In this document: positions 1 to 64,000 of the stretch, one piece after another
How the letters are laid out: each line of letters begins with the position of its first letter
Numbering within the stretch: position 1 is the first letter of the stretch
Source: Spirosoma linguale DSM 74
GTDB lineage: Bacteria; Bacteroidota; Bacteroidia; Cytophagales; Spirosomataceae
Reading direction: 5' to 3'
DNA length: 64,000 nucleotides
NCBI GenBank assembly: GCA_000024525.1
Contig: CP001769.1
Coordinates: forward strand, 4,745,001 to 4,809,000
Position numbers and translations under genes: made by a program
The notes under the pieces: model-generated
Databases searched by the model: none
Told to the model about the DNA's origin: nothing
Seen by the model: the letters and a program-made list of their open reading frames with translations, nothing else

Positions 1-351
1 ACGCTCAACGCTATTAACCTGAACACCGGCGAATACCTCTGGCAGGTTCCCCTGGGCGAATACCCGGAACTATCGAAAAAAGGGATACCCCCCACCGGCA
101 CCGAAAACCACGGCGGACCTATCGTAACGGCGGGCGGTCTGGTCTTTATTGCGGCCACATATGACGAAAAGCTTCGGGCATTTGACAAGAAAACCGGTAA
201 AATCGTGTGGGAGTACAAGCTGCCCGCCGGTGGTTTTGCCACGCCTATCACGTACATGGTTAACGGAAAGCAATATATTGTCATTGCTGCGGGCGGAACC
301 CGTTACGGACTCAAGCCCGGTGGCTCATATGTAGCGTTTGCATTGCCGTAA
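1..351 (+). CDS. PQQ-dependent quinoprotein dehydrogenase, C-terminal fragment
   Basis: The reading frame is open from the first base of the window to TAA at 349-351, giving the last 116 residues of a longer protein. It contains the beta-propeller features of quinoprotein glucose/alcohol dehydrogenases: [53 protein letters not shown] and a final [17 protein letters not shown] blade. Members of this family oxidise sugars or alcohols in the periplasm with PQQ and pass electrons to the respiratory chain. The stop lies 22 bases before dgoK, so the two are probably co-transcribed, which suits production of an aldonic acid that is then degraded. The substrate cannot be read from the fragment; the N-terminus is outside the window. 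Confidence 0.85.
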
Positions 352-373
352 GTCGTACAAAAAAGAAGAAGTA

Positions 374-1378
374 ATGAAAAACTATCTGTTAGGGTGTGAT
401 TGGGGGACGTCCTCTTTTCGACTACGGCTCATAGACAGCTCAGGCCATCAACTTATCGGGGAAATCACGTCGCAGGAAGGTATTGCCAGCACCTTCACGG
501 CCTGGAAAGCCATTGGCGATGGGGCAACGCTGCCCAGAGAACAGTTTTTTCGTCGGCAACTGAAACGGCAGATCAAGCAGTTATCGACCAAAGTAGGCCT
601 CGATCTGAGCGGCATCCCCATCGTCATTTCGGGTATGGCATCGTCCTCCATCGGTATGGCCGAAGTGCCGTATGCAACCCTCCCCTTTCCGGTCGATGGT
701 AGTCTGTCCAGTACCAAACGACTACCCAAACAGGGTGATTTTCCGCATGAGATTACCTTGATTTCAGGGGTTCGGACGGAGCACGATGTAATGCGCGGGG
801 AAGAAACGCAGCTTATTGGGTTGCTGGCCCTGTTGGATACCCAGCCCATGACCACCGATGCATCGATACTCATCTTTCCGGGTACGCATTCGAAGCACGT
901 CTATATCCAGAATCAGCAGATCATTGATTTTCAAACGTTCATGACCGGCGAGGTCTTCAACCTGATGGCGCACTACAGTATTCTGAAAGACTCCATTGCG
1001 CCTAAAGAACTGGATATGTTTTCTGAAAGAGAACGCAACGCCTTCAAATCCGGTGTTACGGAGTCCGATTCGCCGTCTATTCTCAACAGCTTGTTTCGGG
1101 TCAGGACAAACCAGTTATTCAGCCAGTTGCCCAAACCCGAAAATGCCCTCTACCTGAGCGGTCTACTCATCGGCGAGGAGCTAAAAACGCTTATCAATCA
1201 GCCACAATGGCAGTTGATCCTGTGTAGCGGGACGAATCTTTATGAACTGTATAAGCTGGCCATGCACGAACTTCAACTGAGCGACCGGACAACCACTATT
1301 TCAGCTGATCTGATCGACAAAGCCACCATTGCCGGGCAGGTAAAAATCGCCCAAAACCAGTTGGTTAATGGTTATTGA
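374..1378 (+). CDS. dgoK: 2-dehydro-3-deoxygalactonokinase (DgoK family)
   Basis: A 334-residue cytoplasmic kinase of the DgoK family, expected to phosphorylate a 2-keto-3-deoxy sugar acid at C6 with ATP. The N-terminal phosphate-binding motif DWGTSSFRLR is at residues 9-18. Further family blocks are VISGMASSSIGMAE, RGEETQLIG and FPGTHSKHV. The ATG at 374 is chosen because it puts the DWGT motif at the usual distance from the start; a TTG 36 bases upstream overlaps the preceding stop. The last codons (QLVNGY) lie in the left arm of an AT-rich inverted repeat. The aldolase 113 bases downstream would use the product, forming the last two steps of a De Ley-Doudoroff type pathway. 2-Keto-3-deoxygluconate is also possible as substrate. 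Confidence 0.88.
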   Translation: MKNYLLGCDWGTSSFRLRLIDSSGHQLIGEITSQEGIASTFTAWKAIGDGATLPREQFFRRQLKRQIKQLSTKVGLDLSGIPIVISGMASSSIGMAEVPYATLPFPVDGSLSSTKRLPKQGDFPHEITLISGVRTEHDVMRGEETQLIGLLALLDTQPMTTDASILIFPGTHSKHVYIQNQQIIDFQTFMTGEVFNLMAHYSILKDSIAPKELDMFSERERNAFKSGVTESDSPSILNSLFRVRTNQLFSQLPKPENALYLSGLLIGEELKTLINQPQWQLILCSGTNLYELYKLAMHELQLSDRTTTISADLIDKATIAGQVKIAQNQLVNGY

Positions 1379-1485
1379 ATTATTGGTTAATGGGTTATTA
1401 AACCTCCTACCAATAACCATCAACTCATTAACTAATAACTCAATAACCATTAACTATTAACGCATTAACCAATAACCATTAACCA
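1361..1485. repeat. AT-rich imperfect inverted repeat (GGTTATT type)
   Basis: The left arm begins TTGGTTAATGGTTATT at 1361, inside the end of dgoK. The right arm ends AATAACCATTAACCAA at 1485, seven bases before the aldolase ATG. Both arms are made of degenerate units such as AATAACCATTAAC and TAACTCAATAACC. The same units recur near 7347-7468 and 54562-54585. Confidence 0.7.
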
Positions 1486-1491
1486 ACCTAC

Positions 1492-2139
1492 ATGAGTCAA
1501 CAACCCTTCTCCTGGGAGTTATTTTCCAAAGCACCGGTCGTCGGTATTATCCGGGGGCTAAAACCCGACGATATTCATCATATCATGCCTGTTTATCGGG
1601 AAGCCGGATTGACGACGATTGAGATCACGATGAATACCGACTATGCCGAAGCCATCATCCAAAACGCGGTAAAATACCATAGCGAGGGGCTGAACATCGG
1701 AGCCGGAACAGTCTGCACATTGGAAGACCTGGAAAAGGCACTGGCTGCTGGTGCTCAGTTCATTGTAACGCCTGTGCTCGAAAAAAAAGTCATAAAAGCC
1801 TGCGTCAAGCACGGTGTACCCATTTTCCCGGGAGCCTTCACGCCATCGGAAATCTACAAAGCCTGGTCGCTGGGGGCATCGATGGTTAAAATTTACCCGG
1901 CTACATCACTCGGCCCCGATTACGTCAAAGACCTCAAAGCCCCCCTCAACCAGTTGAAACTCATGCCCACCGGCGGTATCAGTCTGGACAACATGGCCGC
2001 GTATTTCAAAGCTGGAGCCGACGGGCTCGGCATCGGCAGCCATTTGTTTGATAAGGCACTTATCAGGCAGAAAGACTGGGAGGGATTGAAGACGCATTTG
2101 CAGGACTTTGTACAACGCATGCATCTGGCACGCGGGTAG
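1492..2139 (+). CDS. eda: KDPG/KDPGal-type 2-keto-3-deoxy-6-phosphate aldolase
   Basis: A 215-residue class I aldolase of the KDPG/KHG family, the usual full length. It splits a 2-keto-3-deoxy-6-phospho sugar acid into pyruvate and glyceraldehyde-3-phosphate in the cytoplasm. The catalytic glutamate is E44 (TTIEIT) and the Schiff-base lysine is K133 (MVKIYPA), almost the same positions as in the E. coli enzyme. The substrate loops GAGTVCT, IFPGAFTP and MPTGGIS are intact. The preceding kinase would make its substrate and the MFS permease that follows could import the precursor. Sequence alone does not separate gluconate-type (eda) from galactonate-type (dgoA) specificity; the DgoK-like partner makes the latter possible. 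Confidence 0.9.
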   Translation: MSQQPFSWELFSKAPVVGIIRGLKPDDIHHIMPVYREAGLTTIEITMNTDYAEAIIQNAVKYHSEGLNIGAGTVCTLEDLEKALAAGAQFIVTPVLEKKVIKACVKHGVPIFPGAFTPSEIYKAWSLGASMVKIYPATSLGPDYVKDLKAPLNQLKLMPTGGISLDNMAAYFKAGADGLGIGSHLFDKALIRQKDWEGLKTHLQDFVQRMHLARG

Positions 2140-2248
2140 AAGCTGGCGCGGGCATACGCCCGTGCCTTTCCATAAAGCAAGCATTTGCTTGCGTCAGTGA
2201 ATACTGACTTTATCAAAAGGCGCGGGCATATGCCCGCGCCAGCTTCTA
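2138..2248. repeat. Family A structured repeat, copy 1 (outer stem plus two inner hairpins)
   Basis: An outer stem of about 38 bp joins TAGAAGCTGGCGCGGGCATA (from 2138) to its complement ending at 2248, with a few mismatches. Inside are two small hairpins: GCAAGCATTTGCTTGC at 2177-2192 and GTCAGTGAATACTGAC at 2193-2208. The same layout occurs at 4738-4854 and 31070-31186. It lies between the aldolase and MFS genes, and an ATG at 2230 belongs to the repeat, not to a gene. Confidence 0.85.
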
Positions 2249-2283
2249 TACCGCGCCAACCTAACACTTTAACCCCTACCCCT

Positions 2284-3579
2284 GTGACTACTTCCAAAAC
2301 CCATAATTACCGGTGGATTATCGTCGTCCTGTTATTCACCGCAACCACAATCAACTACCTCGACCGGCAGATCATCGGTCTGCTGAAACCCATTCTGGAA
2401 GTTGAATTTTCCTGGACCGAAACACAGTTTGCCAACATCGTGATCGCCTTCACGGCAGCCTATGCCGTTGGTCTTTTAGTGTTCGGCTGGTTTATCGATA
2501 AGGTTGGCACAAAAATAGGATACGCCGTCACAATCGTCTGGTGGAGCGTGGCCGGTATGCTGCACGCGCTGGCCCGCAGTGCGTTTGGTTTTGGTTTGGC
2601 CCGCGTAGGGTTAGGGCTGGGCGAAGCAGGGAATTATCCAGCCGCCGTGAAGACCGTTGCCGAGTGGTTTCCCCAGAAAGAGCGTGCCCTGGCAACGGGT
2701 CTATTTAACGCCGGTACAAGCATTGGCGTGGTGGCGGCCCTGCTCATTGTACCCTGGATTTTGAGCCATTACGGCTGGCAGGAAGTGTTCTGGATTACGG
2801 GTGCTATGGGCTTTGTCTGGCTCATTTTCTGGCTCATTTTCTATGAAGTTCCAGCGCGGCAGCAACGGCTGTCGGCTGAGGAGTATGATTACATTACCAG
2901 TGGTCAGGAAGCAGAAACCGAAAAGAAGCTGCCTATCAAGTGGTTCAGGTTGTTTACCCTTCCGCAGACCTGGGCGCTCATCACCGGCAAAGGACTTATC
3001 GACCCCATTTACTGGTTTTTCCTGTTCTGGCTCCCTTCCTATTTCTCGTCGACATTTAAGCTGGACCTTAAGAAACCCAGTCTGGAGCTGATGCTCATTT
3101 ATCTGGCCACCACCGTGGGCAGCATTGGTGGCGGGTATTTATCGTCATGGCTCATCAAACGCGGCTGGCCGACGCTGAAAGCCCGAAAAACCGTTTTGAT
3201 CATATTTGCCGGGTTGGAATTATCCATTATCCTTGCTCAATTTGCGACGGATGTCTGGGTAGCGGTGGGGCTGATCAGTCTGGCGGTGGCCGTTCACCAG
3301 GCCTGGGCGACCAACGTGTTTACGATGGCGTCTGATTTATTCCCTAAACAAGCGGTCAGTTCGGCCGTTGGTATAGCGGGGATGGCCGGAGCCGTGGGCG
3401 GAATTTTCTTCCCGATGCTAGTCGGTCGTTTGCTGGACACCTACAAAGCGGCTGGCAATCTGTCGGGGGGTTACAACGTATTATTCACCATCTGCGGATT
3501 TACGTACCTGACAGCCTGGGTTATCATCCACCTGCTTACCCGAAAGCCTAAACCAGTCGATATAAGCCAACTGACGTAA
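2284..3579 (+). CDS. MFS permease, anion:cation symporter (sugar-acid) family
   Basis: About 431 residues with the twelve-helix pattern of the major facilitator superfamily. The N-terminal helix followed by TINYLDRQIIG, and the loop FGWFIDKVGTKIGY, are typical of the ACS branch (hexuronate, galactonate and related sugar-acid transporters). The GTG at 2284 (VTTSKTHNYRWIIV) is preferred: the only nearby ATG, at 2230, and a TTG at 2185 both fall inside an inverted repeat and would add a proline-rich tail atypical of the family. It follows the kinase and aldolase and so probably imports the sugar acid they degrade. Exact substrate unknown. Confidence 0.87.
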   Translation: MTTSKTHNYRWIIVVLLFTATTINYLDRQIIGLLKPILEVEFSWTETQFANIVIAFTAAYAVGLLVFGWFIDKVGTKIGYAVTIVWWSVAGMLHALARSAFGFGLARVGLGLGEAGNYPAAVKTVAEWFPQKERALATGLFNAGTSIGVVAALLIVPWILSHYGWQEVFWITGAMGFVWLIFWLIFYEVPARQQRLSAEEYDYITSGQEAETEKKLPIKWFRLFTLPQTWALITGKGLIDPIYWFFLFWLPSYFSSTFKLDLKKPSLELMLIYLATTVGSIGGGYLSSWLIKRGWPTLKARKTVLIIFAGLELSIILAQFATDVWVAVGLISLAVAVHQAWATNVFTMASDLFPKQAVSSAVGIAGMAGAVGGIFFPMLVGRLLDTYKAAGNLSGGYNVLFTICGFTYLTAWVIIHLLTRKPKPVDISQLT

Positions 3580-3640
3580 TCTTTTGTCAAGCGACGAAAG
3601 CTGGTGCCGGAGCCTGACAAGAAATGCTAAAAATACACGA

Positions 3641-4639
3641 ATGGAACCTCAACAAATAAATCCGGCAGACATACCCGTGAGCGTTGTAGGCCTAGGCCTG
3701 ATGGGCTGTAGCATTACCGTCTGCCTGCTCATTGCCGGGCACCCGGTGGTAGCCGTTGCGCCCCTGCCCGCCGATATGGAAACGGCCGAACCCCGCATTC
3801 GCGAGCACCTGACAAAAGCCTTTGAGAAAGGGTTGATCACCCAAAGCCCCGAGCTTTATTTTGAGCAACTGACTATTACGGAAGACTATAGCCTGTTGAA
3901 GGACTGCAAGCTTGTACTGGAATGTACACTCGAAGACATCAACATCAAGAAATCCGTCTACGACAAAATTGAAGCCGTTGTTGCCGACGATGCTCTGATC
4001 ACGAGCAATACCTCGGCCATACCCATCAGTATTCTCCAGCGTCAGATTCGCCTGCCCGAACGGTTTCTGGGCCTGCACTGGGCCGAACCCTCGCACACGA
4101 CCCGCTTTCTGGAAATTATTTGTGGCGATTTAAGCGATCAGCAATCTGCTGAATGGCTGTACCATCTGTCGCATCGTTGGGCTAAAGAGCCAACGCTGGT
4201 TCGCAAAGATATCCGGGGGTTCATAGCCAACCGGCTGGCGTACGCCATGTACCGCGAGGCTTTCAATCTGGTCGAAAACGGCTACGCGACTGTGGAAGAT
4301 GTAGACCGTGCCTGCCGTAATAACACCGGCTACTGGATGACGTTGGTGGGTGTTTTCCGGTGGATGGACCTCACGGGCGTACCGGCTTACCATACTGTTA
4401 TGAAGGACTTGTTCCCAACCCTGAGCAACCAGACCGAAGTGCCAAAACTGATTGACGACATCGTGAAAGCGGGCGGCAAGGGGGTCCAGAACGCTCACGG
4501 TTTCTACGAATATACCCCCGAAGAAGCCCAACTCTGGAAAGAAACCTACGAAGAATTCAGTTACGAAATTCGTCAGCTAGCCTTGAAGTACCCCGCCGAT
4601 GTGGTGAAAAAGAAACTGAGTACGAATAAAGAAGAGTAG
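3641..4639 (+). CDS. 3-hydroxyacyl-CoA dehydrogenase-like NAD-dependent oxidoreductase
   Basis: A 332-residue soluble protein with an N-terminal Rossmann motif GLGLMG (residues 17-22) and the two-domain layout of 3-hydroxyacyl-CoA dehydrogenases. The block GLHWAEPSHTTRFLEI holds the expected catalytic His and downstream Glu, and IANRLAYAMYREAFNLVE starts the C-terminal dimerisation domain. The ATG at 3641 is chosen; an earlier TTG at 3584 would add a non-conserved 19-residue tail. The family includes fatty-acid enzymes and gulonate dehydrogenase/lambda-crystallin. Lying among sugar-acid genes with no beta-oxidation partner, it may oxidise a hydroxy acid rather than an acyl-CoA. This last point is inference. 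Confidence 0.8.
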   Translation: MEPQQINPADIPVSVVGLGLMGCSITVCLLIAGHPVVAVAPLPADMETAEPRIREHLTKAFEKGLITQSPELYFEQLTITEDYSLLKDCKLVLECTLEDINIKKSVYDKIEAVVADDALITSNTSAIPISILQRQIRLPERFLGLHWAEPSHTTRFLEIICGDLSDQQSAEWLYHLSHRWAKEPTLVRKDIRGFIANRLAYAMYREAFNLVENGYATVEDVDRACRNNTGYWMTLVGVFRWMDLTGVPAYHTVMKDLFPTLSNQTEVPKLIDDIVKAGGKGVQNAHGFYEYTPEEAQLWKETYEEFSYEIRQLALKYPADVVKKKLSTNKEE

Positions 4640-4647
4640 CCCAATTA

Positions 4648-4702
4648 GTTTTGTACCAGACAGCATGGCACTGGCCACCCGGCTTGCTGTCTGGTACAAA
4701 AC
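4648..4702. repeat. Inverted repeat with TTTGTACC ends
   Basis: Arms GTTTTGTACCAGACAGCA (4648-4665) and TGCTGTCTGGTACAAAAC (4685-4702) are perfect complements around a 19-base loop. The TTTGTACC end is shared with the repeats at 13347 and 19235. No T-run follows, so it is not a classical terminator. Confidence 0.85.
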
Positions 4703-4737
4703 CGCAGTTCATAAACCGTTAACCGGCTCAGACTGCG

Positions 4738-4854
4738 CTGGCGCGGGTGTTCACCCGTGCCTATTGATATAGCCAGCATTCGCTGGCGAATCGTTCGATA
4801 GTGCGTCAGTAAATACTGACGAAATGAAAAGACACGGGTGAATACCCGTGCCAG
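4738..4854. repeat. Family A structured repeat, copy 2
   Basis: Outer arms are CTGGCGCGGGTGTTCACCCG (from 4738) and the complement CACGGGTGAATACCCGTGCC (from 4833). The inner hairpins are GCCAGCATTCGCTGGC at 4772-4787 and GTCAGTAAATACTGAC at 4805-4820. The architecture matches copy 1, but the outer stem sequence differs and has changed on both sides. Confidence 0.85.
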
Positions 4855-4879
4855 CCCTGGATCAATAAATAATACCCTC

Positions 4880-5968
4880 ATGTTCATTATTGATGCCCAC
4901 CTCGACATGGCCCTCAACGCCATCGAATGGAATCGCGATTACCGCCTGTCAGCCCACCAGATCCGCGAACTGGAAGCCGATATGACCGACAAAATTGACC
5001 GGGCAAAAGGCACCGTCTCTCTTCCCGACCTCCGCCGGGGTAATATCGGTCTGGTCGTGGCGACGCAGATTGCCCGGTTCAACCAAAGCAACGGAAACCT
5101 GCCCGGCGCGGGCTGGAACTCCCCTGAACAGGCCTGGGCCATGACGCAGGCACAGCGGACGTGGTACGAAACGATGGTCGACGCGGGCGAAATGGTGCAG
5201 ATCACCGACCGGACCAGCCTCGATAGCCACGTGGCGCTCTGGCTCGACGAAAGTATTCCCAACGACACCAAACCCGTCGGGTATATCCTCAGTCTGGAGG
5301 GGGCCGACTCGCTGGTGAACCTGTCGTACCTGGAGAAAGCGTATAATTACGGCTTACGCGCCCTCGGTCCGGCGCACTACAGCACGGGCCGTTATGCCCC
5401 CGGCACCGGCCTGAATGGTCCGCTGACGGCGCAGGGCCGCGAGCTAGTGAAAGAAATGGACCGGCTGGGCATTATTTTAGATGCAACCCACCTCACCGAC
5501 GAAGGATTTACGGAAGCCCTGTCTTTGTACAAGGGACCCGTATGGGCGAGTCACCACAATTGTCGGGCGCTGGTGCCGCACCAACGGCAGCTCACCGACG
5601 ATCAGATCAGGCAGTTGACGGATCGGGGCGGGGTTATCGGCGGGTGTTTCGATGCCTGGATGATGAAGCCCGGTTTCACCCAGCGCGTCAGCAATCCGAC
5701 CGAATTTGGCATTAGTATCGAAACAATCATCGACCACTACGACCACATTTGCCAGCTCACCGGCAGCAGCCAGCACATCGCCATCGGCAGTGATCTCGAC
5801 GGCACCTACGGCATCGAACAATCGCCCAGTGACCTCGACACCATCGCCGACCTGCAAAGCCTGACCGGTTTACTAACGAAACGCGGCTACACCCAGGAGG
5901 ATATTGAAAATATTTTCCACAAAAACTGGCTGCGGTTTCTGCGAGGGGCGTGGTCCCCAGGCACCTAA
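4880..5968 (+). CDS. Membrane dipeptidase-like zinc hydrolase (peptidase M19)
   Basis: A 362-residue TIM-barrel zinc hydrolase of the M19 (renal dipeptidase) family, which cleaves dipeptides, often with a D-residue at the C-terminal side. The metal-site motifs are in order: DAHLD (H7, D9), LSLEGAD near residue 139, ATHL, SHHNCRAL and GSDLDG. The ATG at 4880 is chosen because it puts DAHLD at residues 5-9, as in the family; the longer frame from 4838 starts inside a repeat. No signal peptide is seen, so it is probably cytoplasmic. It ends directly at a hairpin cluster. Its link with the sugar-acid genes is unclear. Confidence 0.87.
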   Translation: MFIIDAHLDMALNAIEWNRDYRLSAHQIRELEADMTDKIDRAKGTVSLPDLRRGNIGLVVATQIARFNQSNGNLPGAGWNSPEQAWAMTQAQRTWYETMVDAGEMVQITDRTSLDSHVALWLDESIPNDTKPVGYILSLEGADSLVNLSYLEKAYNYGLRALGPAHYSTGRYAPGTGLNGPLTAQGRELVKEMDRLGIILDATHLTDEGFTEALSLYKGPVWASHHNCRALVPHQRQLTDDQIRQLTDRGGVIGGCFDAWMMKPGFTQRVSNPTEFGISIETIIDHYDHICQLTGSSQHIAIGSDLDGTYGIEQSPSDLDTIADLQSLTGLLTKRGYTQEDIENIFHKNWLRFLRGAWSPGT

Positions 5969-6101
5969 CCCCGGACTACGTCCGGGGCCAGCCACAGTTA
6001 ACCCCTTCGGGGTTATGACTGGATGGTACCTGTGTGCCTTTTATCCCGTCGTTCCAACCCCGACGGGGTTGACCGTGGATAACCCCGGATGCAATCCGGG
6101 G
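5969..6101. repeat. Nested hairpin cluster in mirror order
   Basis: Four GC-rich hairpins stand in mirror order: CCCCGGACTACGTCCGGGG (5969-5987), AACCCCTTCGGGGTT (6000-6014), AACCCCGACGGGGTT (6056-6070) and CCCCGGATGCAATCCGGGG (6083-6101). The two halves are also complementary to each other, so the block can fold as four hairpins or one long stem. It separates the M19 gene from fecR. Confidence 0.8.
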
Positions 6102-6210
6102 AAACGATGTCATCCGGTGATTTTAAAAAAAATTAAAATAAAGTTTCGGAAAAGAGAGTATTCACCAACGACTCCTGCATCTTTCCTTCAAATGCACCAA
6201 TAGCGCATTC

Positions 6211-7341
6211 ATGTCTATGCAGGAGTACAGGGATATGGAACCTGAAGAATTGGCTCTCGATTCGTCTTTTCAACGCTGGCAGTTGAGCCACGACCCCACG
6301 GCCAATTCGCTCTGGGAAGCGTGGCTGGCCCAGAATCCGGACAAAACCGAGCTGGTCGACAAAGCGGCTTCACTGCTGATCTCCCTGCACACTACCTACA
6401 GCGAACACATTGCCGAACGGGTACCCATTTCGGAACACGAGGTTCAGGAAGAAATCAGCCGTCTGCATATGGCCCTGGAAGACCGGGAAGTACCCATTAT
6501 AGCAGTATCCTGGTTTCGGTCGTGGCCCGTTCGCTATGGCGTGGCGGCCAGTGTGCTGGTGTTGCTCGGTCTGTTTGGCTGGTCGCAACTCCGCCCGTCG
6601 GCAAATAAAACGCCGGAAACCTACACCGAACTGGTAGCGCTGGCACCTGAGCCACTTTCTGAAATAAGCAACAGCTCCGATAAACCTTTACAAGTCAACC
6701 TCCCCGACAAAAGTACGATCACCTTGTATCCGAAAAGCCGGGTGAGTTACGACAAGCAGTTCGCCGGTACCAGGCGGGAGATCTATCTGTCGGGAAAAGG
6801 CTTTTTTGAGGTTGTTAAAAATCCGGCAAAGCCGTTTTACGTCTACGCTAACGGACTGGTGACGAAAGTGCTGGGCACCAGCTTCACAGTGCAGGCGTAT
6901 GAAGGCGCGAAGCAGATGAAAGTCGTTGTCCGGACCGGCAAAGTGGCCGTTTTCACCCAAAAGCAGGTGGCGGAGCAGCCCCGAAAAGAAACATATAAGC
7001 TCGACGGCATTGTGCTGACGCCCAATCAGCAGATCGTCTTTTCAACGGAGAAAACGCAGATAAAAAAGAGCCTGGTCGACAATCCGGTTTTGCTGGAGCA
7101 GGCTCCTCAGAAGCAGCTTTTCACCTTCAAACGCACGCCCATTGCCGATGTGTTCGCTACCCTTGAGCAGTCGTACGGTGTACCTATCGCTTTCGATAAA
7201 GACCTGATGCGGGCGTGTTACCTGACCGCATCCTTCACCGACGAACCGCTTTTTGAAAAACTTGACCTGATTTGCCGAACCATCAATGCCACGTATAAAC
7301 AGGTAGATGGCACTATCCAGATCAGTAGTAACGGCTGTTAA
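6211..7341 (+). CDS. FecR-type anti-sigma factor
   Basis: A 376-residue membrane protein. A cytoplasmic region (1-107) leads into one helix (about 108-127, RYGVAASVLVLLGLFGW). Then comes a periplasmic FecR domain (about 155-265, with VNLPDKSTITLYPKSRVSY and LSGKGFFEV) and a C-terminal DUF4974/STN-like domain (about 300-372, FTFKRTPIADVFATLEQSYG). Such proteins hold an ECF sigma factor until a TonB receptor signals substrate binding. The next gene, an STN-bearing SusC, is the expected partner receptor. The usual ECF sigma gene is missing upstream, where an M19 peptidase stands instead; the nearest in the window is at 41678. Confidence 0.9.
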   Translation: MSMQEYRDMEPEELALDSSFQRWQLSHDPTANSLWEAWLAQNPDKTELVDKAASLLISLHTTYSEHIAERVPISEHEVQEEISRLHMALEDREVPIIAVSWFRSWPVRYGVAASVLVLLGLFGWSQLRPSANKTPETYTELVALAPEPLSEISNSSDKPLQVNLPDKSTITLYPKSRVSYDKQFAGTRREIYLSGKGFFEVVKNPAKPFYVYANGLVTKVLGTSFTVQAYEGAKQMKVVVRTGKVAVFTQKQVAEQPRKETYKLDGIVLTPNQQIVFSTEKTQIKKSLVDNPVLLEQAPQKQLFTFKRTPIADVFATLEQSYGVPIAFDKDLMRACYLTASFTDEPLFEKLDLICRTINATYKQVDGTIQISSNGC

Positions 7342-7346
7342 ATGCC

Positions 7347-7468
7347 GGTTATTGGTTACTAGCTATTAAATAGTAGTCGGGGACTACTGTCCTTATCTTC
7401 CAATCTGACACAGCCTAGTAACTAATAACTATTGACTCAATAACCACTAACTCAATAACCAATAGCCT
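7347..7468. repeat. AT-rich GGTTATT/AATAACC repeat
   Basis: GGTTATTGGTTACTAG at 7347-7362 is roughly complementary to CTAGTAACTAATAACT at 7415-7430, followed by further units such as GACTCAATAACCACTAAC. It resembles the repeat at 1361-1485 in unit sequence and in its place just after a stop codon. Confidence 0.6.
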
Positions 7469-7500
7469 ATGGTCAACACCGCTCCGACATACGCATAAAA

Positions 7501-7530
7501 AAGGCGGAGATGCGCTAACATCTTCGCCTT
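7501..7530. promoter_or_regulatory. Leader or terminator-like hairpin before susC
   Basis: AAGGCGGAGATG (7501-7512) pairs with CATCTTCGCCTT (7519-7530) with one mismatch and a 6-base loop. An A-run precedes it and no T-run follows, so as an intrinsic terminator it would work only for minus-strand transcription. A second small hairpin TCCGCAAAAATTGCGGA (7563-7579) follows in the leader. Confidence 0.45.
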
Positions 7531-7626
7531 CAAAATCGCCCCTCGTGTAGCTCATTACGGTATCCGCAAAAATTGCGGAATGGGACTTTATTGTGCCGAA
7601 TTTTTCACCCGACAAAAGCCAAAACT

Positions 7627-10600
7627 ATGTCAAAACGAGTACTTTATCAAAAGACTTTACAGAAAATCATGCGCATTGGCATCTACCAGGCCTTTCTTTC
7701 TGTCGCTTTTGCCACCTTCTCCTACGCCGTCGAGGTTAGTGGGCAGAAAGTGCTGGAGCAAAAAGTAACCCTTCAACTGTCCAACGCCGATGTTGAAAAA
7801 GTGCTGGACAAAATTGAGACCGTTACGAACGTCAAATTTCTGTACAACCCGCAAATCTTCGGGAACGACACCAAAGCCACCTATAAATTTCGCAACGAGC
7901 CGCTCTCCGATGTTCTGAACAAGATTCTAAACCGGTATCAGGTTACCTACGAAGTACTCCAGGACCGGATCATTCTGAAACGGCTGGAGTCGTTCGAAAT
8001 CAGAGTACCCGTTCAGCAGGAAGCCCCCAAACGGAAAGTAGCGGGTATCGTTCTCGACGAAAACGGGGCCGGATTGCCGGGCGTGAGCGTCGTAATCAAA
8101 GAAGCCCAGAAAGGGACCACCACGGGTGCTGACGGCCGTTTTTCGCTCGATGTCCCAGACGATAACGCTGTACTGGTGTTCAGCTTTGTGGGCTACAAAC
8201 GGCAGGAAGTTACCCTAGGTAACCAAAGCAACCTCTCGGTAACGCTGGCTCCGGAAGCTAGCACCCTCGGCGAAGTGGTGGTAACGGCCCTCGGTATTGC
8301 GCGGGAGAAAAAAGCCCTCGCCTATGCCGTGTCGGAAGTGAAAGGCAGCGAGTTTACACAGGCCCGCGAAAACAACGTGGCCAACGCCCTGACGGGTAAG
8401 ATTGCCGGGGTCAACGCAACGGGTATGGCGACCGGCCCCGGTGGATCAAGCCGCATCATCATCCGGGGTAATGGCTCCCTGAACGGCAACAACCAGCCGC
8501 TGTACGTCATCAACGGGATGCCGATGGATAACAGCACCCCCGGCGGCACACAAGCCGACGGCAACGGCATGAACGTTGACCGGGGTGACGGTATCGGCGG
8601 TATCAACCCCGACGATATCGAGTCCATCAGCGTACTCAAAGGTGGTCCCGCTGCGGCTCTGTACGGAGCCCGTGCCTCCAATGGCGTTATTCTGATTACG
8701 ACAAAAAAAGGCCGCGCTCAGAAAGGTGTCGGCGTAGAGATTAACAGCAATACGACCTTCGAAGACATCGCCGTGATTCCAAATTGGCAGTACGAATACG
8801 GCCAGGGACTCGATGGCAGAAAACCAACCACGGTAACGGAGGCCAAAAGCACCGGCCGACTGTCTTACGGGGCCAAAATGGATGGGCTACCCACAATTCA
8901 GGTGGATGGGCAAATGCACCCCTATTCGCCCCAGAGAAACAATCTGAAAAACTTTTACCGCACAGGCACCAACTACATTAACTCGCTGGCCTTCACCGGC
9001 GGCAGCGAAACGGTAAACTTCCGGCTGGGACTCAACAACACCCAGTCGAACAGCATCGTACCCAACTCGTCGTTCTCCCGGCGGATCGCCAACCTGAACC
9101 TGAACGCGTTTCTGGGCAAGAAACTGAGCGTTGAAACGGTATTCCAGTACAACGTGGAAGAGGGCATCAACCGACCGAAAGTTGGGTATGCCGACTTCAA
9201 CCCGCACTGGGCCACTTACCTAATCGCCAACGTGGTCGACATTCGTAGTCTGGCACCGGGATACGACCCCGTGACGGGCAAAGAGATGGAATGGAACCCT
9301 GTTCCGGCCGCGCCGAACCCGTATTTTGTGATCAACAAGTTTAAGAATAACGACACCAAACACCGGTTTATCAGCCAGGGAAGCATCCGCTACGATATTC
9401 TGGACAACCTGTTCCTCAAAGGCAGCGTCAGCCAGGACTTTTACAGCTTTTCGTCGGAATACGTCCAGCCTACCAATAACGCCTACCAGCCGCTGGGCAC
9501 CTACGAAGCCCGTAAAACAAGCTCCTCGGAAACCAATGGTATGCTGACGCTGAACTACAACACGACCTTTTTTAAGGACCTTACCTTTTCAGCCCTGCTG
9601 GGCGGCAATGTCCAGAAAGCGATCTTCGACCAGACAACCATAGCTGGCAGTGAATTTACGGTACCGTATTTCTACAGCTACACCAACCTCGCGACATCGA
9701 CCACAACGCCAACCTACCTGAAAAGCGCCATCAATTCGGTGTTTGGCTCGGCCGATTTCGGGTATAAAAACGTCGCTTATCTGACGCTGTCGGGTCGGCA
9801 GGACTGGTTCTCGGTGCTGAACCCGAAGAGTAACCACATCTTCTACCCATCTGTGGGCGGCTCGTTCATTCTGTCTGATGCGTTCCAGTTGCCCAAGGCG
9901 GTGAGCTTTGCGAAGTTGCGGGCGTCGTGGGCGCAGGTGGGTGGCGCTACGGTCAACGCCTATCAGATTTACCAGTACTATTCCATGCAGCAGGGCGGTC
10001 ACAACGGTCGGCCGGTGCAGGTTTTATCGTCCTCGCAGGTACCCAACCCCGACCTGAAACCGCTGACCTCGACTACGTACGAGGGGGGTATTGAAGCCAA
10101 GTTCCTGAACAACCGGCTAGGTATCGACCTCACGCTCTACAACCGCAAAACCACGGACGACATCGTGACGACGAACATCGCCCTGTCGTCGGGCTACACC
10201 TCGGCGCTGTTGAACGTGGGTGCGTTGAGTAACAAAGGCGTTGAGCTGCTACTGACTGGCACGCCCGTCAGCAAAGGGCCTTTCTCCTGGGATGTTAGCT
10301 ACAACATGGCCTACAATAAGAGCAAGATCGAACAGCTGGCCGCAGGCATCACCGGTATTGATGTTGGTGCGGGCGTAGGCGGTGGTCTGGTTCGGAACGT
10401 ACTCAACCGGCCTTACGGCACCGTTTGGGGCTACAACAAGAAGACCGACGCCAACGGCAATGTGGTCTTTAACACAGCCAGCGGGTATGCGCTTCGGGGC
10501 GATTTGCAGGAAATCGGGCAGGGCACGCCCCCACTCACGATGGGGATCACCAACAACTTCCGATATAAGAACTTCTCGCTGAACATCCTGGTCGACGGTA

Positions 10601-11055
10601 AATTTGGCAGCATCGTTTACTCGAACCTATACCAGTATGCCTACCGCTTTGGTCTGCCGCAGGAAACCCTGCCCGGCCGCGAAACCGGCATCACCGTCAC
10701 GGGCGTAACCCCCGAAGGCAATCCGTACAGCAAAACATGGAGCAAGGAAGAGGTCGATACGTACTATGACAACGACAAGAACTACACCGCCATGTTCATG
10801 TTCAACAACGATTTCGTGAAGCTGCGTCAAGTGATCCTCAGCTACAATCTGCCCGTTGCCAAACTGCCCTTCCTGAAGCTACAATCGGCCACGATCTCGT
10901 TTGTAGCGCGTAACCTGGCTATTCTCTACAAGGATAAAAAGAATCAGTATTTCGATCCGGAGTCGGGCTATACGAGCACCAACGCACAGGGGCTGGAGGC
11001 TTTCGGCGTACCCAGAACCCGCAGCCTGGGTGTGAACTTAATGGTGAAATTCTAA
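7627..11055 (+). CDS. SusC/RagA TonB-dependent receptor with N-terminal STN signalling domain
   Basis: About 1142 residues, starting at the ATG at 7627 (MSKRVLYQKTLQKIMRIG). Order: signal segment (about 15-40), STN domain (about 45-115, VTLQLSNADVEKVLDKIE), carboxypeptidase-regulatory-like domain (about 138-215, VAGIVLDENGAGLPGVSVV), plug (SusC signature near LGEVVVTALG, then YVINGMPMDN and VLKGGPAAALYGARASNG) and a beta-barrel ending in aromatic GVNLMVKF. It would import an oligosaccharide or similar nutrient across the outer membrane with TonB energy and signal through the FecR encoded just upstream. It is the only one of the three SusC proteins here with an STN domain. SusD follows after 18 bases. 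The substrate is unknown; the downstream genes suggest a sugar or amino sugar. Confidence 0.95.
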   Translation: MSKRVLYQKTLQKIMRIGIYQAFLSVAFATFSYAVEVSGQKVLEQKVTLQLSNADVEKVLDKIETVTNVKFLYNPQIFGNDTKATYKFRNEPLSDVLNKILNRYQVTYEVLQDRIILKRLESFEIRVPVQQEAPKRKVAGIVLDENGAGLPGVSVVIKEAQKGTTTGADGRFSLDVPDDNAVLVFSFVGYKRQEVTLGNQSNLSVTLAPEASTLGEVVVTALGIAREKKALAYAVSEVKGSEFTQARENNVANALTGKIAGVNATGMATGPGGSSRIIIRGNGSLNGNNQPLYVINGMPMDNSTPGGTQADGNGMNVDRGDGIGGINPDDIESISVLKGGPAAALYGARASNGVILITTKKGRAQKGVGVEINSNTTFEDIAVIPNWQYEYGQGLDGRKPTTVTEAKSTGRLSYGAKMDGLPTIQVDGQMHPYSPQRNNLKNFYRTGTNYINSLAFTGGSETVNFRLGLNNTQSNSIVPNSSFSRRIANLNLNAFLGKKLSVETVFQYNVEEGINRPKVGYADFNPHWATYLIANVVDIRSLAPGYDPVTGKEMEWNPVPAAPNPYFVINKFKNNDTKHRFISQGSIRYDILDNLFLKGSVSQDFYSFSSEYVQPTNNAYQPLGTYEARKTSSSETNGMLTLNYNTTFFKDLTFSALLGGNVQKAIFDQTTIAGSEFTVPYFYSYTNLATSTTTPTYLKSAINSVFGSADFGYKNVAYLTLSGRQDWFSVLNPKSNHIFYPSVGGSFILSDAFQLPKAVSFAKLRASWAQVGGATVNAYQIYQYYSMQQGGHNGRPVQVLSSSQVPNPDLKPLTSTTYEGGIEAKFLNNRLGIDLTLYNRKTTDDIVTTNIALSSGYTSALLNVGALSNKGVELLLTGTPVSKGPFSWDVSYNMAYNKSKIEQLAAGITGIDVGAGVGGGLVRNVLNRPYGTVWGYNKKTDANGNVVFNTASGYALRGDLQEIGQGTPPLTMGITNNFRYKNFSLNILVDGKFGSIVYSNLYQYAYRFGLPQETLPGRETGITVTGVTPEGNPYSKTWSKEEVDTYYDNDKNYTAMFMFNNDFVKLRQVILSYNLPVAKLPFLKLQSATISFVARNLAILYKDKKNQYFDPESGYTSTNAQGLEAFGVPRTRSLGVNLMVKF

Positions 11056-11073
11056 CCAACTACTATTCTGACG

Positions 11074-12636
11074 ATGAAGAATCTGATCCAAAAAATACTG
11101 ATAGTGGCCCCGATGCTTCTGCTCCTGTCTGCCTGCGACAAGGGCTTCGAGGAGATGAACGTGGACCCGAACAAATACTCGGAAGTGGTACCTGGCTACC
11201 TCTTTACCCGAGCCCAACTGGACGGCGTGAGCACCAACTTCACGGGGGCTGCTTACCTGACCATCGGCCAGTCGATGCAGCAGTTTGCCACCTACAAAGA
11301 GGTACCGGCAGCGGGCGACAAGTACTTCAATTACAGCTACTCGACCGGCAACTGGAATGCCTACGCCGGTACCGGAGCCGGGCAAGGGGCCATCGTATCT
11401 ATCCGACAGGTGATCGACGCCGTATCGACCAGCCCGCTGGATGTCAATAAGCTCTCGGCAGCGCGCATCTGGAAAGCGTATATTTTCCACCGCCTGACGG
11501 ACATGTACGGCGACATCCCCTACTTCGACGCGGGCAAGGCGCTTTCGGACAAGAACTACAGCCCCAAATACGACACCCAGCAGGCAATCTATGCCGATCT
11601 GCTGAAAGAACTGGACGAGTCCATCAAGGCGTTCGACGCCAGCAAAGCCACGTTCGGCACCGCCGACCTAATGTATGGTGGCGACATTACCAAGTGGAAA
11701 AAATTCGCTTATTCGCTGATGCTCCGTCTGGGTATGCGCCTGACCGAAGTGGACCCGGCGATGGCGAAAACCTGGAGCGAGAAAGCCATTGCCGGTGGGA
11801 TTATTCTGGACGATGCCGACCGCGCTGTGATTGCCTACGTCGATGGGTCGCAGACGGCCAGCCGGAATTTCATCGCCAGCGGCCTCATCAGCACGGATTA
11901 TGTGACGCCCGGTGGCGATAATGTGGAAGGTGGCAAGTACGCCAAAACATTTATCGACTACCTGAAAAACACCAAAGACCCGCGCCTGAACGTGATCTCG
12001 ATTGTGTGGACCACCACCGACGGCAAAACGTTCACTGCTGACACGACAACGGCCCTGCAAAGCGGCATGCCCAACGCGGCTTACAACAACCTGCCTGCTA
12101 ATTTCAACTCGTTCTCGGAACCCAACCCGAACACACTCCTGAAATACAGTACTCCGCTGATCGTGTTTGGCAATGCCGAAACGAACCTGTTGCTGGCCGA
12201 AGCATCGGTGCGTGGCTGGGCTAGTGGCACCACGGCGGCTACGGCCTATGCCAATGCGGTGAAAGGCGGTATGCGCCAATGGTCGCTATTCGGTACAGGC
12301 GGCACGATCTCGGAGGCACGGATCAACGCGTATCTAGCCGCCAATCCGTACAAAGAAACGGGGACGGTAGCGCAGCAGATGGAGCAGATTCAGACGCAGA
12401 AATGGGTGTCGCTGTTCCTGGAAGATGAATACGAAATCTTCTCCAACTGGCGTCGGACGGGGTATCCGGTGCTCACCCCGACGAACTATCCGGGCAACCT
12501 CACCGGCGGCAAAATCCCGACCCGCTTCGTGATTCCCGACTCGGAAGAGACGTATAACAAAACCAACTTCATCGAGGCCCGGACGCGTCAGGGCGGCACA
12601 AACACGCTCTCCAGCGTGGTGTGGTGGGATAAGTAG
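11074..12636 (+). CDS. SusD/RagB-family nutrient-binding lipoprotein
   Basis: A 520-residue outer-membrane lipoprotein. The signal peptide ends in lipobox LLSAC (Cys about residue 21), followed by the family start FEEMNVDPNKYSEV and the helical repeat blocks RIWKAYIFHRLTDMYGDIPY and YGGDITKWKKFAYSLMLRL. The C-terminal end SVVWWDK is typical of the SusD-like branch PF12771. It caps the SusC at 7627 and helps capture the ligand at the cell surface. A palindrome at 12661-12779 separates it from the RidA gene, which probably belongs to the same locus. Confidence 0.94.
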   Translation: MKNLIQKILIVAPMLLLLSACDKGFEEMNVDPNKYSEVVPGYLFTRAQLDGVSTNFTGAAYLTIGQSMQQFATYKEVPAAGDKYFNYSYSTGNWNAYAGTGAGQGAIVSIRQVIDAVSTSPLDVNKLSAARIWKAYIFHRLTDMYGDIPYFDAGKALSDKNYSPKYDTQQAIYADLLKELDESIKAFDASKATFGTADLMYGGDITKWKKFAYSLMLRLGMRLTEVDPAMAKTWSEKAIAGGIILDDADRAVIAYVDGSQTASRNFIASGLISTDYVTPGGDNVEGGKYAKTFIDYLKNTKDPRLNVISIVWTTTDGKTFTADTTTALQSGMPNAAYNNLPANFNSFSEPNPNTLLKYSTPLIVFGNAETNLLLAEASVRGWASGTTAATAYANAVKGGMRQWSLFGTGGTISEARINAYLAANPYKETGTVAQQMEQIQTQKWVSLFLEDEYEIFSNWRRTGYPVLTPTNYPGNLTGGKIPTRFVIPDSEETYNKTNFIEARTRQGGTNTLSSVVWWDK

Positions 12637-12660
12637 TTGGTGGAGTTAGGCTTCCGTAAG

Positions 12661-12779
12661 GTGGAGTCAGGTCCTCAGACCTGACATAGGGAGGTTTCTT
12701 AAAACCTCGTTGATCAAGAAGCCAGCCGCACGAGGTTTTGAGAAACCTCCCTATGTCAGGTCTTAGGACCCGACTCCAC
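12661..12779. repeat. Long inverted repeat, about 49-bp arms
   Basis: The left arm from 12661 (GTGGAGTCAGGTCCTCAGAC) pairs with the right arm ending at 12779 (GGTCTTAGGACCCGACTCCA near its end), with about four mismatches over 49 bp and a 19-base loop. GGTCCTCAGACC forms a small hairpin inside the arm. It follows the susD stop closely. Confidence 0.85.
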
Positions 12780-12881
12780 GGACACAACACAGTTTCTAAT
12801 ATTTTTTAATAAATTGACAGGCAGTGGCTTTCTTTTAGAGTAAGTTCCTAAAAAACCTCCTTTTCCCTTTTTAAGCGATTC

Positions 12882-13340
12882 ATGAAAGCACAACGCCGTT
12901 CCATCTTAAAACGCCTTTTTGCATCCGTTGCCGGAATGACCGGACTGGGTTCGTCAACCCGCTCCCTGGCTGCATCAACGGCTGAAAAAGAAGCGACCAG
13001 TATAGTATCTCAGGATGATATTCCCTTATATTCAGGATCGACGAAGCTGGGCAATCTGGTCTTTGTGTCCGGGGCCGGGGCTCACTTTGAGGGCGATATC
13101 CGGTCGCATACAGATCATGTGCTCAAAGAGATCGAAAAAGAGCTGATTAAAGCAGGCTCGTCGATGGACAAAGTCTTGAAAGTGAACGTCCTGCTACACG
13201 ACCTTAAAGACTACAAAGCCATGAACGAGGTGTACAAAGGCCGGTTCGGCAAAAACCCACCGGTACGTACAACGGTAGCCGTACATGCCGGTGTTCCCGG
13301 CAATTCGTGGGTAGAAATTGACTGTGTCGCCTATGTGTAG
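12882..13340 (+). CDS. Exported RidA/YjgF-family enamine/imine deaminase, copy A
   Basis: A 152-residue protein made of a Tat signal (QRRSILKRLF at residues 4-13, then a hydrophobic stretch to about 30) and a complete RidA domain. RidA enzymes hydrolyse reactive enamines and imines released by PLP-dependent dehydratases. The key arginine is R129 in PVRTTVAV, followed by the acidic WVEIDCVAYV end. Ordinary RidA proteins are about 130 residues, cytoplasmic and without leader, so export is the notable feature. A second copy is at 18757, also next to a PLP enzyme. The pairing suggests that it clears the intermediate made by the PLP enzyme in the same compartment. Export is predicted from the RR motif only. 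Confidence 0.9.
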   Translation: MKAQRRSILKRLFASVAGMTGLGSSTRSLAASTAEKEATSIVSQDDIPLYSGSTKLGNLVFVSGAGAHFEGDIRSHTDHVLKEIEKELIKAGSSMDKVLKVNVLLHDLKDYKAMNEVYKGRFGKNPPVRTTVAVHAGVPGNSWVEIDCVAYV

Positions 13341-13346
13341 TGCTTT

Positions 13347-13402
13347 GTACCAAACAGCTTCTAGCTGTTTGTGGCTAAAAACAGCCAGAAGCTGTTTGGT
13401 AC
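13347..13402. repeat. Inverted repeat with TTTGTACC ends
   Basis: Arms GTACCAAACAGCTTCTAGCT (from 13347) and CCAGAAGCTGTTTGGTAC (ending 13402) pair over 23 bp with one mismatch. It resembles 4648-4702 in its outer ten bases. The presumed TTG start of the next gene lies inside the right arm. Confidence 0.85.
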
Positions 13403-14124
13403 GAAAAAAACTCACCGTCGTTACTTTAGCCATTTTACTCTCCTTAAGACTCATGCCCGTCAACGCACAAACCAACGTTTCAACGCAGTTAATCGTCCAC
13501 AAAACAGATGATTTTCAGGTAAACGGAAACGGCGACAACAGCGCCTGGAACAAAACAGACTGGGTACCCATCACGATTCAGGAGTCGGCCGGTCGAAAGC
13601 TAGGCACGAAGACCAAAACGCTGTATTCATCCACCGGCATGTATTTCCTCTTTCAGTGCGAGGACGAAACGTTGACCGCTACGATACAGGAGGACTTTGG
13701 GGCGTTGTACAACGAAGATGTGGTGGAAGTGTTTCTCTGGCCCGATGAATCCGTACCTATCTATTTTGAATACGAACTGTCGCCCCTGAATTACGAACTC
13801 CCCATTCTGGTACCGAATCTTAACGGCAAATTCATGGGCTGGAAACCCTGGCATTACACGGGTAAATCGAAAGTGCAGCACGCAACCAGCATTCAGGGTG
13901 GCGAGAAGGTGAGCAAGGCAGCTATCAAGGGCTGGACAGCCGAGTTTTTCATTCCCTATACGTTATTAAACCCCCTCGTTCAGGCCCCACCTACTTCGGG
14001 CACCCGCTGGCGTGGTAACCTGTACCGCATTGATTACGACAAGGGGTATCAAACCTGGTCGTGGCAAAAAACGAGTGGCAGCTTTCACGAATTCCACAAG
14101 TTCGGAACGCTGATTTTTGAGTAA
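13396..14124 (+). CDS. Secreted CBM9-like carbohydrate-binding domain protein
   Basis: About 242 residues. The frame is open further upstream, but a TTG at 13396 gives a clean Sec signal (VRKKLTVVTLAILLSLRLMP, cut after NAQ); an ATG at 13444 would destroy it, and 13318 would begin inside ridA. The mature part resembles the family 9 carbohydrate-binding fold of sugar-binding and xylanase-associated proteins: FQVNGNGDNSAWNKTDWVP, LYSSTGMYFLFQCEDE, EDVVEVFLWPDE, YFEYELSPLN and a late GTRWRGNLYRID. No catalytic domain is present. Lying between RidA and the PLP enzyme, it hints that the substrate is a carbohydrate. Start assignment is uncertain. Confidence 0.75.
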   Translation: MVRKKLTVVTLAILLSLRLMPVNAQTNVSTQLIVHKTDDFQVNGNGDNSAWNKTDWVPITIQESAGRKLGTKTKTLYSSTGMYFLFQCEDETLTATIQEDFGALYNEDVVEVFLWPDESVPIYFEYELSPLNYELPILVPNLNGKFMGWKPWHYTGKSKVQHATSIQGGEKVSKAAIKGWTAEFFIPYTLLNPLVQAPPTSGTRWRGNLYRIDYDKGYQTWSWQKTSGSFHEFHKFGTLIFE

Positions 14125-14154
14125 GAACGATCACCGATACAAACCAACTTTATC

Positions 14155-15378
14155 ATGCTCAATAGAAGATCCCTCATCAAACGACTGTCGGCAATGCCCC
14201 TGCTGGGTGGCCTGATCGGTAGCGTAACACCGCTTGAATCAGTGCTGGCAGCTCCGGCGAAAGCGGCTTCACGCAACGTCCTGAAAGAACTTGGACTGCG
14301 TACGTTTATCAATGCGGCCGGTACGTATACCGCCATGACGGGCTCGCTGATGGAAGATGACGTGGTCGAAACGATCAACGCATCATCCAAAGAGTTTGTC
14401 ATGCTGGACGATGTGCAGACCAAAGTCGGCGAGAAGATTGCCGCCCTGACTCATGCCGAATCCGCTGTCGTCACGGCGGGCTGTTTCTCGGCTATGACGC
14501 TCGGACTGGCTGGTGTGCTGACGGGCATGGACCAGAAAAAAGTGGAGCTGCTGCCCCATCTGGAAGGCACCGACATGAAATCGGAAGTGATTGCTCAGAA
14601 AGCGCACAACATCGGCTACAACCACGCCCTGACCAATACGGGTTGTAAAATTGTAGTGGTCGAAACGCTGGAAGAGGCCGAAAAAGCCATCAACAGCAAA
14701 ACGGCTATGCTGTGGTTCCTGAACATCCAATCCGACAAGGGCCAGATTCAGCATCAGGAATGGGTGAATCTTGGTAAGAAACACAACATCCCGACCATGA
14801 TCGATATTGCCGCCGATGTGCCGCCGGTCGAAAACCTCTGGAAGTTCAACGACATGGGCTTCGACCTGGTTTGCGTATCGGGCGGGAAGGCCATGCGGGG
14901 GCCACAAAGCGCGGGTTTGCTGATGGGCAAAAAACAGTACATCGCTGCCGCCCGGCTCAGCATGCCGCCCCGTGGCTCCACCATCGGCCGGGGCATGAAG
15001 GTGAATAAAGAAGAGATTTTGGGCATGTACGTCGCCCTCGACAAGTTCATCGCAACGGACCACAAGAAAGAATGGAAGATGCTGGAAGACCGGGTGGCCG
15101 TTATTTCCAGTGCCATTAAAGGTATTAACGGCATCAACGTCGAAACCTACGCCCCGCCCCTCGGCAACCACACGCCCACCATGCGCGTCACCTGGGAAAC
15201 GGGCAAAGTCAACCTGACAACCAAAACGTTACAGGAAAACCTGCGCAACGGCAACCCGTCCATTGAAGTGGTCGGCGAAGCCAACGGCATCAGCATGACG
15301 ACCTGGATGCTCAAACCCGGTCAGGACAAGATTGTCGCGGCAAGGCTGAAAGAAGAATTTACCAAAGCGGCTGTGTAA
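14155..15378 (+). CDS. Tat-exported SelA/DgaE-like PLP-dependent lyase, copy A
   Basis: A 407-residue fold-type I PLP enzyme of the group that includes selenocysteine synthase SelA and D-glucosaminate-6-phosphate ammonia-lyase DgaE. The N-terminus has a twin-arginine signal (NRRSLIKRLSAMP, then a hydrophobic stretch to about 32). The domain starts at LGLRTFINAAGTYTAMTGS. ESAVVTAGCFSAMTLGLAG binds the cofactor phosphate, PTMIDIAADVPP holds the Asp that contacts the PLP ring, and K245 in SGGKAMRGPQSAG is the Schiff-base lysine. Family knowledge points to ammonia elimination from a 2-amino-2-deoxy aldonic acid, giving a 2-keto-3-deoxy acid. Tat export would let it leave the cell folded with PLP bound. 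The paralogue is at 19362. The true substrate is not known. Confidence 0.88.
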   Translation: MLNRRSLIKRLSAMPLLGGLIGSVTPLESVLAAPAKAASRNVLKELGLRTFINAAGTYTAMTGSLMEDDVVETINASSKEFVMLDDVQTKVGEKIAALTHAESAVVTAGCFSAMTLGLAGVLTGMDQKKVELLPHLEGTDMKSEVIAQKAHNIGYNHALTNTGCKIVVVETLEEAEKAINSKTAMLWFLNIQSDKGQIQHQEWVNLGKKHNIPTMIDIAADVPPVENLWKFNDMGFDLVCVSGGKAMRGPQSAGLLMGKKQYIAAARLSMPPRGSTIGRGMKVNKEEILGMYVALDKFIATDHKKEWKMLEDRVAVISSAIKGINGINVETYAPPLGNHTPTMRVTWETGKVNLTTKTLQENLRNGNPSIEVVGEANGISMTTWMLKPGQDKIVAARLKEEFTKAAV

Positions 15379-15386
15379 GCCATGTA

Positions 15387-15473
15387 CCGCGGTTCTTTAG
15401 CCCGCACAGCCGGTAGGCTAATGTGTAATTGACAAATTATTAACCTACGGCTGTGCGGACTAAAGAACCGCGG
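15387..15473. repeat. Inverted repeat between PLP and amidohydrolase genes (copy A)
   Basis: Arms CCGCGGTTCTTTAGCCCGCA (from 15387) and GCGGACTAAAGAACCGCGG (ending 15473) pair over about 30 bp with one mismatch and one bulge. It differs entirely from the repeat at the equivalent site in copy B (20588-20746). Confidence 0.85.
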
Positions 15474-15491
15474 CAATCAATATCCTAAACC

Positions 15492-16736
15492 ATGAAATTT
15501 AAATACCTATTCCTAACCCTTTTCTCTTTTCTGACGGTTTCGGTCTGGGCGCAGCCGTATACCCTGCTTATCAAAGGCGGGCATTTGATCGACCCGAAAA
15601 ACAACATCGACGCCGTTATGGACGTCGCCATCACCGATGGCAAGGTGACGCAGGTGGCGAAATCCATTGACGCCAAACAAGCCCGGCAGGTGGTCGATGC
15701 GAAAGGCATGTACGTAACGCCCGGCCTGATCGATATTCACGGGCACGTGTTTTACGGTACCGAACCCGACCATTACCTGAGCAACGGACTAGTGGCCGTC
15801 TCGCCGGACGGGTTTACCTTTCGGGTGGGTGTAACGACCATCGTCGATGCGGGGGGCGCGGGCTGGAAATCGTTCGAGACGTTCAAGAAAAACATCATCT
15901 TTACGTCCAAAACGCGGGTGCTGTCGTTCCTGAACATCGTGGGCGAAGGCATGCGCGGGGGCGTTTTCGAGCAGGACACCACCGACATGGACCCGAAGAT
16001 GGCAGCTAAAGTGGCGCTCGAAAATAAGAACGACGTCGTTGGCTTCAAGGTGGCTCACTTTCAGGGTCCAAGCTGGGCACCCGTCGACCATGCCGTGGCG
16101 GCTGGCAAACTGGCCAACATGCCCGTTATCATTGACTTTGGCGGCAACAACCCACCCCTCTCGCTCGAGGAACTGTTCATGAAGCACCTTCGTCCGGGCG
16201 ACATTTTCACCCATGCCTACACCCTGCTGGAGGGCAATGTTCGCGAAACGATTGTGGATGAAGCGACCAAAACCGTGAAACCGTTTGCCTGGGAAGCCCG
16301 CAAAAAGGGTATCGTATTCGATGTGGGTTATGGTGGGGCGAGTTTCAACTACTCACAGGCCATCCCGGCGGTAAAAGCCAAATTTTACCCGACCACCATC
16401 AGCACCGATTTACACACGGGCAGCATGAACGGCTCCATGAAAGACATGCTCAGCATCATGTCCAAATTCGTGGTTATGGGCGAAGACATTCCCAGTGTGA
16501 TTCGGGCCAGCACCTGGACCCCGGCGCAGGTCATCAAACGCGAAAATCTGGGACATTTATCCGTGGGCGCCATTGCCGACGTCGCCATTTTCTCGATGCG
16601 GCAGGGCACGTTCGGCTTTTACGACAAAACCGGCTACAAGATGATGGGTAAGCAGAAGTTCGAATGCGAAATGACCATCAAAGGCGGCAAGGTCGTGTAT
16701 GATTTGAACGGGATTGGCATTGCCAGTTCGAAATGA
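15492..16736 (+). CDS. Secreted COG3964-type amidohydrolase/deacetylase, copy A
   Basis: A 414-residue amidohydrolase-superfamily enzyme with a Sec signal (KYLFLTLFSFLTVSVWAQ, residues 4-21). The metal site is visible: HGH at H83/H85, K186 (VGFKVAH, expected carboxylated lysine), H241 (IFTHAY) and D306 (STDLHTG). At the place where many relatives have a histidine (DVGHG) it has tyrosine, Y280 in FDVGYGG; the paralogue has the same change. As I recall, two COG3964 members hydrolyse acetylated hydroxy acids such as acetyl-(R)-mandelate rather than dihydroorotate. Relatives often neighbour DgaE-like enzymes, as here. A role removing an acyl group from the substrate of the PLP enzyme is inferred. 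Confidence 0.87.
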   Translation: MKFKYLFLTLFSFLTVSVWAQPYTLLIKGGHLIDPKNNIDAVMDVAITDGKVTQVAKSIDAKQARQVVDAKGMYVTPGLIDIHGHVFYGTEPDHYLSNGLVAVSPDGFTFRVGVTTIVDAGGAGWKSFETFKKNIIFTSKTRVLSFLNIVGEGMRGGVFEQDTTDMDPKMAAKVALENKNDVVGFKVAHFQGPSWAPVDHAVAAGKLANMPVIIDFGGNNPPLSLEELFMKHLRPGDIFTHAYTLLEGNVRETIVDEATKTVKPFAWEARKKGIVFDVGYGGASFNYSQAIPAVKAKFYPTTISTDLHTGSMNGSMKDMLSIMSKFVVMGEDIPSVIRASTWTPAQVIKRENLGHLSVGAIADVAIFSMRQGTFGFYDKTGYKMMGKQKFECEMTIKGGKVVYDLNGIGIASSK

Positions 16737-16752
16737 TTTACCACCATTATTT

Positions 16753-16898
16753 ACCACCCCCAACCCCCTCCTTGAAAAAAGGAGGGGGCTATGCCGAAGG
16801 ACATCCCTTTCTTGGCTCTACCTGTAGAAAGAGGGGGCAAGGACAAGGATATCCCGTTACAAAGCCCCCTCCTGTTTTAGGAGGGGGTTGGGGGTGGT
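16753..16898. repeat. Inverted repeat of the CCCCCTCC/GGAGGGGG type
   Basis: The outer arms ACCACCCCCAACCCCCTCCT (from 16753) and AGGAGGGGGTTGGGGGTGGT (ending 16898) are complementary. Each arm also contains its own hairpin: 16764-16788 with an A-rich loop and 16865-16887 with a TTTTA loop. The middle is a poorly conserved spacer. The element at 20588-20746 is the same type. Confidence 0.85.
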
Positions 16899-16929
16899 CC
16901 TTTTAACCCTTTTCTCTACTCTCAACCCA

Positions 16930-18735
16930 ATGACAAAAATTTACATCAAAAGCATTGCCCTCGCCCTGCTCACGTTTGTCGGATTTACGCAGCGGGCGAC
17001 GAAAAACGGATTACCGATTCAGACAGAAGCCAACGGCGGGCTCTTTCTGCCCGAAGGGTTCGAAGCAACGGTGGTGGTCGACAGCCTGCCCGGTCGGGCG
17101 CGGCATCTGGCGGTCAACGAGAACGGCGACATTTACGTAAAAGCGCGTTTCGCCCGGAATAAAGATGAGTCGGTGATTGCCCTGCGGGATACGAACGGCG
17201 ATGGCCGGGCCGACATCATCAAAACCTTTGGCGGTATCGGTAAAGAGCGGGCGTATGGTACAGCTGTGCGGATCTACAAAGGTTACCTCTACTTCAGTTC
17301 GGAGATGAACGTGTTTCGCTATAAACTCAAGCCCGGCGAACTGATCCCGAGTAGTCCGATGGAAACGATCCTGACCGACGACCATGAGCACGGGATGCAC
17401 GAACACATCGCCAAACCCATTACGTTCGACAACGACGGCCATATGTACGTAGCTTACGGTGCGCCTTCCAACGGGTGCCAGCCTAAGAACCGGACGCCCA
17501 ACATGGCCGGTATCGACCCATGCCCCATGCTGGAAGACCACGGCGGCATCTGGCAGTTCGACGCCAACAAACCCAACCAGACCCAGCGGGATGGCCGTCG
17601 GTATGCTACCGGATTACGGTCTGTAGTGGGCATGGACTGGAACCCGACCAACAATAGTTTGTTTGCCCTCCAGCATGGCCGCGACGATTTGCTGATGCTG
17701 TGGGCCGAAAAATACAACCCCTGGCAGAGTGCCGTTTTCCCCGCCGAAGAGCTTTTCCAGGTGAAGGACGGCATGGACGGCGGCTGGCCCTATTGCTATT
17801 ACGACCAGATCCAGGGCAAGAAACTGCTCAACCCCGAGTACGGTGGCGATGGTAAACTGGTGGGCCGCTGTGGCGACTACGAAAAACCACTGATCGGTTT
17901 TCCGGCACACTGGGCTCCCAATGACATTCTGTTCTACCAGGGCAACAGCGCATCGAACGGCTTCCCGGAGCATTACAAAAATGGTGCCTTCATTGCCTTT
18001 CACGGCTCGACCAACCGGGCACCGTATCCGCAGGCGGGGTATTTTATCGGCTTCGTACCGGCCAAAGGCAATGGTTTATCGAGCAGTTGGGAAGTCTTTG
18101 CCGATGGCTTTGCCGGTGTCGACCCGATTGTCAATGTCAGCGACGCACATTATCGTCCGATGGGTGTGGCCATGGGGCCCGATGGTTCGCTGTATTTCGC
18201 CGAAACCGAGAAAGGCAAAATCTGGAAGGTTACCTACAAAGGCAACAAACAGAACTTCGGTGCGGCACAACTGGCCCAGATGGAGAAGCGCAAGACCCTG
18301 TCGAATATCCGCGACCCACATATCATCACCGACAATCTGGACCGGGATCGTCCCGTGGCGGGAGGAAAAGTCTACGGTGTTTACTGCTCGGCCTGCCACC
18401 AGCGGAACGGCCTGGGCGACTCGCAACGGTTTCCGCCCCTGGCCGGTTCGGAATGGGTAACGGGCGATAAAAAGAAACTCATTACGGTGCTTTTGAAAGG
18501 GCTGGAAGGGCCCATTGAGGTGAAAGGCCAGTCGTACAACAACGCCATGCCCCAGCACAGTTTTTTGAAAGATGAAGAGCTTTCGGAAGTATTGACCCAC
18601 ATCCGGCAGAACTTTGGCAACACGGCCGATGGCATCAGCGCGGCCGAGGTCAATGAAGTTCGGCTGGCGATCAACCAGCAGGAGCGTAAAGAGACTACCC
18701 CAAAACGCAAAAACAGTACAAAAGCCAAACGATAA
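16930..18735 (+). CDS. Periplasmic PQQ sugar dehydrogenase (sorbosone/glucose type) with C-terminal cytochrome c
   Basis: About 601 residues from the ATG at 16930. A Sec signal (KIYIKSIALALLTFVGFTQ) is followed by a six-bladed soluble glucose/sorbosone dehydrogenase propeller: GLFLPEGFEATVVVDSLPG, RHLAVNENGDIYVKARF, YATGLRSVVGMDWNP and RPMGVAMGPDGSLYFAETEKG. A cytochrome c domain has heme motif C486-SAC-H490 and a likely Met ligand in NAMPQHSFLKDEELS. Such fusions oxidise an aldose or aldehyde in the periplasm and pass electrons to their own heme. It ends copy A of the RidA-PLP-amidohydrolase set, 21 bases before RidA copy B. It could make the aldonic acid used by the neighbours. The C-terminal domain resembles that of the 45280 gene. 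Confidence 0.87.
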   Translation: MTKIYIKSIALALLTFVGFTQRATKNGLPIQTEANGGLFLPEGFEATVVVDSLPGRARHLAVNENGDIYVKARFARNKDESVIALRDTNGDGRADIIKTFGGIGKERAYGTAVRIYKGYLYFSSEMNVFRYKLKPGELIPSSPMETILTDDHEHGMHEHIAKPITFDNDGHMYVAYGAPSNGCQPKNRTPNMAGIDPCPMLEDHGGIWQFDANKPNQTQRDGRRYATGLRSVVGMDWNPTNNSLFALQHGRDDLLMLWAEKYNPWQSAVFPAEELFQVKDGMDGGWPYCYYDQIQGKKLLNPEYGGDGKLVGRCGDYEKPLIGFPAHWAPNDILFYQGNSASNGFPEHYKNGAFIAFHGSTNRAPYPQAGYFIGFVPAKGNGLSSSWEVFADGFAGVDPIVNVSDAHYRPMGVAMGPDGSLYFAETEKGKIWKVTYKGNKQNFGAAQLAQMEKRKTLSNIRDPHIITDNLDRDRPVAGGKVYGVYCSACHQRNGLGDSQRFPPLAGSEWVTGDKKKLITVLLKGLEGPIEVKGQSYNNAMPQHSFLKDEELSEVLTHIRQNFGNTADGISAAEVNEVRLAINQQERKETTPKRKNSTKAKR

Positions 18736-18756
18736 CAACTAGTAATTCAATTCATC

Positions 18757-19227
18757 ATGGAAACACAACGCCGTTCTATTCTTAAACGTCTTTTTGCCTC
18801 TGCCGCCGGTGTCGTTGGCCTGGGTGCTGCCAGCAAAGCCATTGCCGCCCCCGTAGCCGAAGCTGCTGCCGAAAAAGAAGTCTTCAACGTGGTCATGCAG
18901 GACGATGTGCCGTTGTTCTCCGGCTCCACCAAAATGGGCAATCTAGTGTTTGTGGCGGGCAAAGGCTACCATAAAGAGGGCGACATTAAAGTACATACCG
19001 ACGAAGTACTCAAGGAACTTGAGCGGGAGCTGATCAAAGCCGGTTCGTCGATGGAAAAAGTCCTGAAAGTAAGCGTGTTTCTACACGACCTCAACGATTA
19101 TAAAGGCATGAACGAGGTCTACAAAGGCAGGTTCGGCAAGAAGCCCCCCGTGCGTACAACGGTAGCCGTGTACGGCGGTGTACCTGGCGACTCGCTGGTC
19201 GAAATGGATTGCATTGCGTATATCTAG
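18757..19227 (+). CDS. Exported RidA/YjgF-family enamine/imine deaminase, copy B
   Basis: A 156-residue paralogue of the protein at 12882 with the same Tat motif (TQRRSILKRLFASAAG) and a RidA domain with arginine R133 (PVRTTVAV) and C-terminal LVEMDCIAYI. The two copies are similar throughout, for example in LIKAGSSMEKVLKV and MNEVYKGRFGK, but clearly not identical, so the duplication is old rather than recent. The gene follows the dehydrogenase-cytochrome after 21 bases and probably shares its transcript. Its partner PLP enzyme is 134 bases downstream, beyond a long inverted repeat. Confidence 0.9.
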   Translation: METQRRSILKRLFASAAGVVGLGAASKAIAAPVAEAAAEKEVFNVVMQDDVPLFSGSTKMGNLVFVAGKGYHKEGDIKVHTDEVLKELERELIKAGSSMEKVLKVSVFLHDLNDYKGMNEVYKGRFGKKPPVRTTVAVYGGVPGDSLVEMDCIAYI

Positions 19228-19234
19228 CACAAAA

Positions 19235-19338
19235 ATGAATTGACTAATTGGTTTGTACCTACGGGTTTCAACCCGTTTTTATCAGCAGTCTGAATTACGG
19301 GCTGAAGCCCGTAGGTACAACTTAATCAGTCAATTCAT
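19235..19338. repeat. Long inverted repeat with inner TTTGTACC
   Basis: The outer parts ATGAATTGACTAATT (from 19235) and AATCAGTCAATTCAT (ending 19338) continue into TTTGTACCTACGGGTTTCAA and its complement GCTGAAGCCCGTAGGTACAA. The arms are about 42 bp with several mismatches. Inside the arms ACGGGTTTCAACCCGT and ACGGGCTGAAGCCCGT form separate small hairpins. Confidence 0.85.
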
Positions 19339-19361
19339 ATAAACTCTTAACCGTTCCTTCT

Positions 19362-20582
19362 ATGTTAAGCAGACGAAAACTTATCAAACGCCTGTCGAGC
19401 GTCCCCATTTTAGGCGGGCTGGTCGGCGGCCTTCCGCTGTCGCTTGAGGCCGAAGCAAAGCCCGCACCCAAACGTGATTTATTCAAGGAGTTTGGCATTC
19501 GCACCTTCATCAATGCGGCTGGCACGCTTACCTACATGACCGGCTCGCTCATGCACGACGAGGTGCTGGACGCCATCAACTACGGCGCGAAAGAATTCTG
19601 TTTGCTCGATGAGATTCAGGATAAAGTTGGGGCGAAGATTGCGCAGATGGTACATTCCGAAGCGGCCGTTGTTACGTCCGGGGCATTCTCCGGCATGACG
19701 CTCGGGCTGGCGGGCATCCTGACCGGTATGGATCAGAAGAAAGTAGAAATGCTGCCGCATCTGGCCGGTACCGGCATGAAAACGGAAGTGATCTGCCAGA
19801 AAGCCCACGACATTGTGTATAACCACGCCCTGACCAATACCGGTTGCAAAATAGTAGTGGTAGAAACGGCGGAAGATGTCGAGAAAGCCATCAACGAGAA
19901 AACGGCGCTCATGCACTTCCTGCACATCGAAGCCGACAAAGGCAAAATCATGCACGAAGAGTGGGTGGCGCTGGGCAAAAAGCACAACATTCCCACATCC
20001 ATCGATATTGCCGCCGACGTGCCGCCGGTCGAAAACCTCTGGAAATTCAACGACATGGGCTTCCATTTCGTGGTCATCTCGGGTGGCAAGGCCATGCGGG
20101 GGCCACAAAGTGCGGGTCTGCTGATGGGCAAAAAGAGCATCATTGAGGCCGCTCGTCTGCACATGCCGCCCCGTGGCTTCAACATTGGCCGGGGAATGAA
20201 GGTCAACAAAGAGGAAATTTTTGGTATGTACGTCGCGCTAGAGCGGTTCATCAACGAAGACCATGACAAGGTGTGGAGGCTATGGGAAGAGAACACGGCC
20301 TACGTCGAGAACACGGTAAAGACCGTCAACGGGGTAACAACCAGCGTGCACGTACCGCCCCTGGGTAACCACACGCCCACGCTGCGCATCTCGTGGGACC
20401 CCGCCAGACTCCGCATTACGGGTAAAGACCTACAGGAAGCCCTCCGCAAAGGCGATCCCTCCATCGAAGTAGGGGGCAGCGGACCCAGCAACATCGGCGT
20501 AACGGTCTGGATGATGAAACCCGGCCAGGAGAAAATCGTAGCCCGGCGTATTAAAGAAGAACTGACCAAAGCAGCTGTTTAA
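19362..20582 (+). CDS. Tat-exported SelA/DgaE-like PLP-dependent lyase, copy B
   Basis: A 406-residue paralogue of the protein at 14155, roughly two-thirds identical by eye. Signal: SRRKLIKRLSSVPILGG. Domain blocks are FGIRTFINAAGTLTYMTGS, EAAVVTSGAFSGMTLGLAG, IDIAADVPPVENLWKFND and K243 in SGGKAMRGPQSAG as the PLP lysine. The best-conserved differences lie in a short stretch near residue 185 (HFLHIEADKGKIMHEEW versus WFLNIQSDKGQIQHQEW in copy A) and in the C-terminal third, which may reflect a different substrate. It is expected to work with the neighbouring RidA and amidohydrolase of copy B in the periplasm. Substrate inferred only from family, not shown. Confidence 0.88.
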   Translation: MLSRRKLIKRLSSVPILGGLVGGLPLSLEAEAKPAPKRDLFKEFGIRTFINAAGTLTYMTGSLMHDEVLDAINYGAKEFCLLDEIQDKVGAKIAQMVHSEAAVVTSGAFSGMTLGLAGILTGMDQKKVEMLPHLAGTGMKTEVICQKAHDIVYNHALTNTGCKIVVVETAEDVEKAINEKTALMHFLHIEADKGKIMHEEWVALGKKHNIPTSIDIAADVPPVENLWKFNDMGFHFVVISGGKAMRGPQSAGLLMGKKSIIEAARLHMPPRGFNIGRGMKVNKEEIFGMYVALERFINEDHDKVWRLWEENTAYVENTVKTVNGVTTSVHVPPLGNHTPTLRISWDPARLRITGKDLQEALRKGDPSIEVGGSGPSNIGVTVWMMKPGQEKIVARRIKEELTKAAV

Positions 20583-20587
20583 CAGTC

Positions 20588-20746
20588 ACCCTACCCCTAG
20601 CCCCTCCCCTAAAAAAAGGGAGGGGAACGAACCGATTATTGTTTAACTTTCCCTATACGGCGGTCATTATGCTGACCAATGAAAAGATAAAATAAGCCGG
20701 TTTTTTAGCCCCTCCCCTTTTTTCAAGGGGAGGGGTTGGGGTGGGG
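20588..20746. repeat. Inverted repeat of the CCCCTCCC/GGGAGGGG type
   Basis: The left part CCCTACCCCTAGCCCCTCCC (from 20588) pairs with GGGGAGGGGTTGGGGTGGGG (ending 20746). As at 16753, each half also folds on itself, around A-rich and T-rich loops. About 80 bases of unremarkable sequence lie between. Confidence 0.82.
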
Positions 20747-20763
20747 TCAAAGCCCCCTCAACC

Positions 20764-22047
20764 ATGAAAAAGATCTCCCTACTTCTATTCGTCCTCTGTT
20801 GTACCTTAGGCAAACTGGCCCTGGCCCAGCCGTATAGCATCGTCATCAAAGGCGGGCACGTGATCGACCCGAAGAATAATATCGACGGCATTATGGATGT
20901 CGCCATTGCCGATGGGAAGATTGCGCAGGTGGCCAAATCCATCGACGCCAAAGGAGCCCTTCAGGTGGTCAATGCCAAGGGGATGTACGTAACGCCCGGT
21001 ATCATCGACATGCACACGCACGTCTTTTTCGGGACTAACCTCGACCAGACGTACAGCAACGGCCCCAACGCCCTGCCCCCCGATGGGTTTACGTTTCGTA
21101 ATGGCGTGACGACCATCGTCGATGCGGGCTGTTCGGGCTGGCGGGATTTCGAGACGTTCAAGAAACAGACCATCGACCTGTCGCAGACGCGAGTGCTGGC
21201 CCTGCTCAACATTGTCGGGAGCGGGATGCGCGGGGGACAGTTTGAGCAGAACCTCGACGACATGGACGCCCAGAAAACGGCCGAGATGGCGAAGAAGTAC
21301 CCTGACTACGTAGTGGGTGTCAAGCTCGCGCACTACAACGGTTACAACTGGACACCCACCGACCGCGCCGTAGAAGCCGGGAAGTTGGCCAACGTACCGG
21401 TTATGATCGACTTCGGCGGCAGTACCCCTACCCTGTCCATTGAAGACCTGTTTTTGAAGCGGCTTCGTCCGGGCGACATTTTCACCCATTGTTTCGGGCA
21501 GTTGAAAACCCGCGAGCCCATTCTGGACGTAACGACCAACAAGGTAAAGCCCTTTGTATGGGAAGCGCAGAAAAAGGGCATTATCTTCGATGTAGGCTAC
21601 GGCGGCATCAGCTTCGCCTTTTCGCAGGCTATCCCGGCCATTAAAAGCGGCTTTTACCCGAACACCATCAGCACCGACATTCATACCGGCAGCATGAACA
21701 ACGCCATGAAAGACATGCTCAATGTGATGTCGAAATTTATGGCCATGGGTATGAACCTGCAAAGCGTTATCAAAGCCAGCACCTGGGCTCCCGCACAGGC
21801 CATCAAACGCCCCGAACTGGGGCATCTGTCGGTGGGTTCAGTGGCCGATGTAGCCATCCTGAACCTGCACGAAGGCAAATTTGAAGTGCGGGATACAGGC
21901 TACTTCGGTTTCTTCGATTACACCGGCCACAAGATCGAAGGCAAACAGAAACTGGGCTGCGAAATGACCATCCGCAAAGGCAAAATCGTGTATGACCTTA
22001 ACGGCATCGCCAACCCGGTTGTTGTCACGCAGCAGCCAAGGTCATAA
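20764..22047 (+). CDS. Secreted COG3964-type amidohydrolase/deacetylase, copy B
   Basis: A 427-residue paralogue of the protein at 15492, with Sec signal KKISLLLFVLCCTLGKLALA. Metal-site residues: HTH at H84/H86, K187 (VGVKLAH), H242 (IFTHCF) and D305 (STDIHTG). Y279 in FDVGYGG again replaces the usual histidine. Compared with copy A it carries a short insertion near the C-terminus (KFEVRDTGYFGFF). It closes copy B of the exported RidA-PLP-amidohydrolase set. A bidirectional inverted repeat follows directly, separating it from the convergent glycosyltransferase gene. The reaction is inferred to be deacylation; substrate unknown. Confidence 0.87.
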   Translation: MKKISLLLFVLCCTLGKLALAQPYSIVIKGGHVIDPKNNIDGIMDVAIADGKIAQVAKSIDAKGALQVVNAKGMYVTPGIIDMHTHVFFGTNLDQTYSNGPNALPPDGFTFRNGVTTIVDAGCSGWRDFETFKKQTIDLSQTRVLALLNIVGSGMRGGQFEQNLDDMDAQKTAEMAKKYPDYVVGVKLAHYNGYNWTPTDRAVEAGKLANVPVMIDFGGSTPTLSIEDLFLKRLRPGDIFTHCFGQLKTREPILDVTTNKVKPFVWEAQKKGIIFDVGYGGISFAFSQAIPAIKSGFYPNTISTDIHTGSMNNAMKDMLNVMSKFMAMGMNLQSVIKASTWAPAQAIKRPELGHLSVGSVADVAILNLHEGKFEVRDTGYFGFFDYTGHKIEGKQKLGCEMTIRKGKIVYDLNGIANPVVVTQQPRS

Positions 22048-22150
22048 CAGTACGGGACCGCATCCGGCCGCCCCCACTGCTAAGCGAATATGGCGTCTAC
22101 CGAACAAAATTCGCCTGTCGGCGGGGACGGCCGGATGCGGTCCCGTACTG
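22048..22150. terminator. Inverted repeat between convergent genes, probable two-way terminator
   Basis: Arms CAGTACGGGACCGCATCCGG (from 22048) and CCGGATGCGGTCCCGTACTG (ending 22150) are perfect complements over the outer 20 bp and continue further. The element fills the gap between two convergent genes to the base, so a role in ending both transcripts is likely. There is no T-run. Confidence 0.65.
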
Positions 22151-23467
22151 CTACACGAGTTCCGCTTCAGGTTCGAACTTTCCCAGCAGTTCGTTGATGT
22201 ACGTTGTGCAGACCGTGTTTGCGTCGTACTGCATGAAGTCGACACCTATACGCTGCACGTTTCGTTTGTAATTGCGGTCGGCCAGCACCTGGGCCACGCT
22301 TTTTCGAATCTGGGCGGCTGTTGGCGTTTCCGTTTTCAGGTTTACGCCCACTTTAAAGTACCCGATGCGGGCAGCAATGTCGTTTTTGCCTTCATACACC
22401 CCGGCGGCCACCATCGGCAATCCATGCTGTAAGGCCAGCATTACCCCACCATAACCCGCATTGGTCACGTATACATGCACATGCGGCATGACCGAATTGA
22501 AATCAATAAAGTCTTCAATGATAAAATTCGTTTGCGGGTAACGCGCTCGCAGCTCGGCGGTCTGTGAGCCCCCCGTTGTGACAACTACCAGCGTTTTAGG
22601 ATCATCTTTAAAAGCCTCAAGCGTAGGAACGATGATCTTGGCGGGATCGCGCTCAACGGTTCCCTGCGTTACCAGTACCACCTTTTTGTACTGCTTCGCC
22701 AACTCCACCTGCCGGAACGGATGCCGCCCCCCTTTGTTATGAGGCAACATTGGGCCAACGAACCGAATGTTCGGGCTCATCGTCTGACGCGGATATTCGA
22801 AAGCGGGCGTACCGCTCTGCAAAAAAAGATCGGGTTGCCGGATGAAAGTATCGAACATAAAATCGGTCGTCGTGGGCAGACCATGTTCTTCCAGCAGGTG
22901 ATTGAACAGATCGGTGCAGGGTTTGAGCAGGTGATTGACGGTCAGGTAGCGAATAAAATCCTGCTTCAGTTTCCCGAACAATCCGTTGGCGGGCACCATG
23001 CCCAGACCACCCGGTGGTACGTCCCGCCCTGTCTCGGACAAAGGCACCACACCCACCGCAGCCACCGGCACATTCAGCAGTTTCTGGATGAAAGGTGCTC
23101 CAGTGAAGATCATATCGCATACGAGCAGATCGTACGGAAACTCATTGTAAATGGCCTTCAAATCAATCACGAACTCCGGTGCCCGAAGTAGAAAAAGGTT
23201 GTTGAGGTCGAACCGCAGCCGGGCTATGGTTCCTTTGATATGCTGGCGTTCGGGCAGCGCCGTATCCATGTTGAGCTGGTTGATTTCCTTCGCCTGCTGA
23301 TAAGGATAGTACGGGATACCCAGCGATTTGATTTTGTCGGCGTAGGTTGGACCGGTATACCAGCGCACATCGTGGCCAAGTTGTTGAAGGTGAACAGCCA
23401 GTCCGGTCAGTGGATTCAGGTGGCCGTCCATCGGCATTGTTGCAAAAAGAATACGTTTCGGGTTCAT
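22151..23467 (-). CDS. Family 1 (MGT-like) glycosyltransferase
   Basis: A 438-residue GT1-type glycosyltransferase of the macrolide/UDP-glucuronosyl branch, with two Rossmann-like domains and no signal peptide. The N-terminus KRILFATMPMDGHLNPLTGL is the typical acceptor-domain opening with the catalytic-type His in DGHLNP. The C-terminal donor-binding region includes VLVTQGTVERDPAKI and VTNAGYGGVMLALQHGLP, ending in VYEGKNDIAARI. Members attach a sugar to small lipophilic acceptors. It stands alone on the minus strand and diverges from the FAD gene at 23796. A TAnnTTTG-type core lies about 32 bases upstream of its start. Acceptor and donor unknown; I see no link to the neighbouring sugar-catabolic genes. 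Confidence 0.88.
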   Translation of the reverse strand: MNPKRILFATMPMDGHLNPLTGLAVHLQQLGHDVRWYTGPTYADKIKSLGIPYYPYQQAKEINQLNMDTALPERQHIKGTIARLRFDLNNLFLLRAPEFVIDLKAIYNEFPYDLLVCDMIFTGAPFIQKLLNVPVAAVGVVPLSETGRDVPPGGLGMVPANGLFGKLKQDFIRYLTVNHLLKPCTDLFNHLLEEHGLPTTTDFMFDTFIRQPDLFLQSGTPAFEYPRQTMSPNIRFVGPMLPHNKGGRHPFRQVELAKQYKKVVLVTQGTVERDPAKIIVPTLEAFKDDPKTLVVVTTGGSQTAELRARYPQTNFIIEDFIDFNSVMPHVHVYVTNAGYGGVMLALQHGLPMVAAGVYEGKNDIAARIGYFKVGVNLKTETPTAAQIRKSVAQVLADRNYKRNVQRIGVDFMQYDANTVCTTYINELLGKFEPEAELV

Positions 23468-23795
23468 TAGTTGTGTTTTGATTAAAAAGTTAATGAGCCA
23501 AAAGTAGTTGACACTAAGGGGGTTGCTCTACTCCAATCCGATGAATTGGCATAACCGATTCATGAACTGTGTATAAAGTCCCCGCCAACTGGTATAGTCG
23601 TTTTCAGTGTTTGCCAGGCAAACAGACAGATTGATTTTACGAAATGTATTCTGTGGCTGCTGGTTTGTGTACAGTAATCAAGTAAACCCGTTCGGGATGG
23701 TTCTTTATCGGATGAGGGCGCATCGAAGCACGTTGCCCCCGGCTCAACTTATTCGCTCAGGATTTCATCAAATCCGCATTATTACCTGATTCCTC
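23468..23795. other. Divergent intergenic region, 328 bases
   Basis: It separates the glycosyltransferase (minus) from the first FAD oxidoreductase (plus). Apart from the minus-strand promoter core at 23499-23506 I see no hairpin, repeat or convincing small gene. Confidence 0.6.
23499..23506 (-). promoter_or_regulatory. Possible Bacteroidota -7 box for the glycosyltransferase
   Basis: CAAAAGTA on the plus strand reads TACTTTTG on the minus strand, matching TAnnTTTG. It would give a leader of about 26 bases. No convincing -33 TTG is placed upstream. Confidence 0.4.
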
Positions 23796-25583
23796 ATGAA
23801 CATTTTTGAATTCCTGATACCCCGATTAGCCAGCACGCTACCCCGGCGTTCACTCCGCTCCGGCTGGCTTTCGGCCGTGCTTTTTCTTCCACTTTCGGTT
23901 GCCTCAAACACGCCCGGTCAGCCACCCGCTGCTGCCACACCGAAGACCGTGGTGCGGCAGACCGAGGTAAAGGAATCCATGGTGCAAAAGGCCGTGGTGA
24001 GGCAGGCCGATGTCATTATTTACGGAGGTACATCGGCGGCTGTTACGGCGGCTGTTCAGGTAAAGAAAATGGGCAAATCGGTCATCATCGTTTCGCCGGA
24101 TAAACACCTGGGTGGCCTTTCGTCAGGTGGACTTGGCTTTACCGATACCGGAAACAAAGAAGTGATCGGGGGCCTCTCGCGCGAGTTTTACCAGCGACTG
24201 TACCAGCACTATCAGCAGAAAGACTCCTGGAAATGGCAGAAGCCCGAAGAGTACGGCAACAAAGGCCAGGGTACCCCCGCCATTGACGGTACCAGCCGGA
24301 CCATGTGGATTTTTGAACCCCATGCCGCCGAACAGGTCTTCGAGGATTTTGTCAAAGAATATAAACTGACCGTTTACCGCGATGAATGGCTCGACCGCTC
24401 GGCCAAGGGATTAACCAAACAAGGCGGTAGCATACGCTCGTTCCGGACGTTGAGCGGAGCCGTCTATCAGGGAAAAATGTTCATCGATGTCACGTACGAA
24501 GGCGATCTGATGGCCGCTGCGGGTGTAAAATACCACGTGGGCCGGGAAGCCAACAGCGTGTACGGCGAAAAATGGAATGGCGTGCAGAAAGGCGTTTTTC
24601 AGCACGGACACCACTTCAAAACCAACATCAGCCCATATAAAATACCGGGCGATCCGGCTAGCGGACTTCTCCCTGAAATATCGGCAGAACAACCCGGCGA
24701 GAACGGAACCGGCGACAATAAGGTCCAGACCTACTGCTTCCGGATGTGCCTGAGCAACCACCCCGACAACCGGGTGCCCTTTCCGAAACCCGAAGGCTAC
24801 AACCCCGACCGCTACGAACTGCTGGCTCGGGTATTTGCGGCCGGCTGGCGCGAAACCTTCGATAAATACGACCCTATTCCCAACCGCAAAACGGACACCA
24901 ACAACCACGGCCCGTTCAGTACGGACTACCTCGGCAAAAACTACGATTATCCAGAAGCGACCTACGCCCGCCGGAAGCAGATCATTAAGGACCATGAACT
25001 GTACCAGAAGGGCCTGATGTACTTTCTGTCCAATGACCCACGCGTTCCGGCCGATGTTCACCAGGCCATGCAGCAGTGGGGCCTGGCGAAAGATGAGTTC
25101 ACCGATAACGGAAACTGGCCGCATCAACTCTATATTCGCGAAGCCCGACGCATGCTGGGTGTCTTTGTCATGAAAGAAGCCGACGCGCTTGGCAAAACAA
25201 CCGTGCCGCAGCCCATTGGCATGGGCTCCTATTCGCTGGATGCCCACAATGCCCAGCGGTACGTTAAACCAGATGGTTTCGTACAGAACGAAGGCGACAT
25301 TGGCGTGCATCCTGACAAACCCTATTCGATTGCTTACGGGTCTATCTTGCCCAAAGAAACAGAGTGCAACAACCTGCTGGTGCCGGTTTGTGTATCCAGT
25401 TCGCACATCGCCTACGGCTCCATTCGGATGGAACCCGTATTCATGATTCTGGGCCAGTCGGCAGCCACGGCGGCTGTGCTGAGCATCGACAACAAAGTGA
25501 GTCCGCAACGGCTGCCCTACGAGACGTTGAGCAGGGTGTTGTTAAATGATAAACAGCGGTTAACGCTGAATGCAGCAAACTAA
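23796..25583 (+). CDS. Exported FAD-dependent oxidoreductase (FAD_oxidored family)
   Basis: A 595-residue flavoprotein. Residues 1-40 look like a long signal (PRRSLRSGWLSAVLFLPLSV), then a low-complexity linker rich in V, Q and K repeats (KTVVRQTEVKESMVQKAVV). The dinucleotide-binding motif follows as VIIYGGTSAAVTAAVQVKKM, then KHLGGLSSGGLGFTDTGN, as in the FAD_oxidored family PF12831. A late SSSHIAYGSIRMEPVFMILG closes the FAD fold. Family members are poorly characterised oxidoreductases that often sit in polysaccharide-use loci. A second, distantly similar flavoprotein follows, separated by a palindrome at 25589-25682, so the two may act in the same process. Substrate unknown. Confidence 0.82.
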   Translation: MNIFEFLIPRLASTLPRRSLRSGWLSAVLFLPLSVASNTPGQPPAAATPKTVVRQTEVKESMVQKAVVRQADVIIYGGTSAAVTAAVQVKKMGKSVIIVSPDKHLGGLSSGGLGFTDTGNKEVIGGLSREFYQRLYQHYQQKDSWKWQKPEEYGNKGQGTPAIDGTSRTMWIFEPHAAEQVFEDFVKEYKLTVYRDEWLDRSAKGLTKQGGSIRSFRTLSGAVYQGKMFIDVTYEGDLMAAAGVKYHVGREANSVYGEKWNGVQKGVFQHGHHFKTNISPYKIPGDPASGLLPEISAEQPGENGTGDNKVQTYCFRMCLSNHPDNRVPFPKPEGYNPDRYELLARVFAAGWRETFDKYDPIPNRKTDTNNHGPFSTDYLGKNYDYPEATYARRKQIIKDHELYQKGLMYFLSNDPRVPADVHQAMQQWGLAKDEFTDNGNWPHQLYIREARRMLGVFVMKEADALGKTTVPQPIGMGSYSLDAHNAQRYVKPDGFVQNEGDIGVHPDKPYSIAYGSILPKETECNNLLVPVCVSSSHIAYGSIRMEPVFMILGQSAATAAVLSIDNKVSPQRLPYETLSRVLLNDKQRLTLNAAN

Positions 25584-25588
25584 GTGTA

Positions 25589-25682
25589 GTGCCGACCGTC
25601 GATGCGTCGAACCGTCCCGGTCGGGAGTTCAGATGACTCTATCTCACCCGACCGGGACGGTTCGACGCATCGACGGTCGGCA
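25589..25682. repeat. Family B inverted repeat (GTGCCGACCGTC)
   Basis: Arms GTGCCGACCGTCGATGCGTC (from 25589) and GACGCATCGACGGTCGGCA (ending 25682) pair almost perfectly for about 36 bp. CCGTCCCGGTCGGG and its partner lie at the loop end. The repeat at 45076-45148 is built from the same modules but lacks the GATGCGTCGAA segment. Confidence 0.88.
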
Positions 25683-25695
25683 ATACTTACCATAC

Positions 25696-27420
25696 ATGAA
25701 TCGACGTAATTTTATTGAACAACTATCCGTAAGCAGTGGAGCCGCGTTAACCGCTCCACTACTTACCTTTTCGGGAGAATCACACGCCCAGGCCAGTGGG
25801 CTGCTGAACCGGCTCGGGCAGGCCGAACGAGCCGCCGATGTCGTCATTGCCGGTGGTGGGCTGGGGGGCTGTGCGGCTGCTTTAGCCGCTTTGCGAAACC
25901 GCCTGACGGTCATTATGACCGAAGAAACCGACTGGATTGGCGGGCAGATGACCCAGCAGGGCGTGCCACCCGATGAACACCAATGGATAGAAACCCACGG
26001 GGCTACCCAGCTTTACCGCGATCTGCGCACGGGTATTCGGGATTATTACAAGCAGCATTATCCGCTGACGGATGCTGCCAAAGCGAGCAAATTCCTGAAT
26101 CCAGGCGATGGAGCCGTATCGCGCCTGTGTCATGAGCCGAAGGTTGCCCTGGCGGTTTTACAGCAGATGATGGCGCCGTACCAAAGTTCCGGCCAGTTGA
26201 CGTTGCTGCTCGAACACAAGATCACCTCGGCCGATGTTCAGGGCGATAAAGTTCGTGCGCTGAAAGCCATCAGCCAGCGAACGGGGAAAGAAACGGTGCT
26301 AACGGCCCCCTATTTCGTCGATGCCACCGAACTCGGCGACCTGTTGCCCCTCACCGGTACCGAGTTCGTTACGGGTGCCGAAGCCCGTTCCGAAACGCGC
26401 GAACTCCACGCCCCCGACAAAGCCGACCCCAACAACTGCCAGGCGTTTACGGTCTGCTTTGCGATGGATTACATAGCGGGGGCGAATCACGTTATCGATA
26501 AGCCCAAAGACTACGCTTTCTGGCGGAACTACTCGCCCAAGGTTACGCCCGCATGGTCGGGGAAACTGCTCGACCTGTCGTATTCGAACCCGAAAACACT
26601 GGAGCCCAAACAGCTTGGTTTCCACCCGGAAGGCATTGCCACCGGCGATAAACTGAACCTCTGGAATTACCGTCGGGTGATCAGCAAGGCCAATTTCAAA
26701 CCCGGAACGTATGCTGGCGATGTGTCGGGCGTGAACTGGCCCCAGAACGATTACAACGCCGGAAACCTGATTGGAGCCAGCGAGAAAGATTTTAAGAAAT
26801 ACGTTGAGCAGGCCAAGCAACTGAGTCTGTCGTTGCTCTACTGGCTCCAGACCGAAGCCCCCCGCCCCGACGGCGGACAGGGCTGGCCGGGCATCCGATT
26901 TCGGCCGGATGTGATGGGTAGCGAAGACGGGCTGGCCAAATACCCATATGTTCGGGAATCCCGCCGAATCAAAGCCGTCTTTACCGTTCTCGAAGAGCAT
27001 GTCGGTGCCGAAAACCGGGCGATGATCACGGGTAAAAAAGAGGGCAACACCTCAGCCGATTTTCCGGATAGTGTGGGTGTGGGCTATTACCACATTGATC
27101 TGCACCCCAGTACCGGCGGCAACAATTATATTGACTTTAGCTCCATGCCGTTTCAGATTCCGCTGGGGGCTCTGCTGCCTAAACGTATGGAAAATCTGTT
27201 ACCCGCCAACAAAAACATCGGCACTACGCACATCACCAACGGCTGTTACCGGCTGCACCCCGTCGAATGGAGCATTGGCGAAGCGGTAGGGATGCTGGTC
27301 GCCTATTCCTTCAACAAAAAAGTAATCCCCCGTGCAGTTCGGGAGAAGGAACAACTTTTGGGTGATTTTCAGAAGCTGATTCGTTCGCAGGGTATAGAAA
27401 CGAATTGGCCTAAAGCGTAG
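25696..27420 (+). CDS. Tat-exported FAD-dependent oxidoreductase
   Basis: About 574 residues from the ATG at 25696, which begins a twin-arginine signal NRRNFIEQLSVSSGAAL; the longer frame from 25570 is repeat sequence. The FAD motif VVIAGGGLGGCAAALAALRN is near residues 50-70, followed by EETDWIGGQMTQQGVPPDE, where the QGV-type loop is typical of FAD_oxidored PF12831 proteins. The C-terminal half holds DLHPSTGGNNYIDFSSMPFQ and KNIGTTHITNGCYRLHPVEW. Tat export of a folded flavoprotein fits the other exported cofactor enzymes in this window. It is probably in the same transcript as the preceding flavoprotein. The substrate is unknown; the nearby GH20 enzyme suggests a carbohydrate context, but this is weak. 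Confidence 0.83.
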   Translation: MNRRNFIEQLSVSSGAALTAPLLTFSGESHAQASGLLNRLGQAERAADVVIAGGGLGGCAAALAALRNRLTVIMTEETDWIGGQMTQQGVPPDEHQWIETHGATQLYRDLRTGIRDYYKQHYPLTDAAKASKFLNPGDGAVSRLCHEPKVALAVLQQMMAPYQSSGQLTLLLEHKITSADVQGDKVRALKAISQRTGKETVLTAPYFVDATELGDLLPLTGTEFVTGAEARSETRELHAPDKADPNNCQAFTVCFAMDYIAGANHVIDKPKDYAFWRNYSPKVTPAWSGKLLDLSYSNPKTLEPKQLGFHPEGIATGDKLNLWNYRRVISKANFKPGTYAGDVSGVNWPQNDYNAGNLIGASEKDFKKYVEQAKQLSLSLLYWLQTEAPRPDGGQGWPGIRFRPDVMGSEDGLAKYPYVRESRRIKAVFTVLEEHVGAENRAMITGKKEGNTSADFPDSVGVGYYHIDLHPSTGGNNYIDFSSMPFQIPLGALLPKRMENLLPANKNIGTTHITNGCYRLHPVEWSIGEAVGMLVAYSFNKKVIPRAVREKEQLLGDFQKLIRSQGIETNWPKA

Positions 27421-27595
27421 CTCTATGTAAAATCGCCAGCCTTTCAATCGTACACTAAAACCTGCTTACTGGTAACAGTTGTGCGGATACTATATGAAGG
27501 AATCACCAAGTCTGGAACAGAACGTTGGGCCACATAGTTAAGTAGCTTAACCTAGCAAAAGAGACTACAAAGACCTCCCGTTGTACAATTTTCTC

Positions 27596-27603
27596 TATAT
27601 TTG
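27596..27603 (+). promoter_or_regulatory. Likely Bacteroidota -7 promoter box (TATATTTG)
   Basis: TATATTTG matches the TAnnTTTG consensus and lies 57 bases before the ATG of the barrel protein at 27660. The spacing gives a leader of about 50 bases. A TTG at 27581 is too close to be a standard -33 element. Confidence 0.5.
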
Positions 27604-27659
27604 TGTAATCAAAACTAGGTAACTACTTTACTTAGTATACCATCCATTATTCCATAAAA

Positions 27660-28271
27660 ATGAAACATGTTTTTGTCCTGGGGGTAGTTCTTCTGCTGAG
27701 CATCTCGGCTAAGGCGCAGGAGTTCAAACCCTTTAAAGTAAACGTATCGCTTGGGGCAGCCATTCCCAGTGGTGGGGGTGGTGTTTTGTTTGCCCTAGAG
27801 CCTAAATACGGCATCAACGATCAGATTGACATCGGTCTTCGTATCGAAGGGGCAGCCATGGCACGTAGCGTAGTAGCGAACGGGAATACGACGTCGGGCG
27901 ATGTTAAATTTTCGGGGTCATACATTCTTACGGGCAACTACATGCTGTCGGATAATAATTTCCGCCCATTCGTGGGTATTGGCGCAGGTTTGTTCGGCGT
28001 AGGCAGCACGGGCTTTACGGTTGTAGGGTCTGGTTCTAACGCCCAGAGCACTAACGGCAGCATTTCGGCGGGTAATGTTTTTGGCGGAATGGCTCGTGTA
28101 GGGTTCAAAGCCGGTCACTTCGTGTTGGGTATTGAATACAACCTGATTCCAAATACCAAATCGGTTGTCTACAATAGCACTGGTTCCAGCCAGATAGGCA
28201 CCAGCGTAGAAAGCAAAAACTCATACGTTGGCGTAAAACTCGGCTTCGATATCGGTGGTGGCCGTCGCTAG
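27660..28271 (+). CDS. Outer-membrane beta-barrel protein
   Basis: A 203-residue protein with a Sec signal (KHVFVLGVVLLLSISAKAQ, residues 2-20) and alternating strands typical of an eight-stranded OmpW/OmpX-like barrel: FKVNVSLGAAIPSG, YGINDQIDIGLRIEG, FSGSYILTGNYMLS, FRPFVGIGAGLFGVG, ARVGFKAGHFVLGIEYNLIP and YVGVKLGFDIG near the end. Such small barrels are common, with stress or adhesion roles, but nothing here shows a specific function. It has its own promoter candidate and terminator, so it appears to be a single-gene unit, and its neighbours do not define its role. Confidence 0.82.
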   Translation: MKHVFVLGVVLLLSISAKAQEFKPFKVNVSLGAAIPSGGGGVLFALEPKYGINDQIDIGLRIEGAAMARSVVANGNTTSGDVKFSGSYILTGNYMLSDNNFRPFVGIGAGLFGVGSTGFTVVGSGSNAQSTNGSISAGNVFGGMARVGFKAGHFVLGIEYNLIPNTKSVVYNSTGSSQIGTSVESKNSYVGVKLGFDIGGGRR

Positions 28272-28291
28272 TATGCACTTTTCATAACAGG

Positions 28292-28328
28292 AGCCCTTCT
28301 GGATGATGTTCGGAAGGGCTTCTTCGTT
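28292..28328 (+). terminator. Intrinsic terminator after the barrel gene
   Basis: AGCCCTTC (28292-28299) pairs with GAAGGGCT (28313-28320), followed by TCTTCGTTT. It lies 21 bases after the stop of the 27660 gene and is one of the few classical terminators in the window. Confidence 0.75.
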
Positions 28329-28419
28329 TATCATTGTGTAACCGGGTGTATGGGCCACTGGCGGTTCTAAACCTTACGGCCATTCTGTTATCTAACCGAC
28401 AATAAATCACAAAAGTGAC

Positions 28420-30237
28420 ATGTACAAACTCATCGCGTTGCTTCTGCTGGCCTTCACCGCATCGGCTCAAATGCCGATTCCGGCGCTGATTCCGGCTCCC
28501 CAAACGCTCGAACCCGGTACCGGATCGTTCGCTATAACCGCCCAAACCCGATTAGCCATTCTCACGCCCGTAGCCGACGTTCGGCGGATGGTGATGGACA
28601 ATCTCCCCGGTATTCCGGCATCTGATGCCCCGAAATTAACCAGAGCCATTACGGTTCGGCTGGCTCCCGTGGCGGGTATCGGACCGGAAGGTTATGACCT
28701 GGTAATTACGCCAACTGGTGTTACACTGACGGCACCCGAAGCGGCTGGGTTGTTTTACGGTCTTCAAACCATGCGGCAACTGATGCCCGTTGCTAAAACG
28801 GTCCGCGGGCAGTCGATACCGGCTCTGCACATCCGCGACCAGCCCCGCTTTGGCTGGCGGGGGCTGATGCTCGACGTGAGCCGCCATTTCTTCGACAAGC
28901 AGTTCGTGAAGCGGTACATCGACCAGATGGCAACGTATAAATTCAACATATTCCACTGGCATTTGTCCGACGACCAGGGCTGGCGAATTCAGATCAACAG
29001 TTTACCTAAACTAACCGAAATAGGTGCATGGCGCGTACCGAGAACGGGCAGCTGGAACGAGATTGAAAATCCACAGCCGGGCGAAGTGCCATCGTACGGC
29101 GGTTTTTACACACAGGACGATATTCGTGAAATCGTTCAGTACGCACAGCAGCGTAACATTACTATTGTGCCCGAAATTGATATGCCAGGGCATATGATGG
29201 CGGCTATTGCGGCTTATCCAGCCCTGACCTGCGGCCAGAAACAGGTGCTTGTGCCTACCAATGGTAAGTTCTATAAAGTGGAGGACAACACCCTGAATCC
29301 ATGTAACTACGGCACGTACCTGTTTATCGACAAGGTTCTGACGGAGATTGCCCAACTATTTCCCGGACCTTATATTCACATTGGGGGCGACGAAGCCTAC
29401 AAAGGGTTTTGGTCTGGCTGCGAAGAGTGCAAGACAACTATGACGGTCAATAACCTCAAAACGGTGGAGGAACTGCAAAGCTATTTCATCCGGCGGGTGG
29501 AGAAAATCGTACAGTCGAAAGGCAAAAAACTCATTGGCTGGGATGAAATTCTGGAGGGTGGCTTAGCTCCCAACGCTACGGTTATGAGCTGGCGGGGCAT
29601 GAAAGGTGGGATTGAGGCCGCCAAACAAGGTCATCCCGTTATCATGACGCCCGCTCAGTTTTGTTACCTCGACCTCTATCAGGGCGAACCCTCTGCCGAA
29701 CCCAGCACCTACAGCATGGCCCGGTTAAGCACTTCCTATTCCTTCGAGCCGGTCCCCGACAGCGTACGCGCCGACCTGATTCTGGGCGGGCAAGGCAACC
29801 TCTGGACGGAATCCGTACCCAACAACCGCCATGCTGAATACATGACCTGGCCACGCGCCTTTGCGATAGCCGAGGTACTCTGGTCGCCGAAGAACCAGCG
29901 CAACTGGCCGGACTTCATGAAACGGGTAGAAGCTCATTTCAAACGGTTCGACGCGCAGGACGTAAATTACGCCCTTAGCGTGTACAACCCCATCGTTAGC
30001 CTGAAAAAGCACCCGATGGGTATGATGGAAGTTACGCTGGGCCACGAACTGCCCGATACCTACCTCTATTATTCAGTAGATAACACCATTCCCGACGATC
30101 ATTTCCCTTTGTATACCCAACCCTTCCAAATGCCCAAAGGAGCCGAGCGGGTAAAAGTGATCGCTTACCGCAACGGAAAACCCATTGGAAAACTAGTGGA
30201 GGTGATGATGCCTAAAGTGGAGAAAAAGGTTCAGTAA
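28420..30237 (+). CDS. Secreted family GH20 beta-N-acetylhexosaminidase
   Basis: A 605-residue enzyme with a Sec signal (KLIALLLLAFTASAQ, residues 3-17), an N-terminal GH20b-type domain (about 20-135) and a catalytic TIM barrel. WHLSDDQGWRIQI is at about 180-192 and the catalytic pair D324-E325 is in IGGDEAYKGFW. The C-terminal region (about 520-600) has a small beta-domain typical of bacterial hexosaminidases. It removes terminal N-acetylglucosamine or N-acetylgalactosamine from chitin fragments, glycoproteins or glycolipids outside the cytoplasm. The free amino sugar would suit the periplasmic dehydrogenase, deacetylase and PLP lyase encoded 6-16 kb upstream. It stands alone here, so a shared pathway is inference. 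Confidence 0.93.
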   Translation: MYKLIALLLLAFTASAQMPIPALIPAPQTLEPGTGSFAITAQTRLAILTPVADVRRMVMDNLPGIPASDAPKLTRAITVRLAPVAGIGPEGYDLVITPTGVTLTAPEAAGLFYGLQTMRQLMPVAKTVRGQSIPALHIRDQPRFGWRGLMLDVSRHFFDKQFVKRYIDQMATYKFNIFHWHLSDDQGWRIQINSLPKLTEIGAWRVPRTGSWNEIENPQPGEVPSYGGFYTQDDIREIVQYAQQRNITIVPEIDMPGHMMAAIAAYPALTCGQKQVLVPTNGKFYKVEDNTLNPCNYGTYLFIDKVLTEIAQLFPGPYIHIGGDEAYKGFWSGCEECKTTMTVNNLKTVEELQSYFIRRVEKIVQSKGKKLIGWDEILEGGLAPNATVMSWRGMKGGIEAAKQGHPVIMTPAQFCYLDLYQGEPSAEPSTYSMARLSTSYSFEPVPDSVRADLILGGQGNLWTESVPNNRHAEYMTWPRAFAIAEVLWSPKNQRNWPDFMKRVEAHFKRFDAQDVNYALSVYNPIVSLKKHPMGMMEVTLGHELPDTYLYYSVDNTIPDDHFPLYTQPFQMPKGAERVKVIAYRNGKPIGKLVEVMMPKVEKKVQ

Positions 30238-30240
30238 CGG

Positions 30241-30290
30241 TGTCAGCTGGCGCGGGCATTGGTCGCACGGGCGCCCAGTCAGTCACTATC
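30241..30290. repeat. Degenerate Family A relic
   Basis: CAGCTGGCGCGGGCATTGGT and the following GCCCAGTCAGTCACT resemble the ends and inner GTCAGTGAATACTGAC core of the Family A elements, but no full stem can be formed. It lies right after the GH20 stop and next to the end of the convergent unknown gene. Confidence 0.45.
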
Positions 30291-30291
30291 G

Positions 30292-31035
30292 TTAGTTACT
30301 ACCCAATGGCGGATAGATTATCCAATCGCCATCCGATCCTTTCCAGCCTTCTTTAATCCAGTCGGCAGATTTATAATAGTCGTTTCCCAACCAGTTCCAG
30401 GTGGTCAGATTAAGGCTGTTATTGAATAAAGCATGGAAAATTGCATCCAGCTTTTCATCGGAATAGCGGACGGATAACCCGGTTATCGTTTGTTTACAAA
30501 TCTCGAATGGCACGAAGCGATACCCTTTGAACCGGTCTTCTATTTTAGCACAAATGCGTTTGAAGACATCAGCAAATTCATCTTCGGGGGAAACGACCAA
30601 ATAATTTGTTCCTCTATAGTGATACTTTCCATCGCGAAGTACTGTGCTGGTATCCTGCCCGATAACGGTGTAAAAAGGCCCTACCAGGCTAACAAAAAAA
30701 TGGATTTCCTTTGTCCGGGTAAGGTTGTCTACTGACGTTTTTTCGAGAAGAACGAACGAGCTGAATGAGGGCGCCTGACCGTAGGTTGTTCCGATAACTT
30801 CTTTACCCGTTTCATCCTGTATCTCCTGAGTAAAGTTGCTCCATCGCTCCGCGAAATGCGATTCATTATGTATGTTATCGACAATTATCGCTTCCAGCTC
30901 TTTCAAGCCGGGATAGGATAAAAACATCTGATTATCTCCATCCAGGTTAATTCCCCGTATCCCAATGGGATAGAATCGTTTTATAGCCTCATAAATAGGC
31001 CAGAAATCATACTTATCGGTGTTAAATCTGAACAT
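30292..31035 (-). CDS. Hypothetical protein, 247 residues
   Basis: I do not recognise this protein. It starts MFRFNTDKYDFWPIYEAIKR and has no signal peptide or membrane helix, so it is probably cytoplasmic. Notable segments are FYPIGIRGINLDGDN, GTTYGQAPSFSSFVLLE, LTRTKEIHFFVSLVGPFYTV and a C-terminal WNWLGNDYYKSADWIKEGW rich in Trp and Tyr. It is visibly richer in A and T than its neighbours and faces the other way from the GH20 gene. It lies between two Family A repeats, one degraded and one intact. A pattern of isolated single genes of this kind often marks recently acquired or toxin-immunity-like sequence, but no such role can be shown. Confidence 0.7.
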   Translation of the reverse strand: MFRFNTDKYDFWPIYEAIKRFYPIGIRGINLDGDNQMFLSYPGLKELEAIIVDNIHNESHFAERWSNFTQEIQDETGKEVIGTTYGQAPSFSSFVLLEKTSVDNLTRTKEIHFFVSLVGPFYTVIGQDTSTVLRDGKYHYRGTNYLVVSPEDEFADVFKRICAKIEDRFKGYRFVPFEICKQTITGLSVRYSDEKLDAIFHALFNNSLNLTTWNWLGNDYYKSADWIKEGWKGSDGDWIIYPPLGSN

Positions 31036-31069
31036 TGAGTAGAGGATTTATGCGTTATTAAATGTTGAA

Positions 31070-31186
31070 GCTGGCGCGAGCATGAGCTCGTGACTTTTGA
31101 TAAAGTCAGTATTCACTGACGCAAGCGAACCGGGACGCCGGACCGGCTTGCCATATAAAAAGTCACGAGCTCATGCTCGCGCCAGC
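31070..31186. repeat. Family A structured repeat, copy 3 (reverse orientation)
   Basis: Outer arms GCTGGCGCGAGCATGAGCTC (from 31070) and GAGCTCATGCTCGCGCCAGC (ending 31186) are perfect over 26 bp. The inner hairpin GTCAGTATTCACTGAC (31105-31120) is the reverse complement of the copy 1 core. About 33 bases around it are identical to copy 1 on the other strand, while the outer stem has different bases on both sides. Confidence 0.88.
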
Positions 31187-31195
31187 CTCACAGCC

Positions 31196-32977
31196 TCATT
31201 TCTTCTTCAGATACGGCTTCAGTGCCCCAACCAGTCGTCTGTAACCTTCGGGGTTGGGATGGAGGCCGTCGGAGAATAACGATTCGTCAATTTTGCCGTC
31301 GGGTTGCAGAAAAACAGAACCTGGTTGCGTAAAGCTGGCGTTGATCTCGCCCGTCATCCGGGCAATGGCGTCGTTGATAGCGGCCACGCGGGCTTCTCCG
31401 TTCCGGCGGGGAAAGATACCTACCATCATCACCTCGGCGGTGGGCTGGCGGGATTTGATGGCCTGTATCAGAAACTTGAGTCCGGCCACAATTTCAGCGT
31501 CGGTGTTGAGTTGAAGGTTATTCGTGCCAATCATCAACACCACCTGATCGGCTTTGTAGCCGTCCAGTTCACCATGATACACACGCCACAGCACATTCTC
31601 GACCCGGTCCCAGCCGTAGCCCAGGTTCTGGGCACCCAGCGGCTCCAGCACGCTGTTCCACGAATCGGCCCCATTAACCCGCGACGCTTTGGGTTCACCG
31701 CCCCAGAAGTGCGTAATGGAGTTGCCCATGAACACGATACGGGGTGGTTTAGCTTTCAGGCGGGCCAGCACCTCCCGGTGGCGAATCTCCCAGTCGAACG
31801 ACCCGTCGCGGTATTGCGTGCGGGGCTTCATGGTCGACAGATCGCCTACGGGTTCGTTTAGAATAAGTCGGAGACTTTTTTCGTAAGCATCGGCGTATTG
31901 CTGCATACCCAGATCCGTCGGGTGCGTGCCGTCGACCATCGCATCCATGTCCAGGTTGATTTGCGATTTAGGCAACAGGTAAACGCCATTGACACCCTCC
32001 GCTTTCAACTGCGTAAACGCCTGCTGCATTAGCGTGTTCACGTCCGTATAATATTGCTGGCGGATAGGGCTGATACTACCATCGGTATACCCCGCATGAT
32101 CGACCAGCAGGATGGGGGTAGCGGGTCTTTTTTGCCGCAGCGTTTTCACCGATTCCAGAATCCGGGTTTTGATATCTTCGGGTTTGATGCCCACTGTTGC
32201 GATCAGGTTTGGCAGACAATCCAGCACGTACACACTGGCATCGACCTGCCCTACCAGCTCAACGACCTCTTTTTCGAGTCGGCCATTGCCGGAGAAGCCC
32301 AGGTTAATGAGTGGCCGGTCCAGTTTACGGCCCAGAATGGACGTCCAGGCCATGCCGGGCCGGGAAGCACACGCACCCTGAGCGATGGACGTGCCGTAGA
32401 TAACGACAGGCTTTTCGGGCCGAACGGCCAATGGCGTTAATGTCACACCTTTAGGAACCCCAATTTCCAGCCATTGAACGGAGTTGTACAAGGGCAGAAA
32501 CAACCGATACTCGCGCCCCCGCTTGTAGCTGTCGTTGGGTTCCAGGTTGGCGAACCGGTACTGAATCGTATCACCGAAGGTATATTTTCCAGCCGCCCAC
32601 AGCCAGTCGCCGTCACTGTTTCCGGCGTATAAATCCACTCCGCTAACGCCCGTAGCGGGCATATGCGGCAGCGCCTGCTGTTTGTTGCCCACTACATAGC
32701 GAACAACCACCTGATCGGTACTGGCCCGGAACCGAATCATGAGCCCCGCCGAACTGCGCGACAGGTTCCAGACTTCTTTCCGAACGCTCTTCTCCGCTAC
32801 GGCGGGCAGGCGGTCGTAGGGACTTTGGAGGTCTTTTTCTGTCCAGCCCTGTCCCTCAATGGCGGAAACGTCGGCTTTGGCAGGGTTCCACCAAACGTAT
32901 TCGGTAGTCGTTTGGGCAAGTGCAAAGAGGGTTTGGGTACAGGTCAGTACCAAACAGAGGAGTAGCTTTTTTTTCAT
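31196..32977 (-). CDS. Secreted protein with two SGNH/GDSL hydrolase domains
   Basis: A 593-residue protein with Sec signal KKKLLLCLVLTCTQTLFALA. Residues about 24-185 form the beta-sandwich found before SGNH domains (SGNH_N, PF14607). The first hydrolase domain has GTSIAQGA (S197) and DGTHPTD (D349, H352). The second, about 410-590, has GNSITHFWGG (S420), GTNNLQL (484-490) and SDGLHPNPEG (D570, H573). Both complete Ser-Asp-His triads are present, so the protein appears to carry two active esterase sites. Such esterases often deacetylate polysaccharides in degradation loci. It diverges from the SusC at 33305. Which ester each domain cuts is not known. Confidence 0.88.
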   Translation of the reverse strand: MKKKLLLCLVLTCTQTLFALAQTTTEYVWWNPAKADVSAIEGQGWTEKDLQSPYDRLPAVAEKSVRKEVWNLSRSSAGLMIRFRASTDQVVVRYVVGNKQQALPHMPATGVSGVDLYAGNSDGDWLWAAGKYTFGDTIQYRFANLEPNDSYKRGREYRLFLPLYNSVQWLEIGVPKGVTLTPLAVRPEKPVVIYGTSIAQGACASRPGMAWTSILGRKLDRPLINLGFSGNGRLEKEVVELVGQVDASVYVLDCLPNLIATVGIKPEDIKTRILESVKTLRQKRPATPILLVDHAGYTDGSISPIRQQYYTDVNTLMQQAFTQLKAEGVNGVYLLPKSQINLDMDAMVDGTHPTDLGMQQYADAYEKSLRLILNEPVGDLSTMKPRTQYRDGSFDWEIRHREVLARLKAKPPRIVFMGNSITHFWGGEPKASRVNGADSWNSVLEPLGAQNLGYGWDRVENVLWRVYHGELDGYKADQVVLMIGTNNLQLNTDAEIVAGLKFLIQAIKSRQPTAEVMMVGIFPRRNGEARVAAINDAIARMTGEINASFTQPGSVFLQPDGKIDESLFSDGLHPNPEGYRRLVGALKPYLKKK

Positions 32978-33304
32978 AAATCAGACTGGGGCGATATGGA
33001 AATACCACATCCGAACAGGCATTTTACTACAAAGAATGTCTATGAATTTATCTAACTCATTTATTCACCATTCTACATTTTTATTAAAATCAATGTTACA
33101 ATTTCTGTTTTACATCCTGTTTATAGAAAATCTCATAGCGAAATGAAGTTAATAGTACATTATTCATATTAAATTGACTATTTTATTAAAAAAAGGTTAA
33201 ATCCTGATTTACTTTATAAATTTTTTGAATAATTACTTAATATTGATTTTATATCATGCGTTTTGTAATTTATTCCATCGTTTATTCTAAATCTTACCAA
33301 TACT
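32978..33304. other. AT-rich divergent region, 327 bases
   Basis: It separates the SGNH gene (minus) from the SusC at 33305 (plus) and is much richer in A and T than the genes. Short A- and T-runs are present, but I find no exact TAnnTTTG box or long palindrome. Promoters for both directions are expected here. Confidence 0.6.
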
Positions 33305-36300
33305 ATGCTGAAATACTTACTTAGTTGTTTTATGCTGGTTATGATCGCGACGGGACCGCTCTGGGCGCAAACCCGACAATTGACGGGTGTGCTACGCGAC
33401 GAGCAGGGCCAGACCATATCCGGCGCAAACGTGGTCGTTAAAGGGACTACGCGCGGTACTACAACGGATGCCGCTGGTGAATTTCGCCTGTCAATCCCTG
33501 CCGAAAACACGATCCTGACAATTTCATCAGTCGGGTATACGGCAAAGGACGTACCTGTATCATCGAGTCAGACACAACTCAGCGTAACGCTGGCGACCGA
33601 TGACCGGCAACTGGGCGAAGTGGTTGTTACCGCTCTGGGTATCAAGCGCGAAGCGAAAGCTCTCAGCTACGCTACCCAGATGATTAAACCCGCCCAGATC
33701 AACGAAGTACGCGACGGTAACGTGCTGAACACCTTACAGGGCAAAATTGCCGGTGCCTACATAACCCAGGGTTCCGGCGGACCGGGCACGGGATCACGAA
33801 TTGTGCTGCGGGGAAACCGCTCCATTCAGGGAACGAATAATGCCCTGATGGTGGTCGACGGCGTTCCAATCAACAACAGCACCTTTGGGCAGGCCACCAG
33901 CGACTTTGGCAGTGTGGCCAACTCAGATGGAGCCTCGAACATCAACCCCGACGACATCGAGAATGTGACCGTATTACGGGGTGCGTCGGCGGCTGCCCTC
34001 TACGGCAGTCAGGCTGCCAACGGGGTAATCCTGATCACAACGAAACGCGGAAAGTCGGGCCGGGTATCGGTCGATATAAACTCGGGCGTTTCAATCGATA
34101 AACCCTTTGCGCTGCCAATGGTACAAAACCAGTTTGGACAGGGCGTTGGCGGAAAGCTGGACCCTGCCGTTGGGGCCAGCTGGGGCGCCCCCATGACGGG
34201 ACAGTCGTACACAAACTACCTCGGCAATCCTGATACGTACTCAGCACAGCCCAACAACATTCGTGATTTTTTCCGCACGGCGGTCAGTTTAAATAACTCC
34301 ATTGGCATTACGGGAGGCTCAGAGCGGTCGCAGACGTATCTGTCGTACACCAATAACTCATTGCAGGGAACAGTGCCGGGCAATGACCTGACCCGTCACA
34401 CCATCAACCTGCGGTTGTCGAACCAGATCAGCTCGAAGCTATCGACCGATGCCAAGGTAACGTACATCAATCAGTCTGTAGTGAACAAGCCCCGGACGGG
34501 TGAGGAAAACGCGCCGGTCATTGACCTCTACCAGATTCCCCGTAACGTAAGCCTGACCACGGCACAAAACTACGCAGCGCCCAACTCGTTCGGTCTGCCT
34601 ACGCCAACGGCCTGGCCGTCGACGCTGTCGTCGATCTACCAGAATCCCTACTGGATGACCAATCAGACGGCCATTAACCAGTACCGGGACCGCATCATCG
34701 GCTTCGTGCTGGCGAAGTACCAGTTAACTGATTTCCTGAGCATTCAGGGCCGGGCCAACCTCGATAAGTATTTCGACAAAAATGAAGAAAACTATAGCCA
34801 GGGCACAATTCTATGGGCCAACCAGGCGGGTGGTAAATTCTCCCGAAACAACATCGTAAATACCCAAAGCTGGTATGACCTGTTGATTGAAGGACGGAAT
34901 AAAATCGGGACTGACCTTACGCTCGACTATCAGGCGGGGGCCATTATTCAGGATACCCGCTACCAATCGACCAACTCCCTGGCCGACGGTCTCAATGTAC
35001 CGAACCGGTTTAACCTGAACTTTGGTACGAACCAGACACTGGGCGATGATTTCTCGCGGATTCAGACCCAATCGCTGTTCGGGCAGGCATCGCTGGCATG
35101 GCGGGACGCTATTTTTATCAATGCCAGTTTGCGTAATGACTGGTCATCGACCTTGCCAAAGCCTTATTCGTTCCAGTATCCATCCGTCGGCGCATCGGTG
35201 GTTTTGTCTGATCTGCTGAAACTTTCGGGGCCGCTGTCATTCCTGAAAATTAATGGATCGTTCGCGCAGGTGGGTAACGGAGCCGATCCGTATCTGTTGC
35301 AAACCAATTACTCGTACAGCCAGGGTGCCGGTTCCGGATTCATTAGCCGGGATGGGACACAGGCCATTGGTAACCTGAAGCCAGAGATCACCAAAAGTCT
35401 GGAACTTGGCGTCGACGCCCGTTTTCTCAGCAACCGTATTGGTGCAACGATTACGGCCTACAAAACCAATTCGATCAACCAGTTATTGAAACTGGGACTG
35501 GCACCCGCTTCGGGATTCAGTGACCAGTACATCAACGCGGGCGATATCCGCAACATGGGTCTTGAGGTAGTAATCAATGGAACAGCGATCAAAACCGACC
35601 GGTTGACCTGGGATCTGACGCTGAACATGGGCCTGAACCGGAATAAAATCGTTAGCCTGTCGCCCGATATTAAAACGGCGTTCCTGTCGGGCGGTTATGG
35701 CCGGTCAGCATCGCCGATTGTACAGGAAGGAGGCTCTTACGGTGATATCGTATCGTACCGCTGGGCGAAAAATGCCAACGGCCAATACCTGATTGGTTCG
35801 CAAACACCCAGCGGAACGGTGTCCGAAGCATCGGTTGTATCGACTGGCTTGCCCGTGGCTACCAAAGAGCAGGAATACATCGGCAACTTCAACCCCAAAA
35901 TGCTCCTGGGATTCACCAACACATTTACGTTCAAAGGCTTTTCGCTCCGCTTTCTGGTCGACGCCCGTTTAGGTGGCATAGCCGTATCGGGTACTGAAAT
36001 GAACCTGGCGTTCAGCGGCATTCCGGAAGTAACGGCGCTGAATCGGGGTGGTGGCTGGGTATTGCCGGGCGTTACGGCTGGCGTTGCCGGAGCCGATGGA
36101 ACAACCTTGATCGGAGCCGGCAAGACGAACGCACAGGCCATTACGGCCGAACAGTTCTGGCAAACGGTATCGGGTAAACGCTACGGCTGGGGTGAGTTCT
36201 TCGCGTACGATGCGACCAACGTGCGCCTTCGGGAAATTTCGATCGGTTACGGCATTCCGGTACCGTCGAATTTCTTTATCAAGTCGGCTCGCCTGTCGTT

Positions 36301-36484
36301 CGTAGCCCGCAACCTGTTCTGGATTTACCGGGGTAGTTCGCTGCTGGACATTCCCGGTATTGGCAAGCGGAAGATGTGGTTCGACCCCGATGTAAATATC
36401 GGCAACGGCAACTTCCAGGGCGTCGAATACGGAACCCTCCCATCAAACCGGAGCCTTGGCCTGAACCTGAAACTTTCTTTTTAA
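33305..36484 (+). CDS. SusC/RagA TonB-dependent receptor (no STN domain)
   Basis: A 1059-residue receptor. Signal YLLSCFMLVMIATGPLWAQ leads directly into a carboxypeptidase-regulatory-like domain (LTGVLRDEQGQTISGANVVV), then the SusC signature (LGEVVVTALGIKREAKALSY), the plug (LMVVDGVPINNSTFGQATSD and VLRGASAAALYGSQAANGV) and a barrel ending SLGLNLKLSF. It lacks the STN domain of the 7627 protein, so direct FecR signalling is not expected. It would import the ligand captured by the SusD encoded 18 bases downstream. The ECF sigma at 41678, beyond the VCBS gene, could still regulate the locus, but its link is unproven. Confidence 0.95.
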   Translation: MLKYLLSCFMLVMIATGPLWAQTRQLTGVLRDEQGQTISGANVVVKGTTRGTTTDAAGEFRLSIPAENTILTISSVGYTAKDVPVSSSQTQLSVTLATDDRQLGEVVVTALGIKREAKALSYATQMIKPAQINEVRDGNVLNTLQGKIAGAYITQGSGGPGTGSRIVLRGNRSIQGTNNALMVVDGVPINNSTFGQATSDFGSVANSDGASNINPDDIENVTVLRGASAAALYGSQAANGVILITTKRGKSGRVSVDINSGVSIDKPFALPMVQNQFGQGVGGKLDPAVGASWGAPMTGQSYTNYLGNPDTYSAQPNNIRDFFRTAVSLNNSIGITGGSERSQTYLSYTNNSLQGTVPGNDLTRHTINLRLSNQISSKLSTDAKVTYINQSVVNKPRTGEENAPVIDLYQIPRNVSLTTAQNYAAPNSFGLPTPTAWPSTLSSIYQNPYWMTNQTAINQYRDRIIGFVLAKYQLTDFLSIQGRANLDKYFDKNEENYSQGTILWANQAGGKFSRNNIVNTQSWYDLLIEGRNKIGTDLTLDYQAGAIIQDTRYQSTNSLADGLNVPNRFNLNFGTNQTLGDDFSRIQTQSLFGQASLAWRDAIFINASLRNDWSSTLPKPYSFQYPSVGASVVLSDLLKLSGPLSFLKINGSFAQVGNGADPYLLQTNYSYSQGAGSGFISRDGTQAIGNLKPEITKSLELGVDARFLSNRIGATITAYKTNSINQLLKLGLAPASGFSDQYINAGDIRNMGLEVVINGTAIKTDRLTWDLTLNMGLNRNKIVSLSPDIKTAFLSGGYGRSASPIVQEGGSYGDIVSYRWAKNANGQYLIGSQTPSGTVSEASVVSTGLPVATKEQEYIGNFNPKMLLGFTNTFTFKGFSLRFLVDARLGGIAVSGTEMNLAFSGIPEVTALNRGGGWVLPGVTAGVAGADGTTLIGAGKTNAQAITAEQFWQTVSGKRYGWGEFFAYDATNVRLREISIGYGIPVPSNFFIKSARLSFVARNLFWIYRGSSLLDIPGIGKRKMWFDPDVNIGNGNFQGVEYGTLPSNRSLGLNLKLSF

Positions 36485-36502
36485 CCTGAAACGATCGTCA
36501 AT

Positions 36503-38056
36503 ATGACAAGCTATAAAACGATAGTACGAAAAACAGTCGTGGCGGCCTTCCTTTCGGCCCCGTTGTTCTGGGCTACTGGCTGTACCAAAAATTTCGATGA
36601 GATCAACACCAACCAAACCAAAATAACCATTATTGGTGCGGGCGAAATTCCTTACCTGTTCTCGAAAGCACAGTCGGCGGCAACGCTTCCCGGCGGCAAC
36701 TATCAGGTTGGTCAGAATCTCTTCTCCGATCAGTATGCGCAGTATTTTGCCTGCGTCGCTACGTACTTCCCCTCCGACCGGTTTGTGATTCGGATGGATT
36801 GGCTGGGTGGCCCCTGGACATCGCTTTACACCCAGGTTGTTCCTCAGTTGAAAACGATCATGTCCAGTGCCGATCCCAATTCGGCGGAGTATGCCCTGGC
36901 CAGCATCTGGTGGGTGTATTCGTTTCACCGCTGGACGGATTATGTTGGTCCGATTCCGTATTTCAAAGCGGGCGAACCGGCTACCTCGGTACCGTATGAT
37001 CCTCAGGATAAAATATACGATGATTTTTTCAAACGGCTGGCGGCTGCTACAACGGTCCTAAAAGCTAAAACGGCAGAAAAACCCTTTGGTGCTTTTGACC
37101 TGATCTACGGCGGTGATGCCACCAAGTGGATCAAGTTCGCCAATACGCTTCGGCTGCGCTTAGCCTTACGTATCTCGAAAGTTGACCCGGCCCGCGCCAA
37201 AACGGAAGCCGAAGCCGCAGTGGCGGGCGGTGTGCTGACCACCAGCCCCGACGACGACGCACTGGTGCAACGCAGTACCAAAGGGGGCGACAACAATGGG
37301 CTGGCGATTATGTCGGACTGGAACGAGTTTCGGATGAGTGCGGCCATGGAATCGGTCCTGAAAGGCTACGAAGACCCACGGCTACCAACCTACTTTTTGC
37401 CCGCTGTAAAAACCAATACGTACGAAGGACTTCGGAATGGACTGGGCACAACGCAGTTGACCGAAACCGTCAACACGGCCGATTACAACTCGCACGTGGG
37501 TCAGCGCTGGACATCGACCGGGTTAGGAACGGCTCAAAACGTAATGGCTACAGCTGAATCCTATTTCCTGCGGGCAGAGGGTGCCCTCAACGGCTGGAAC
37601 ATGGGCGGCACGGCAAAGGATTTTTACCTTCAGGGCATCGCTAATTCCATGAAACAGTGGGGCGTTAGCGATGCAGCGGCTATTGCAGCCTACCAGAACA
37701 GCACAAAAACGCCTATTGCGCCCAACGATTACCTTAAATCGGCACCGTTGAGCAACATTCCCGTTGCCTGGGGCAGTACCGAAGCCATACAGCGCGAGCA
37801 GATCGGGACCCAGAAATGGCTGGCTATTTTCCCTGATGGTTTTGAAGGCTGGGCCGAATATCGCCGAACCCGCTTCCCGAAACTATACCCCGTCGTAAAC
37901 TCCGACAACCCCGATATTCCGGCTGGTGGGGTCCTGCGCCGTATTCCGATTCTGCTGGTCGAACAGCAAACCAACGCTGTTGAAGCCAAGAAAGCCGAGA
38001 CGTTGCTGGGTGGCCCCGATAAGGTGACAACGCCCTTATGGTGGGACAAAAACTAA
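36503..38056 (+). CDS. SusD/RagB-family nutrient-binding lipoprotein
   Basis: A 517-residue surface lipoprotein. The signal ends in LFWATGC, with lipid-anchor Cys about residue 27, followed by TKNFDEINTNQTKIT. Helical-repeat blocks are ALASIWWVYSFHRWTDYVGP and YGGDATKWIKFANTLRLRLAL; the end TTPLWWDKN matches the SusD-like PF12771 branch. It partners the SusC just upstream. A weak hairpin at 38084-38114 lies between it and the VCBS gene. Ligand unknown. Confidence 0.94.
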   Translation: MTSYKTIVRKTVVAAFLSAPLFWATGCTKNFDEINTNQTKITIIGAGEIPYLFSKAQSAATLPGGNYQVGQNLFSDQYAQYFACVATYFPSDRFVIRMDWLGGPWTSLYTQVVPQLKTIMSSADPNSAEYALASIWWVYSFHRWTDYVGPIPYFKAGEPATSVPYDPQDKIYDDFFKRLAAATTVLKAKTAEKPFGAFDLIYGGDATKWIKFANTLRLRLALRISKVDPARAKTEAEAAVAGGVLTTSPDDDALVQRSTKGGDNNGLAIMSDWNEFRMSAAMESVLKGYEDPRLPTYFLPAVKTNTYEGLRNGLGTTQLTETVNTADYNSHVGQRWTSTGLGTAQNVMATAESYFLRAEGALNGWNMGGTAKDFYLQGIANSMKQWGVSDAAAIAAYQNSTKTPIAPNDYLKSAPLSNIPVAWGSTEAIQREQIGTQKWLAIFPDGFEGWAEYRRTRFPKLYPVVNSDNPDIPAGGVLRRIPILLVEQQTNAVEAKKAETLLGGPDKVTTPLWWDKN

Positions 38057-38083
38057 TTGCCCTTATTTTTACCTGATAGGTCG

Positions 38084-38114
38084 CGAAAGCGGGCGATAAT
38101 GTCGTCCGCTTTCG
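38084..38114 (+). terminator. Weak hairpin after susD
   Basis: CGAAAGCGG (38084-38092) pairs with CCGCTTTCG (38106-38114), followed by TCCTTTC rather than a full T-run. It may act as a partial terminator between susD and the VCBS gene. Confidence 0.45.
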
Positions 38115-38150
38115 TCCTTTCAACCCCAACCGTAGCCGGTTACTACCCGT

Positions 38151-41100
38151 ATGAAGACGTTTTTTTACCTCTTTACAGCCACCCTTCTCCTCTCGGCCTG
38201 CGACAGTACAGACACGCTGTTCGAGAAACTCCCTTCCTCCCAAACAAATATTACCTTCAAGAACGCGCTGGAAGAAGCACCGGATTTTAACGTCCTCAAG
38301 TACGGCTATTTCTATAACGGCGGGGGCGTGGCGGCTGCTGATTTCAACAACGACGGCCTAACGGATCTGTACTTCACAGGTAATCTCAGCCCCAACAAAC
38401 TATACCTGAACAAAGGTGATTTAACCTTCGACGACATTACTGAAAAAGCCGGTGTTGCCGCTGCCGACGGCTGGAACACGGGCGTCTCGATTGTCGACAT
38501 CAACGCCGATGGCTGGCTCGATATCTACGTGTGCCGCTCGGCCGCTTCGGATATTCTATTACGCCGTAACGTACTGTTCATCAATAACAAAGATTTGACA
38601 TTTACCGAGAAAGCCGCCGACTATGGCCTCGACGACCCGGCTTACTCCACCCAGGCCGCCTTCTTCGACTACGACCGCGATGGCGATCTGGACTGCTTTC
38701 TGCTCAACCATTCCGTGCAGGAATACGCCGGGTTCAGCCGCATGATCAGCGATTACAAGCAACAGGCAAACCCCAATTATTCCAGTAAACTCTACCAGAA
38801 CCAGAACGGCAAATTTGTGGACGTGTCGGCCTCAGCGGGTATGGTTTCCAACGTGCTGAGTTTCGGGCTGGCCGTGGCCGTAACTGATTTCAACAACGAC
38901 GGCTGGCTGGATTTCTACGTCTCGAACGACTACAACGAAAACGACTACCTCTATATTAACCAGCAGAACGGCACCTTCAGGGAAGTCGTGCGGGATGCGA
39001 TGGGCCACACGTCACTCTACTCCATGGGATCCGATGCCGCCGATGTGAACAACGATGGCCGCATGGACCTCCTCACGCTGGACATGCTCCCCGAACGCAA
39101 CGAGCGTATTAAGCTCACCTCCGGCGACGATAACTACGACAAGTACACTCAACTACTCCGTTCGGGCTTCCACCATCAGACCATGCGCAACATGCTTCAA
39201 CTGAATGTGGGGGAGATGGCAGCGGGGGCGAATAAAGGGGGTTCTCCACCTTCTACTCCCCTCTTCAGCGAAATAGGTCAACTGGCGGGCATTTCCAACA
39301 CCGACTGGAGTTGGGCGGGGCTATTTGCGGATGTCGACAACGATGGCTGGAAAGACCTGTTCGTGACCAACGGCTACGCCCGCGATTACACGAACATGGA
39401 GTTTCTGAAGTTCACGATGGATGAGCAGTTGAAAGCCCGCCAACCGGGTGCGCCAACAACATCGCTGGACCCGATGGCCGTGATCGCTAAAATGCCGAGC
39501 ATCAACGAACCCAATTTCATCTACCGAAACCGGTCCGGTGACTCGCAGTCCGCGGTCCGGCGATCCGGTGACTCGCGATCCGGCCAATTGACATTCACAA
39601 ACGAAACCAAAGGCTGGGGACTGGACGAGCCAACGCAATCGAACGGGGCCGTTTATGCCGATCTGGACAACGACGGCGATTTGGATCTGGTCATCAACAA
39701 TGTGAACGCCGAAGCAGGCATCTACGAAAACCACACGAACGAAAAGGAATTAAACTACTACCTGAGCCTTCAGTTGAAAAGCCCGAACCCGGCCCAATTG
39801 ATGGGTGCACGGGCCACGATCTGGGCGAGTGGCCAGATGCAGGTGCAGGAGTTCATGCCCGTGCGGGGCTTTCAGTCGGCCATGTACGGACCATTGCTTT
39901 TTGGACTGGGAAAGTCCCCGGCGGCTGACTCGGTGTTGATTCGCTGGGCCGATGGCAAAACGCAGTTCATAAACCTGAAACAAACGGGCAAACCGGCGGC
40001 TGGCGCGGTGACGATTGCCTACGCCCCAACGCCCGAACGGCCACAGCCCGTTCCGCCAAAACCTTATTGGCAATCAACTACCGGTCTGGTTTGGACGCAT
40101 CAGTCGGAAGCCGTCAATGACTTTAAAATCCAGCCGTTGCTGCCTTATATGCTCTCGCCCACCGGTCCCTGTTTTGCCGTTGGTGACGCCAACGGCGATG
40201 GCCGCGACGACGTTTTTGCCGGAGGTGGTCGTGGGCAGGGTGGACAATTGTTTCTCGCCGGCACAAACGGCTTTTCGCCCATGCCTCAACCGGCCTTCCT
40301 CACCGACCGCGCCTGTGCTGATGCCGGGGCAGAATGGTTCGATGTAGACGGCGACAAAGACCTCGATCTGGTGGTGAGCAGCGCGGGTTACGAACTTCCG
40401 GCCGACGACCCACGGCTACAGGTCCGGCTGTATCTGAACGATGGCAAAGGCCACCTGACAAAGGGAGCCTTTCCAGATGTACGGGTGAGTGCGTCCTGCG
40501 TTCGGTCGGCGGATGTGGATGGCGATGGCGACCGGGACCTGTTTGTTGGGGCGCGGGTGGTACCGGGCCGCTACCCCGAAACGCCCGTCAGCCATTTGCT
40601 GCTGAATGACGGAAAAGGTCATTTTACCGATAAACTCAGCCCTATCCTGGCGCAACTGGGCATGGTAACCGATGCCGCCTTTGCGGACCTCACGCACGAC
40701 GGTCGGCCTGAGTTGATTGTGGCTACCGACTTTGGCGCCGTGCAGGCTTTTTCCTACAAAGGGGAAACGCTGCACCGGCTGGATAACCTGTTGCCCCCGA
40801 CAACGGGCTGCTGGAATCGGCTGCTGGTGCAGGATATCAATAACGATGGAAAGCCGGATATTATCGCGGCAAATGCCGGATTGAACAGCCAGCTTCAGGC
40901 CACGACCGACCGCCCATTAACGCTTTACGGCATCAAAAACACGGCGGGTGCCTTGTTGCCGGTTCTGGCGGGTTACGACCGGAATAATGCGGCCGATAAA
41001 CAGCCCTACCCTTTCAACGCTCGGGATGAAATGCTCGATCAGGTGGTGAGTTTGCGAAAGAAATTCACCGATTACACCAGCTATTCGAAGGCTACGATTA

Positions 41101-41531
41101 CCGATCTATTTGGGCCGGATGAATTAAAACAGGCGCAAAAGTTGGAAGCATCCACCCTACAGAGTGGCATATTTATGAGTGATGGCGGACAAACCCCTTC
41201 GTTTACCTGGCAACCCTTACCCATCGAAGCGCAGACGGCTCCAGCCTATGCCCTGGCGACCGTAGACGTCAATCACGATGGCCTGCCCGACCTGATTATC
41301 GGCGGCAACCGTGAGTATAACCGGGTTCGGTTGGGCAAGGACGATGCCAACCGGGGACAGTTATTCCTGAATCGGGGCAAAGGGCGTTTCATTTACGTGC
41401 CGATGGCTGCATCGGGCTTGCTTTGGGATGGCGATGTACGTGATTTTGCGACCGTGAACGTTGCCGGACGTACTGATTTACTGGTGGGTGCATCGGGTCG
41501 ATCGGTTCGTGGCTTTACATTATCCCGATAA
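38151..41531 (+). CDS. Surface lipoprotein with 13 VCBS/FG-GAP repeats
   Basis: A 1126-residue lipoprotein. The signal ends in LLLSACDST (Cys about residue 19). At least thirteen calcium-type DxNxDGxxD repeats can be seen, for example DFNNDGLTDLYFTG, DVNNDGRMDLLTLD, DANGDGRDDVFAGG and DVNHDGLPDLIIGG, in an integrin-like propeller arrangement, with an ASPIC-like segment between. Proteins of this kind are common beside SusCD pairs, probably as surface binding or scaffold proteins. Two linkers just before a repeat are lengthened: one by an AAGANKGGSPPSTP segment near residue 362, one by RSGDSQSAVRRSGDSRSGQ near residue 464, which is encoded by a direct DNA repeat. Ligand unknown. Confidence 0.9.
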   Translation: MKTFFYLFTATLLLSACDSTDTLFEKLPSSQTNITFKNALEEAPDFNVLKYGYFYNGGGVAAADFNNDGLTDLYFTGNLSPNKLYLNKGDLTFDDITEKAGVAAADGWNTGVSIVDINADGWLDIYVCRSAASDILLRRNVLFINNKDLTFTEKAADYGLDDPAYSTQAAFFDYDRDGDLDCFLLNHSVQEYAGFSRMISDYKQQANPNYSSKLYQNQNGKFVDVSASAGMVSNVLSFGLAVAVTDFNNDGWLDFYVSNDYNENDYLYINQQNGTFREVVRDAMGHTSLYSMGSDAADVNNDGRMDLLTLDMLPERNERIKLTSGDDNYDKYTQLLRSGFHHQTMRNMLQLNVGEMAAGANKGGSPPSTPLFSEIGQLAGISNTDWSWAGLFADVDNDGWKDLFVTNGYARDYTNMEFLKFTMDEQLKARQPGAPTTSLDPMAVIAKMPSINEPNFIYRNRSGDSQSAVRRSGDSRSGQLTFTNETKGWGLDEPTQSNGAVYADLDNDGDLDLVINNVNAEAGIYENHTNEKELNYYLSLQLKSPNPAQLMGARATIWASGQMQVQEFMPVRGFQSAMYGPLLFGLGKSPAADSVLIRWADGKTQFINLKQTGKPAAGAVTIAYAPTPERPQPVPPKPYWQSTTGLVWTHQSEAVNDFKIQPLLPYMLSPTGPCFAVGDANGDGRDDVFAGGGRGQGGQLFLAGTNGFSPMPQPAFLTDRACADAGAEWFDVDGDKDLDLVVSSAGYELPADDPRLQVRLYLNDGKGHLTKGAFPDVRVSASCVRSADVDGDGDRDLFVGARVVPGRYPETPVSHLLLNDGKGHFTDKLSPILAQLGMVTDAAFADLTHDGRPELIVATDFGAVQAFSYKGETLHRLDNLLPPTTGCWNRLLVQDINNDGKPDIIAANAGLNSQLQATTDRPLTLYGIKNTAGALLPVLAGYDRNNAADKQPYPFNARDEMLDQVVSLRKKFTDYTSYSKATITDLFGPDELKQAQKLEASTLQSGIFMSDGGQTPSFTWQPLPIEAQTAPAYALATVDVNHDGLPDLIIGGNREYNRVRLGKDDANRGQLFLNRGKGRFIYVPMAASGLLWDGDVRDFATVNVAGRTDLLVGASGRSVRGFTLSR

Positions 41532-41561
41532 ATACAAGCTGTCGGCTACATAATTATCTTT

Positions 41562-41596
41562 CGACAATCTATCAGAAAACGCATGATAGATTGTCG
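41562..41596. repeat. Perfect 13-bp hairpin before the sigma gene
   Basis: CGACAATCTATCA (41562-41574) and TGATAGATTGTCG (41584-41596) are exact complements with a 9-base loop. It may end the VCBS transcript; no T-run follows. A near-consensus -7 box TATGTTTT follows at 41623-41630, before the sigma gene. Confidence 0.65.
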
Positions 41597-41677
41597 TGTT
41601 CGCAATTCATCGGCGTATAATTTATGTTTTCCTGAATTTTACCGTTATTTTACCTTTCGATAAAAAAACAGGGTATT

Positions 41678-42286
41678 TTGGATCAGCGACATCGACTTAT
41701 CGAAGAGAACGAATACTTACTGGAACTTTGGCATCGAGCCAAAGACGGAGATAAAGCGGCCTTTTGCCAATTGGCCGAACGGCAATACCGCGCCCTGTTT
41801 GCCTATGCCACCAACTTCACGGAGGATCGGGATTTCATAAAAGATTCAATTCAGGAGATTTTCATCCGCATCTGGGAGAAACGCACTACCACTACCATTC
41901 AATACGTATCCATTTACCTCATTAAAGCCTTACGAAACCAGTTGTTGCAGGAGTTTCGCCGGACTAAGCCAGAACAATCGTCGCTGAACAGCCTGGAGGT
42001 TAGCGATCTATCGGACTGGCAGACGATTGAAACAGAAATCGAACAAAGCGAAGCCGATTCCGAAAGTCAGTATAAAGTACGCCAGGCGATAAACACGCTG
42101 CCCAAGCGCCAGCAGGAAGTTGTTTTTCTCAAATTCTACAACGGGCTGGAAAACGACCAGATTGCAGCTTTAATGGAAATCAACCGGCAATCGGTGGCCA
42201 ATCTACTGTACAAAGCACTGGGGGCGCTCAAAAGCCAGATGGTCTTTCATCAGTTCTGGCTTTTGATGGGGTTACTGTCTTTGTAG
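41678..42286 (+). CDS. ECF-type RNA polymerase sigma factor
   Basis: A 202-residue sigma-70 family factor. The start is a TTG at 41678 (DQRHRLIEENEYLLELW); no ATG fits. Region 2 includes ALFAYATNFTEDRDFIKDSI and the QEIFIRIWEKR block; region 4 includes INTLPKRQQEVVFLKFYNG and the helix-turn-helix ENDQIAALMEINRQSVANLL. A hydrophobic tail QFWLLMGLLSL ends the protein, as in some Bacteroidota ECF factors. No anti-sigma FecR gene follows; a palindromic region does. Unpaired ECF factors do occur, and the only FecR in the window is 34 kb away. Confidence 0.9.
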   Translation: MDQRHRLIEENEYLLELWHRAKDGDKAAFCQLAERQYRALFAYATNFTEDRDFIKDSIQEIFIRIWEKRTTTTIQYVSIYLIKALRNQLLQEFRRTKPEQSSLNSLEVSDLSDWQTIETEIEQSEADSESQYKVRQAINTLPKRQQEVVFLKFYNGLENDQIAALMEINRQSVANLLYKALGALKSQMVFHQFWLLMGLLSL

Positions 42287-42716
42287 CTCCCCTTCCTGAT
42301 ACTCACTCATTACCGTATTTTTCTGTGATTATTCCTTACAATAAAAGCTCGCTTAACGATCTCGTCGGCCAGCTTATTTCCGCCGGTCAGAGACCGGGTA
42401 ACGCCCGGACATAGTTACAGACTATGCCCAACGCAGAGACTGTTTTGTACAACGGACGGGGTCGCCCTATTTAACGTGAATAATACTTAAAATCTCTATC
42501 TATCAAGAGGTTAAGTGCCGTAGGCACGGGATGTTTGTAGCACAAGGTGGTCGTGCACTCGACTGGCGTGCCATAGGTACGCAACAATTGGTAAGGGTTG
42601 CATACCTACGGCACGCCAGTCGAGTGCACGACCACCTTGTGCTACAAACATTGATCCGCTACGCGGCCATTATTCACGTTATTTACCTATATCTCCAGCA
42701 CTTGAATTAAGCCCTT
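42287..42716. other. Non-coding region, 430 bases, between sigma and SMP-30 genes
   Basis: It separates two convergent genes. The second half is taken up by the composite palindrome 42473-42680. The first half (42287-42470) shows no convincing gene or RNA, apart from a small GC-rich stretch around 42390-42415 with no clear structure. Confidence 0.6.
42473..42680. repeat. Composite palindrome with 54-bp arms
   Basis: Inner arms of about 54 bp: TGTTTGTAGCACAAGGTGGT (from 42532) pairs with ACCACCTTGTGCTACAAACA (ending 42650), and CGTGCACTCGACTGGCGTGC continues the left arm. Only a few mismatches are seen and the loop is about 15 bases. Outside it AACGTGAATAAT (42473-42484) and ATTATTCACGTT (42669-42680) form an outer pair. 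It lies between convergent genes. Confidence 0.9.
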
Positions 42717-43634
42717 TTACTTCTGCCGCATCATCCATTCCTGGCCGGGCGTATCGACGCGGAACGTTTCAAGATTGCCTTTATCTTGTAAAGTGATATA
42801 AGCCGTCCGGCCGTCTTTGCCGCCGAACGCGATGTTGGTAGGCTTCTGGCCAATCAGTTTGATTTCCTGAAGCAGTTTTCCGGCGGGCGATAGCTTCGCC
42901 ACGGTGCCTTTACCGTACCGGACAATGTACAGATTACCTTTGGCGTCGCACCGCATGCCGTCCATGCCAAAGTCCGGAAATTCGATCAGCAGCCGTTTGT
43001 TGCTAACCTGTCCTGCTTTCGACAGATCATACGCCCAAACCTTGCGCTGCGCCGACTCATTGACATACAGTGTTTTACTGTCGGGGCTAACCTCTATCCC
43101 GTTGGTAGTACCCATGTTGGCTTCGAGCAGGGTTGCTTTTCCGTCGGTGTCGATGCGCCAGATATTACCCGTGTTTTCTTTCCAGTTCGGGTCGCTGGCG
43201 TAGAGCCGGTCCTGACTGTCGATAGCAATATCGTTGGGTTGGTTCATGCGGGGCTCGTTGGCAAAAACGCTTAGTTTTTTCGTACCCATCACCACCTTCA
43301 GAATGTTGTGTTTCGGGTAGTCGGCAATGAACATGTCGCCCCGTTTACTGAAGCGAATACCGTTGCCAATGCTTCCTTCCGGCAACTCGACAAACACACT
43401 CGCCTGTCCATCTGGTGTTACCTGCCCGATGGTTCCCTGCTTCCCGAAATTGACGGCATAGAGCATCCCGGCCTTATCCACAGCCGGGCCTTCAACGCCC
43501 GATGTAAATCCATTTTCCGGCGTAAACACGCGCGATGTAAACAAGTCATCGAGGGGCAGATGACTGGCAGATAAAGCTATAAATCCGGCACTCAGCAGGG
43601 CAAAAGCAGTGATACGGGGCAAAGGCAGTGACAT
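42717..43634 (-). CDS. Exported SMP-30/gluconolactonase-family protein
   Basis: About 305 residues from the ATG at 43634 (MSLPLPRITAFALLSAGFIA), which gives a proper signal; a longer frame adds an unconvincing tail. The six-bladed SMP-30 propeller is seen with metal-site blocks GVEGPAVDKAGMLYAVNFG, NQPNDIAIDSQDRLYASD and NGIEVSPDSKTLYVNES. Proteins of this family open sugar lactones with a divalent metal. In the periplasm this would hydrolyse lactones formed by PQQ-type sugar dehydrogenases, such as those encoded at 16930 and perhaps 45280. It is a single minus-strand gene. Lactonase activity is inferred from fold and context. Confidence 0.85.
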   Translation of the reverse strand: MSLPLPRITAFALLSAGFIALSASHLPLDDLFTSRVFTPENGFTSGVEGPAVDKAGMLYAVNFGKQGTIGQVTPDGQASVFVELPEGSIGNGIRFSKRGDMFIADYPKHNILKVVMGTKKLSVFANEPRMNQPNDIAIDSQDRLYASDPNWKENTGNIWRIDTDGKATLLEANMGTTNGIEVSPDSKTLYVNESAQRKVWAYDLSKAGQVSNKRLLIEFPDFGMDGMRCDAKGNLYIVRYGKGTVAKLSPAGKLLQEIKLIGQKPTNIAFGGKDGRTAYITLQDKGNLETFRVDTPGQEWMMRQK

Positions 43635-43840
43635 AACGTGGTTTATGATTGAAAAACGGCCTGGAAGTAAGCCTGAGGCCAAAAATAAGGAAATTTGAAC
43701 GCTTACAGGTCTTTGAGAAATAACCGATCGTGTATTTTGCCGTGGCTACCAAAAAAAGAAGTTCCGTTCTACCTGAAGTCGGCTTTTTTAGTAACGCTAA
43801 ACAACCGATATTTCCTGCAAACAGACCAACACACCTGACA

Positions 43841-44509
43841 ATGAAGCCTCTATTTACCTCCCTGCTTATTTTGGGCTTGACGTTCACGAACTTGTACGCG
43901 CAGGAAAGTATGCCCGCAAAACCCAGCCGATTTGGTGTTGGCGTCTTTGCCGGATTGAATTACACCTATCCCCTCATAATCAACCAATTCGCGGCTCATT
44001 TCAATGCCCACAGTGACATGCTCGCGGGTGTCGATCTACGCTACAAGCTCACCAGTCTGGGTTCTTTGCACGTTCAACCGTCCTGGACGCAGGTGCGCGA
44101 TGTTAGGCCTGTTTTCAGCTGGGCATTACCTGTTTTCAGCCTTTCTACCATTAAGATTCCGGTGGTTTATCGACACTACGTCTTGCCAAGCGGTAAACTG
44201 CTGTTTCTGGAGACTGGTATAAGTTATAACCGAATTATCAGCAGCACGTATAGAGAAGAACAGATTGTAAACTGCATAGCCGCACCCTGTCCATCTTTTT
44301 TTAGTGGTAATCTACCGCCTTCAACACGCTCGGCGGTGAGTGGGCTGGCGGGAATCGGTGTAACTATTGATGGGCAGAAAATCAGCATTCCTATCACATT
44401 GCGTTACGAACGCTATCTGAGCAATTTTTTATTTCCGACTCCGTACGATGCCGGGTCTACACGGGTGAAGTTTGAGGGTTTTAGTATCACAACGGGGGTC
44501 AATTTTTGA
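43841..44509 (+). CDS. Outer-membrane beta-barrel protein
   Basis: About 222 residues from the ATG at 43841, which begins a Sec signal (KPLFTSLLILGLTFTNLYAQ); an upstream GTG at 43730 would bury it. Strands such as FGVGVFAGLNYTYPLI, MLAGVDLRYKLTSLG, LHVQPSWTQVRDVRP and a final FEGFSITTGVNF suggest a small porin-like barrel of the outer-membrane-beta-barrel family PF13568. No specific function can be given. It is convergent with the small lipoprotein gene, with 11 bases between them. Confidence 0.8.
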   Translation: MKPLFTSLLILGLTFTNLYAQESMPAKPSRFGVGVFAGLNYTYPLIINQFAAHFNAHSDMLAGVDLRYKLTSLGSLHVQPSWTQVRDVRPVFSWALPVFSLSTIKIPVVYRHYVLPSGKLLFLETGISYNRIISSTYREEQIVNCIAAPCPSFFSGNLPPSTRSAVSGLAGIGVTIDGQKISIPITLRYERYLSNFLFPTPYDAGSTRVKFEGFSITTGVNF

Positions 44510-44520
44510 GAAATAACTCA

Positions 44521-44859
44521 CTACTCGTTGAGTAACGTCTGCTTATCACTCAGATTCCGGGCAATTTCAGTGCATCCGGCCGATGACTTATCAACGACCA
44601 GGCCGCTGCAAATGGATGATCCGTCACAACGGTAAACACTGACGTATGGCCCTGCGAAGCATCGGCCGCAGGAATAAACGGCATACACGGTTTGATTCTG
44701 GTAAGTCCCCTGCACGATACTAACTCCCAAGTCTTTGTTGCTGGCCAGTTTCTGTAGCCAGGGTAATTCGGTGAGGGGATTATTCACCCCGCACTGATTG
44801 GGAATGGCCTGCTCCTGACGACAGGAACCAAGCAGCAGAAAGAAAAATAACCATTTCAT
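44521..44859 (-). CDS. Small cysteine-rich lipoprotein, unknown function
   Basis: A 112-residue protein with signal KWLFFFLLLGSC, lipid-anchor Cys at about residue 13. Several further cysteines (CGVNN, SCGRCF, RCDGSSICSG, GCTEI) are probably paired in disulfides in the periplasm. The middle GVSIVQGTYQNQTVYAVYSC resembles beta-strands of small envelope proteins of Cytophagales. I do not recognise a characterised family. Nothing in its surroundings indicates a role. Confidence 0.75.
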   Translation of the reverse strand: MKWLFFFLLLGSCRQEQAIPNQCGVNNPLTELPWLQKLASNKDLGVSIVQGTYQNQTVYAVYSCGRCFAGPYVSVYRCDGSSICSGLVVDKSSAGCTEIARNLSDKQTLLNE

Positions 44860-45279
44860 ATGCGTGTCTTTACAGCACTGGACCCAAAATGCCGGATAGG
44901 CGTTGTAAGGCTTGTCAATATGTTACGCGCCCATCAGATAGATCGAAGCTAAAGCCAGTGTTGAAACTGGCTTCTTCCGAGAATCAGCGACCTATTCCGT
45001 TAATCAGTTTACCATGTAGTAACTGTTCTTCGGGCATAAGAACGTGGGGTGTAAATCAAAAACAACTGATTTTTACTGTAGTGCCGACCGTCCCGGTCGG
45101 GCGAGATGCAGGTTACTTCACACCCGACCGGGACGGTCGGCACTACAGGCAAAAACAACCCAAATGGTAAAAAATATAGAACAAGTTGTAGTATTTGTGA
45201 TACCTGAAAAGCTTTTATGAAAACTGGTTGATTGACCACATGAGGGTTATTCCGAAAGTAAAAAACCTGTATCTCGTTC
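44860..45279. other. Intergenic region, 420 bases, before the dehydrogenase-cytochrome gene
   Basis: It contains the Family B palindrome at 45076-45148. Upstream of that I see no gene. Downstream, GTAGTATTTGTG at about 45189 resembles a -7 box with one extra base and may belong to the promoter of the 45280 gene. Confidence 0.6.
45076..45148. repeat. Family B inverted repeat (GTGCCGACCGTCCCGG)
   Basis: Arms CTGTAGTGCCGACCGTCCCG (from 45076) and CGGGACGGTCGGCACTACAG (ending 45148) are perfect complements; the full stem is 26 bp with a 21-base loop. CCGACCGTCCCGGTCGG can also fold within one arm. It is related to 25589-25682. Confidence 0.9.
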
Positions 45280-47838
45280 ATGGCTAAGCCCGTTCATTAC
45301 CTATACGTGTTAGGTGCCAGTCTCTTCGGACTATTGAGCTTTAAGGGAAAGATTGGCAGTTGGCTGGACGATGGTCCCTCACCTGCCCATACCCCCGCCG
45401 AAGAACAAGCGACCTTTCAGCTTGAACCCGGCCTTAAAATACAGCTTGTGGCCTCGGAGCCGATGGTGCAGGACCCCGTCGTGATTACGTTCGATGAAGA
45501 CGGACGGCTGTGGGTGGTCGAGATGCGCGGGTTCATGCCCAACATCAACGGCGAAGGCGAAGACAAACCCGTTGGGCGAATATCCGTGCTGGAAGATACC
45601 AACGACGACGGGCAGATGGACGCCAGTACGGTTTACCTCGATAGCCTGGTCATGCCCCGAGCGCTGGCCCTGGTTAAGGGCGGGGCACTCGTAGCCGAAA
45701 ACGGGGCACTCTGGCTCACCAAAGATACCAACGGCGACCTCAAAGCCGACACCAAAACACTGATCGACAAAGATTACGCAGGCAGCGGCCTTCCCGAACA
45801 TTCGGGCAACGGACTCTGGCGCAGTATGGACAACTGGTTCTACAACGCCAAATCACGCTTCCGCTACCATGAGGTCGATGGCAAGTGGCTCCGCGATAGC
45901 ACCGAAGCGCGTGGCCAGTGGGGCATCAGCCATGATGACCGCGGCCGACTGCATTATAATTACAACTGGTCGCAGTTACACGCCGATCTGGTGCCGCCAA
46001 ATTACCTGTCCCGCAACAAACACCACACGCCCACCACAGGCATCGACCACGGCCTGACCATCGACCGGCGCGTATACCCAATCCGGCCAAACCCCGCCGT
46101 TAACCGGGGCTACATACCGGGAACGCTCGATAAAGACGGGCGATTGCTGGAATTTACGGCCGCCTGTTCGCCCCTCGTTTATCGGGGGCAAACGTTGCCC
46201 GCGTCTTTTTACAACAACGTATTCGTGTGCGAACCGGCCGGAAACCTCATCAAACGAAACGTTTCGGAAAACAAAGACCTGCTGATTGCCGCCCGCGACC
46301 CGCATCCCGGCAAGGAATTTCTGGCGTCGACCGACGAGCGGTTCAGACCAGTCCATACGACAACGGGGCCCGATGGCGGGTTGTACGTAGCCGATATGTA
46401 CAGGGGCCTTATCCAGCACAGCGCCTACGTAACGCCGTATCTGAAAGAAAAAACGATTGAGCGCGATCTGGTACTTCCCGTTCACCGGGGCCGCATCTGG
46501 CGTATTGTCCCGGAGAACTGGCAACCTTCGAAGGGGAAAAAATTATCAACGTTATCATCCGCTGATCTGGTGGCTGAACTGGCCAACCCCGACGGCTGGC
46601 ATCGCGACATGGCCCAACGGCTGCTCATCGAGCGGAGCGACAAAAGCGTACAGTCAGCGTTGACCGATCTGGCCCGAAAAGGCGTCAGTAACCTCGCTCG
46701 TTTTCACGCCTTATGGACGTTGGATGGCTTAAAAATGAGCAGCCCTGATCTGCTTTTCGCGAAGCTGGCCGATGCCGACCCGCTGGTCAGTTCAACGGCC
46801 CTGCGTTTGCTGGAACCCTTCGCCAAGGCCGATAAAGCCGTTCGGACAAAGCTAGGCGAGCAACTGCTAAATCAGTGGGAGAAAGCGCCCATTGAGCAGG
46901 TTCTACAGATGACGCTCACGGCGGGCGTTCTGGACCCATCGGCTTCGCATCGACTACTGGCAGGCATTGTGAACAAATACGGCGAATCGGCCCTGATTCG
47001 GGATGCGGCCCTGAGCAGCCTGTACAACCAGGAGTTCGCCTTTTTACAAACCCTGCTGACATCACCCCAGTGGCAAACGCAGGAGCCACCAAAAGAAATC
47101 TTTCTGGAGATGCTTACGACGTCGGTGATCCGCAAACGTAATCCAACGGAATTAGCGGCACTACTCAACCGGCTCAACGTCAATAAAACGGCGATGAACT
47201 GGCAGGAAAAAGCCATGCTCACCAGTCTGACGATTCAGGGTAGCACTAGTAAACTAAAGCCCGTTAAGCTGGCAGCGGCCCCAAAAATCCTGACTCAGCC
47301 AACGGATAAAATTGACCCTGACCGCCTGGCTACCTTAAGTTCGATGTTCGAGTGGCCCGGCCACGTGGCCAATAAGACGGCCTTACCCAAAAAGAGTCTG
47401 CTGAACGATGATGAGCAAAAACTGTTTGCATCGGGGCGGCAGATTTACCTTAGCACCTGCTCAGGCTGTCATGGAACTGATGGTGCCGGACTCAAGCGAT
47501 TTGCGCCCCCGCTCATAGGCTCCGACTGGGTTCTGGGCGATGAAAAACGGCTGTCGCTCATTGTTCTGCACGGCATGGAAGGCCCCGTAGAAGTGGCCAG
47601 GCGGGTGTATGATGTGCCGGATATTCTACCAGTCATGCCCTCCCATTCGACCATGGACGACGGCTCGATCACGGCCATTCTGATGTATATCCGCAACGAG
47701 TGGGGGAACAACGCCGGGCCTATCGGCAAACGGGTGGTGGGAATGACGCGTGTTACCTCGCAGGGTCGGGTGGTACCCTGGACCGCCAAAGAGCTGAACA
47801 ACTACATCTCCGAAGGTAAAGCCACCAGCGGCAAATAA
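45280..47838 (+). CDS. Exported membrane-bound dehydrogenase-like propeller protein with HEAT region and cytochrome c
   Basis: An 852-residue protein. It starts with a signal-like segment (YLYVLGASLFGLLSFKG), then a PVC-type/sorbosone-like propeller (GLKIQLVASEPMVQDPVVIT, DGRLWVVEMRGFMPNI, DGGLYVADMYRGLIQHSAY). The middle (about 430-650) has helical HEAT-like repeats. The C-terminus is a cytochrome c domain with C727-SG-C730-H731 and a probable Met in PVMPSHSTMDD. Family proteins are predicted PQQ-type oxidoreductases of sugars or alcohols. The cytochrome domain is similar to that of the 16930 protein. It heads an apparent operon of isomerase, SDR and ACS permease, which suggests periplasmic oxidation of a sugar and uptake of the product. 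Substrate unknown. Confidence 0.85.
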   Translation: MAKPVHYLYVLGASLFGLLSFKGKIGSWLDDGPSPAHTPAEEQATFQLEPGLKIQLVASEPMVQDPVVITFDEDGRLWVVEMRGFMPNINGEGEDKPVGRISVLEDTNDDGQMDASTVYLDSLVMPRALALVKGGALVAENGALWLTKDTNGDLKADTKTLIDKDYAGSGLPEHSGNGLWRSMDNWFYNAKSRFRYHEVDGKWLRDSTEARGQWGISHDDRGRLHYNYNWSQLHADLVPPNYLSRNKHHTPTTGIDHGLTIDRRVYPIRPNPAVNRGYIPGTLDKDGRLLEFTAACSPLVYRGQTLPASFYNNVFVCEPAGNLIKRNVSENKDLLIAARDPHPGKEFLASTDERFRPVHTTTGPDGGLYVADMYRGLIQHSAYVTPYLKEKTIERDLVLPVHRGRIWRIVPENWQPSKGKKLSTLSSADLVAELANPDGWHRDMAQRLLIERSDKSVQSALTDLARKGVSNLARFHALWTLDGLKMSSPDLLFAKLADADPLVSSTALRLLEPFAKADKAVRTKLGEQLLNQWEKAPIEQVLQMTLTAGVLDPSASHRLLAGIVNKYGESALIRDAALSSLYNQEFAFLQTLLTSPQWQTQEPPKEIFLEMLTTSVIRKRNPTELAALLNRLNVNKTAMNWQEKAMLTSLTIQGSTSKLKPVKLAAAPKILTQPTDKIDPDRLATLSSMFEWPGHVANKTALPKKSLLNDDEQKLFASGRQIYLSTCSGCHGTDGAGLKRFAPPLIGSDWVLGDEKRLSLIVLHGMEGPVEVARRVYDVPDILPVMPSHSTMDDGSITAILMYIRNEWGNNAGPIGKRVVGMTRVTSQGRVVPWTAKELNNYISEGKATSGK

Positions 47839-47873
47839 CCCGGTTACCTGAACCCCTAACCTTCCTTATTGTA

Positions 47874-48932
47874 ATGGAAAGACGAAATTTCATACAGACC
47901 GCTTCACTCGGTGCAATGGCGCTGTCGTTTCCGAAACTGCCCGCTTTTTTAAAAGACCGGCCAATGGGTATTGTGGTGCATTCGTACTGGAGCCGCTGGA
48001 ATTCAAAAGCCGACAGCAAAAAGTATCCGGCCTTTACCAACGCCATTCAGTTGCTCGACCATTGCCACCAGTTGGGTGCCGGTGGGGTGCAGGTGATCGT
48101 AAACGGCTGGTCGACGGACTTTGCCAAAAAAGTACGCGACGAGCGCGAGAAATACGGCCTTTATCTCGAAGGTTCTATCGGTCTACCCAAAAAAGCGGAG
48201 GATGTTCTCAAATTTGAGCAGGAGGTCATAAACGCCCGCGAAGCCGGTGCCCAGGTACTGCGAACGGTTTGCTCGACAGGTCGGCGCTACGAAACCTACC
48301 ACTCCCCCGCAGCTTTTGAGGAACTGAAGAAAACCGCGTTGGCGTCGCTGCAACTAGCCGAGCCGGTTCTTCGCAAACATAAAGTCAAGCTGGGCGTCGA
48401 AAACCACAAAGACTGGCGCGCCCCGGATTTGGTCAATCTGCTGAAGCAGGTCAACAGCGAATGGATTGGCGTAACGCTCGACTTCGGCAACAGCATGGCG
48501 CTTCTCGAAGACCCGATGGAGGTCGTTCAGACGCTGGCGCCGTATACCTTCAGCACCCACGTGAAAGACATGGCGGTGGAGGAATACCCCAATGGCTTTC
48601 TGCTGTCGGAAGTACCCATGGGCAAAGGCATTCTGGATTTACCAAAGATGGTCGAGCTATGCAAAAAGCACAATCCGTCGGGCACCTTTAGCCTGGAAAT
48701 GATCACCCGCGACCCACTGGAAATTCCCTGCTTAACCAATGCCTATTGGGAAACGATGGGCAGCGTGCCCGGCTCCGATCTGGCGCGCATGCTCCAAACG
48801 GTCCGGCAACATAAGTACCCCGGCGGCCTTCCGCGAGTAACCCCGTTAAGTACCGACGAAAAGCTGGCCCTCGAAGAAGAAAACATTGTCGCCTGTATCA
48901 ATTACAGCAAAGCGAAGCTGGGGCTGGTGTAA
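47874..48932 (+). CDS. Tat-exported sugar phosphate isomerase/epimerase-like TIM-barrel protein
   Basis: A 352-residue AP-endonuclease-2-fold protein of the sugar isomerase/epimerase group. A Tat-like start ERRNFIQTASLGAMALS leads to the barrel. Candidate metal or active-site blocks are KLGVENHKDWRAPDLV, IGVTLDFGNSMALLE, FSTHVKDMAVEE and FSLEMITRDPLE, which carry the Glu/Asp/His pattern of the family. Members interconvert ketoses or keto acids. Export of an isomerase is unusual compared with cytoplasmic relatives, but Tat-leader members of this family are common in Bacteroidota. It follows the dehydrogenase-cytochrome by 35 bases and probably shares its transcript. Substrate unknown. Confidence 0.83.
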   Translation: MERRNFIQTASLGAMALSFPKLPAFLKDRPMGIVVHSYWSRWNSKADSKKYPAFTNAIQLLDHCHQLGAGGVQVIVNGWSTDFAKKVRDEREKYGLYLEGSIGLPKKAEDVLKFEQEVINAREAGAQVLRTVCSTGRRYETYHSPAAFEELKKTALASLQLAEPVLRKHKVKLGVENHKDWRAPDLVNLLKQVNSEWIGVTLDFGNSMALLEDPMEVVQTLAPYTFSTHVKDMAVEEYPNGFLLSEVPMGKGILDLPKMVELCKKHNPSGTFSLEMITRDPLEIPCLTNAYWETMGSVPGSDLARMLQTVRQHKYPGGLPRVTPLSTDEKLALEEENIVACINYSKAKLGLV

Positions 48933-48940
48933 TAGAGTCT

Positions 48941-48990
48941 GGTTAGACTCGTGGTGTCAGTTTCAAGAAACTGACACCACGAGTCTAACC
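48941..48990. repeat. Perfect 24-bp hairpin with a 2-base loop
   Basis: GGTTAGACTCGTGGTGTCAG (from 48941) plus TTTC pairs exactly with GAAACTGACACCACGAGTCT (from 48967) plus AACC, with only AA between. It lies between the isomerase and SDR genes. No T-run follows. Confidence 0.9.
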
Positions 48991-49035
48991 TTATAGGTTT
49001 ATGATTAAAAGCAATACAACCACAAACGATAAACA

Positions 49036-49821
49036 ATGAGTAAAGAACTTCTTCCGGGCGTCCGTCAATTCGACCTTACCGGAAAATCGGCCATCATTAC
49101 GGGTGGCTCCAAAGGATTGGGCTTAGCCATGGCGGCCGGACTGGCCTCGGCTGGTGCCAACATCATGCTGGTGAACCGCAATGCCGACGAAGGTGCCGCA
49201 GCCGCTCAGGAACTAGCTACTGATTATGGTGTAACAGCCCTTTCCTTCGCAGCGGACGTTGCGAACGCCGAACAGGCCGAAGCAATGGCACAAGCCGCCT
49301 TCGATGCTTTTGGCCGGATCGACATTCTGATCAACAGTGCCGGTATCAACATTCGCGGCCCCATCGACGAGCTTACCCCCGCCGAATTCAGCAAGGTAAT
49401 GGAAGTCAATGTAACAGGTACCTGGCTGTGCTGCCGGGCCGTAACGCCCTACATGAAAAAGGATGGTCGAGGCCGCATCATCAATCTGGCGAGTACACTG
49501 GGGTTGGTGGGCTTATCGAACCGAACGCCCTACACGGCCAGCAAAGGAGCCGTTGTGCAGATGACCCGCGCCCTGGCGCTGGAACTGGCTCCGTTCAACA
49601 TTAACGTCAACGCCATCTGTCCCGGCCCTTTCCTGACCGAAATGAACCTGCCCATCGCCGATACCGAAGAAGGGCTCAAGTTTGTGGTGGGTGCCACGGC
49701 GCTGGGTCGCTGGGGACAACTTCAGGAGATTCAGGGAGCCGCAATTTTTCTGGCCAGCGATGCCGGCTCGTATATGGTCGGCTCCATGCTTACCGTCGAC
49801 GGCGGCTGGACGGCTAGGTAA
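49036..49821 (+). CDS. Short-chain dehydrogenase, gluconate 5-dehydrogenase-like
   Basis: A 261-residue classical SDR without signal peptide. The cofactor motif is TGGSKGLGLAMA (residues about 20-31), NSAGINIRGPI follows, and the catalytic Ser-Tyr-Lys lies in LASTLGLVGLSNRTPYTASK. The C-terminal GSYMVGSMLTVDGGWTAR is typical of gluconate 5-dehydrogenase and related sugar-acid SDRs. It would oxidise or reduce a sugar acid with NAD(P) in the cytoplasm. The permease 111 bases downstream belongs to a sugar-acid transport family, which supports this reading. Exact substrate not determined. Confidence 0.87.
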   Translation: MSKELLPGVRQFDLTGKSAIITGGSKGLGLAMAAGLASAGANIMLVNRNADEGAAAAQELATDYGVTALSFAADVANAEQAEAMAQAAFDAFGRIDILINSAGINIRGPIDELTPAEFSKVMEVNVTGTWLCCRAVTPYMKKDGRGRIINLASTLGLVGLSNRTPYTASKGAVVQMTRALALELAPFNINVNAICPGPFLTEMNLPIADTEEGLKFVVGATALGRWGQLQEIQGAAIFLASDAGSYMVGSMLTVDGGWTAR

Positions 49822-49829
49822 AATTTTTA

Positions 49830-49902
49830 GTCAGGTATGGTCAAGAATTGTCAAGAGTCGCCATTCTAACTACCACCTGACCACCTCTTGACCATACCTG
49901 AC
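49830..49902. repeat. Inverted repeat with 17-bp perfect arms
   Basis: GTCAGGTATGGTCAAGA (49830-49846) and TCTTGACCATACCTGAC (49886-49902) are exact complements. The loop and the bases just after contain further ACCTGACCAC copies. It lies between the SDR and MFS genes. Confidence 0.85.
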
Positions 49903-49932
49903 CACCACCTGACAATTATTGACCCTTAAAAA

Positions 49933-51261
49933 ATGGAACAAGTAATCGGCAAAGACAAAAAGACGCGGGTGCGCTACAGCATGCTGGCACTGGTCTTCAT
50001 CAACGTAGTGATCAACTACCTCGACCGGAGCAATATTTCGGTGGCGGGGACTGCGCTGAGTAAAGACATGGACCTGTCGTCGGAACAGTTGGGGTTCATT
50101 TTCTCGGCTTTTGGCTGGACCTACGCCCTGCTACAAATACCGGGCGGCCTTATCGCCGACCGCTTTGGTCCCCGCATTCTCTATGCATTTTGTCTGATTA
50201 CCTGGTCCTTGGCCACCGTTTGTCAGGGCTTTGTTCGGGGGTTTGCCAGTCTGTTTTCGCTTAGGCTGGCAACGGGCGCGTTTGAAGCCCCTTCCTACCC
50301 CATCAACAACCGCATTGTTACAAGCTGGTTTCCCGAACACGAACGGGCTTCGTCTATTGCCTTGTATGTTTCGGGACAGTTTATCGGCCTTGCGTTTTTA
50401 ACACCCGTACTGACTTATATCCAGAGTCAGTTCGGGTGGCAGGGTTTGTTCGTGTGTACCGGTATCGTTGGGCTGATCTGGGGCGTTATCTGGTACCTCT
50501 TTTACCGCGACCCGCTCGATCATCCGAAGGTGAACGACGCCGAGCTGGCCTACATCGAAGAAGGGGGTGGCCTGTTCAGAAGTCGGCAGGCGGGTACGAA
50601 TAAAGCGTCTGTCTGGAGCTGGGTAAACGTGAAGCAGGTGTTTTCCTCCCGCACGTTATGGGGAGTTTACATCGGGCAGTTTGCCGTTAACTCCATGCTC
50701 TGGTTCTTCCTGACCTGGTTCCCCACCTATCTGGTCAAATACCGGGGGCTGGATTTCATCAAGTCGGGCTATCTGGCATCGGTACCTTTTCTGGCGGCCT
50801 GTGCGGGTCTGCTCCTCTCCGGCTTCGTCTCCGACAGACTGGTGAAGCAGGGGAAATCGGTAACGATGGCGCGTAAAGCACCGATCATCATCGGTCTGCT
50901 GCTGTCGATCAGTATTGTCGGGGCCAATTACACGAACGATACCGCATTGATCATCGCCTTTATGGCTTTGGCTTTCTTTGGCTCGGGTATGGCGTTGATC
51001 TCCTGGGTGTTCGTATCTATTCTATCACCCAAACATCTGATTGGTCTAACCGGTGGCGTGTTCAATTTCATGGGCAATCTGGCGTCCATCGTAGTACCTA
51101 TCGTGATTGGCTATCTGGCCAAAGACGGTGATTTCAAACCAGCGCTCGTCTTCGTCGGCGCCCTGGGCCTGATTGGAGCCTGTTCTTACATATTCCTGGT
51201 GGGCAAAATAGAACGGGTCGTGACTCATGACCCGCAGGAAGGGGTCTTTGCGGGGGAGTAA
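49933..51261 (+). CDS. MFS permease, anion:cation symporter (sugar-acid) family
   Basis: A 442-residue twelve-helix transporter. The N-terminal INYLDRSNISVAGTAL and the loop GGLIADRFGPRILY are typical of ACS-family hexuronate/glucarate/galactonate permeases. It resembles the transporter at 2284 in type, not closely in sequence. It is the last gene of the dehydrogenase-isomerase-SDR group and probably brings their sugar acid into the cytoplasm. The cupin gene that follows is on the other strand. Confidence 0.88.
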   Translation: MEQVIGKDKKTRVRYSMLALVFINVVINYLDRSNISVAGTALSKDMDLSSEQLGFIFSAFGWTYALLQIPGGLIADRFGPRILYAFCLITWSLATVCQGFVRGFASLFSLRLATGAFEAPSYPINNRIVTSWFPEHERASSIALYVSGQFIGLAFLTPVLTYIQSQFGWQGLFVCTGIVGLIWGVIWYLFYRDPLDHPKVNDAELAYIEEGGGLFRSRQAGTNKASVWSWVNVKQVFSSRTLWGVYIGQFAVNSMLWFFLTWFPTYLVKYRGLDFIKSGYLASVPFLAACAGLLLSGFVSDRLVKQGKSVTMARKAPIIIGLLLSISIVGANYTNDTALIIAFMALAFFGSGMALISWVFVSILSPKHLIGLTGGVFNFMGNLASIVVPIVIGYLAKDGDFKPALVFVGALGLIGACSYIFLVGKIERVVTHDPQEGVFAGE

Positions 51262-51308
51262 AGCAAAGCACAATGCTATTTCTGAGTTTCCTGCTCTACG
51301 CTCTACTT

Positions 51309-51629
51309 TTAGTAAAAAATAGCCAGCCAGATCGTCTCTTCGTCTTCTTTCGTCCAGGCCACCCGATGCTTCCGATGCGCGGGGATGTTGATGTGCATCC
51401 CCGGCAGCAGTTCGACGGGTTCGTCGACGCCGTCAATTTGCAGCCTGGCCGCGCCCTTTACCAGCAGCACCCATTCATGCTGGTCCTGGTCGTACCAAAA
51501 CCCTTCGGGTGAAGCATGCCCTTTCGAGACGATGCGTTCGAGCTTAAATCCATTGCCCGTCAGGATTTCGTCGAACAATTCCTCGGGTAATGAGCCGGGA
51601 ATAGAAGCAAACAGATTACCGATTGTCAT
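51309..51629 (-). CDS. Small cupin-domain protein
   Basis: About 106 residues. The ATG at 51629 (MTIGNLFASIPGSLPEELFD) is chosen; the longer frame up to 51692 is palindrome sequence. The protein is a single cupin barrel: WYDQDQHEWVLLVKGAARLQ and LLPGMHINIPAHRKHRVAW hold the usual metal-binding His/Glu. Small cupins of this type bind a sugar acid or metal, or act as isomerases. It is downstream of the M14 gene and probably in the same transcript. Function cannot be narrowed. Confidence 0.82.
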   Translation of the reverse strand: MTIGNLFASIPGSLPEELFDEILTGNGFKLERIVSKGHASPEGFWYDQDQHEWVLLVKGAARLQIDGVDEPVELLPGMHINIPAHRKHRVAWTKEDEETIWLAIFY

Positions 51630-51649
51630 AAAGTAGCGGAGGTTATCAA

Positions 51650-51706
51650 GCCCGAATGGCTCTATGCGGGCGCGTAAAACGCGTTGCCGCATAGAGCCAT
51701 TCGGGC
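51650..51706. repeat. Perfect 20-bp inverted repeat between M14 and cupin genes
   Basis: GCCCGAATGGCTCTATGCGG (51650-51669) and CCGCATAGAGCCATTCGGGC (51687-51706) are exact complements. The loop contains GCGCGTAAAACGCGT, a small hairpin of its own. Confidence 0.88.
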
Positions 51707-51725
51707 TATAAATGTACTAAATTCC

Positions 51726-54554
51726 TTAATCCTGTCCAGCTACCGGAGCCACGGTCGACTGGTTGCTCGAACCTGTGGTGTACAGCTGATTGAACAGGAG
51801 TTTGAACGTACCATGCGATTGCGCCCGGAAGGTAATCTCAGGCCCGAACGCATATAACTTACCGGCACCAACGGGTGCTTCGAAAGCCGCTACACCACCC
51901 TGTAAATACGACTGCCCCCATGCCCAGCCACTCCGGAGTGGCTTGCTGCTGTCGAACCAGGCCAGTGGTTTCACTAGCCCTTTGGCAATGGCATCGGGCG
52001 CAATTTTGAATACCGGGCTGGCATCGAAATACACGTCGCTCTGGTTCGACATACCCCAGGTAGCGTGTTGGGTCGAATCCAGACTCACGCGCAGTACACT
52101 ACCGGGAATGTAGTATTTCTCACCGGGCAAAGGCCGTTCGGCCCCGCTGGTCGTCATTTCCGTCAGGGCGTTTTTCACCGGTAAGCCCAGATGATACGCC
52201 AGGTTGGTGCTGCTGCCAATGGTCACTACCGTTCCGCCCGCTTCCAGGAACGATTTCAGCTGAGGTACCGACTTGGCTGCCGTGATCTTACCCAACCACG
52301 GACGGAATTCGGCGGGCGTATTTTCCACTTTCGCTTCGGAACCCATCAGGCTGAAAATATCCTCCTCTTTACCGCCAACGGGCGGAATGGCGCGGGTAAC
52401 GAAAACGATGACGTCGAACTTCTTCCGTAAATCACCGGCATCGATGTCATTCGGATAGACAACTTTCATCGGGAAATGGTACTGCTCCATCATCCAGCGA
52501 ATCCAGCCCGACGGCATCGAGCCCCCGTAGGTATCCCAAAGGGCAATGCGCATGGGGGCCACCTTAGTCATCGACCCGGCTGGACGCTTTGCCAGACCCG
52601 TCACCAGGATGCCAAGGTCTTTTGCCGATTTGTCTAATAAAGATTTTGCCTTCGCCGATGCAGGCACATAGAAAGCACCAGCCTCAACGGTGGCTTTCTC
52701 ACCAACGCCGTTCGGAAGCCGATACACTTCAACGCCCGAAGCCAAAAGGTCATTGACCGCAATGAAGGAGTTGTTCGATTTGGCACTCAATATATAACCG
52801 GCACCCGACGCGCCCGCAATAGCTCCTTCCGGCGACTGTAGTTCACCATACGGCAGCTTCTTGAAAGGCCCATCGAAGCCATCCAGGATACGATCAAATT
52901 TAACGTTCATCAGGTAAGCCAATGTCCAGCCAGCGGCATCGTAGGGTCGAACCGGCGGGCCACCGGGATACTGGAAATCATTGGGGTGATCCTGCGGCTC
53001 AAACATATCCAGTAGGTGCGGCCGGAACGCCTGATCGGTTTTCACGACATACGATCCCGCCGGGTACTTTTTACCCGCTACAGTGAAGTCGGACGTTGCT
53101 TCCTGAATCTGAATACCGGTACGAATCAGGGCGTTGATGAACTTAACCGCCGTAGCAAAATCAGGCTGACTTTTAGGGATAATATACCCACGAGGATCGC
53201 GCAGAACGGGCGCTTTCATGATGGTATCATAATATTTCATGGGCATCCCCCCTCCTCTCGGAATCATGCCATACTGCGCCAGAGCCGCGCTGGACGGCGG
53301 AACCACCTTTTTGGGGTCCTTGTTGTAAGCCTCTTCAATGGCGTCGATCCGCTTTGGCGAGAGCGCCCAGTAATCGCTGCTCCCCCGCTCAATGGAATTT
53401 TTACCCATGCGGTAAATATTGTACAACAGATGATCCGACTGACGGGCGGCATAATCGAGCACGGCATAGTTCAGCGATACGGAATAGTCAATCGACTGTC
53501 TGAAGTACCACTTTTGTGGCGTGACCGGGAAAGGTGTGTTTCCATTTGGAATCAGGCGTTTGGGCACGAGAGGCACATCTTCGGGCGTTGGACCGCCGAT
53601 GATTTCGGTAAGCAGGCCGATCATGTTGTGGAAGTGCGTGGTGGTACGCAGCCCGCCGTTATACCAGGTCGAGAAAACGGAGCCGCCCAGGCGGGTGAAG
53701 CCGGGTTTGTTTTCCGAATTCAGGCGGTTGATCATGGCGGCACCCAGCGCGTCGATACCCGTTACCATCATGGGGTCGAACACGTAGTTGAACGGATCGC
53801 GGTACGGTGGCCCCGCCAGCACCGATCCCGCCGGGCCGCGCTGGTGGTGGTTGTACATGATCTGCGGAATCCAGTCGACGAACAGCTGCCGGGCAATATT
53901 CTGCGTTTCCTTCATGTTCAGCATGAAGAAATCGCGGTTGTTGTCGTGCCCGATGTATTTCTGGTACAAACGGGGAACGTTGTCCAGCGACCGCTTTTCG
54001 GGGGTGGCTTCGCGCATATACCAGTTCGTTACCAGTTCCTGCCCATCGGGATTGGCGTGGGTGAGCAGAATAACGTCCTTATCCAGGATACGCATTGTTT
54101 CGGGGTCTTTCCGGCTTACCAGCTGCCAGATCGTTTCGATGAGCTGGTGCGTACCCACCGTTTCAGTGGCATGAATACCGCCATCAATCCAGACAATCGC
54201 CTTGCCTTCATCGGCCAGCGCATGAGCCTGCTGGTCGGTGAGGTTTTCGGCTCGCGCCAGCTTTTGGGAAATTTCCTGATAGTGGCTTAACTTCTTGAGG
54301 TTCTCCGGCGACGACACGATCAGCATATACTGGTGGCGACCTTCTTCGGTCATCCCAATATCGACGAGTTTGGCCCGGTCCGACGTAGCGGCTATTTTTT
54401 TGAAATAAGCCTCCGTTTGCGTGTAAGTAGCGAGCTGATAGTTGTCGCCGATGTTAAAGCCAAAATGCTCTTTTGGCGACGGAATCGTTTGTGCCCTGGC
54501 TGTCGTCAGACTCAGCAACAGGACAAGAAAGAGTGTGCTGGATAAAAAACGCAT
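51726..54554 (-). CDS. Secreted M14-family zinc carboxypeptidase-like protein
   Basis: A 942-residue exported protein with Sec signal FLSSTLFLVLLLSLTTARAQ. The N-terminal half is an M14 peptidase domain: the zinc motif HxxE is HATE (H128, E131) in DGGIHATETVGTH, followed by a region including NHHQRGPAG, a candidate for the third zinc ligand. Later, LTEIIGG may hold the catalytic Glu. The C-terminal half (from about 560) is a large domain of unknown role, seen in other long M14 proteins of Bacteroidota. It may trim peptides outside the cytoplasm. The preceding region carries GGTTATTGAG-type repeats. Confidence 0.87.
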   Translation of the reverse strand: MRFLSSTLFLVLLLSLTTARAQTIPSPKEHFGFNIGDNYQLATYTQTEAYFKKIAATSDRAKLVDIGMTEEGRHQYMLIVSSPENLKKLSHYQEISQKLARAENLTDQQAHALADEGKAIVWIDGGIHATETVGTHQLIETIWQLVSRKDPETMRILDKDVILLTHANPDGQELVTNWYMREATPEKRSLDNVPRLYQKYIGHDNNRDFFMLNMKETQNIARQLFVDWIPQIMYNHHQRGPAGSVLAGPPYRDPFNYVFDPMMVTGIDALGAAMINRLNSENKPGFTRLGGSVFSTWYNGGLRTTTHFHNMIGLLTEIIGGPTPEDVPLVPKRLIPNGNTPFPVTPQKWYFRQSIDYSVSLNYAVLDYAARQSDHLLYNIYRMGKNSIERGSSDYWALSPKRIDAIEEAYNKDPKKVVPPSSAALAQYGMIPRGGGMPMKYYDTIMKAPVLRDPRGYIIPKSQPDFATAVKFINALIRTGIQIQEATSDFTVAGKKYPAGSYVVKTDQAFRPHLLDMFEPQDHPNDFQYPGGPPVRPYDAAGWTLAYLMNVKFDRILDGFDGPFKKLPYGELQSPEGAIAGASGAGYILSAKSNNSFIAVNDLLASGVEVYRLPNGVGEKATVEAGAFYVPASAKAKSLLDKSAKDLGILVTGLAKRPAGSMTKVAPMRIALWDTYGGSMPSGWIRWMMEQYHFPMKVVYPNDIDAGDLRKKFDVIVFVTRAIPPVGGKEEDIFSLMGSEAKVENTPAEFRPWLGKITAAKSVPQLKSFLEAGGTVVTIGSSTNLAYHLGLPVKNALTEMTTSGAERPLPGEKYYIPGSVLRVSLDSTQHATWGMSNQSDVYFDASPVFKIAPDAIAKGLVKPLAWFDSSKPLRSGWAWGQSYLQGGVAAFEAPVGAGKLYAFGPEITFRAQSHGTFKLLFNQLYTTGSSNQSTVAPVAGQD

Positions 54555-54615
54555 TGGTTTGGGTTAGTGGTTATTGAGTTATTGGTGTAGTGAGTGGAGT
54601 GGTTAATTGGTGGAG

Positions 54616-54690
54616 TAGTGTAGTAGGTGAACGTGAGTGGAGTAGTCAAGTACTGGTCTATTACTCCACTCACGTTCACCTACTACACTA
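54616..54690. repeat. Inverted repeat reaching into the end of the 54688 gene
   Basis: TAGTGTAGTAGGTGAACGTG (from 54616) pairs with CACGTTCACCTACTACACTA (ending 54690). The stem is about 30 bp, extending inward with GGAGTAGT/ATTACTCC. The TAG stop of the minus-strand gene at 54688 is inside the right arm. The repeat region also contains GGTTATTGAGTTATT units at 54569-54583. Confidence 0.85.
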
Positions 54691-55314
54691 TTTCCTTCGG
54701 AAGCGAACGCCTACGCGGCAATCGCCTACTTCGCCACGGGCTTCGTCGCAGACGTTTTCCTGATAACCGGCAATCTGACGCCCATCGGCCAGATTCAGAA
54801 TGAACTTGAAGATGAAGTAGTCATTCTGGGCAACGGTCGTCAGGGTCGTTTTGGTGAAAGCCGCCATCTGAGCCGCCGTTACGGTGAACGTTTTAGGGAA
54901 CTGCGTTACCGTTTCGTACAGTTTATCGTTCGTTCCTACGCGGCTCGGTAATGGAAACTGGGTTACGCTGGGGTAAAGTCCACCCGGCTGAGACACCACG
55001 ATTGGGTAAGCCGGGTTACCCGTAGCGGGTGCTTTGACAAAGCCCAGGTATACATCGATGGACTTCACCTCCGCTTTTCCGAAACCTTCCCAGGTCAGCG
55101 TATATTCAAACACCTGGCTCCCAAGATCGGCCGCACTCAGGTCAAAAAAGGACGTGTTGGATGTAGCAATAGTTGGCAGGGCCGACTTGCCGGTGTTAAC
55201 GGCTACCAGCGGAACGGCGGTATAGGCCCAGTTTTCCCAAACATACTCTTCTGTCTTACAGGAATCCAGGGCGACCAGCAGAAGGAGCGAAAAATATAAT
55301 ATGATCTTTTTCAT
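54688..55314 (-). CDS. SusCD-associated surface lipoprotein, unknown
   Basis: A 208-residue protein with signal KKIILYFSLLLLVALDSC (lipid-anchor Cys about residue 19). After it come LPTIATSNTSFFDLSAADLG and YTLTWEGFGKAEVKSIDVY, features of beta-sandwich proteins encoded beside SusCD pairs (SusE/F-like role). It is the last gene of the 60203 to 54688 operon, 12 bases after the SusD stop. It probably helps bind the same ligand on the cell surface. No specific family is recognised. Confidence 0.78.
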   Translation of the reverse strand: MKKIILYFSLLLLVALDSCKTEEYVWENWAYTAVPLVAVNTGKSALPTIATSNTSFFDLSAADLGSQVFEYTLTWEGFGKAEVKSIDVYLGFVKAPATGNPAYPIVVSQPGGLYPSVTQFPLPSRVGTNDKLYETVTQFPKTFTVTAAQMAAFTKTTLTTVAQNDYFIFKFILNLADGRQIAGYQENVCDEARGEVGDCRVGVRFRRK

Positions 55315-55326
55315 GGTTGCGTCGGT

Positions 55327-56925
55327 TTACTTGTCCCAGAAAACGGGGGTTGTTTGCTGAGCGGTTTGAAGCTGGTCGGCTTTATCTGAAATAGTTGCGT
55401 TGGTCGACAGTTCTGTGATGGAATAGGTCAGCCGGAGTGGGAACACGTTCAGCGGAGCAATCGGAGCCGGTAATACCGGAAGTCCGGTTCTCCGGTAATC
55501 ATTATACGCTTCCATGCCATTTCCGTAGAGGGCGATGTATTTCTGCGTCATGACGGCGTTCAGTTTTCCGGCCGCATCAGCCGCATCGTACTGCGCCGTG
55601 CGATTGGCCACAAAAGCGGTAATAGTAGCGGCAGGCAATACAGGTGCCGAATTACCTGATGTGGTCGAGATTGTGTTGACACTATTTAGCTGGGCCGTAA
55701 TGCCATCCTGAAACAATTGTTTTGGATCACCGGTCGTGCCCATTGTCAAGGCTGCTTCGGCCAGAATGAACTTCACCATGGCATTGGTAATGAACGGAAA
55801 AACGCCCGAACCCGCGCCATCGGAGTTCGTCACAACCTTTGGTGCCGACGTTGCGCCCGAGTTAGTCACGAAAACATTGGTTGCCGGAATATTATTGATC
55901 GGGCAGTTATCGTACAAACCACCCGCCGGATACACGCCCACGGTTGCTTTCAACGCATTGTCATTGGGCGATGCAGTGGCATCGCCGGTATAGCGGCCAA
56001 AATAGCCATTGCCCGTTGGCGTGAAGCCTACCGTATAGTTGGAGGTCTGTCGGTAAAAGTAGTACCGAATCCGGGGGTCGTCGGTGTTGAACAGCCGCTC
56101 AATGAATCCCTGGCTCATGTAGTAGCTCTTGCCTGCCTGGTATTCGGCCCGGTGCCAGGGGTGGCGGTTGGCCGGGGTTTCTGTCGTTCCGAATCGAAAA
56201 GCGAAATCCTGCGCATTGGTCGTAATGAGGGGCGCATTGCTGCTCAGCAAAGCTGCTATGCCCGCCTTTGCCTTATCCGGCTGCACCAGACGAATCTGGT
56301 TGAAGAGCTTTAGCTTCAGCGAATTACCCATCCGTATCCAGGCGGCTTTATCTCCTCTGTAGATAATGTCGGCGGTGGTTGGCTGGATGGCGAAGTTGCC
56401 TTTGGCAGCATCGGCCAGCCCTTCGTCGATCAATACAAAGAGCTTGTCGTAGATGGTGGCACCGCTCTCGAAGGCTGGGTCAGAAATGGTGTTCCCTTTT
56501 GCGGCATCCGTGTAGGGAATATCGCCCCACATATCCACCATGAGGCTGTAGATGTAGGCTTTTTGCAGTTTGGCAATGGCTACGTAATCCCAGCGTTGCA
56601 GGCGGGTGCCCTCCCGAATGATAATCTCAATATCATTCAGGGTTTGGGTATACAGGGCATTCCACGATTGCTGGTAATCGGTGCCATCCTGAAAATTGCG
56701 GCTGGTGGTACTCGAATACAAGTGCTGCATTACAATGGATGTGCCCTGGTTTACGTCGCGCAGGCTACCCGCCATCGAAACCTGCGTAGCGGGCAGAAGC
56801 AACTCCAGAACCGGAGTAACCGGGTTATTAGGGTCGGCGTTGATGTCAACGAATTTGTTGCATGACCAGCTGATAAACAACAGGCCCACCAAAGAAAGAC
56901 GTCGTATGGAAACTATAAATCGCAT
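55327..56925 (-). CDS. SusD/RagB-family nutrient-binding lipoprotein
   Basis: A 532-residue surface lipoprotein: signal LSLVGLLFISWSC, Cys about residue 22, then NKFVDINADPNNPVTPVLE. Helical-repeat blocks are LQKAYIYSLMVDMWGDIPY and YRGDKAAWIRMGNSLKLKL; the end is QQTTPVFWDK. It partners the SusC encoded upstream (56958). Its C-terminal part contains a long insertion rich in Asn, Thr and Gly (around GNGYFGRYTGDATASPNDNA), perhaps part of the ligand site. Ligand unknown. Confidence 0.93.
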   Translation of the reverse strand: MRFIVSIRRLSLVGLLFISWSCNKFVDINADPNNPVTPVLELLLPATQVSMAGSLRDVNQGTSIVMQHLYSSTTSRNFQDGTDYQQSWNALYTQTLNDIEIIIREGTRLQRWDYVAIAKLQKAYIYSLMVDMWGDIPYTDAAKGNTISDPAFESGATIYDKLFVLIDEGLADAAKGNFAIQPTTADIIYRGDKAAWIRMGNSLKLKLFNQIRLVQPDKAKAGIAALLSSNAPLITTNAQDFAFRFGTTETPANRHPWHRAEYQAGKSYYMSQGFIERLFNTDDPRIRYYFYRQTSNYTVGFTPTGNGYFGRYTGDATASPNDNALKATVGVYPAGGLYDNCPINNIPATNVFVTNSGATSAPKVVTNSDGAGSGVFPFITNAMVKFILAEAALTMGTTGDPKQLFQDGITAQLNSVNTISTTSGNSAPVLPAATITAFVANRTAQYDAADAAGKLNAVMTQKYIALYGNGMEAYNDYRRTGLPVLPAPIAPLNVFPLRLTYSITELSTNATISDKADQLQTAQQTTPVFWDK

Positions 56926-56957
56926 AGTTGGTATTCGAATGGGATTGATGAATAAAA

Positions 56958-59900
56958 TCAGAAGCTGAACCGCAGGTTGACACCCAGTCGGCGGGTTGTC
57001 GGTATACCGATGAAATCGAAGCCCTGTGAATTACCGGCACCTAATGAGCTAACCTCGGGATCAAAATTCAGGTACTTGGGAAAGTTGGGAGCCAGGTACC
57101 ATAGGTTGCGCCCACTGACGGATAGGAACGCCCCGCCAAAGGGTGTTTTCGCCAGCCATTTTTTCGGAAACTGGTAGCCCAGCGATACTTCACGAAGCCG
57201 GAAAATGGTGGCGTCGAAAATATTCGTTTCGCCCGCGCCACCCGGTCCAAAGCCGCCCGTGAAATAGTAATCAGCTACGGCAATACCAATGTTGTTCGGA
57301 ATCTTTTTGCCTTCGCCATCCAGCAGGGGTTTCAGCGTGTTCACATCGCCCAGCACACCCGGTCCCACCAGAATGGCCTCCCGCTCTTCGGTGTCTTTGG
57401 TTGCACCCCGGCTTAGCAGTTCGTAAGCCGTAAAGGAGTACATGTCGCCCCCTTTCTTCCAGTCGAACAACGCGCTCAGCGTAAGCCCTTTATAACTAAA
57501 GGTATTGGTTACGCCCAGAATAAAATCGGGGTTTGGATTACCGATAGCGGCCGTTTTACCGCTCAGGATCGGCTTTCCCGTGTTGGGATTGACCAGGATA
57601 TTGCCCACCTCATCTCTGGCATACGTCGACCCGCGAATCTGTCCGTAGGGCTGACCGGCAATGTGTACACTACCTAGGTCCGAGAAACCACCGTAGGGCA
57701 GTTCTTTCAGGGAACCTATGTCCAGTACAATGTTGCGGTTCATGGTGAAGGCCGATGAGATATCCCAGCTAAACCCGTTCTTGAGTTTTACGGGCGTTGC
57801 CGTCAGACCAATCTCGATGCCTTCGTTAGACGAACGCCCCAGATTAATTACCCGCTGCGTGTACCCCGACGAGGGTGTGGCGTTGACCGTAAAAATCTGC
57901 GACGTACTGATCTTGTTATAGTACGTGATGTCCAGGCCTATCCGGTTATTGAAAAACTGTAACTCCGTACCCACCTCAAGCTCGGTAATGAACTCGGGCT
58001 TCAACTCTGAATTGGCCAGCAAGTCTGATTCGGACAGCGTACTTTGGCCGCTGAACGGCGATGAGATAGATCCCGTGCCCGACCCAACGCCCAGAACAGG
58101 GTTGGCGATGTACACCGTTTGCGTCTGGTAAGGCGTTGCTTCGTTACCTACGCGGGTGTAGCCAGCCCGAAGCTTACCAAACGAAAGAACGTTTTTAGGC
58201 AGTTTCAACGCTTCGGTAAAGATCAGGGAGGCACTGGCCCCGCCATACAGGTAGCTTCGGTTGCTGGCGGGCAGTGTAGACGATACGTCGTTACGGGCTA
58301 CGAGGTTTAAAAACGCGTAGTTTTTGTAGTCCAGCGAAATATCGGTGAAGAATGCAAAGTATCGCTGTTTGAAATTATTGCGGTTATTGGGCAACACGCG
58401 GGGAATGGTCACGCTGGTGTTGTTCAGCGAGTTGATACCCCGAAAAATGATCCCGTCGCCAAACACAACCTGCCGCTCCGTTACGCGCTGGTTAACGTTG
58501 TTTCCCAGAATTACTTTCAGGCCAATGTTTTCCGAAAGCGGTTTAGTTGCCGTTACGAGCAGGGTGTTGTCCAGTTCCTGCCGATAGATATTATCGTTCG
58601 TGATGTTGCCGTTCGGGAAGTAGTCCCCGCCTTTTCCATTGACGACCACACGCCGGTCGGTATACGCATTGAAGCCGACGGTATTCTGCACGTTCAGCCA
58701 GGGCAACGGATCGACCCCCAGCACGACATTACCGTAATAGCGATCAACCTTACTGATTGTCGGACTGTTTTTGACCGACCAGTAAGGGTTATCGGTACCG
58801 ACGCGGTCGTATACATTATTGCCGTTCAGCGGATTGGTGTTCGGGTAACCCGTCAGGTCGAAGCTGGTAGGCACAAACATCAGGATGTCCATAATGGAAC
58901 TGCCGCTGCCATTGGCCGCCGTCACCTGCGGAGATACCTGCTCGGTATTGACGTAGTTCAGGGCACCGCTCACGTAGAACTTATTATCCAGCTGGGCGTT
59001 ACCACCAATGTTGATACCGGTACGGGTGATCTGGTTCTCGGGCACTACACCCTGATTACCCGTGCGGGAAAGACCCACCGTAAAATTCCCCTTCGAGCCA
59101 CCTGTCGATACCGAGAGGGCGTTTTCAAAGACGTTTCCTGTCCGAAAGAAATTTTTGGCGTTGCCCTGCGAATACGACTGGTAAGGTACCTGAATGGGCG
59201 TTGTGCCATCGGCCTGATAAAACTGCGGAAATACCGTTGATGGATAGCGGTTATTCGTCGTGAGCGGGTGCGGAATGGTAGCCCGGGTGGGAATCAGGCT
59301 GGTATAGCCTGCGTACGGCGGTCCCCACGAGCCGAATACACCACTCCGATAATCGAAGTTCGTTCCCTGTCCATACTTGGTTTGGTAATCCGGCAAACCG
59401 GCCACCGTTTCTGTCGAGTAGCCGGAACTATACGTGATTTCAAGCCCTTTCCGGCTGGTGCTTTTACCGGCTTTTGTGGTCACGATGATGGCTCCGTTAG
59501 CCGCTCTGGAGCCGTAAAGGGCAGCCGCAGCGGCTCCTTTCAGCACCGTCATGGTAAGAATATTGTTCGGGTCCAGGTCAAAAGCCCGGTTGGTAACGGT
59601 CGACCCGCCAACAAATCCGTCCGTACTGCCGAAACTGGAATTATCAAAGGGAACCCCATCGACCACAAACAGTGGCTGGTTGTTATTGCCCAGCGACGAA
59701 TTTCCCCGAATAGTAATATTCGTTGCACCACCGGCCGCCCCCCCTGAACCCTGCACATTAACACCCGCGACTTTACCGGTAAGTGCCCGGAGTGGATCCG
59801 GTTCTGACCGCTGAGCCAGCTTGTTGGCATCCAGCGTTGATACCGAATAACCGAGCGCATTTTTATCCCGTTTGATACCCGCTGCGGTAACCACCACTTC

Positions 59901-60203
59901 ACTGAGCTGCTTGGTATCGGCAATGAGCGACACATCGATAACCTGCTGATTACCAACAACTATCTCTTGTAGTCGAAAGCCGACAGACGAGAAAACCAGC
60001 GTTGCTGCTTTATCGGGTACATTTATCTGATAAGTTCCCTGTGCGTCGGTTACTGTACCCGCTGTACCACCTTTCACCGTTACCGTGGTACCGGGTAGAG
60101 ATTCTTTCCCATTAGCATCGCTTACCTTACCACGCACAACGCGCTGCTGGGCAAAAGAAAGCAAAGGAAGTAAGAAGAGAAGTGCAAATAATCGTTCTTT
60201 CAT
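56958..60203 (-). CDS. SusC/RagA TonB-dependent receptor (no STN domain)
   Basis: A 1081-residue receptor: Sec signal KERLFALLFLLPLLSFAQ, then a carboxypeptidase-regulatory-like domain (VRGKVSDANGKESLPGTTVT), the SusC signature (LSEVVVTAAGIKRDKNALGY), the plug (LFVVDGVPFDNSSFGSTDGF and VLKGAAAAALYGSRAANGAI) and a barrel ending LGVNLRFSF. Like the 33305 receptor it lacks an STN domain. It begins a three-gene operon with SusD and a small lipoprotein. A 17-bp inverted repeat with 7-3-7 geometry lies 31-47 bases before its start and may regulate it. Ligand unknown. Confidence 0.95.
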   Translation of the reverse strand: MKERLFALLFLLPLLSFAQQRVVRGKVSDANGKESLPGTTVTVKGGTAGTVTDAQGTYQINVPDKAATLVFSSVGFRLQEIVVGNQQVIDVSLIADTKQLSEVVVTAAGIKRDKNALGYSVSTLDANKLAQRSEPDPLRALTGKVAGVNVQGSGGAAGGATNITIRGNSSLGNNNQPLFVVDGVPFDNSSFGSTDGFVGGSTVTNRAFDLDPNNILTMTVLKGAAAAALYGSRAANGAIIVTTKAGKSTSRKGLEITYSSGYSTETVAGLPDYQTKYGQGTNFDYRSGVFGSWGPPYAGYTSLIPTRATIPHPLTTNNRYPSTVFPQFYQADGTTPIQVPYQSYSQGNAKNFFRTGNVFENALSVSTGGSKGNFTVGLSRTGNQGVVPENQITRTGINIGGNAQLDNKFYVSGALNYVNTEQVSPQVTAANGSGSSIMDILMFVPTSFDLTGYPNTNPLNGNNVYDRVGTDNPYWSVKNSPTISKVDRYYGNVVLGVDPLPWLNVQNTVGFNAYTDRRVVVNGKGGDYFPNGNITNDNIYRQELDNTLLVTATKPLSENIGLKVILGNNVNQRVTERQVVFGDGIIFRGINSLNNTSVTIPRVLPNNRNNFKQRYFAFFTDISLDYKNYAFLNLVARNDVSSTLPASNRSYLYGGASASLIFTEALKLPKNVLSFGKLRAGYTRVGNEATPYQTQTVYIANPVLGVGSGTGSISSPFSGQSTLSESDLLANSELKPEFITELEVGTELQFFNNRIGLDITYYNKISTSQIFTVNATPSSGYTQRVINLGRSSNEGIEIGLTATPVKLKNGFSWDISSAFTMNRNIVLDIGSLKELPYGGFSDLGSVHIAGQPYGQIRGSTYARDEVGNILVNPNTGKPILSGKTAAIGNPNPDFILGVTNTFSYKGLTLSALFDWKKGGDMYSFTAYELLSRGATKDTEEREAILVGPGVLGDVNTLKPLLDGEGKKIPNNIGIAVADYYFTGGFGPGGAGETNIFDATIFRLREVSLGYQFPKKWLAKTPFGGAFLSVSGRNLWYLAPNFPKYLNFDPEVSSLGAGNSQGFDFIGIPTTRRLGVNLRFSF

Positions 60204-60233
60204 GCAATTAGCGATAGAGAGTTTATATAAGAA

Positions 60234-60250
60234 AATCTACAGCGTAGATT
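60234..60250. promoter_or_regulatory. Possible operator, AATCTAC-AGC-GTAGATT
   Basis: Seven-base perfect arms with a 3-base centre, 31-47 bases before the SusC start at 60203. The geometry is the same as the TetR operator candidate at 61464, but the sequence differs, so another regulator, or only RNA structure, is likely. Confidence 0.4.
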
Positions 60251-60589
60251 AAAAGACAATTATAAATTATAATATTTTACGAAGTATCATATATATAAAA
60301 TAAAATTCCTTCTAATGACTTTAATTAAATATATTATTCGTTCAATCATAGTTTATATAGTAATTTATACCATGTAAGGCCATCAGGTTGTATATAGGCA
60401 AACATGACTATCCTTACAGTCGGGTAGCAGTGAGGATCAATACGCGAGCGTATACAGAAAGAAGGGTTAATCTCAGTAAAATTATTTTAACTAATTCAGT
60501 GTATTTTATGAATATTTATAGATTCTATTCATTCGTTCTTATATTGCCTTCTCTAATAAATTTTTAGAAATTAGGTTGGTAGTATTCTT

Positions 60590-60626
60590 CACCGGCACTT
60601 CGAACTTCGAAAGCCGGTGATTTTTT
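60590..60626 (+). terminator. Plus-strand intrinsic terminator with no obvious upstream gene
   Basis: CACCGGC (60590-60596) pairs with GCCGGTG (60613-60619), followed by a run of six T. The loop also contains TTCGAACTTCGAA. No plus-strand gene lies upstream, so it may end a small RNA or block antisense transcription into the tetR gene. On the minus strand there is no T-run. Confidence 0.5.
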
Positions 60627-60664
60627 ATAGTGATCGGGGCATCAGTATGAACTTATAAGCCAGG

Positions 60665-61381
60665 TCAGAACGTATCTGTTTCGAGTGAGGAAAAGAGGAG
60701 ATGCTGAAGAAAACGCAGCAGACGCTCATCGTTTTCCGGCGTGGGCGTTTGGTTGGGTTGCGAACCAAAATCAGTTAACGACGGTAAATTCTGCATGAAA
60801 AATGCCTGATAATGGGCTGTTTCAATGATTGAACTAGCACGCGAGCGGGCAAACGGATAATCAGGACGGTACTCCAGAATAATACCGGCAATACGGCTGC
60901 ACAAATCTTTATATGGTTTGAAGAGTTGCTGTCGGTTATCCTCCGTAATGTGGCGTGTCAGATAGGCTTTGCTGGCTTCACGAATAACGATGCTGTGCAG
61001 GGCAACAATGTCCAGCTCGTCGGCAATGGGTTGCGAGCTGAACGAACTGATATCTTTAAGTAACAGCAACTTCAGCACCCGCTCCAGCTTCTCTCTGGGA
61101 TCAGGCAGATTGTTGGTCTGGAAAATAAGCTGGTATTCCAGCCATTGCCAATACCAGGCAACGACATAAACCAGCAAACGATGTTTATTTTCAAAATAGC
61201 GATAAATACTGGCTTCCTTTGTGTTGATGCGATCAGCTAACTTACGAAATGTCATTTCTTCGAAGCCAATATCTGACATCAAAAGGATACCTTGCCGAAC
61301 AATTCGCCGACCTAATTCCGAGCTTTCCGGATCACGCAGAAATAACTTCTCGTTCATCCGCACCAGTACAGTGTATTCCAT
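60665..61381 (-). CDS. TetR/AcrR-family repressor
   Basis: A 238-residue DNA-binding protein. The N-terminal helix-turn-helix FRKLADRINTKEASIYRYFE lies about residues 45-64, and the rest is the helical effector and dimer domain. The start at 61381 (MEYTVLVRMNEKLFLRDPE) could instead be the Met at residue 9. It is divergent from the efflux operon that begins at 61501. A 17-bp inverted repeat at 61464-61480, just after the operon's -7 box, is the obvious binding site. TetR proteins of efflux systems are released by the compounds exported; the inducer is unknown here. Confidence 0.88.
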   Translation of the reverse strand: MEYTVLVRMNEKLFLRDPESSELGRRIVRQGILLMSDIGFEEMTFRKLADRINTKEASIYRYFENKHRLLVYVVAWYWQWLEYQLIFQTNNLPDPREKLERVLKLLLLKDISSFSSQPIADELDIVALHSIVIREASKAYLTRHITEDNRQQLFKPYKDLCSRIAGIILEYRPDYPFARSRASSIIETAHYQAFFMQNLPSLTDFGSQPNQTPTPENDERLLRFLQHLLFSSLETDTF

Positions 61382-61449
61382 TTATTGAACGTAAGCACCG
61401 TCGATATAAAAAACGGTAAGCAAAGAAACGAACTTTCACAGATAAAAGT

Positions 61450-61457
61450 TATGTTTG
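61450..61457 (+). promoter_or_regulatory. Bacteroidota -7 box of the efflux operon (TATGTTTG)
   Basis: TATGTTTG matches TAnnTTTG exactly, 44 bases before the ATG at 61501. The expected transcription start, around 61463, would fall at the edge of the palindrome at 61464. Confidence 0.6.
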
Positions 61458-61463
61458 CATAAT

Positions 61464-61480
61464 TGATAGTAATACTATCA
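61464..61480. promoter_or_regulatory. Probable TetR operator, TGATAGT-AAT-ACTATCA
   Basis: Seven-base arms are perfect, with a 3-base centre. It sits directly after the -7 box of the ABC/HlyD/TolC operon and between that operon and the divergent tetR gene, the place expected for a repressor of both. Binding has not been tested. Confidence 0.65.
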
Positions 61481-61500
61481 AAAGATTAAACGATTTTAAT

Positions 61501-62505
61501 ATGGCTTCCATCACCTATCCCCAGGCCCAGCCTTCACCCCTACAGCGGCTATTTCGGCTACTGGGCACGGAGAAAAAAGATATTGGCTACATCTACCTGT
61601 ATGCCCTTGTGACCGGTTTGATCAGTCTGTCGCTCCCACTTGGTATTCAGGCTGTTTTTAACCTGGTTTCGGGTGGCGTTGTCTTTAGTTCGGTGTACGT
61701 CCTGATTGGACTTGTGGTATTGGGGGTCCTCATTACGGGCTTACTACTGGTTGGTCAGATGACGCTGGTTGAGGTGCTTCAGCAGCGTATTTTTGCCAAA
61801 GCAGCCTTTGAATTTACCTACCGGTTACCACGTATTGAGCCCAAAGCCCTGTCGGCTTATTACGCCCCTGAACTGATGAACCGCTTTTTCGACGTGCTCA
61901 CCATTCAGAAAGGGCTTCCTAAATTACTCATTGACCTAACGGCCGCTGCGGTACAGATTCTGTTTGGTATTATTCTGCTTTCGTTTTACCACCCCGTCTT
62001 TCTGGCTTTCGGTTTATTTACGCTGGTCATTATTATTGGTATCAGCTGGCTTTATGGCCCTCCCGGCTTACGCACCAGTCTCAACGAGTCGAAGTATAAA
62101 TACAAAGTGGTGGCCTGGCTCGAAGATCTGGCCCGTGACCTTCCTTTAATCCGCCATCGGGAAGATCCCATGGAACCCATCGACCGGATGGACGACCTGG
62201 TAGCCAACTACGTGGCCTATCGGTCGGCGCACTTCAAAGTATTAAAACGCTTCTTCTACAGTGCCGTCGCCTTCAAGACTATCGTAACGGGAGGCCTGCT
62301 CATTCTGGGAACTACGCTGGTCGTGAGCCGTGAAATGTCCCTGGGTCAGTTTGTAGCTGCCGAACTCGTTATTGTCTTGATTACCAGCTCCGTCGAGAAA
62401 CTAATTTCGGGTATCGACACCGTATTTGATTTACTTACTGCCGTTGAAAAAATTGCAACCGTTACCGATTTACCTTTAGAAACAGACACAGAAACCCATG
62501 CTTAA
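61501..62505 (+). CDS. ABC exporter transmembrane domain without ATPase domain
   Basis: A 334-residue membrane protein with the helical pattern of type I ABC exporter domains: YIYLYALVTGLISLSLPLGI, VYVLIGLVVLGVLITGLLLV and a later LLIDLTAAAVQILFGIILLS pair of helices. The intracellular-loop region LNESKYKYKVVAWLEDLARD also fits. No Walker A, signature or Walker B motif is present: the protein stops shortly after the last helix (EKIATVTDLPLETDTETHA). The stop overlaps the next start by 8 bases. The operon looks like a type I secretion or efflux system (HlyD and TolC follow). Either a separate ATPase is encoded elsewhere or past the window end, or the gene lost its ATPase half. Confidence 0.8.
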   Translation: MASITYPQAQPSPLQRLFRLLGTEKKDIGYIYLYALVTGLISLSLPLGIQAVFNLVSGGVVFSSVYVLIGLVVLGVLITGLLLVGQMTLVEVLQQRIFAKAAFEFTYRLPRIEPKALSAYYAPELMNRFFDVLTIQKGLPKLLIDLTAAAVQILFGIILLSFYHPVFLAFGLFTLVIIIGISWLYGPPGLRTSLNESKYKYKVVAWLEDLARDLPLIRHREDPMEPIDRMDDLVANYVAYRSAHFKVLKRFFYSAVAFKTIVTGGLLILGTTLVVSREMSLGQFVAAELVIVLITSSVEKLISGIDTVFDLLTAVEKIATVTDLPLETDTETHA

Positions 62506-63850
62506 CATATCCAATCAGCGGGTTGACGAACAGCTGTTTAACCATTACCCGCTCAAAACCCTGCACACCCTCCCCCAGCCGGATGCCGGTCGGCGGCTGG
62601 GTCGCTGGATGCTGATCATCCTGTTCATCAGTCTGGCGGTGTTGTTCTTACCCTGGCAGCAAAACATCAACGGCGAGGGCAGTGTAACCGCACTCACTCC
62701 TCAGGACAGGCCCCAAACGGTACAGAACGCCATCGCCGGCCGAATTGAACGCTGGAAGATTCAGGAAGGACAATCGGTTCGGAAAGGTGACACTCTGCTG
62801 GTTATTTCCGAGATTAAAGATGATTACTTCGACCCTAACCTGCCTCTGCGTCTGGACGAACAGCTGGATGCCAAACGCGGTAGCCTGACAGCGACAGGTG
62901 CTAAAATTGCCGCTCTGGATGAGCAGCTGTCGGCTTTGCAAACAGGCTTGCAGGTGAAGCTGGCTTCGGCCCGTAACAAAGTGCGGCAGAGCCAGTTCAA
63001 AGTCATCAGCGACAGCACAGACCTGATTGCCGTTCAGAAAAACTATCAGATTGCCCTCGACCGGCTCGACCGCTTCGAGAAAGGCTACCGGAATGGTCTT
63101 TTTTCGCTGACGGACCTGGAAACCCGTCGGCTGAAAGTTCAGGAAGATAACGCTAAAGTGATTGCCCAGGAAAACAAACTGAACGTATCCCGACAGGAGC
63201 TTATTAACTCCCGGCTCGACCTGAACACTATTCAGGCCGATTATCAGGAGAAAATAGCCAAAACGATGTCAGATCGAAGTTCGGCGGTTTCCTACCGGGC
63301 TGAAGCAGAAGGTGAAATCTCTAAAATTCAGAATAAGATCAGCAGTGTCGATGTACGGCGGGGTCTCTATGTCGTTCGTGCCCCGCAGGATGGCTTTGTC
63401 GTACGGTCTCTGAAAGCGGGTATCGGTGAGATGATTAAGGAAGGTGAGTCGATTGCTACATTACAACCTGCTCACCCCCTGGTGGCTATCGAACTGTACG
63501 TCCGCCCCATGGATGTGCCACTTATTCAGCGGGGCCGCACGGTACGACTTCAGTTCGATGGGTGGCCCGCCATTCAGTTTTCGGGCTGGCCCTCGGTAGC
63601 TGTGGGTACGTTTGGGGGCGAGGTGGCCGTTATCGATGCGGTCAACAGCGTAAACGGCAAATATCGGCTTTTGGTGAAACCAAAAGTACAGAAGGGCGAC
63701 CAGCCCTGGCCGCAACAACTCCGGGTAGGCTCGGGCGTTTATGGCTGGGTAATGCTCGACAATGTACCGATCTGGTATGAATTATGGCGGCAGTTGAACG
63801 GCTTCCCGCCCAGTTTGAAAGAGGAGCCCAAAGAAGAGAGCAAAAAATGA
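62498..63850 (+). CDS. HlyD-family periplasmic adaptor (membrane fusion protein)
   Basis: A 450-residue adaptor with one N-terminal helix (LGRWMLIILFISLAVLFLPW, about 31-50). It then has a lipoyl-type half (VQNAIAGRIERWKIQEGQSV), a long alpha-helical hairpin with coiled-coil character (about 120-270) and the second half VDVRRGLYVVRAPQDGFVV, ending in a beta-barrel domain. It joins an inner-membrane transporter to a TolC channel. The start overlaps the upstream gene by 8 bases and its TGA overlaps the next ATG, so the three are translationally linked. Confidence 0.9.
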   Translation: MLNISNQRVDEQLFNHYPLKTLHTLPQPDAGRRLGRWMLIILFISLAVLFLPWQQNINGEGSVTALTPQDRPQTVQNAIAGRIERWKIQEGQSVRKGDTLLVISEIKDDYFDPNLPLRLDEQLDAKRGSLTATGAKIAALDEQLSALQTGLQVKLASARNKVRQSQFKVISDSTDLIAVQKNYQIALDRLDRFEKGYRNGLFSLTDLETRRLKVQEDNAKVIAQENKLNVSRQELINSRLDLNTIQADYQEKIAKTMSDRSSAVSYRAEAEGEISKIQNKISSVDVRRGLYVVRAPQDGFVVRSLKAGIGEMIKEGESIATLQPAHPLVAIELYVRPMDVPLIQRGRTVRLQFDGWPAIQFSGWPSVAVGTFGGEVAVIDAVNSVNGKYRLLVKPKVQKGDQPWPQQLRVGSGVYGWVMLDNVPIWYELWRQLNGFPPSLKEEPKEESKK

Positions 63851-64000
63851 AGACGATTATATTCGGTTTAAGTCTGTTGATTGGTAGTCAGTTAATTTCG
63901 GCCGCTCAAGCACAGCCAGCGGGAACATCCTCTGACACAACCCTGTTTACAGCCGCCGATTTTTACCGGGTCGTTTTTAGCCATCATCCCCTTGTTCGAC
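63847..64000 (+). CDS. TolC-family outer-membrane efflux protein, N-terminal fragment
   Basis: The ATG at 63847 overlaps the HlyD stop (ATGA), and the frame stays open to the window end. The first 51 residues show a Sec signal (KTIIFGLSLLIGSQLISAAQ) and then AADFYRVVFSHHPLVR, the usual start of a TolC/OEP domain where a helix ends with HP. It should be the outer-membrane channel of the efflux operon. The rest, and any ATPase gene, lie outside the window. Confidence 0.8.
   Translation, partial: MKTIIFGLSLLIGSQLISAAQAQPAGTSSDTTLFTAADFYRVVFSHHPLVR

Follow-up and report, generated by a model that had tools for sequence, protein, structure and literature searches.

An exported RidA–PLP enzyme–amidohydrolase module in Spirosoma linguale as a candidate extracytoplasmic route for N-acetylated amino sugars

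Ammonia elimination by PLP enzymes and the quenching of the resulting enamine are usually viewed as cytoplasmic events. Can both take place outside the cytoplasm? The question is raised by a locus of Spirosoma linguale DSM 74 at which a RidA protein and a PLP enzyme both start with twin-arginine (RR) leaders. The locus lies in a 64,000-nucleotide stretch of contig CP001769.1 (positions 4,745,001 to 4,809,000), referred to here as the window. An earlier note on this DNA had described a duplicated RidA–PLP enzyme–amidohydrolase module and proposed a periplasmic amino-sugar-acid pathway. Six open reading frames (ORFs) encoding the two sets were found where the note had placed them. The gene layout, in window coordinates, is as follows.

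338..1378, + strand: 2-keto-3-deoxy-galactonokinase family protein, possible downstream step
1492..2139, + strand: KDPG/KDPGal aldolase family protein, possible downstream step
2185..3579, + strand: MFS transporter, possible inner-membrane importer of the keto-deoxy acid
6211..7341, + strand: FecR-type anti-sigma regulator, adjoining the SusC gene
7573..11055, + strand: SusC-type TonB-dependent receptor (P0010; Plug, STN, CarbopepD_reg_2), probable outer-membrane uptake; ORF opens with TTG, true start probably further in
11074..12636, + strand: SusD-like lipoprotein (P0009; PF12771, 272.4 bits)
12882..13340, + strand: RidA family protein 1 (P0001), RR leader; PF01042, 76.8 bits
13396..14124, + strand: CBM9-like protein (P0008), Sec-type start; PF06452, 31.4 bits; ORF opens at 13318, and TTG at 13396 is the likely start (13399 is GTA, no start codon)
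14155..15378, + strand: SelA/DgaE-like PLP enzyme 1 (P0002), RR leader; Pfam, NCBIfam and structure-sequence matches
15492..16736, + strand: COG3964-type amidohydrolase/deacetylase 1 (P0003), Sec leader; NF006689, 446.5 bits
16930..18735, + strand: glucose/sorbosone-dehydrogenase-like propeller fused to cytochrome c (P0007), Sec-type start; PF07995, PF00034; ORF opens at 16888, likely start ATG at 16930
18757..19227, + strand: RidA family protein 2 (P0004), RR leader; PF01042, 69.3 bits
19362..20582, + strand: SelA/DgaE-like PLP enzyme 2 (P0005), RR leader; NCBIfam scores, copy comparison
20764..22047, + strand: COG3964-type amidohydrolase/deacetylase 2 (P0006), Sec leader; NF006689, 464.1 bits
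28420..30237, + strand: GH20 beta-N-acetylhexosaminidase, possible amino-sugar source

The identity between the copies is 69% for RidA, 66% for the PLP enzyme and 63% for the amidohydrolase. The two PLP copies belong to separate old clades, ruling out a recent tandem duplication, and on sequence comparison the two gene sets are old paralogues; "duplicated" is therefore correct for the presence of two sets but needs correction as to their origin. The three listed enzymes were all found, but a conserved sugar-dehydrogenase/cytochrome c partner had been overlooked.

Both RidA copies pass PF01042 (cut-off 27.3) and fall below the cut-off of TIGR00004 (70.2 and 65.0 bits vs 106.25). Arg129 (RidA 1 numbering), presumably the carboxylate-binding arginine, is kept in 71 of 71 relatives. 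Both amidohydrolases pass NF006689 (cut-off 371), which we take to be COG3964, and keep the HxH motif (83, 85), Lys186, His241 and Asp306. The strand-5 His, a metal ligand in the solved structures of the relatives 8je0 and 2ogj, corresponds to Asp215 in the window protein. This position is Asp in 85 and Glu in 5 of 90 aligned amidohydrolases, and the other metal ligands are kept in 88 to 90 of the 90. Of the key residues reported as intact, RidA Arg129/Arg133 and PLP-enzyme Lys245/Lys243 are indeed present, but in the amidohydrolase one metal-ligand histidine is replaced. Deacetylation would be the reaction of this enzyme in the module.

For the PLP enzyme, the catalytic lysine, shared with DGL, is kept in each of the 91 aligned rows, 86 of them short forms and 5 long, and the predicted structure gave DGL (7lc0) as the first match among solved structures. 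The two copies score below both NCBIfam cut-offs (147 and 134.8 bits; 176.9 and 175.6 bits on TIGR01437, the DgaE-family model). All 86 aligned enzymes lack a His in the loop that carries His-162/His-163 in DGL, and this loop is shorter by two residues; when the region around it is included, 47 of the 86 have a His. At the positions aligned with Arg-301, Arg-332 and Arg-346 of DGL, none of the 86 enzymes has an arginine. An Arg or Lys lies three columns or fewer from the Arg-301 position in 64 of them and from the Arg-346 position in 79; the structural alignment has an identity of about 23%, which leaves C-terminal residue matching uncertain. The low scores and the missing His-163 and phosphate arginines at the aligned positions rule out DgaE orthology; of the earlier DgaE-type assignment, a SelA/DgaE-like enzyme with its lysine kept is what stands. 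In the passages available from the DGL study, the three arginines form the docked phosphate site, the H163A mutant releases the enamine, and RidA is named as the enzyme that breaks down such enamines (PMC9529869). A rule that RidA occurs only beside enzymes without His-163 is weakened by rhizobial enzymes that keep the His-His pair yet have a RidA neighbour, so RidA cannot be viewed simply as replacing His-163.

The RR leader of both RidA copies reads QRRSILKRLFA, those of the PLP enzymes read NRRSLIKRLSA and SRRKLIKRLSS, and both amidohydrolases start with ordinary Sec-type leaders, as judged by eye and with a heuristic pattern script. The RR motif with a hydrophobic stretch, together with the single TatC encoded in the genome, is what is expected of Tat substrates. 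Among relatives, 88 of 89 PLP-enzyme ORFs have an RR leader under the strict pattern; the remaining one (L062) is off the pattern yet reads SRRKLIKRM. A twin arginine is present in 68 of 70 RidA ORFs with a leader region, a count that leaves out one 114-aa fragment (L061), and the other two (L024, L027) have Arg-His. Six loci (among the best 80 of at least 497 matches) have the amidohydrolase but no Tat-type RidA; in all of them a Rid protein from a different branch, with a Sec-like leader, takes its place, which supports the export reading. Export of RidA and its PLP partner, as proposed earlier, is thus favoured by leader conservation across several genera and two phyla, as a predicted localisation. 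The genome also encodes exported Rid proteins at other places, where the stretches examined show no such partners, a point against the route proposed below. The statement that no described pathway exports both RidA and its PLP partner was uncontradicted by literature searches, for which most subscription journals were outside reach: no paper was found on RidA, SelA-like enzyme and amidohydrolase together or on the RidA family and twin-arginine, and a term search of a Rid-family survey found no export terms (PMC4433059).

The earlier note had suggested a search of other genomes for co-occurrence of RR-leader RidA and PLP-enzyme genes. The 75 relative loci compared are the closest relatives, taken from the best 80 of at least 497 confirmed matches, and the counts describe that clade. 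In this set, 67 Bacteroidota loci span 15 kb or more: 65 of them hold the amidohydrolase, 61 a dehydrogenase/cytochrome c gene belonging to either of two types, 60 a Tat-type RidA within up to 9 kb, and 59 the PLP enzyme, Tat-type RidA and amidohydrolase together. The S. linguale genome has only nine RidA-family matches in 8.49 Mb and two PLP-enzyme matches, both at the module, so that a Tat-type RidA in 60 of 67 loci (best 80 of at least 497) is more than chance, and the association is real. Other neighbours among the 75 loci (same best 80 of at least 497) were GSDH-type (60), CBM9-type (45), SusC-type (33) and lactonase-type matches (27, of which Pfam confirmed one representative). In nine of the retrieved stretches there were RraA-like genes that open with a Sec-like leader, four of them confirmed by Pfam. 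The module is patchy, since only 1 of 118 genomes in a phylum sample had a match at E 1e-40 or better, this being the window's own genome, and 8 of 118 in an order sample had a match at 1e-100 or better.

The kinase, aldolase and MFS genes were rejected as conserved members of the module, being present in 0 of 75 loci (best 80 of at least 497) and flanking it in just 2 of 21 genomes; only the two nearest relatives have the kinase beside the module, and in 12 of 36 genomes the kinase had no match. GH20 was occasional (4 of 75 loci, best 80 of at least 497; flanks of 2 of 21 genomes). The kinase cluster adjoins a separate Tat-enolase/PQQ-dehydrogenase cluster, which may be its true partner; of 21 genomes, only 2 have the two enolases, PQQ dehydrogenase and kinase together with the module. 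A pqqC search of the genome gave no match, its control being likewise silent. An M19 dipeptidase gene lies upstream in the window, and 3 of 21 genomes have one close to the module.

The gene content, leaders, conservation and residue changes described above lead us to slightly favour, at a probability of about 0.55, an oxidative route outside the cytoplasm by which N-acetylated amino sugars are degraded, with substrate, reaction order and localisation proposed as follows. The exported dehydrogenase with its cytochrome c domain would oxidise the sugar at C1, and the lactone would be opened by a lactonase, as encoded in related loci, or else would open on its own or through the amidohydrolase. 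Removal of the acyl group by the exported amidohydrolase would follow, the Tat-exported PLP enzyme would eliminate water from the free 2-amino-aldonate, and the co-exported RidA would hydrolyse the enamine/imine to a 2-keto-3-deoxy sugar acid and ammonia. In the window species the keto acid could then be imported and split by kinase and aldolase, and in other species an exported RraA-like aldolase could cleave it outside. The proposed amino-sugar-acid substrate gains indirect support from the neighbours (dehydrogenase/cytochrome c, lactonases, RraA-like proteins, GH20, KDPGal-type kinase and aldolase) and from analogy with the ong cluster described below.

Several other readings were weighed against this route. 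The module might act on N-acyl D-amino acids or peptide-like amines derived from cell walls or exudates, with the PLP enzyme as a beta-hydroxy-amino-acid dehydratase, RidA clearing the enamine and the sugar genes unrelated. This is unlikely, although the M19 dipeptidase gene and the ABC transporters annotated for peptides in the leaderless cluster of Rhizobium etli agree with it, as does the description, in the passages available, of OngB as most like D-aminoacylase and of OngC as annotated D-amino-acid deaminase (PMC9537276). The dehydrogenase/cytochrome c gene in 61 of 67 loci and lactonases in 27 of 75 (best 80 of at least 497), with RraA-like genes elsewhere, point instead to sugar acids. 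An oxygen-dependent oxidase/decarboxylase of the Cap15 kind, with no lyase step and RidA hydrolysing an imine, seems improbable to us: the periplasm is oxygen-exposed and the model matches Cap15 (8t7j) about equally (TMt 0.87 vs 0.83 for DGL), but the sequence score favours DGL (111.7 vs 86.7 bits), and the copies reach the TIGR01437 scores given above, albeit below its cut-off. The Cap15 substrate, in the part of the source consulted, is also a beta-hydroxy-alpha-amino acid (PMC7497351).

A single neutral sugar-acid pathway served by both sets and the upstream Tat-enolases, in which RidA would only shield the PLP enzymes from stray enamines, would explain why RR-leader enolase-superfamily proteins and the PQQ dehydrogenase adjoin kinase and aldolase. 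We hold it to be very unlikely, as those genes recur with the module in so few genomes (2 of 21) while the RidA–PLP enzyme–amidohydrolase trio stays together. Least credible of all is that the RR motifs are vestigial and that the leader-bearing set is cytoplasmic or membrane-retained, with the pathway inside. The leaders were judged by pattern, and L024 and L027 have Arg-His for Arg-Arg; however, Bacteroidota and Granulicella both retain the leaders, which the rhizobial relatives examined lack, the Rid branch replacing Tat-type RidA has a different export signal (Sec), and the amidohydrolase and dehydrogenase partners bear Sec-like leaders.

The oxidative amino-sugar route can be taken further, though here the odds are rather against it: in two phyla every step from C1 oxidation to the RidA-assisted hydrolysis of the enamine, joined in some species by aldol cleavage by exported RraA-like proteins, might be extracytoplasmic, with a PLP enzyme that has given up its enamine-quenching His and relies on exported RidA. 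The rhizobial leaderless version keeps the His and thereby weakens the enamine argument. A group of soil and water bacteria appears to export a complete sugar-degrading set including the ammonia-removing enzyme and its helper, the closest studied version being cytoplasmic. If so, a PLP cofactor and RidA would work together outside, RidA would be tied to one dedicated pathway and location, and amino-sugar nitrogen would be released as ammonia outside the inner membrane, with electrons fed to cytochrome c.

Among known systems, PvdN, a fold-type I PLP enzyme of pyoverdine maturation, is exported by Tat, like the module PLP enzyme. It serves siderophore maturation, unlike the module, and we know of no RidA partner for it; a literature search for PvdN and Tat found no paper, with most subscription journals outside reach. 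In three rhizobial plasmid clusters (Sinorhizobium B11, Aminobacter SR38, R. etli CIAT 652), RidA stands beside a SelA-like enzyme, as in the module, and two of the three have the COG3964 amidohydrolase. Unlike the module, they are leaderless, have ABC transporter genes and another Rid branch, and keep the His-His loop and, in both amidohydrolases, the strand-5 His. An acidobacterial plasmid of Granulicella encodes RraA, SelA-like enzyme, RidA, long SelA-like enzyme, amidohydrolase, lactonase and BBE oxidase, with RR leaders on the SelA-like enzyme, RidA, long SelA-like enzyme and lactonase. DGL, in the passages available, acts on a substrate phosphorylated on PTS uptake (PMC9529869), whereas an unphosphorylated 2-amino-aldonate is proposed for the module enzyme. 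The closest parallel is the ong cluster of Pseudoalteromonas prydzensis for oxidative chitin utilisation, in which, according to the passages available, the RidA protein OngD is essential for growth on N-acetylglucosaminate together with the deacetylase OngB and the PLP deaminase OngC, without prior phosphorylation (PMC9537276). The module likewise encodes a RidA protein, a PLP enzyme and an amidohydrolase together, the last being a predicted deacetylase. The ong catabolism is placed in the cytoplasm and its substrate arrives pre-oxidised by LPMO, no dehydrogenase/cytochrome c being mentioned in those passages (PMC9537276), whereas the module's three proteins all bear export leaders and the module has its own predicted sugar dehydrogenase with cytochrome c. 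If the proposed route holds, it would by analogy suggest a role for the essential, unexplained OngD.

The genome of Spirosoma linguale DSM 74 is 8.49 Mb in size and the window lies on its main contig, at positions 4745001-4809000. The six ORFs that the earlier note had placed at 12882-16736 (set 1) and 18757-22047 (set 2), each set comprising a RidA, a SelA/DgaE-like PLP enzyme and a COG3964-type amidohydrolase, were all present there with open frames. A family scan assigned both RidA proteins to PF01042 and both PLP enzymes to SelA/aminotransferase V, and both amidohydrolases exceeded the NF006689 cut-off. The module is larger than first described, as it includes a dehydrogenase/cytochrome c gene and a CBM9-like protein. 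The features around the six ORFs are as follows.

Upstream part of the window: 2-keto-3-deoxy-galactonokinase, KDPG-type aldolase and MFS transporter
Upstream of RidA 1, + strand: SusC, SusD and FecR regulator (family scan)
Between RidA 1 and PLP enzyme 1, + strand: CBM9-like protein with a Sec-type start (family scan)
16930-18735, + strand, between set 1 and set 2: glucose/sorbosone-dehydrogenase-like propeller with a cytochrome c domain (family scan)

The SusC, SusD and FecR genes and the module genes are all on the + strand. Directly after set 2 lies a UGT/MGT-type glycosyltransferase-like protein (22151-23467, - strand; by sequence alone). Further downstream, a FAD protein (23796-25583) pairs with a FAD-dependent protein (25570-27420) carrying the RR stretch RRNFIEQLS.

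Genome-wide, there were two PLP-enzyme matches, both within the module, one TatC match and nine RidA-family matches. Eight of the nine RidA stretches were read, revealing two RR leaders (those of the module), one Sec-like start and one lipoprotein-like start. No SelA-like gene was seen near the latter two proteins (L002 and L006; neighbours read by eye in the own-genome stretches L136 and L135), and their starts imply that the genome has exported Rid proteins outside the module as well.

The nearest named relatives are Spirosoma. To follow the association in other genomes, 75 Bacteroidota loci were analysed, the closest by similarity from a single scan (best 80 of at least 497 confirmed matches); their labelled ORFs comprised 71 RidA proteins, 89 PLP enzymes, 90 amidohydrolases and 64 dehydrogenases. 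Sixty-seven of the loci span 15 kb or more; among these, a Tat-type RidA occurred in 60, an amidohydrolase in 65, both together in 59, and a dehydrogenase/cytochrome c gene of either of two types in 61. The strict RR pattern detected leaders on 88 of 89 PLP enzymes and 54 of 71 RidA ORFs; it omits some RidA motifs (e.g. RRST), and most RidA proteins it missed are still RR in the alignment, where 68 of 70 have the twin arginine (a 114-aa fragment set aside) and two (L024 and L027) have Arg-His instead. By the same heuristic, 87 of 90 amidohydrolases and 62 of 64 dehydrogenases look Sec-type. Eight of the 67 loci lacked the RidA-amidohydrolase pair: L066 has neither, L067 has RidA only, and in six (L075, L078, L079, L085, L088 and L092) a Rid protein of another branch with a Sec-like start replaces the Tat-type RidA. 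The best Pfam match of these proteins is PF14588, and the two tested (L078 and L088) also pass the PF01042 cut-off. That a second Rid branch bears a second type of export signal speaks for a need for Rid activity outside the cytoplasm.

Two plasmid scans gave 470 matches (234 and 236), of which six were read. A Granulicella tundricola plasmid (Acidobacteriota) carries, in order, RraA, SelA-like, RidA, long SelA-like, amidohydrolase, lactonase and BBE oxidase genes, with RR leaders on the SelA-like, RidA, long SelA-like and lactonase proteins. The association of RR-leader RidA with the PLP enzyme, proposed earlier as a search, was seen in the Bacteroidota loci above and on this plasmid. RidA and SelA-like genes also lie amid ABC transporter genes on the plasmids of Sinorhizobium B11, Aminobacter SR38 and R. 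etli CIAT 652, adjoined by an amidohydrolase in the first two, and no leaders were found on the proteins of these three clusters. The cluster was not seen in the stretches read from Mesorhizobium and Thermomicrobium plasmids. The long SelA-like form (about 530-575 aa, RR leader) accompanies the short form at L054, L059, L065, L072, L080 and the Granulicella locus (L137:7262-8860).

The predicted structure of PLP copy 2 (mean pLDDT 82) had the ammonia-lyase DGL (7lc0) as its first match and the oxygen-dependent Cap15 (8t7j) as its next. Alignment to DGL showed that the catalytic lysine (Lys-217 in the excerpted text of PMC9529869; the lysine of its SGAK stretch has chain index 213 in the numbering used for the alignment) is retained in all 86 short forms and all five long forms, and that the Arg-226 position is Lys or Arg. 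None of the 86 aligned short forms has a His in the loop that carries His-162 and His-163 in DGL, and the loop itself is shortened by two residues; a His occurs in the wider loop region in 47. Arg-301, -332 and -346 are missing at the aligned positions in all 86, with an Arg/Lys within three columns of the Arg-301 position in 64 and of the Arg-346 position in 79. In DGL, the excerpted text states, His-163 protonates the enamine, the H163A variant is still active but lets the enamine go, and RidA is discussed as an enzyme degrading such enamines (PMC9529869). The PLP enzyme, predicted to be exported by Tat, would, we infer, pass a free enamine to a dedicated exported RidA. The Granulicella SelA-like protein lacks the His loop too. 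The rhizobial enzymes retain His-His, Arg-301 and Arg-332, and their occurrence beside RidA is evidence against a simple swap of His-163 for RidA.

The amidohydrolase metal sites had been described as intact. This holds for the other ligands of the solved relatives 8je0 and 2ogj, retained in 88 to 90 of 90 rows, but not for the histidine of strand 5, whose place is taken by Asp in 85 rows and by Glu in the remaining 5. The Granulicella protein has Asp there, as in most of these rows, and two rhizobial amidohydrolases retain the His.

The module had also been called duplicated. Two sets are present, but a recent duplication is rejected: in a tree of 92 PLP-enzyme rows, whose root is unsure owing to the very long DGL branch, copy 1 clusters with enzymes of Spirosoma, Larkinella and Dyadobacter, whereas a separate clade unites copy 2 with enzymes from Spirosoma, Larkinella, Xanthocytophaga and other genera. 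The sets are thus old paralogues. Rhodocytophaga (L061) has a tandem pair as well, in which the first RidA is a 114-aa open piece without a leader (L061:4945-5289). Catalytic-domain residues are clade-specific (Tyr58/Trp187 in copy 1 versus Leu/His in copy 2, aligned positions), so the copies may act on different substrates. In the congener genome G180, a second PLP-enzyme match (contig C1:1096136-1096738; query residues 1-214 only, 231-aa open frame) adjoins a full copy and possibly reflects decay of set 2.

As judged from gene content, the dehydrogenase/cytochrome c, lactonase, SMP-30, RraA-like and GH20 genes speak for sugar acids as the substrate. Lactonase-type genes occurred in 27 and SMP-30-type genes in 16 of the 75 loci (one representative of each confirmed by family scan), and GH20 is encoded in the window, in four of the 75 (L069, L070, L071 and L074) and in the flanking regions of the two nearest genomes. 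Nine stretches (L064, L081, L056, L134, L077, L067, L084, L073 and L116; four Pfam-confirmed) held RraA-like aldolase genes with Sec-like starts, adjoining the module or another amidohydrolase copy; these might allow aldol cleavage outside the cytoplasm. The window's kinase, aldolase and MFS transporter were absent from all 75 loci; of the flanks of 21 genomes, just those of the two nearest contained them, and a search for the kinase drew a blank in 12 of 36 genomes. This cluster adjoins two RR-leader proteins of the enolase superfamily, located some 10-15 kb before the window begins (9603-12430 of the own-genome stretch L093), and a PQQ dehydrogenase with cytochrome c (L093:18108), which together could constitute an exported sugar-acid dehydratase route. 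Candidate carriers are a sodium/bile-acid-type symporter, which accompanies the module in 17 of the 75 loci and in several genera, and an MFS transporter present at 16 loci from Dyadobacter.

Taken together, the earlier observation stands, with two corrections needed, and the function of the module is a reasoned hypothesis. A literature search recognised no publication in which RidA and its PLP partner are both exported. Related pathways have been described: for natronoarchaea, the excerpted text of a 2025 genome paper predicts a glucosaminate route that includes a DGL-like enzyme and a gene of the RutC family (PMC12343721), and in the oxidative chitin utilisation (ong) cluster of Pseudoalteromonas prydzensis, a RidA essential for growth (OngD), a deacetylase (OngB) and a PLP deaminase (OngC) work on N-acetylglucosaminate (PMC9537276). 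The module apparently represents a RidA/PLP-lyase/deacetylase pathway that has been relocated out of the cytoplasm and linked to the oxidation of sugars. In the excerpted text, ong catabolism is cytoplasmic and the role of its RidA is left open by the authors (PMC9537276), whereas in the module described here all three proteins carry export leaders.
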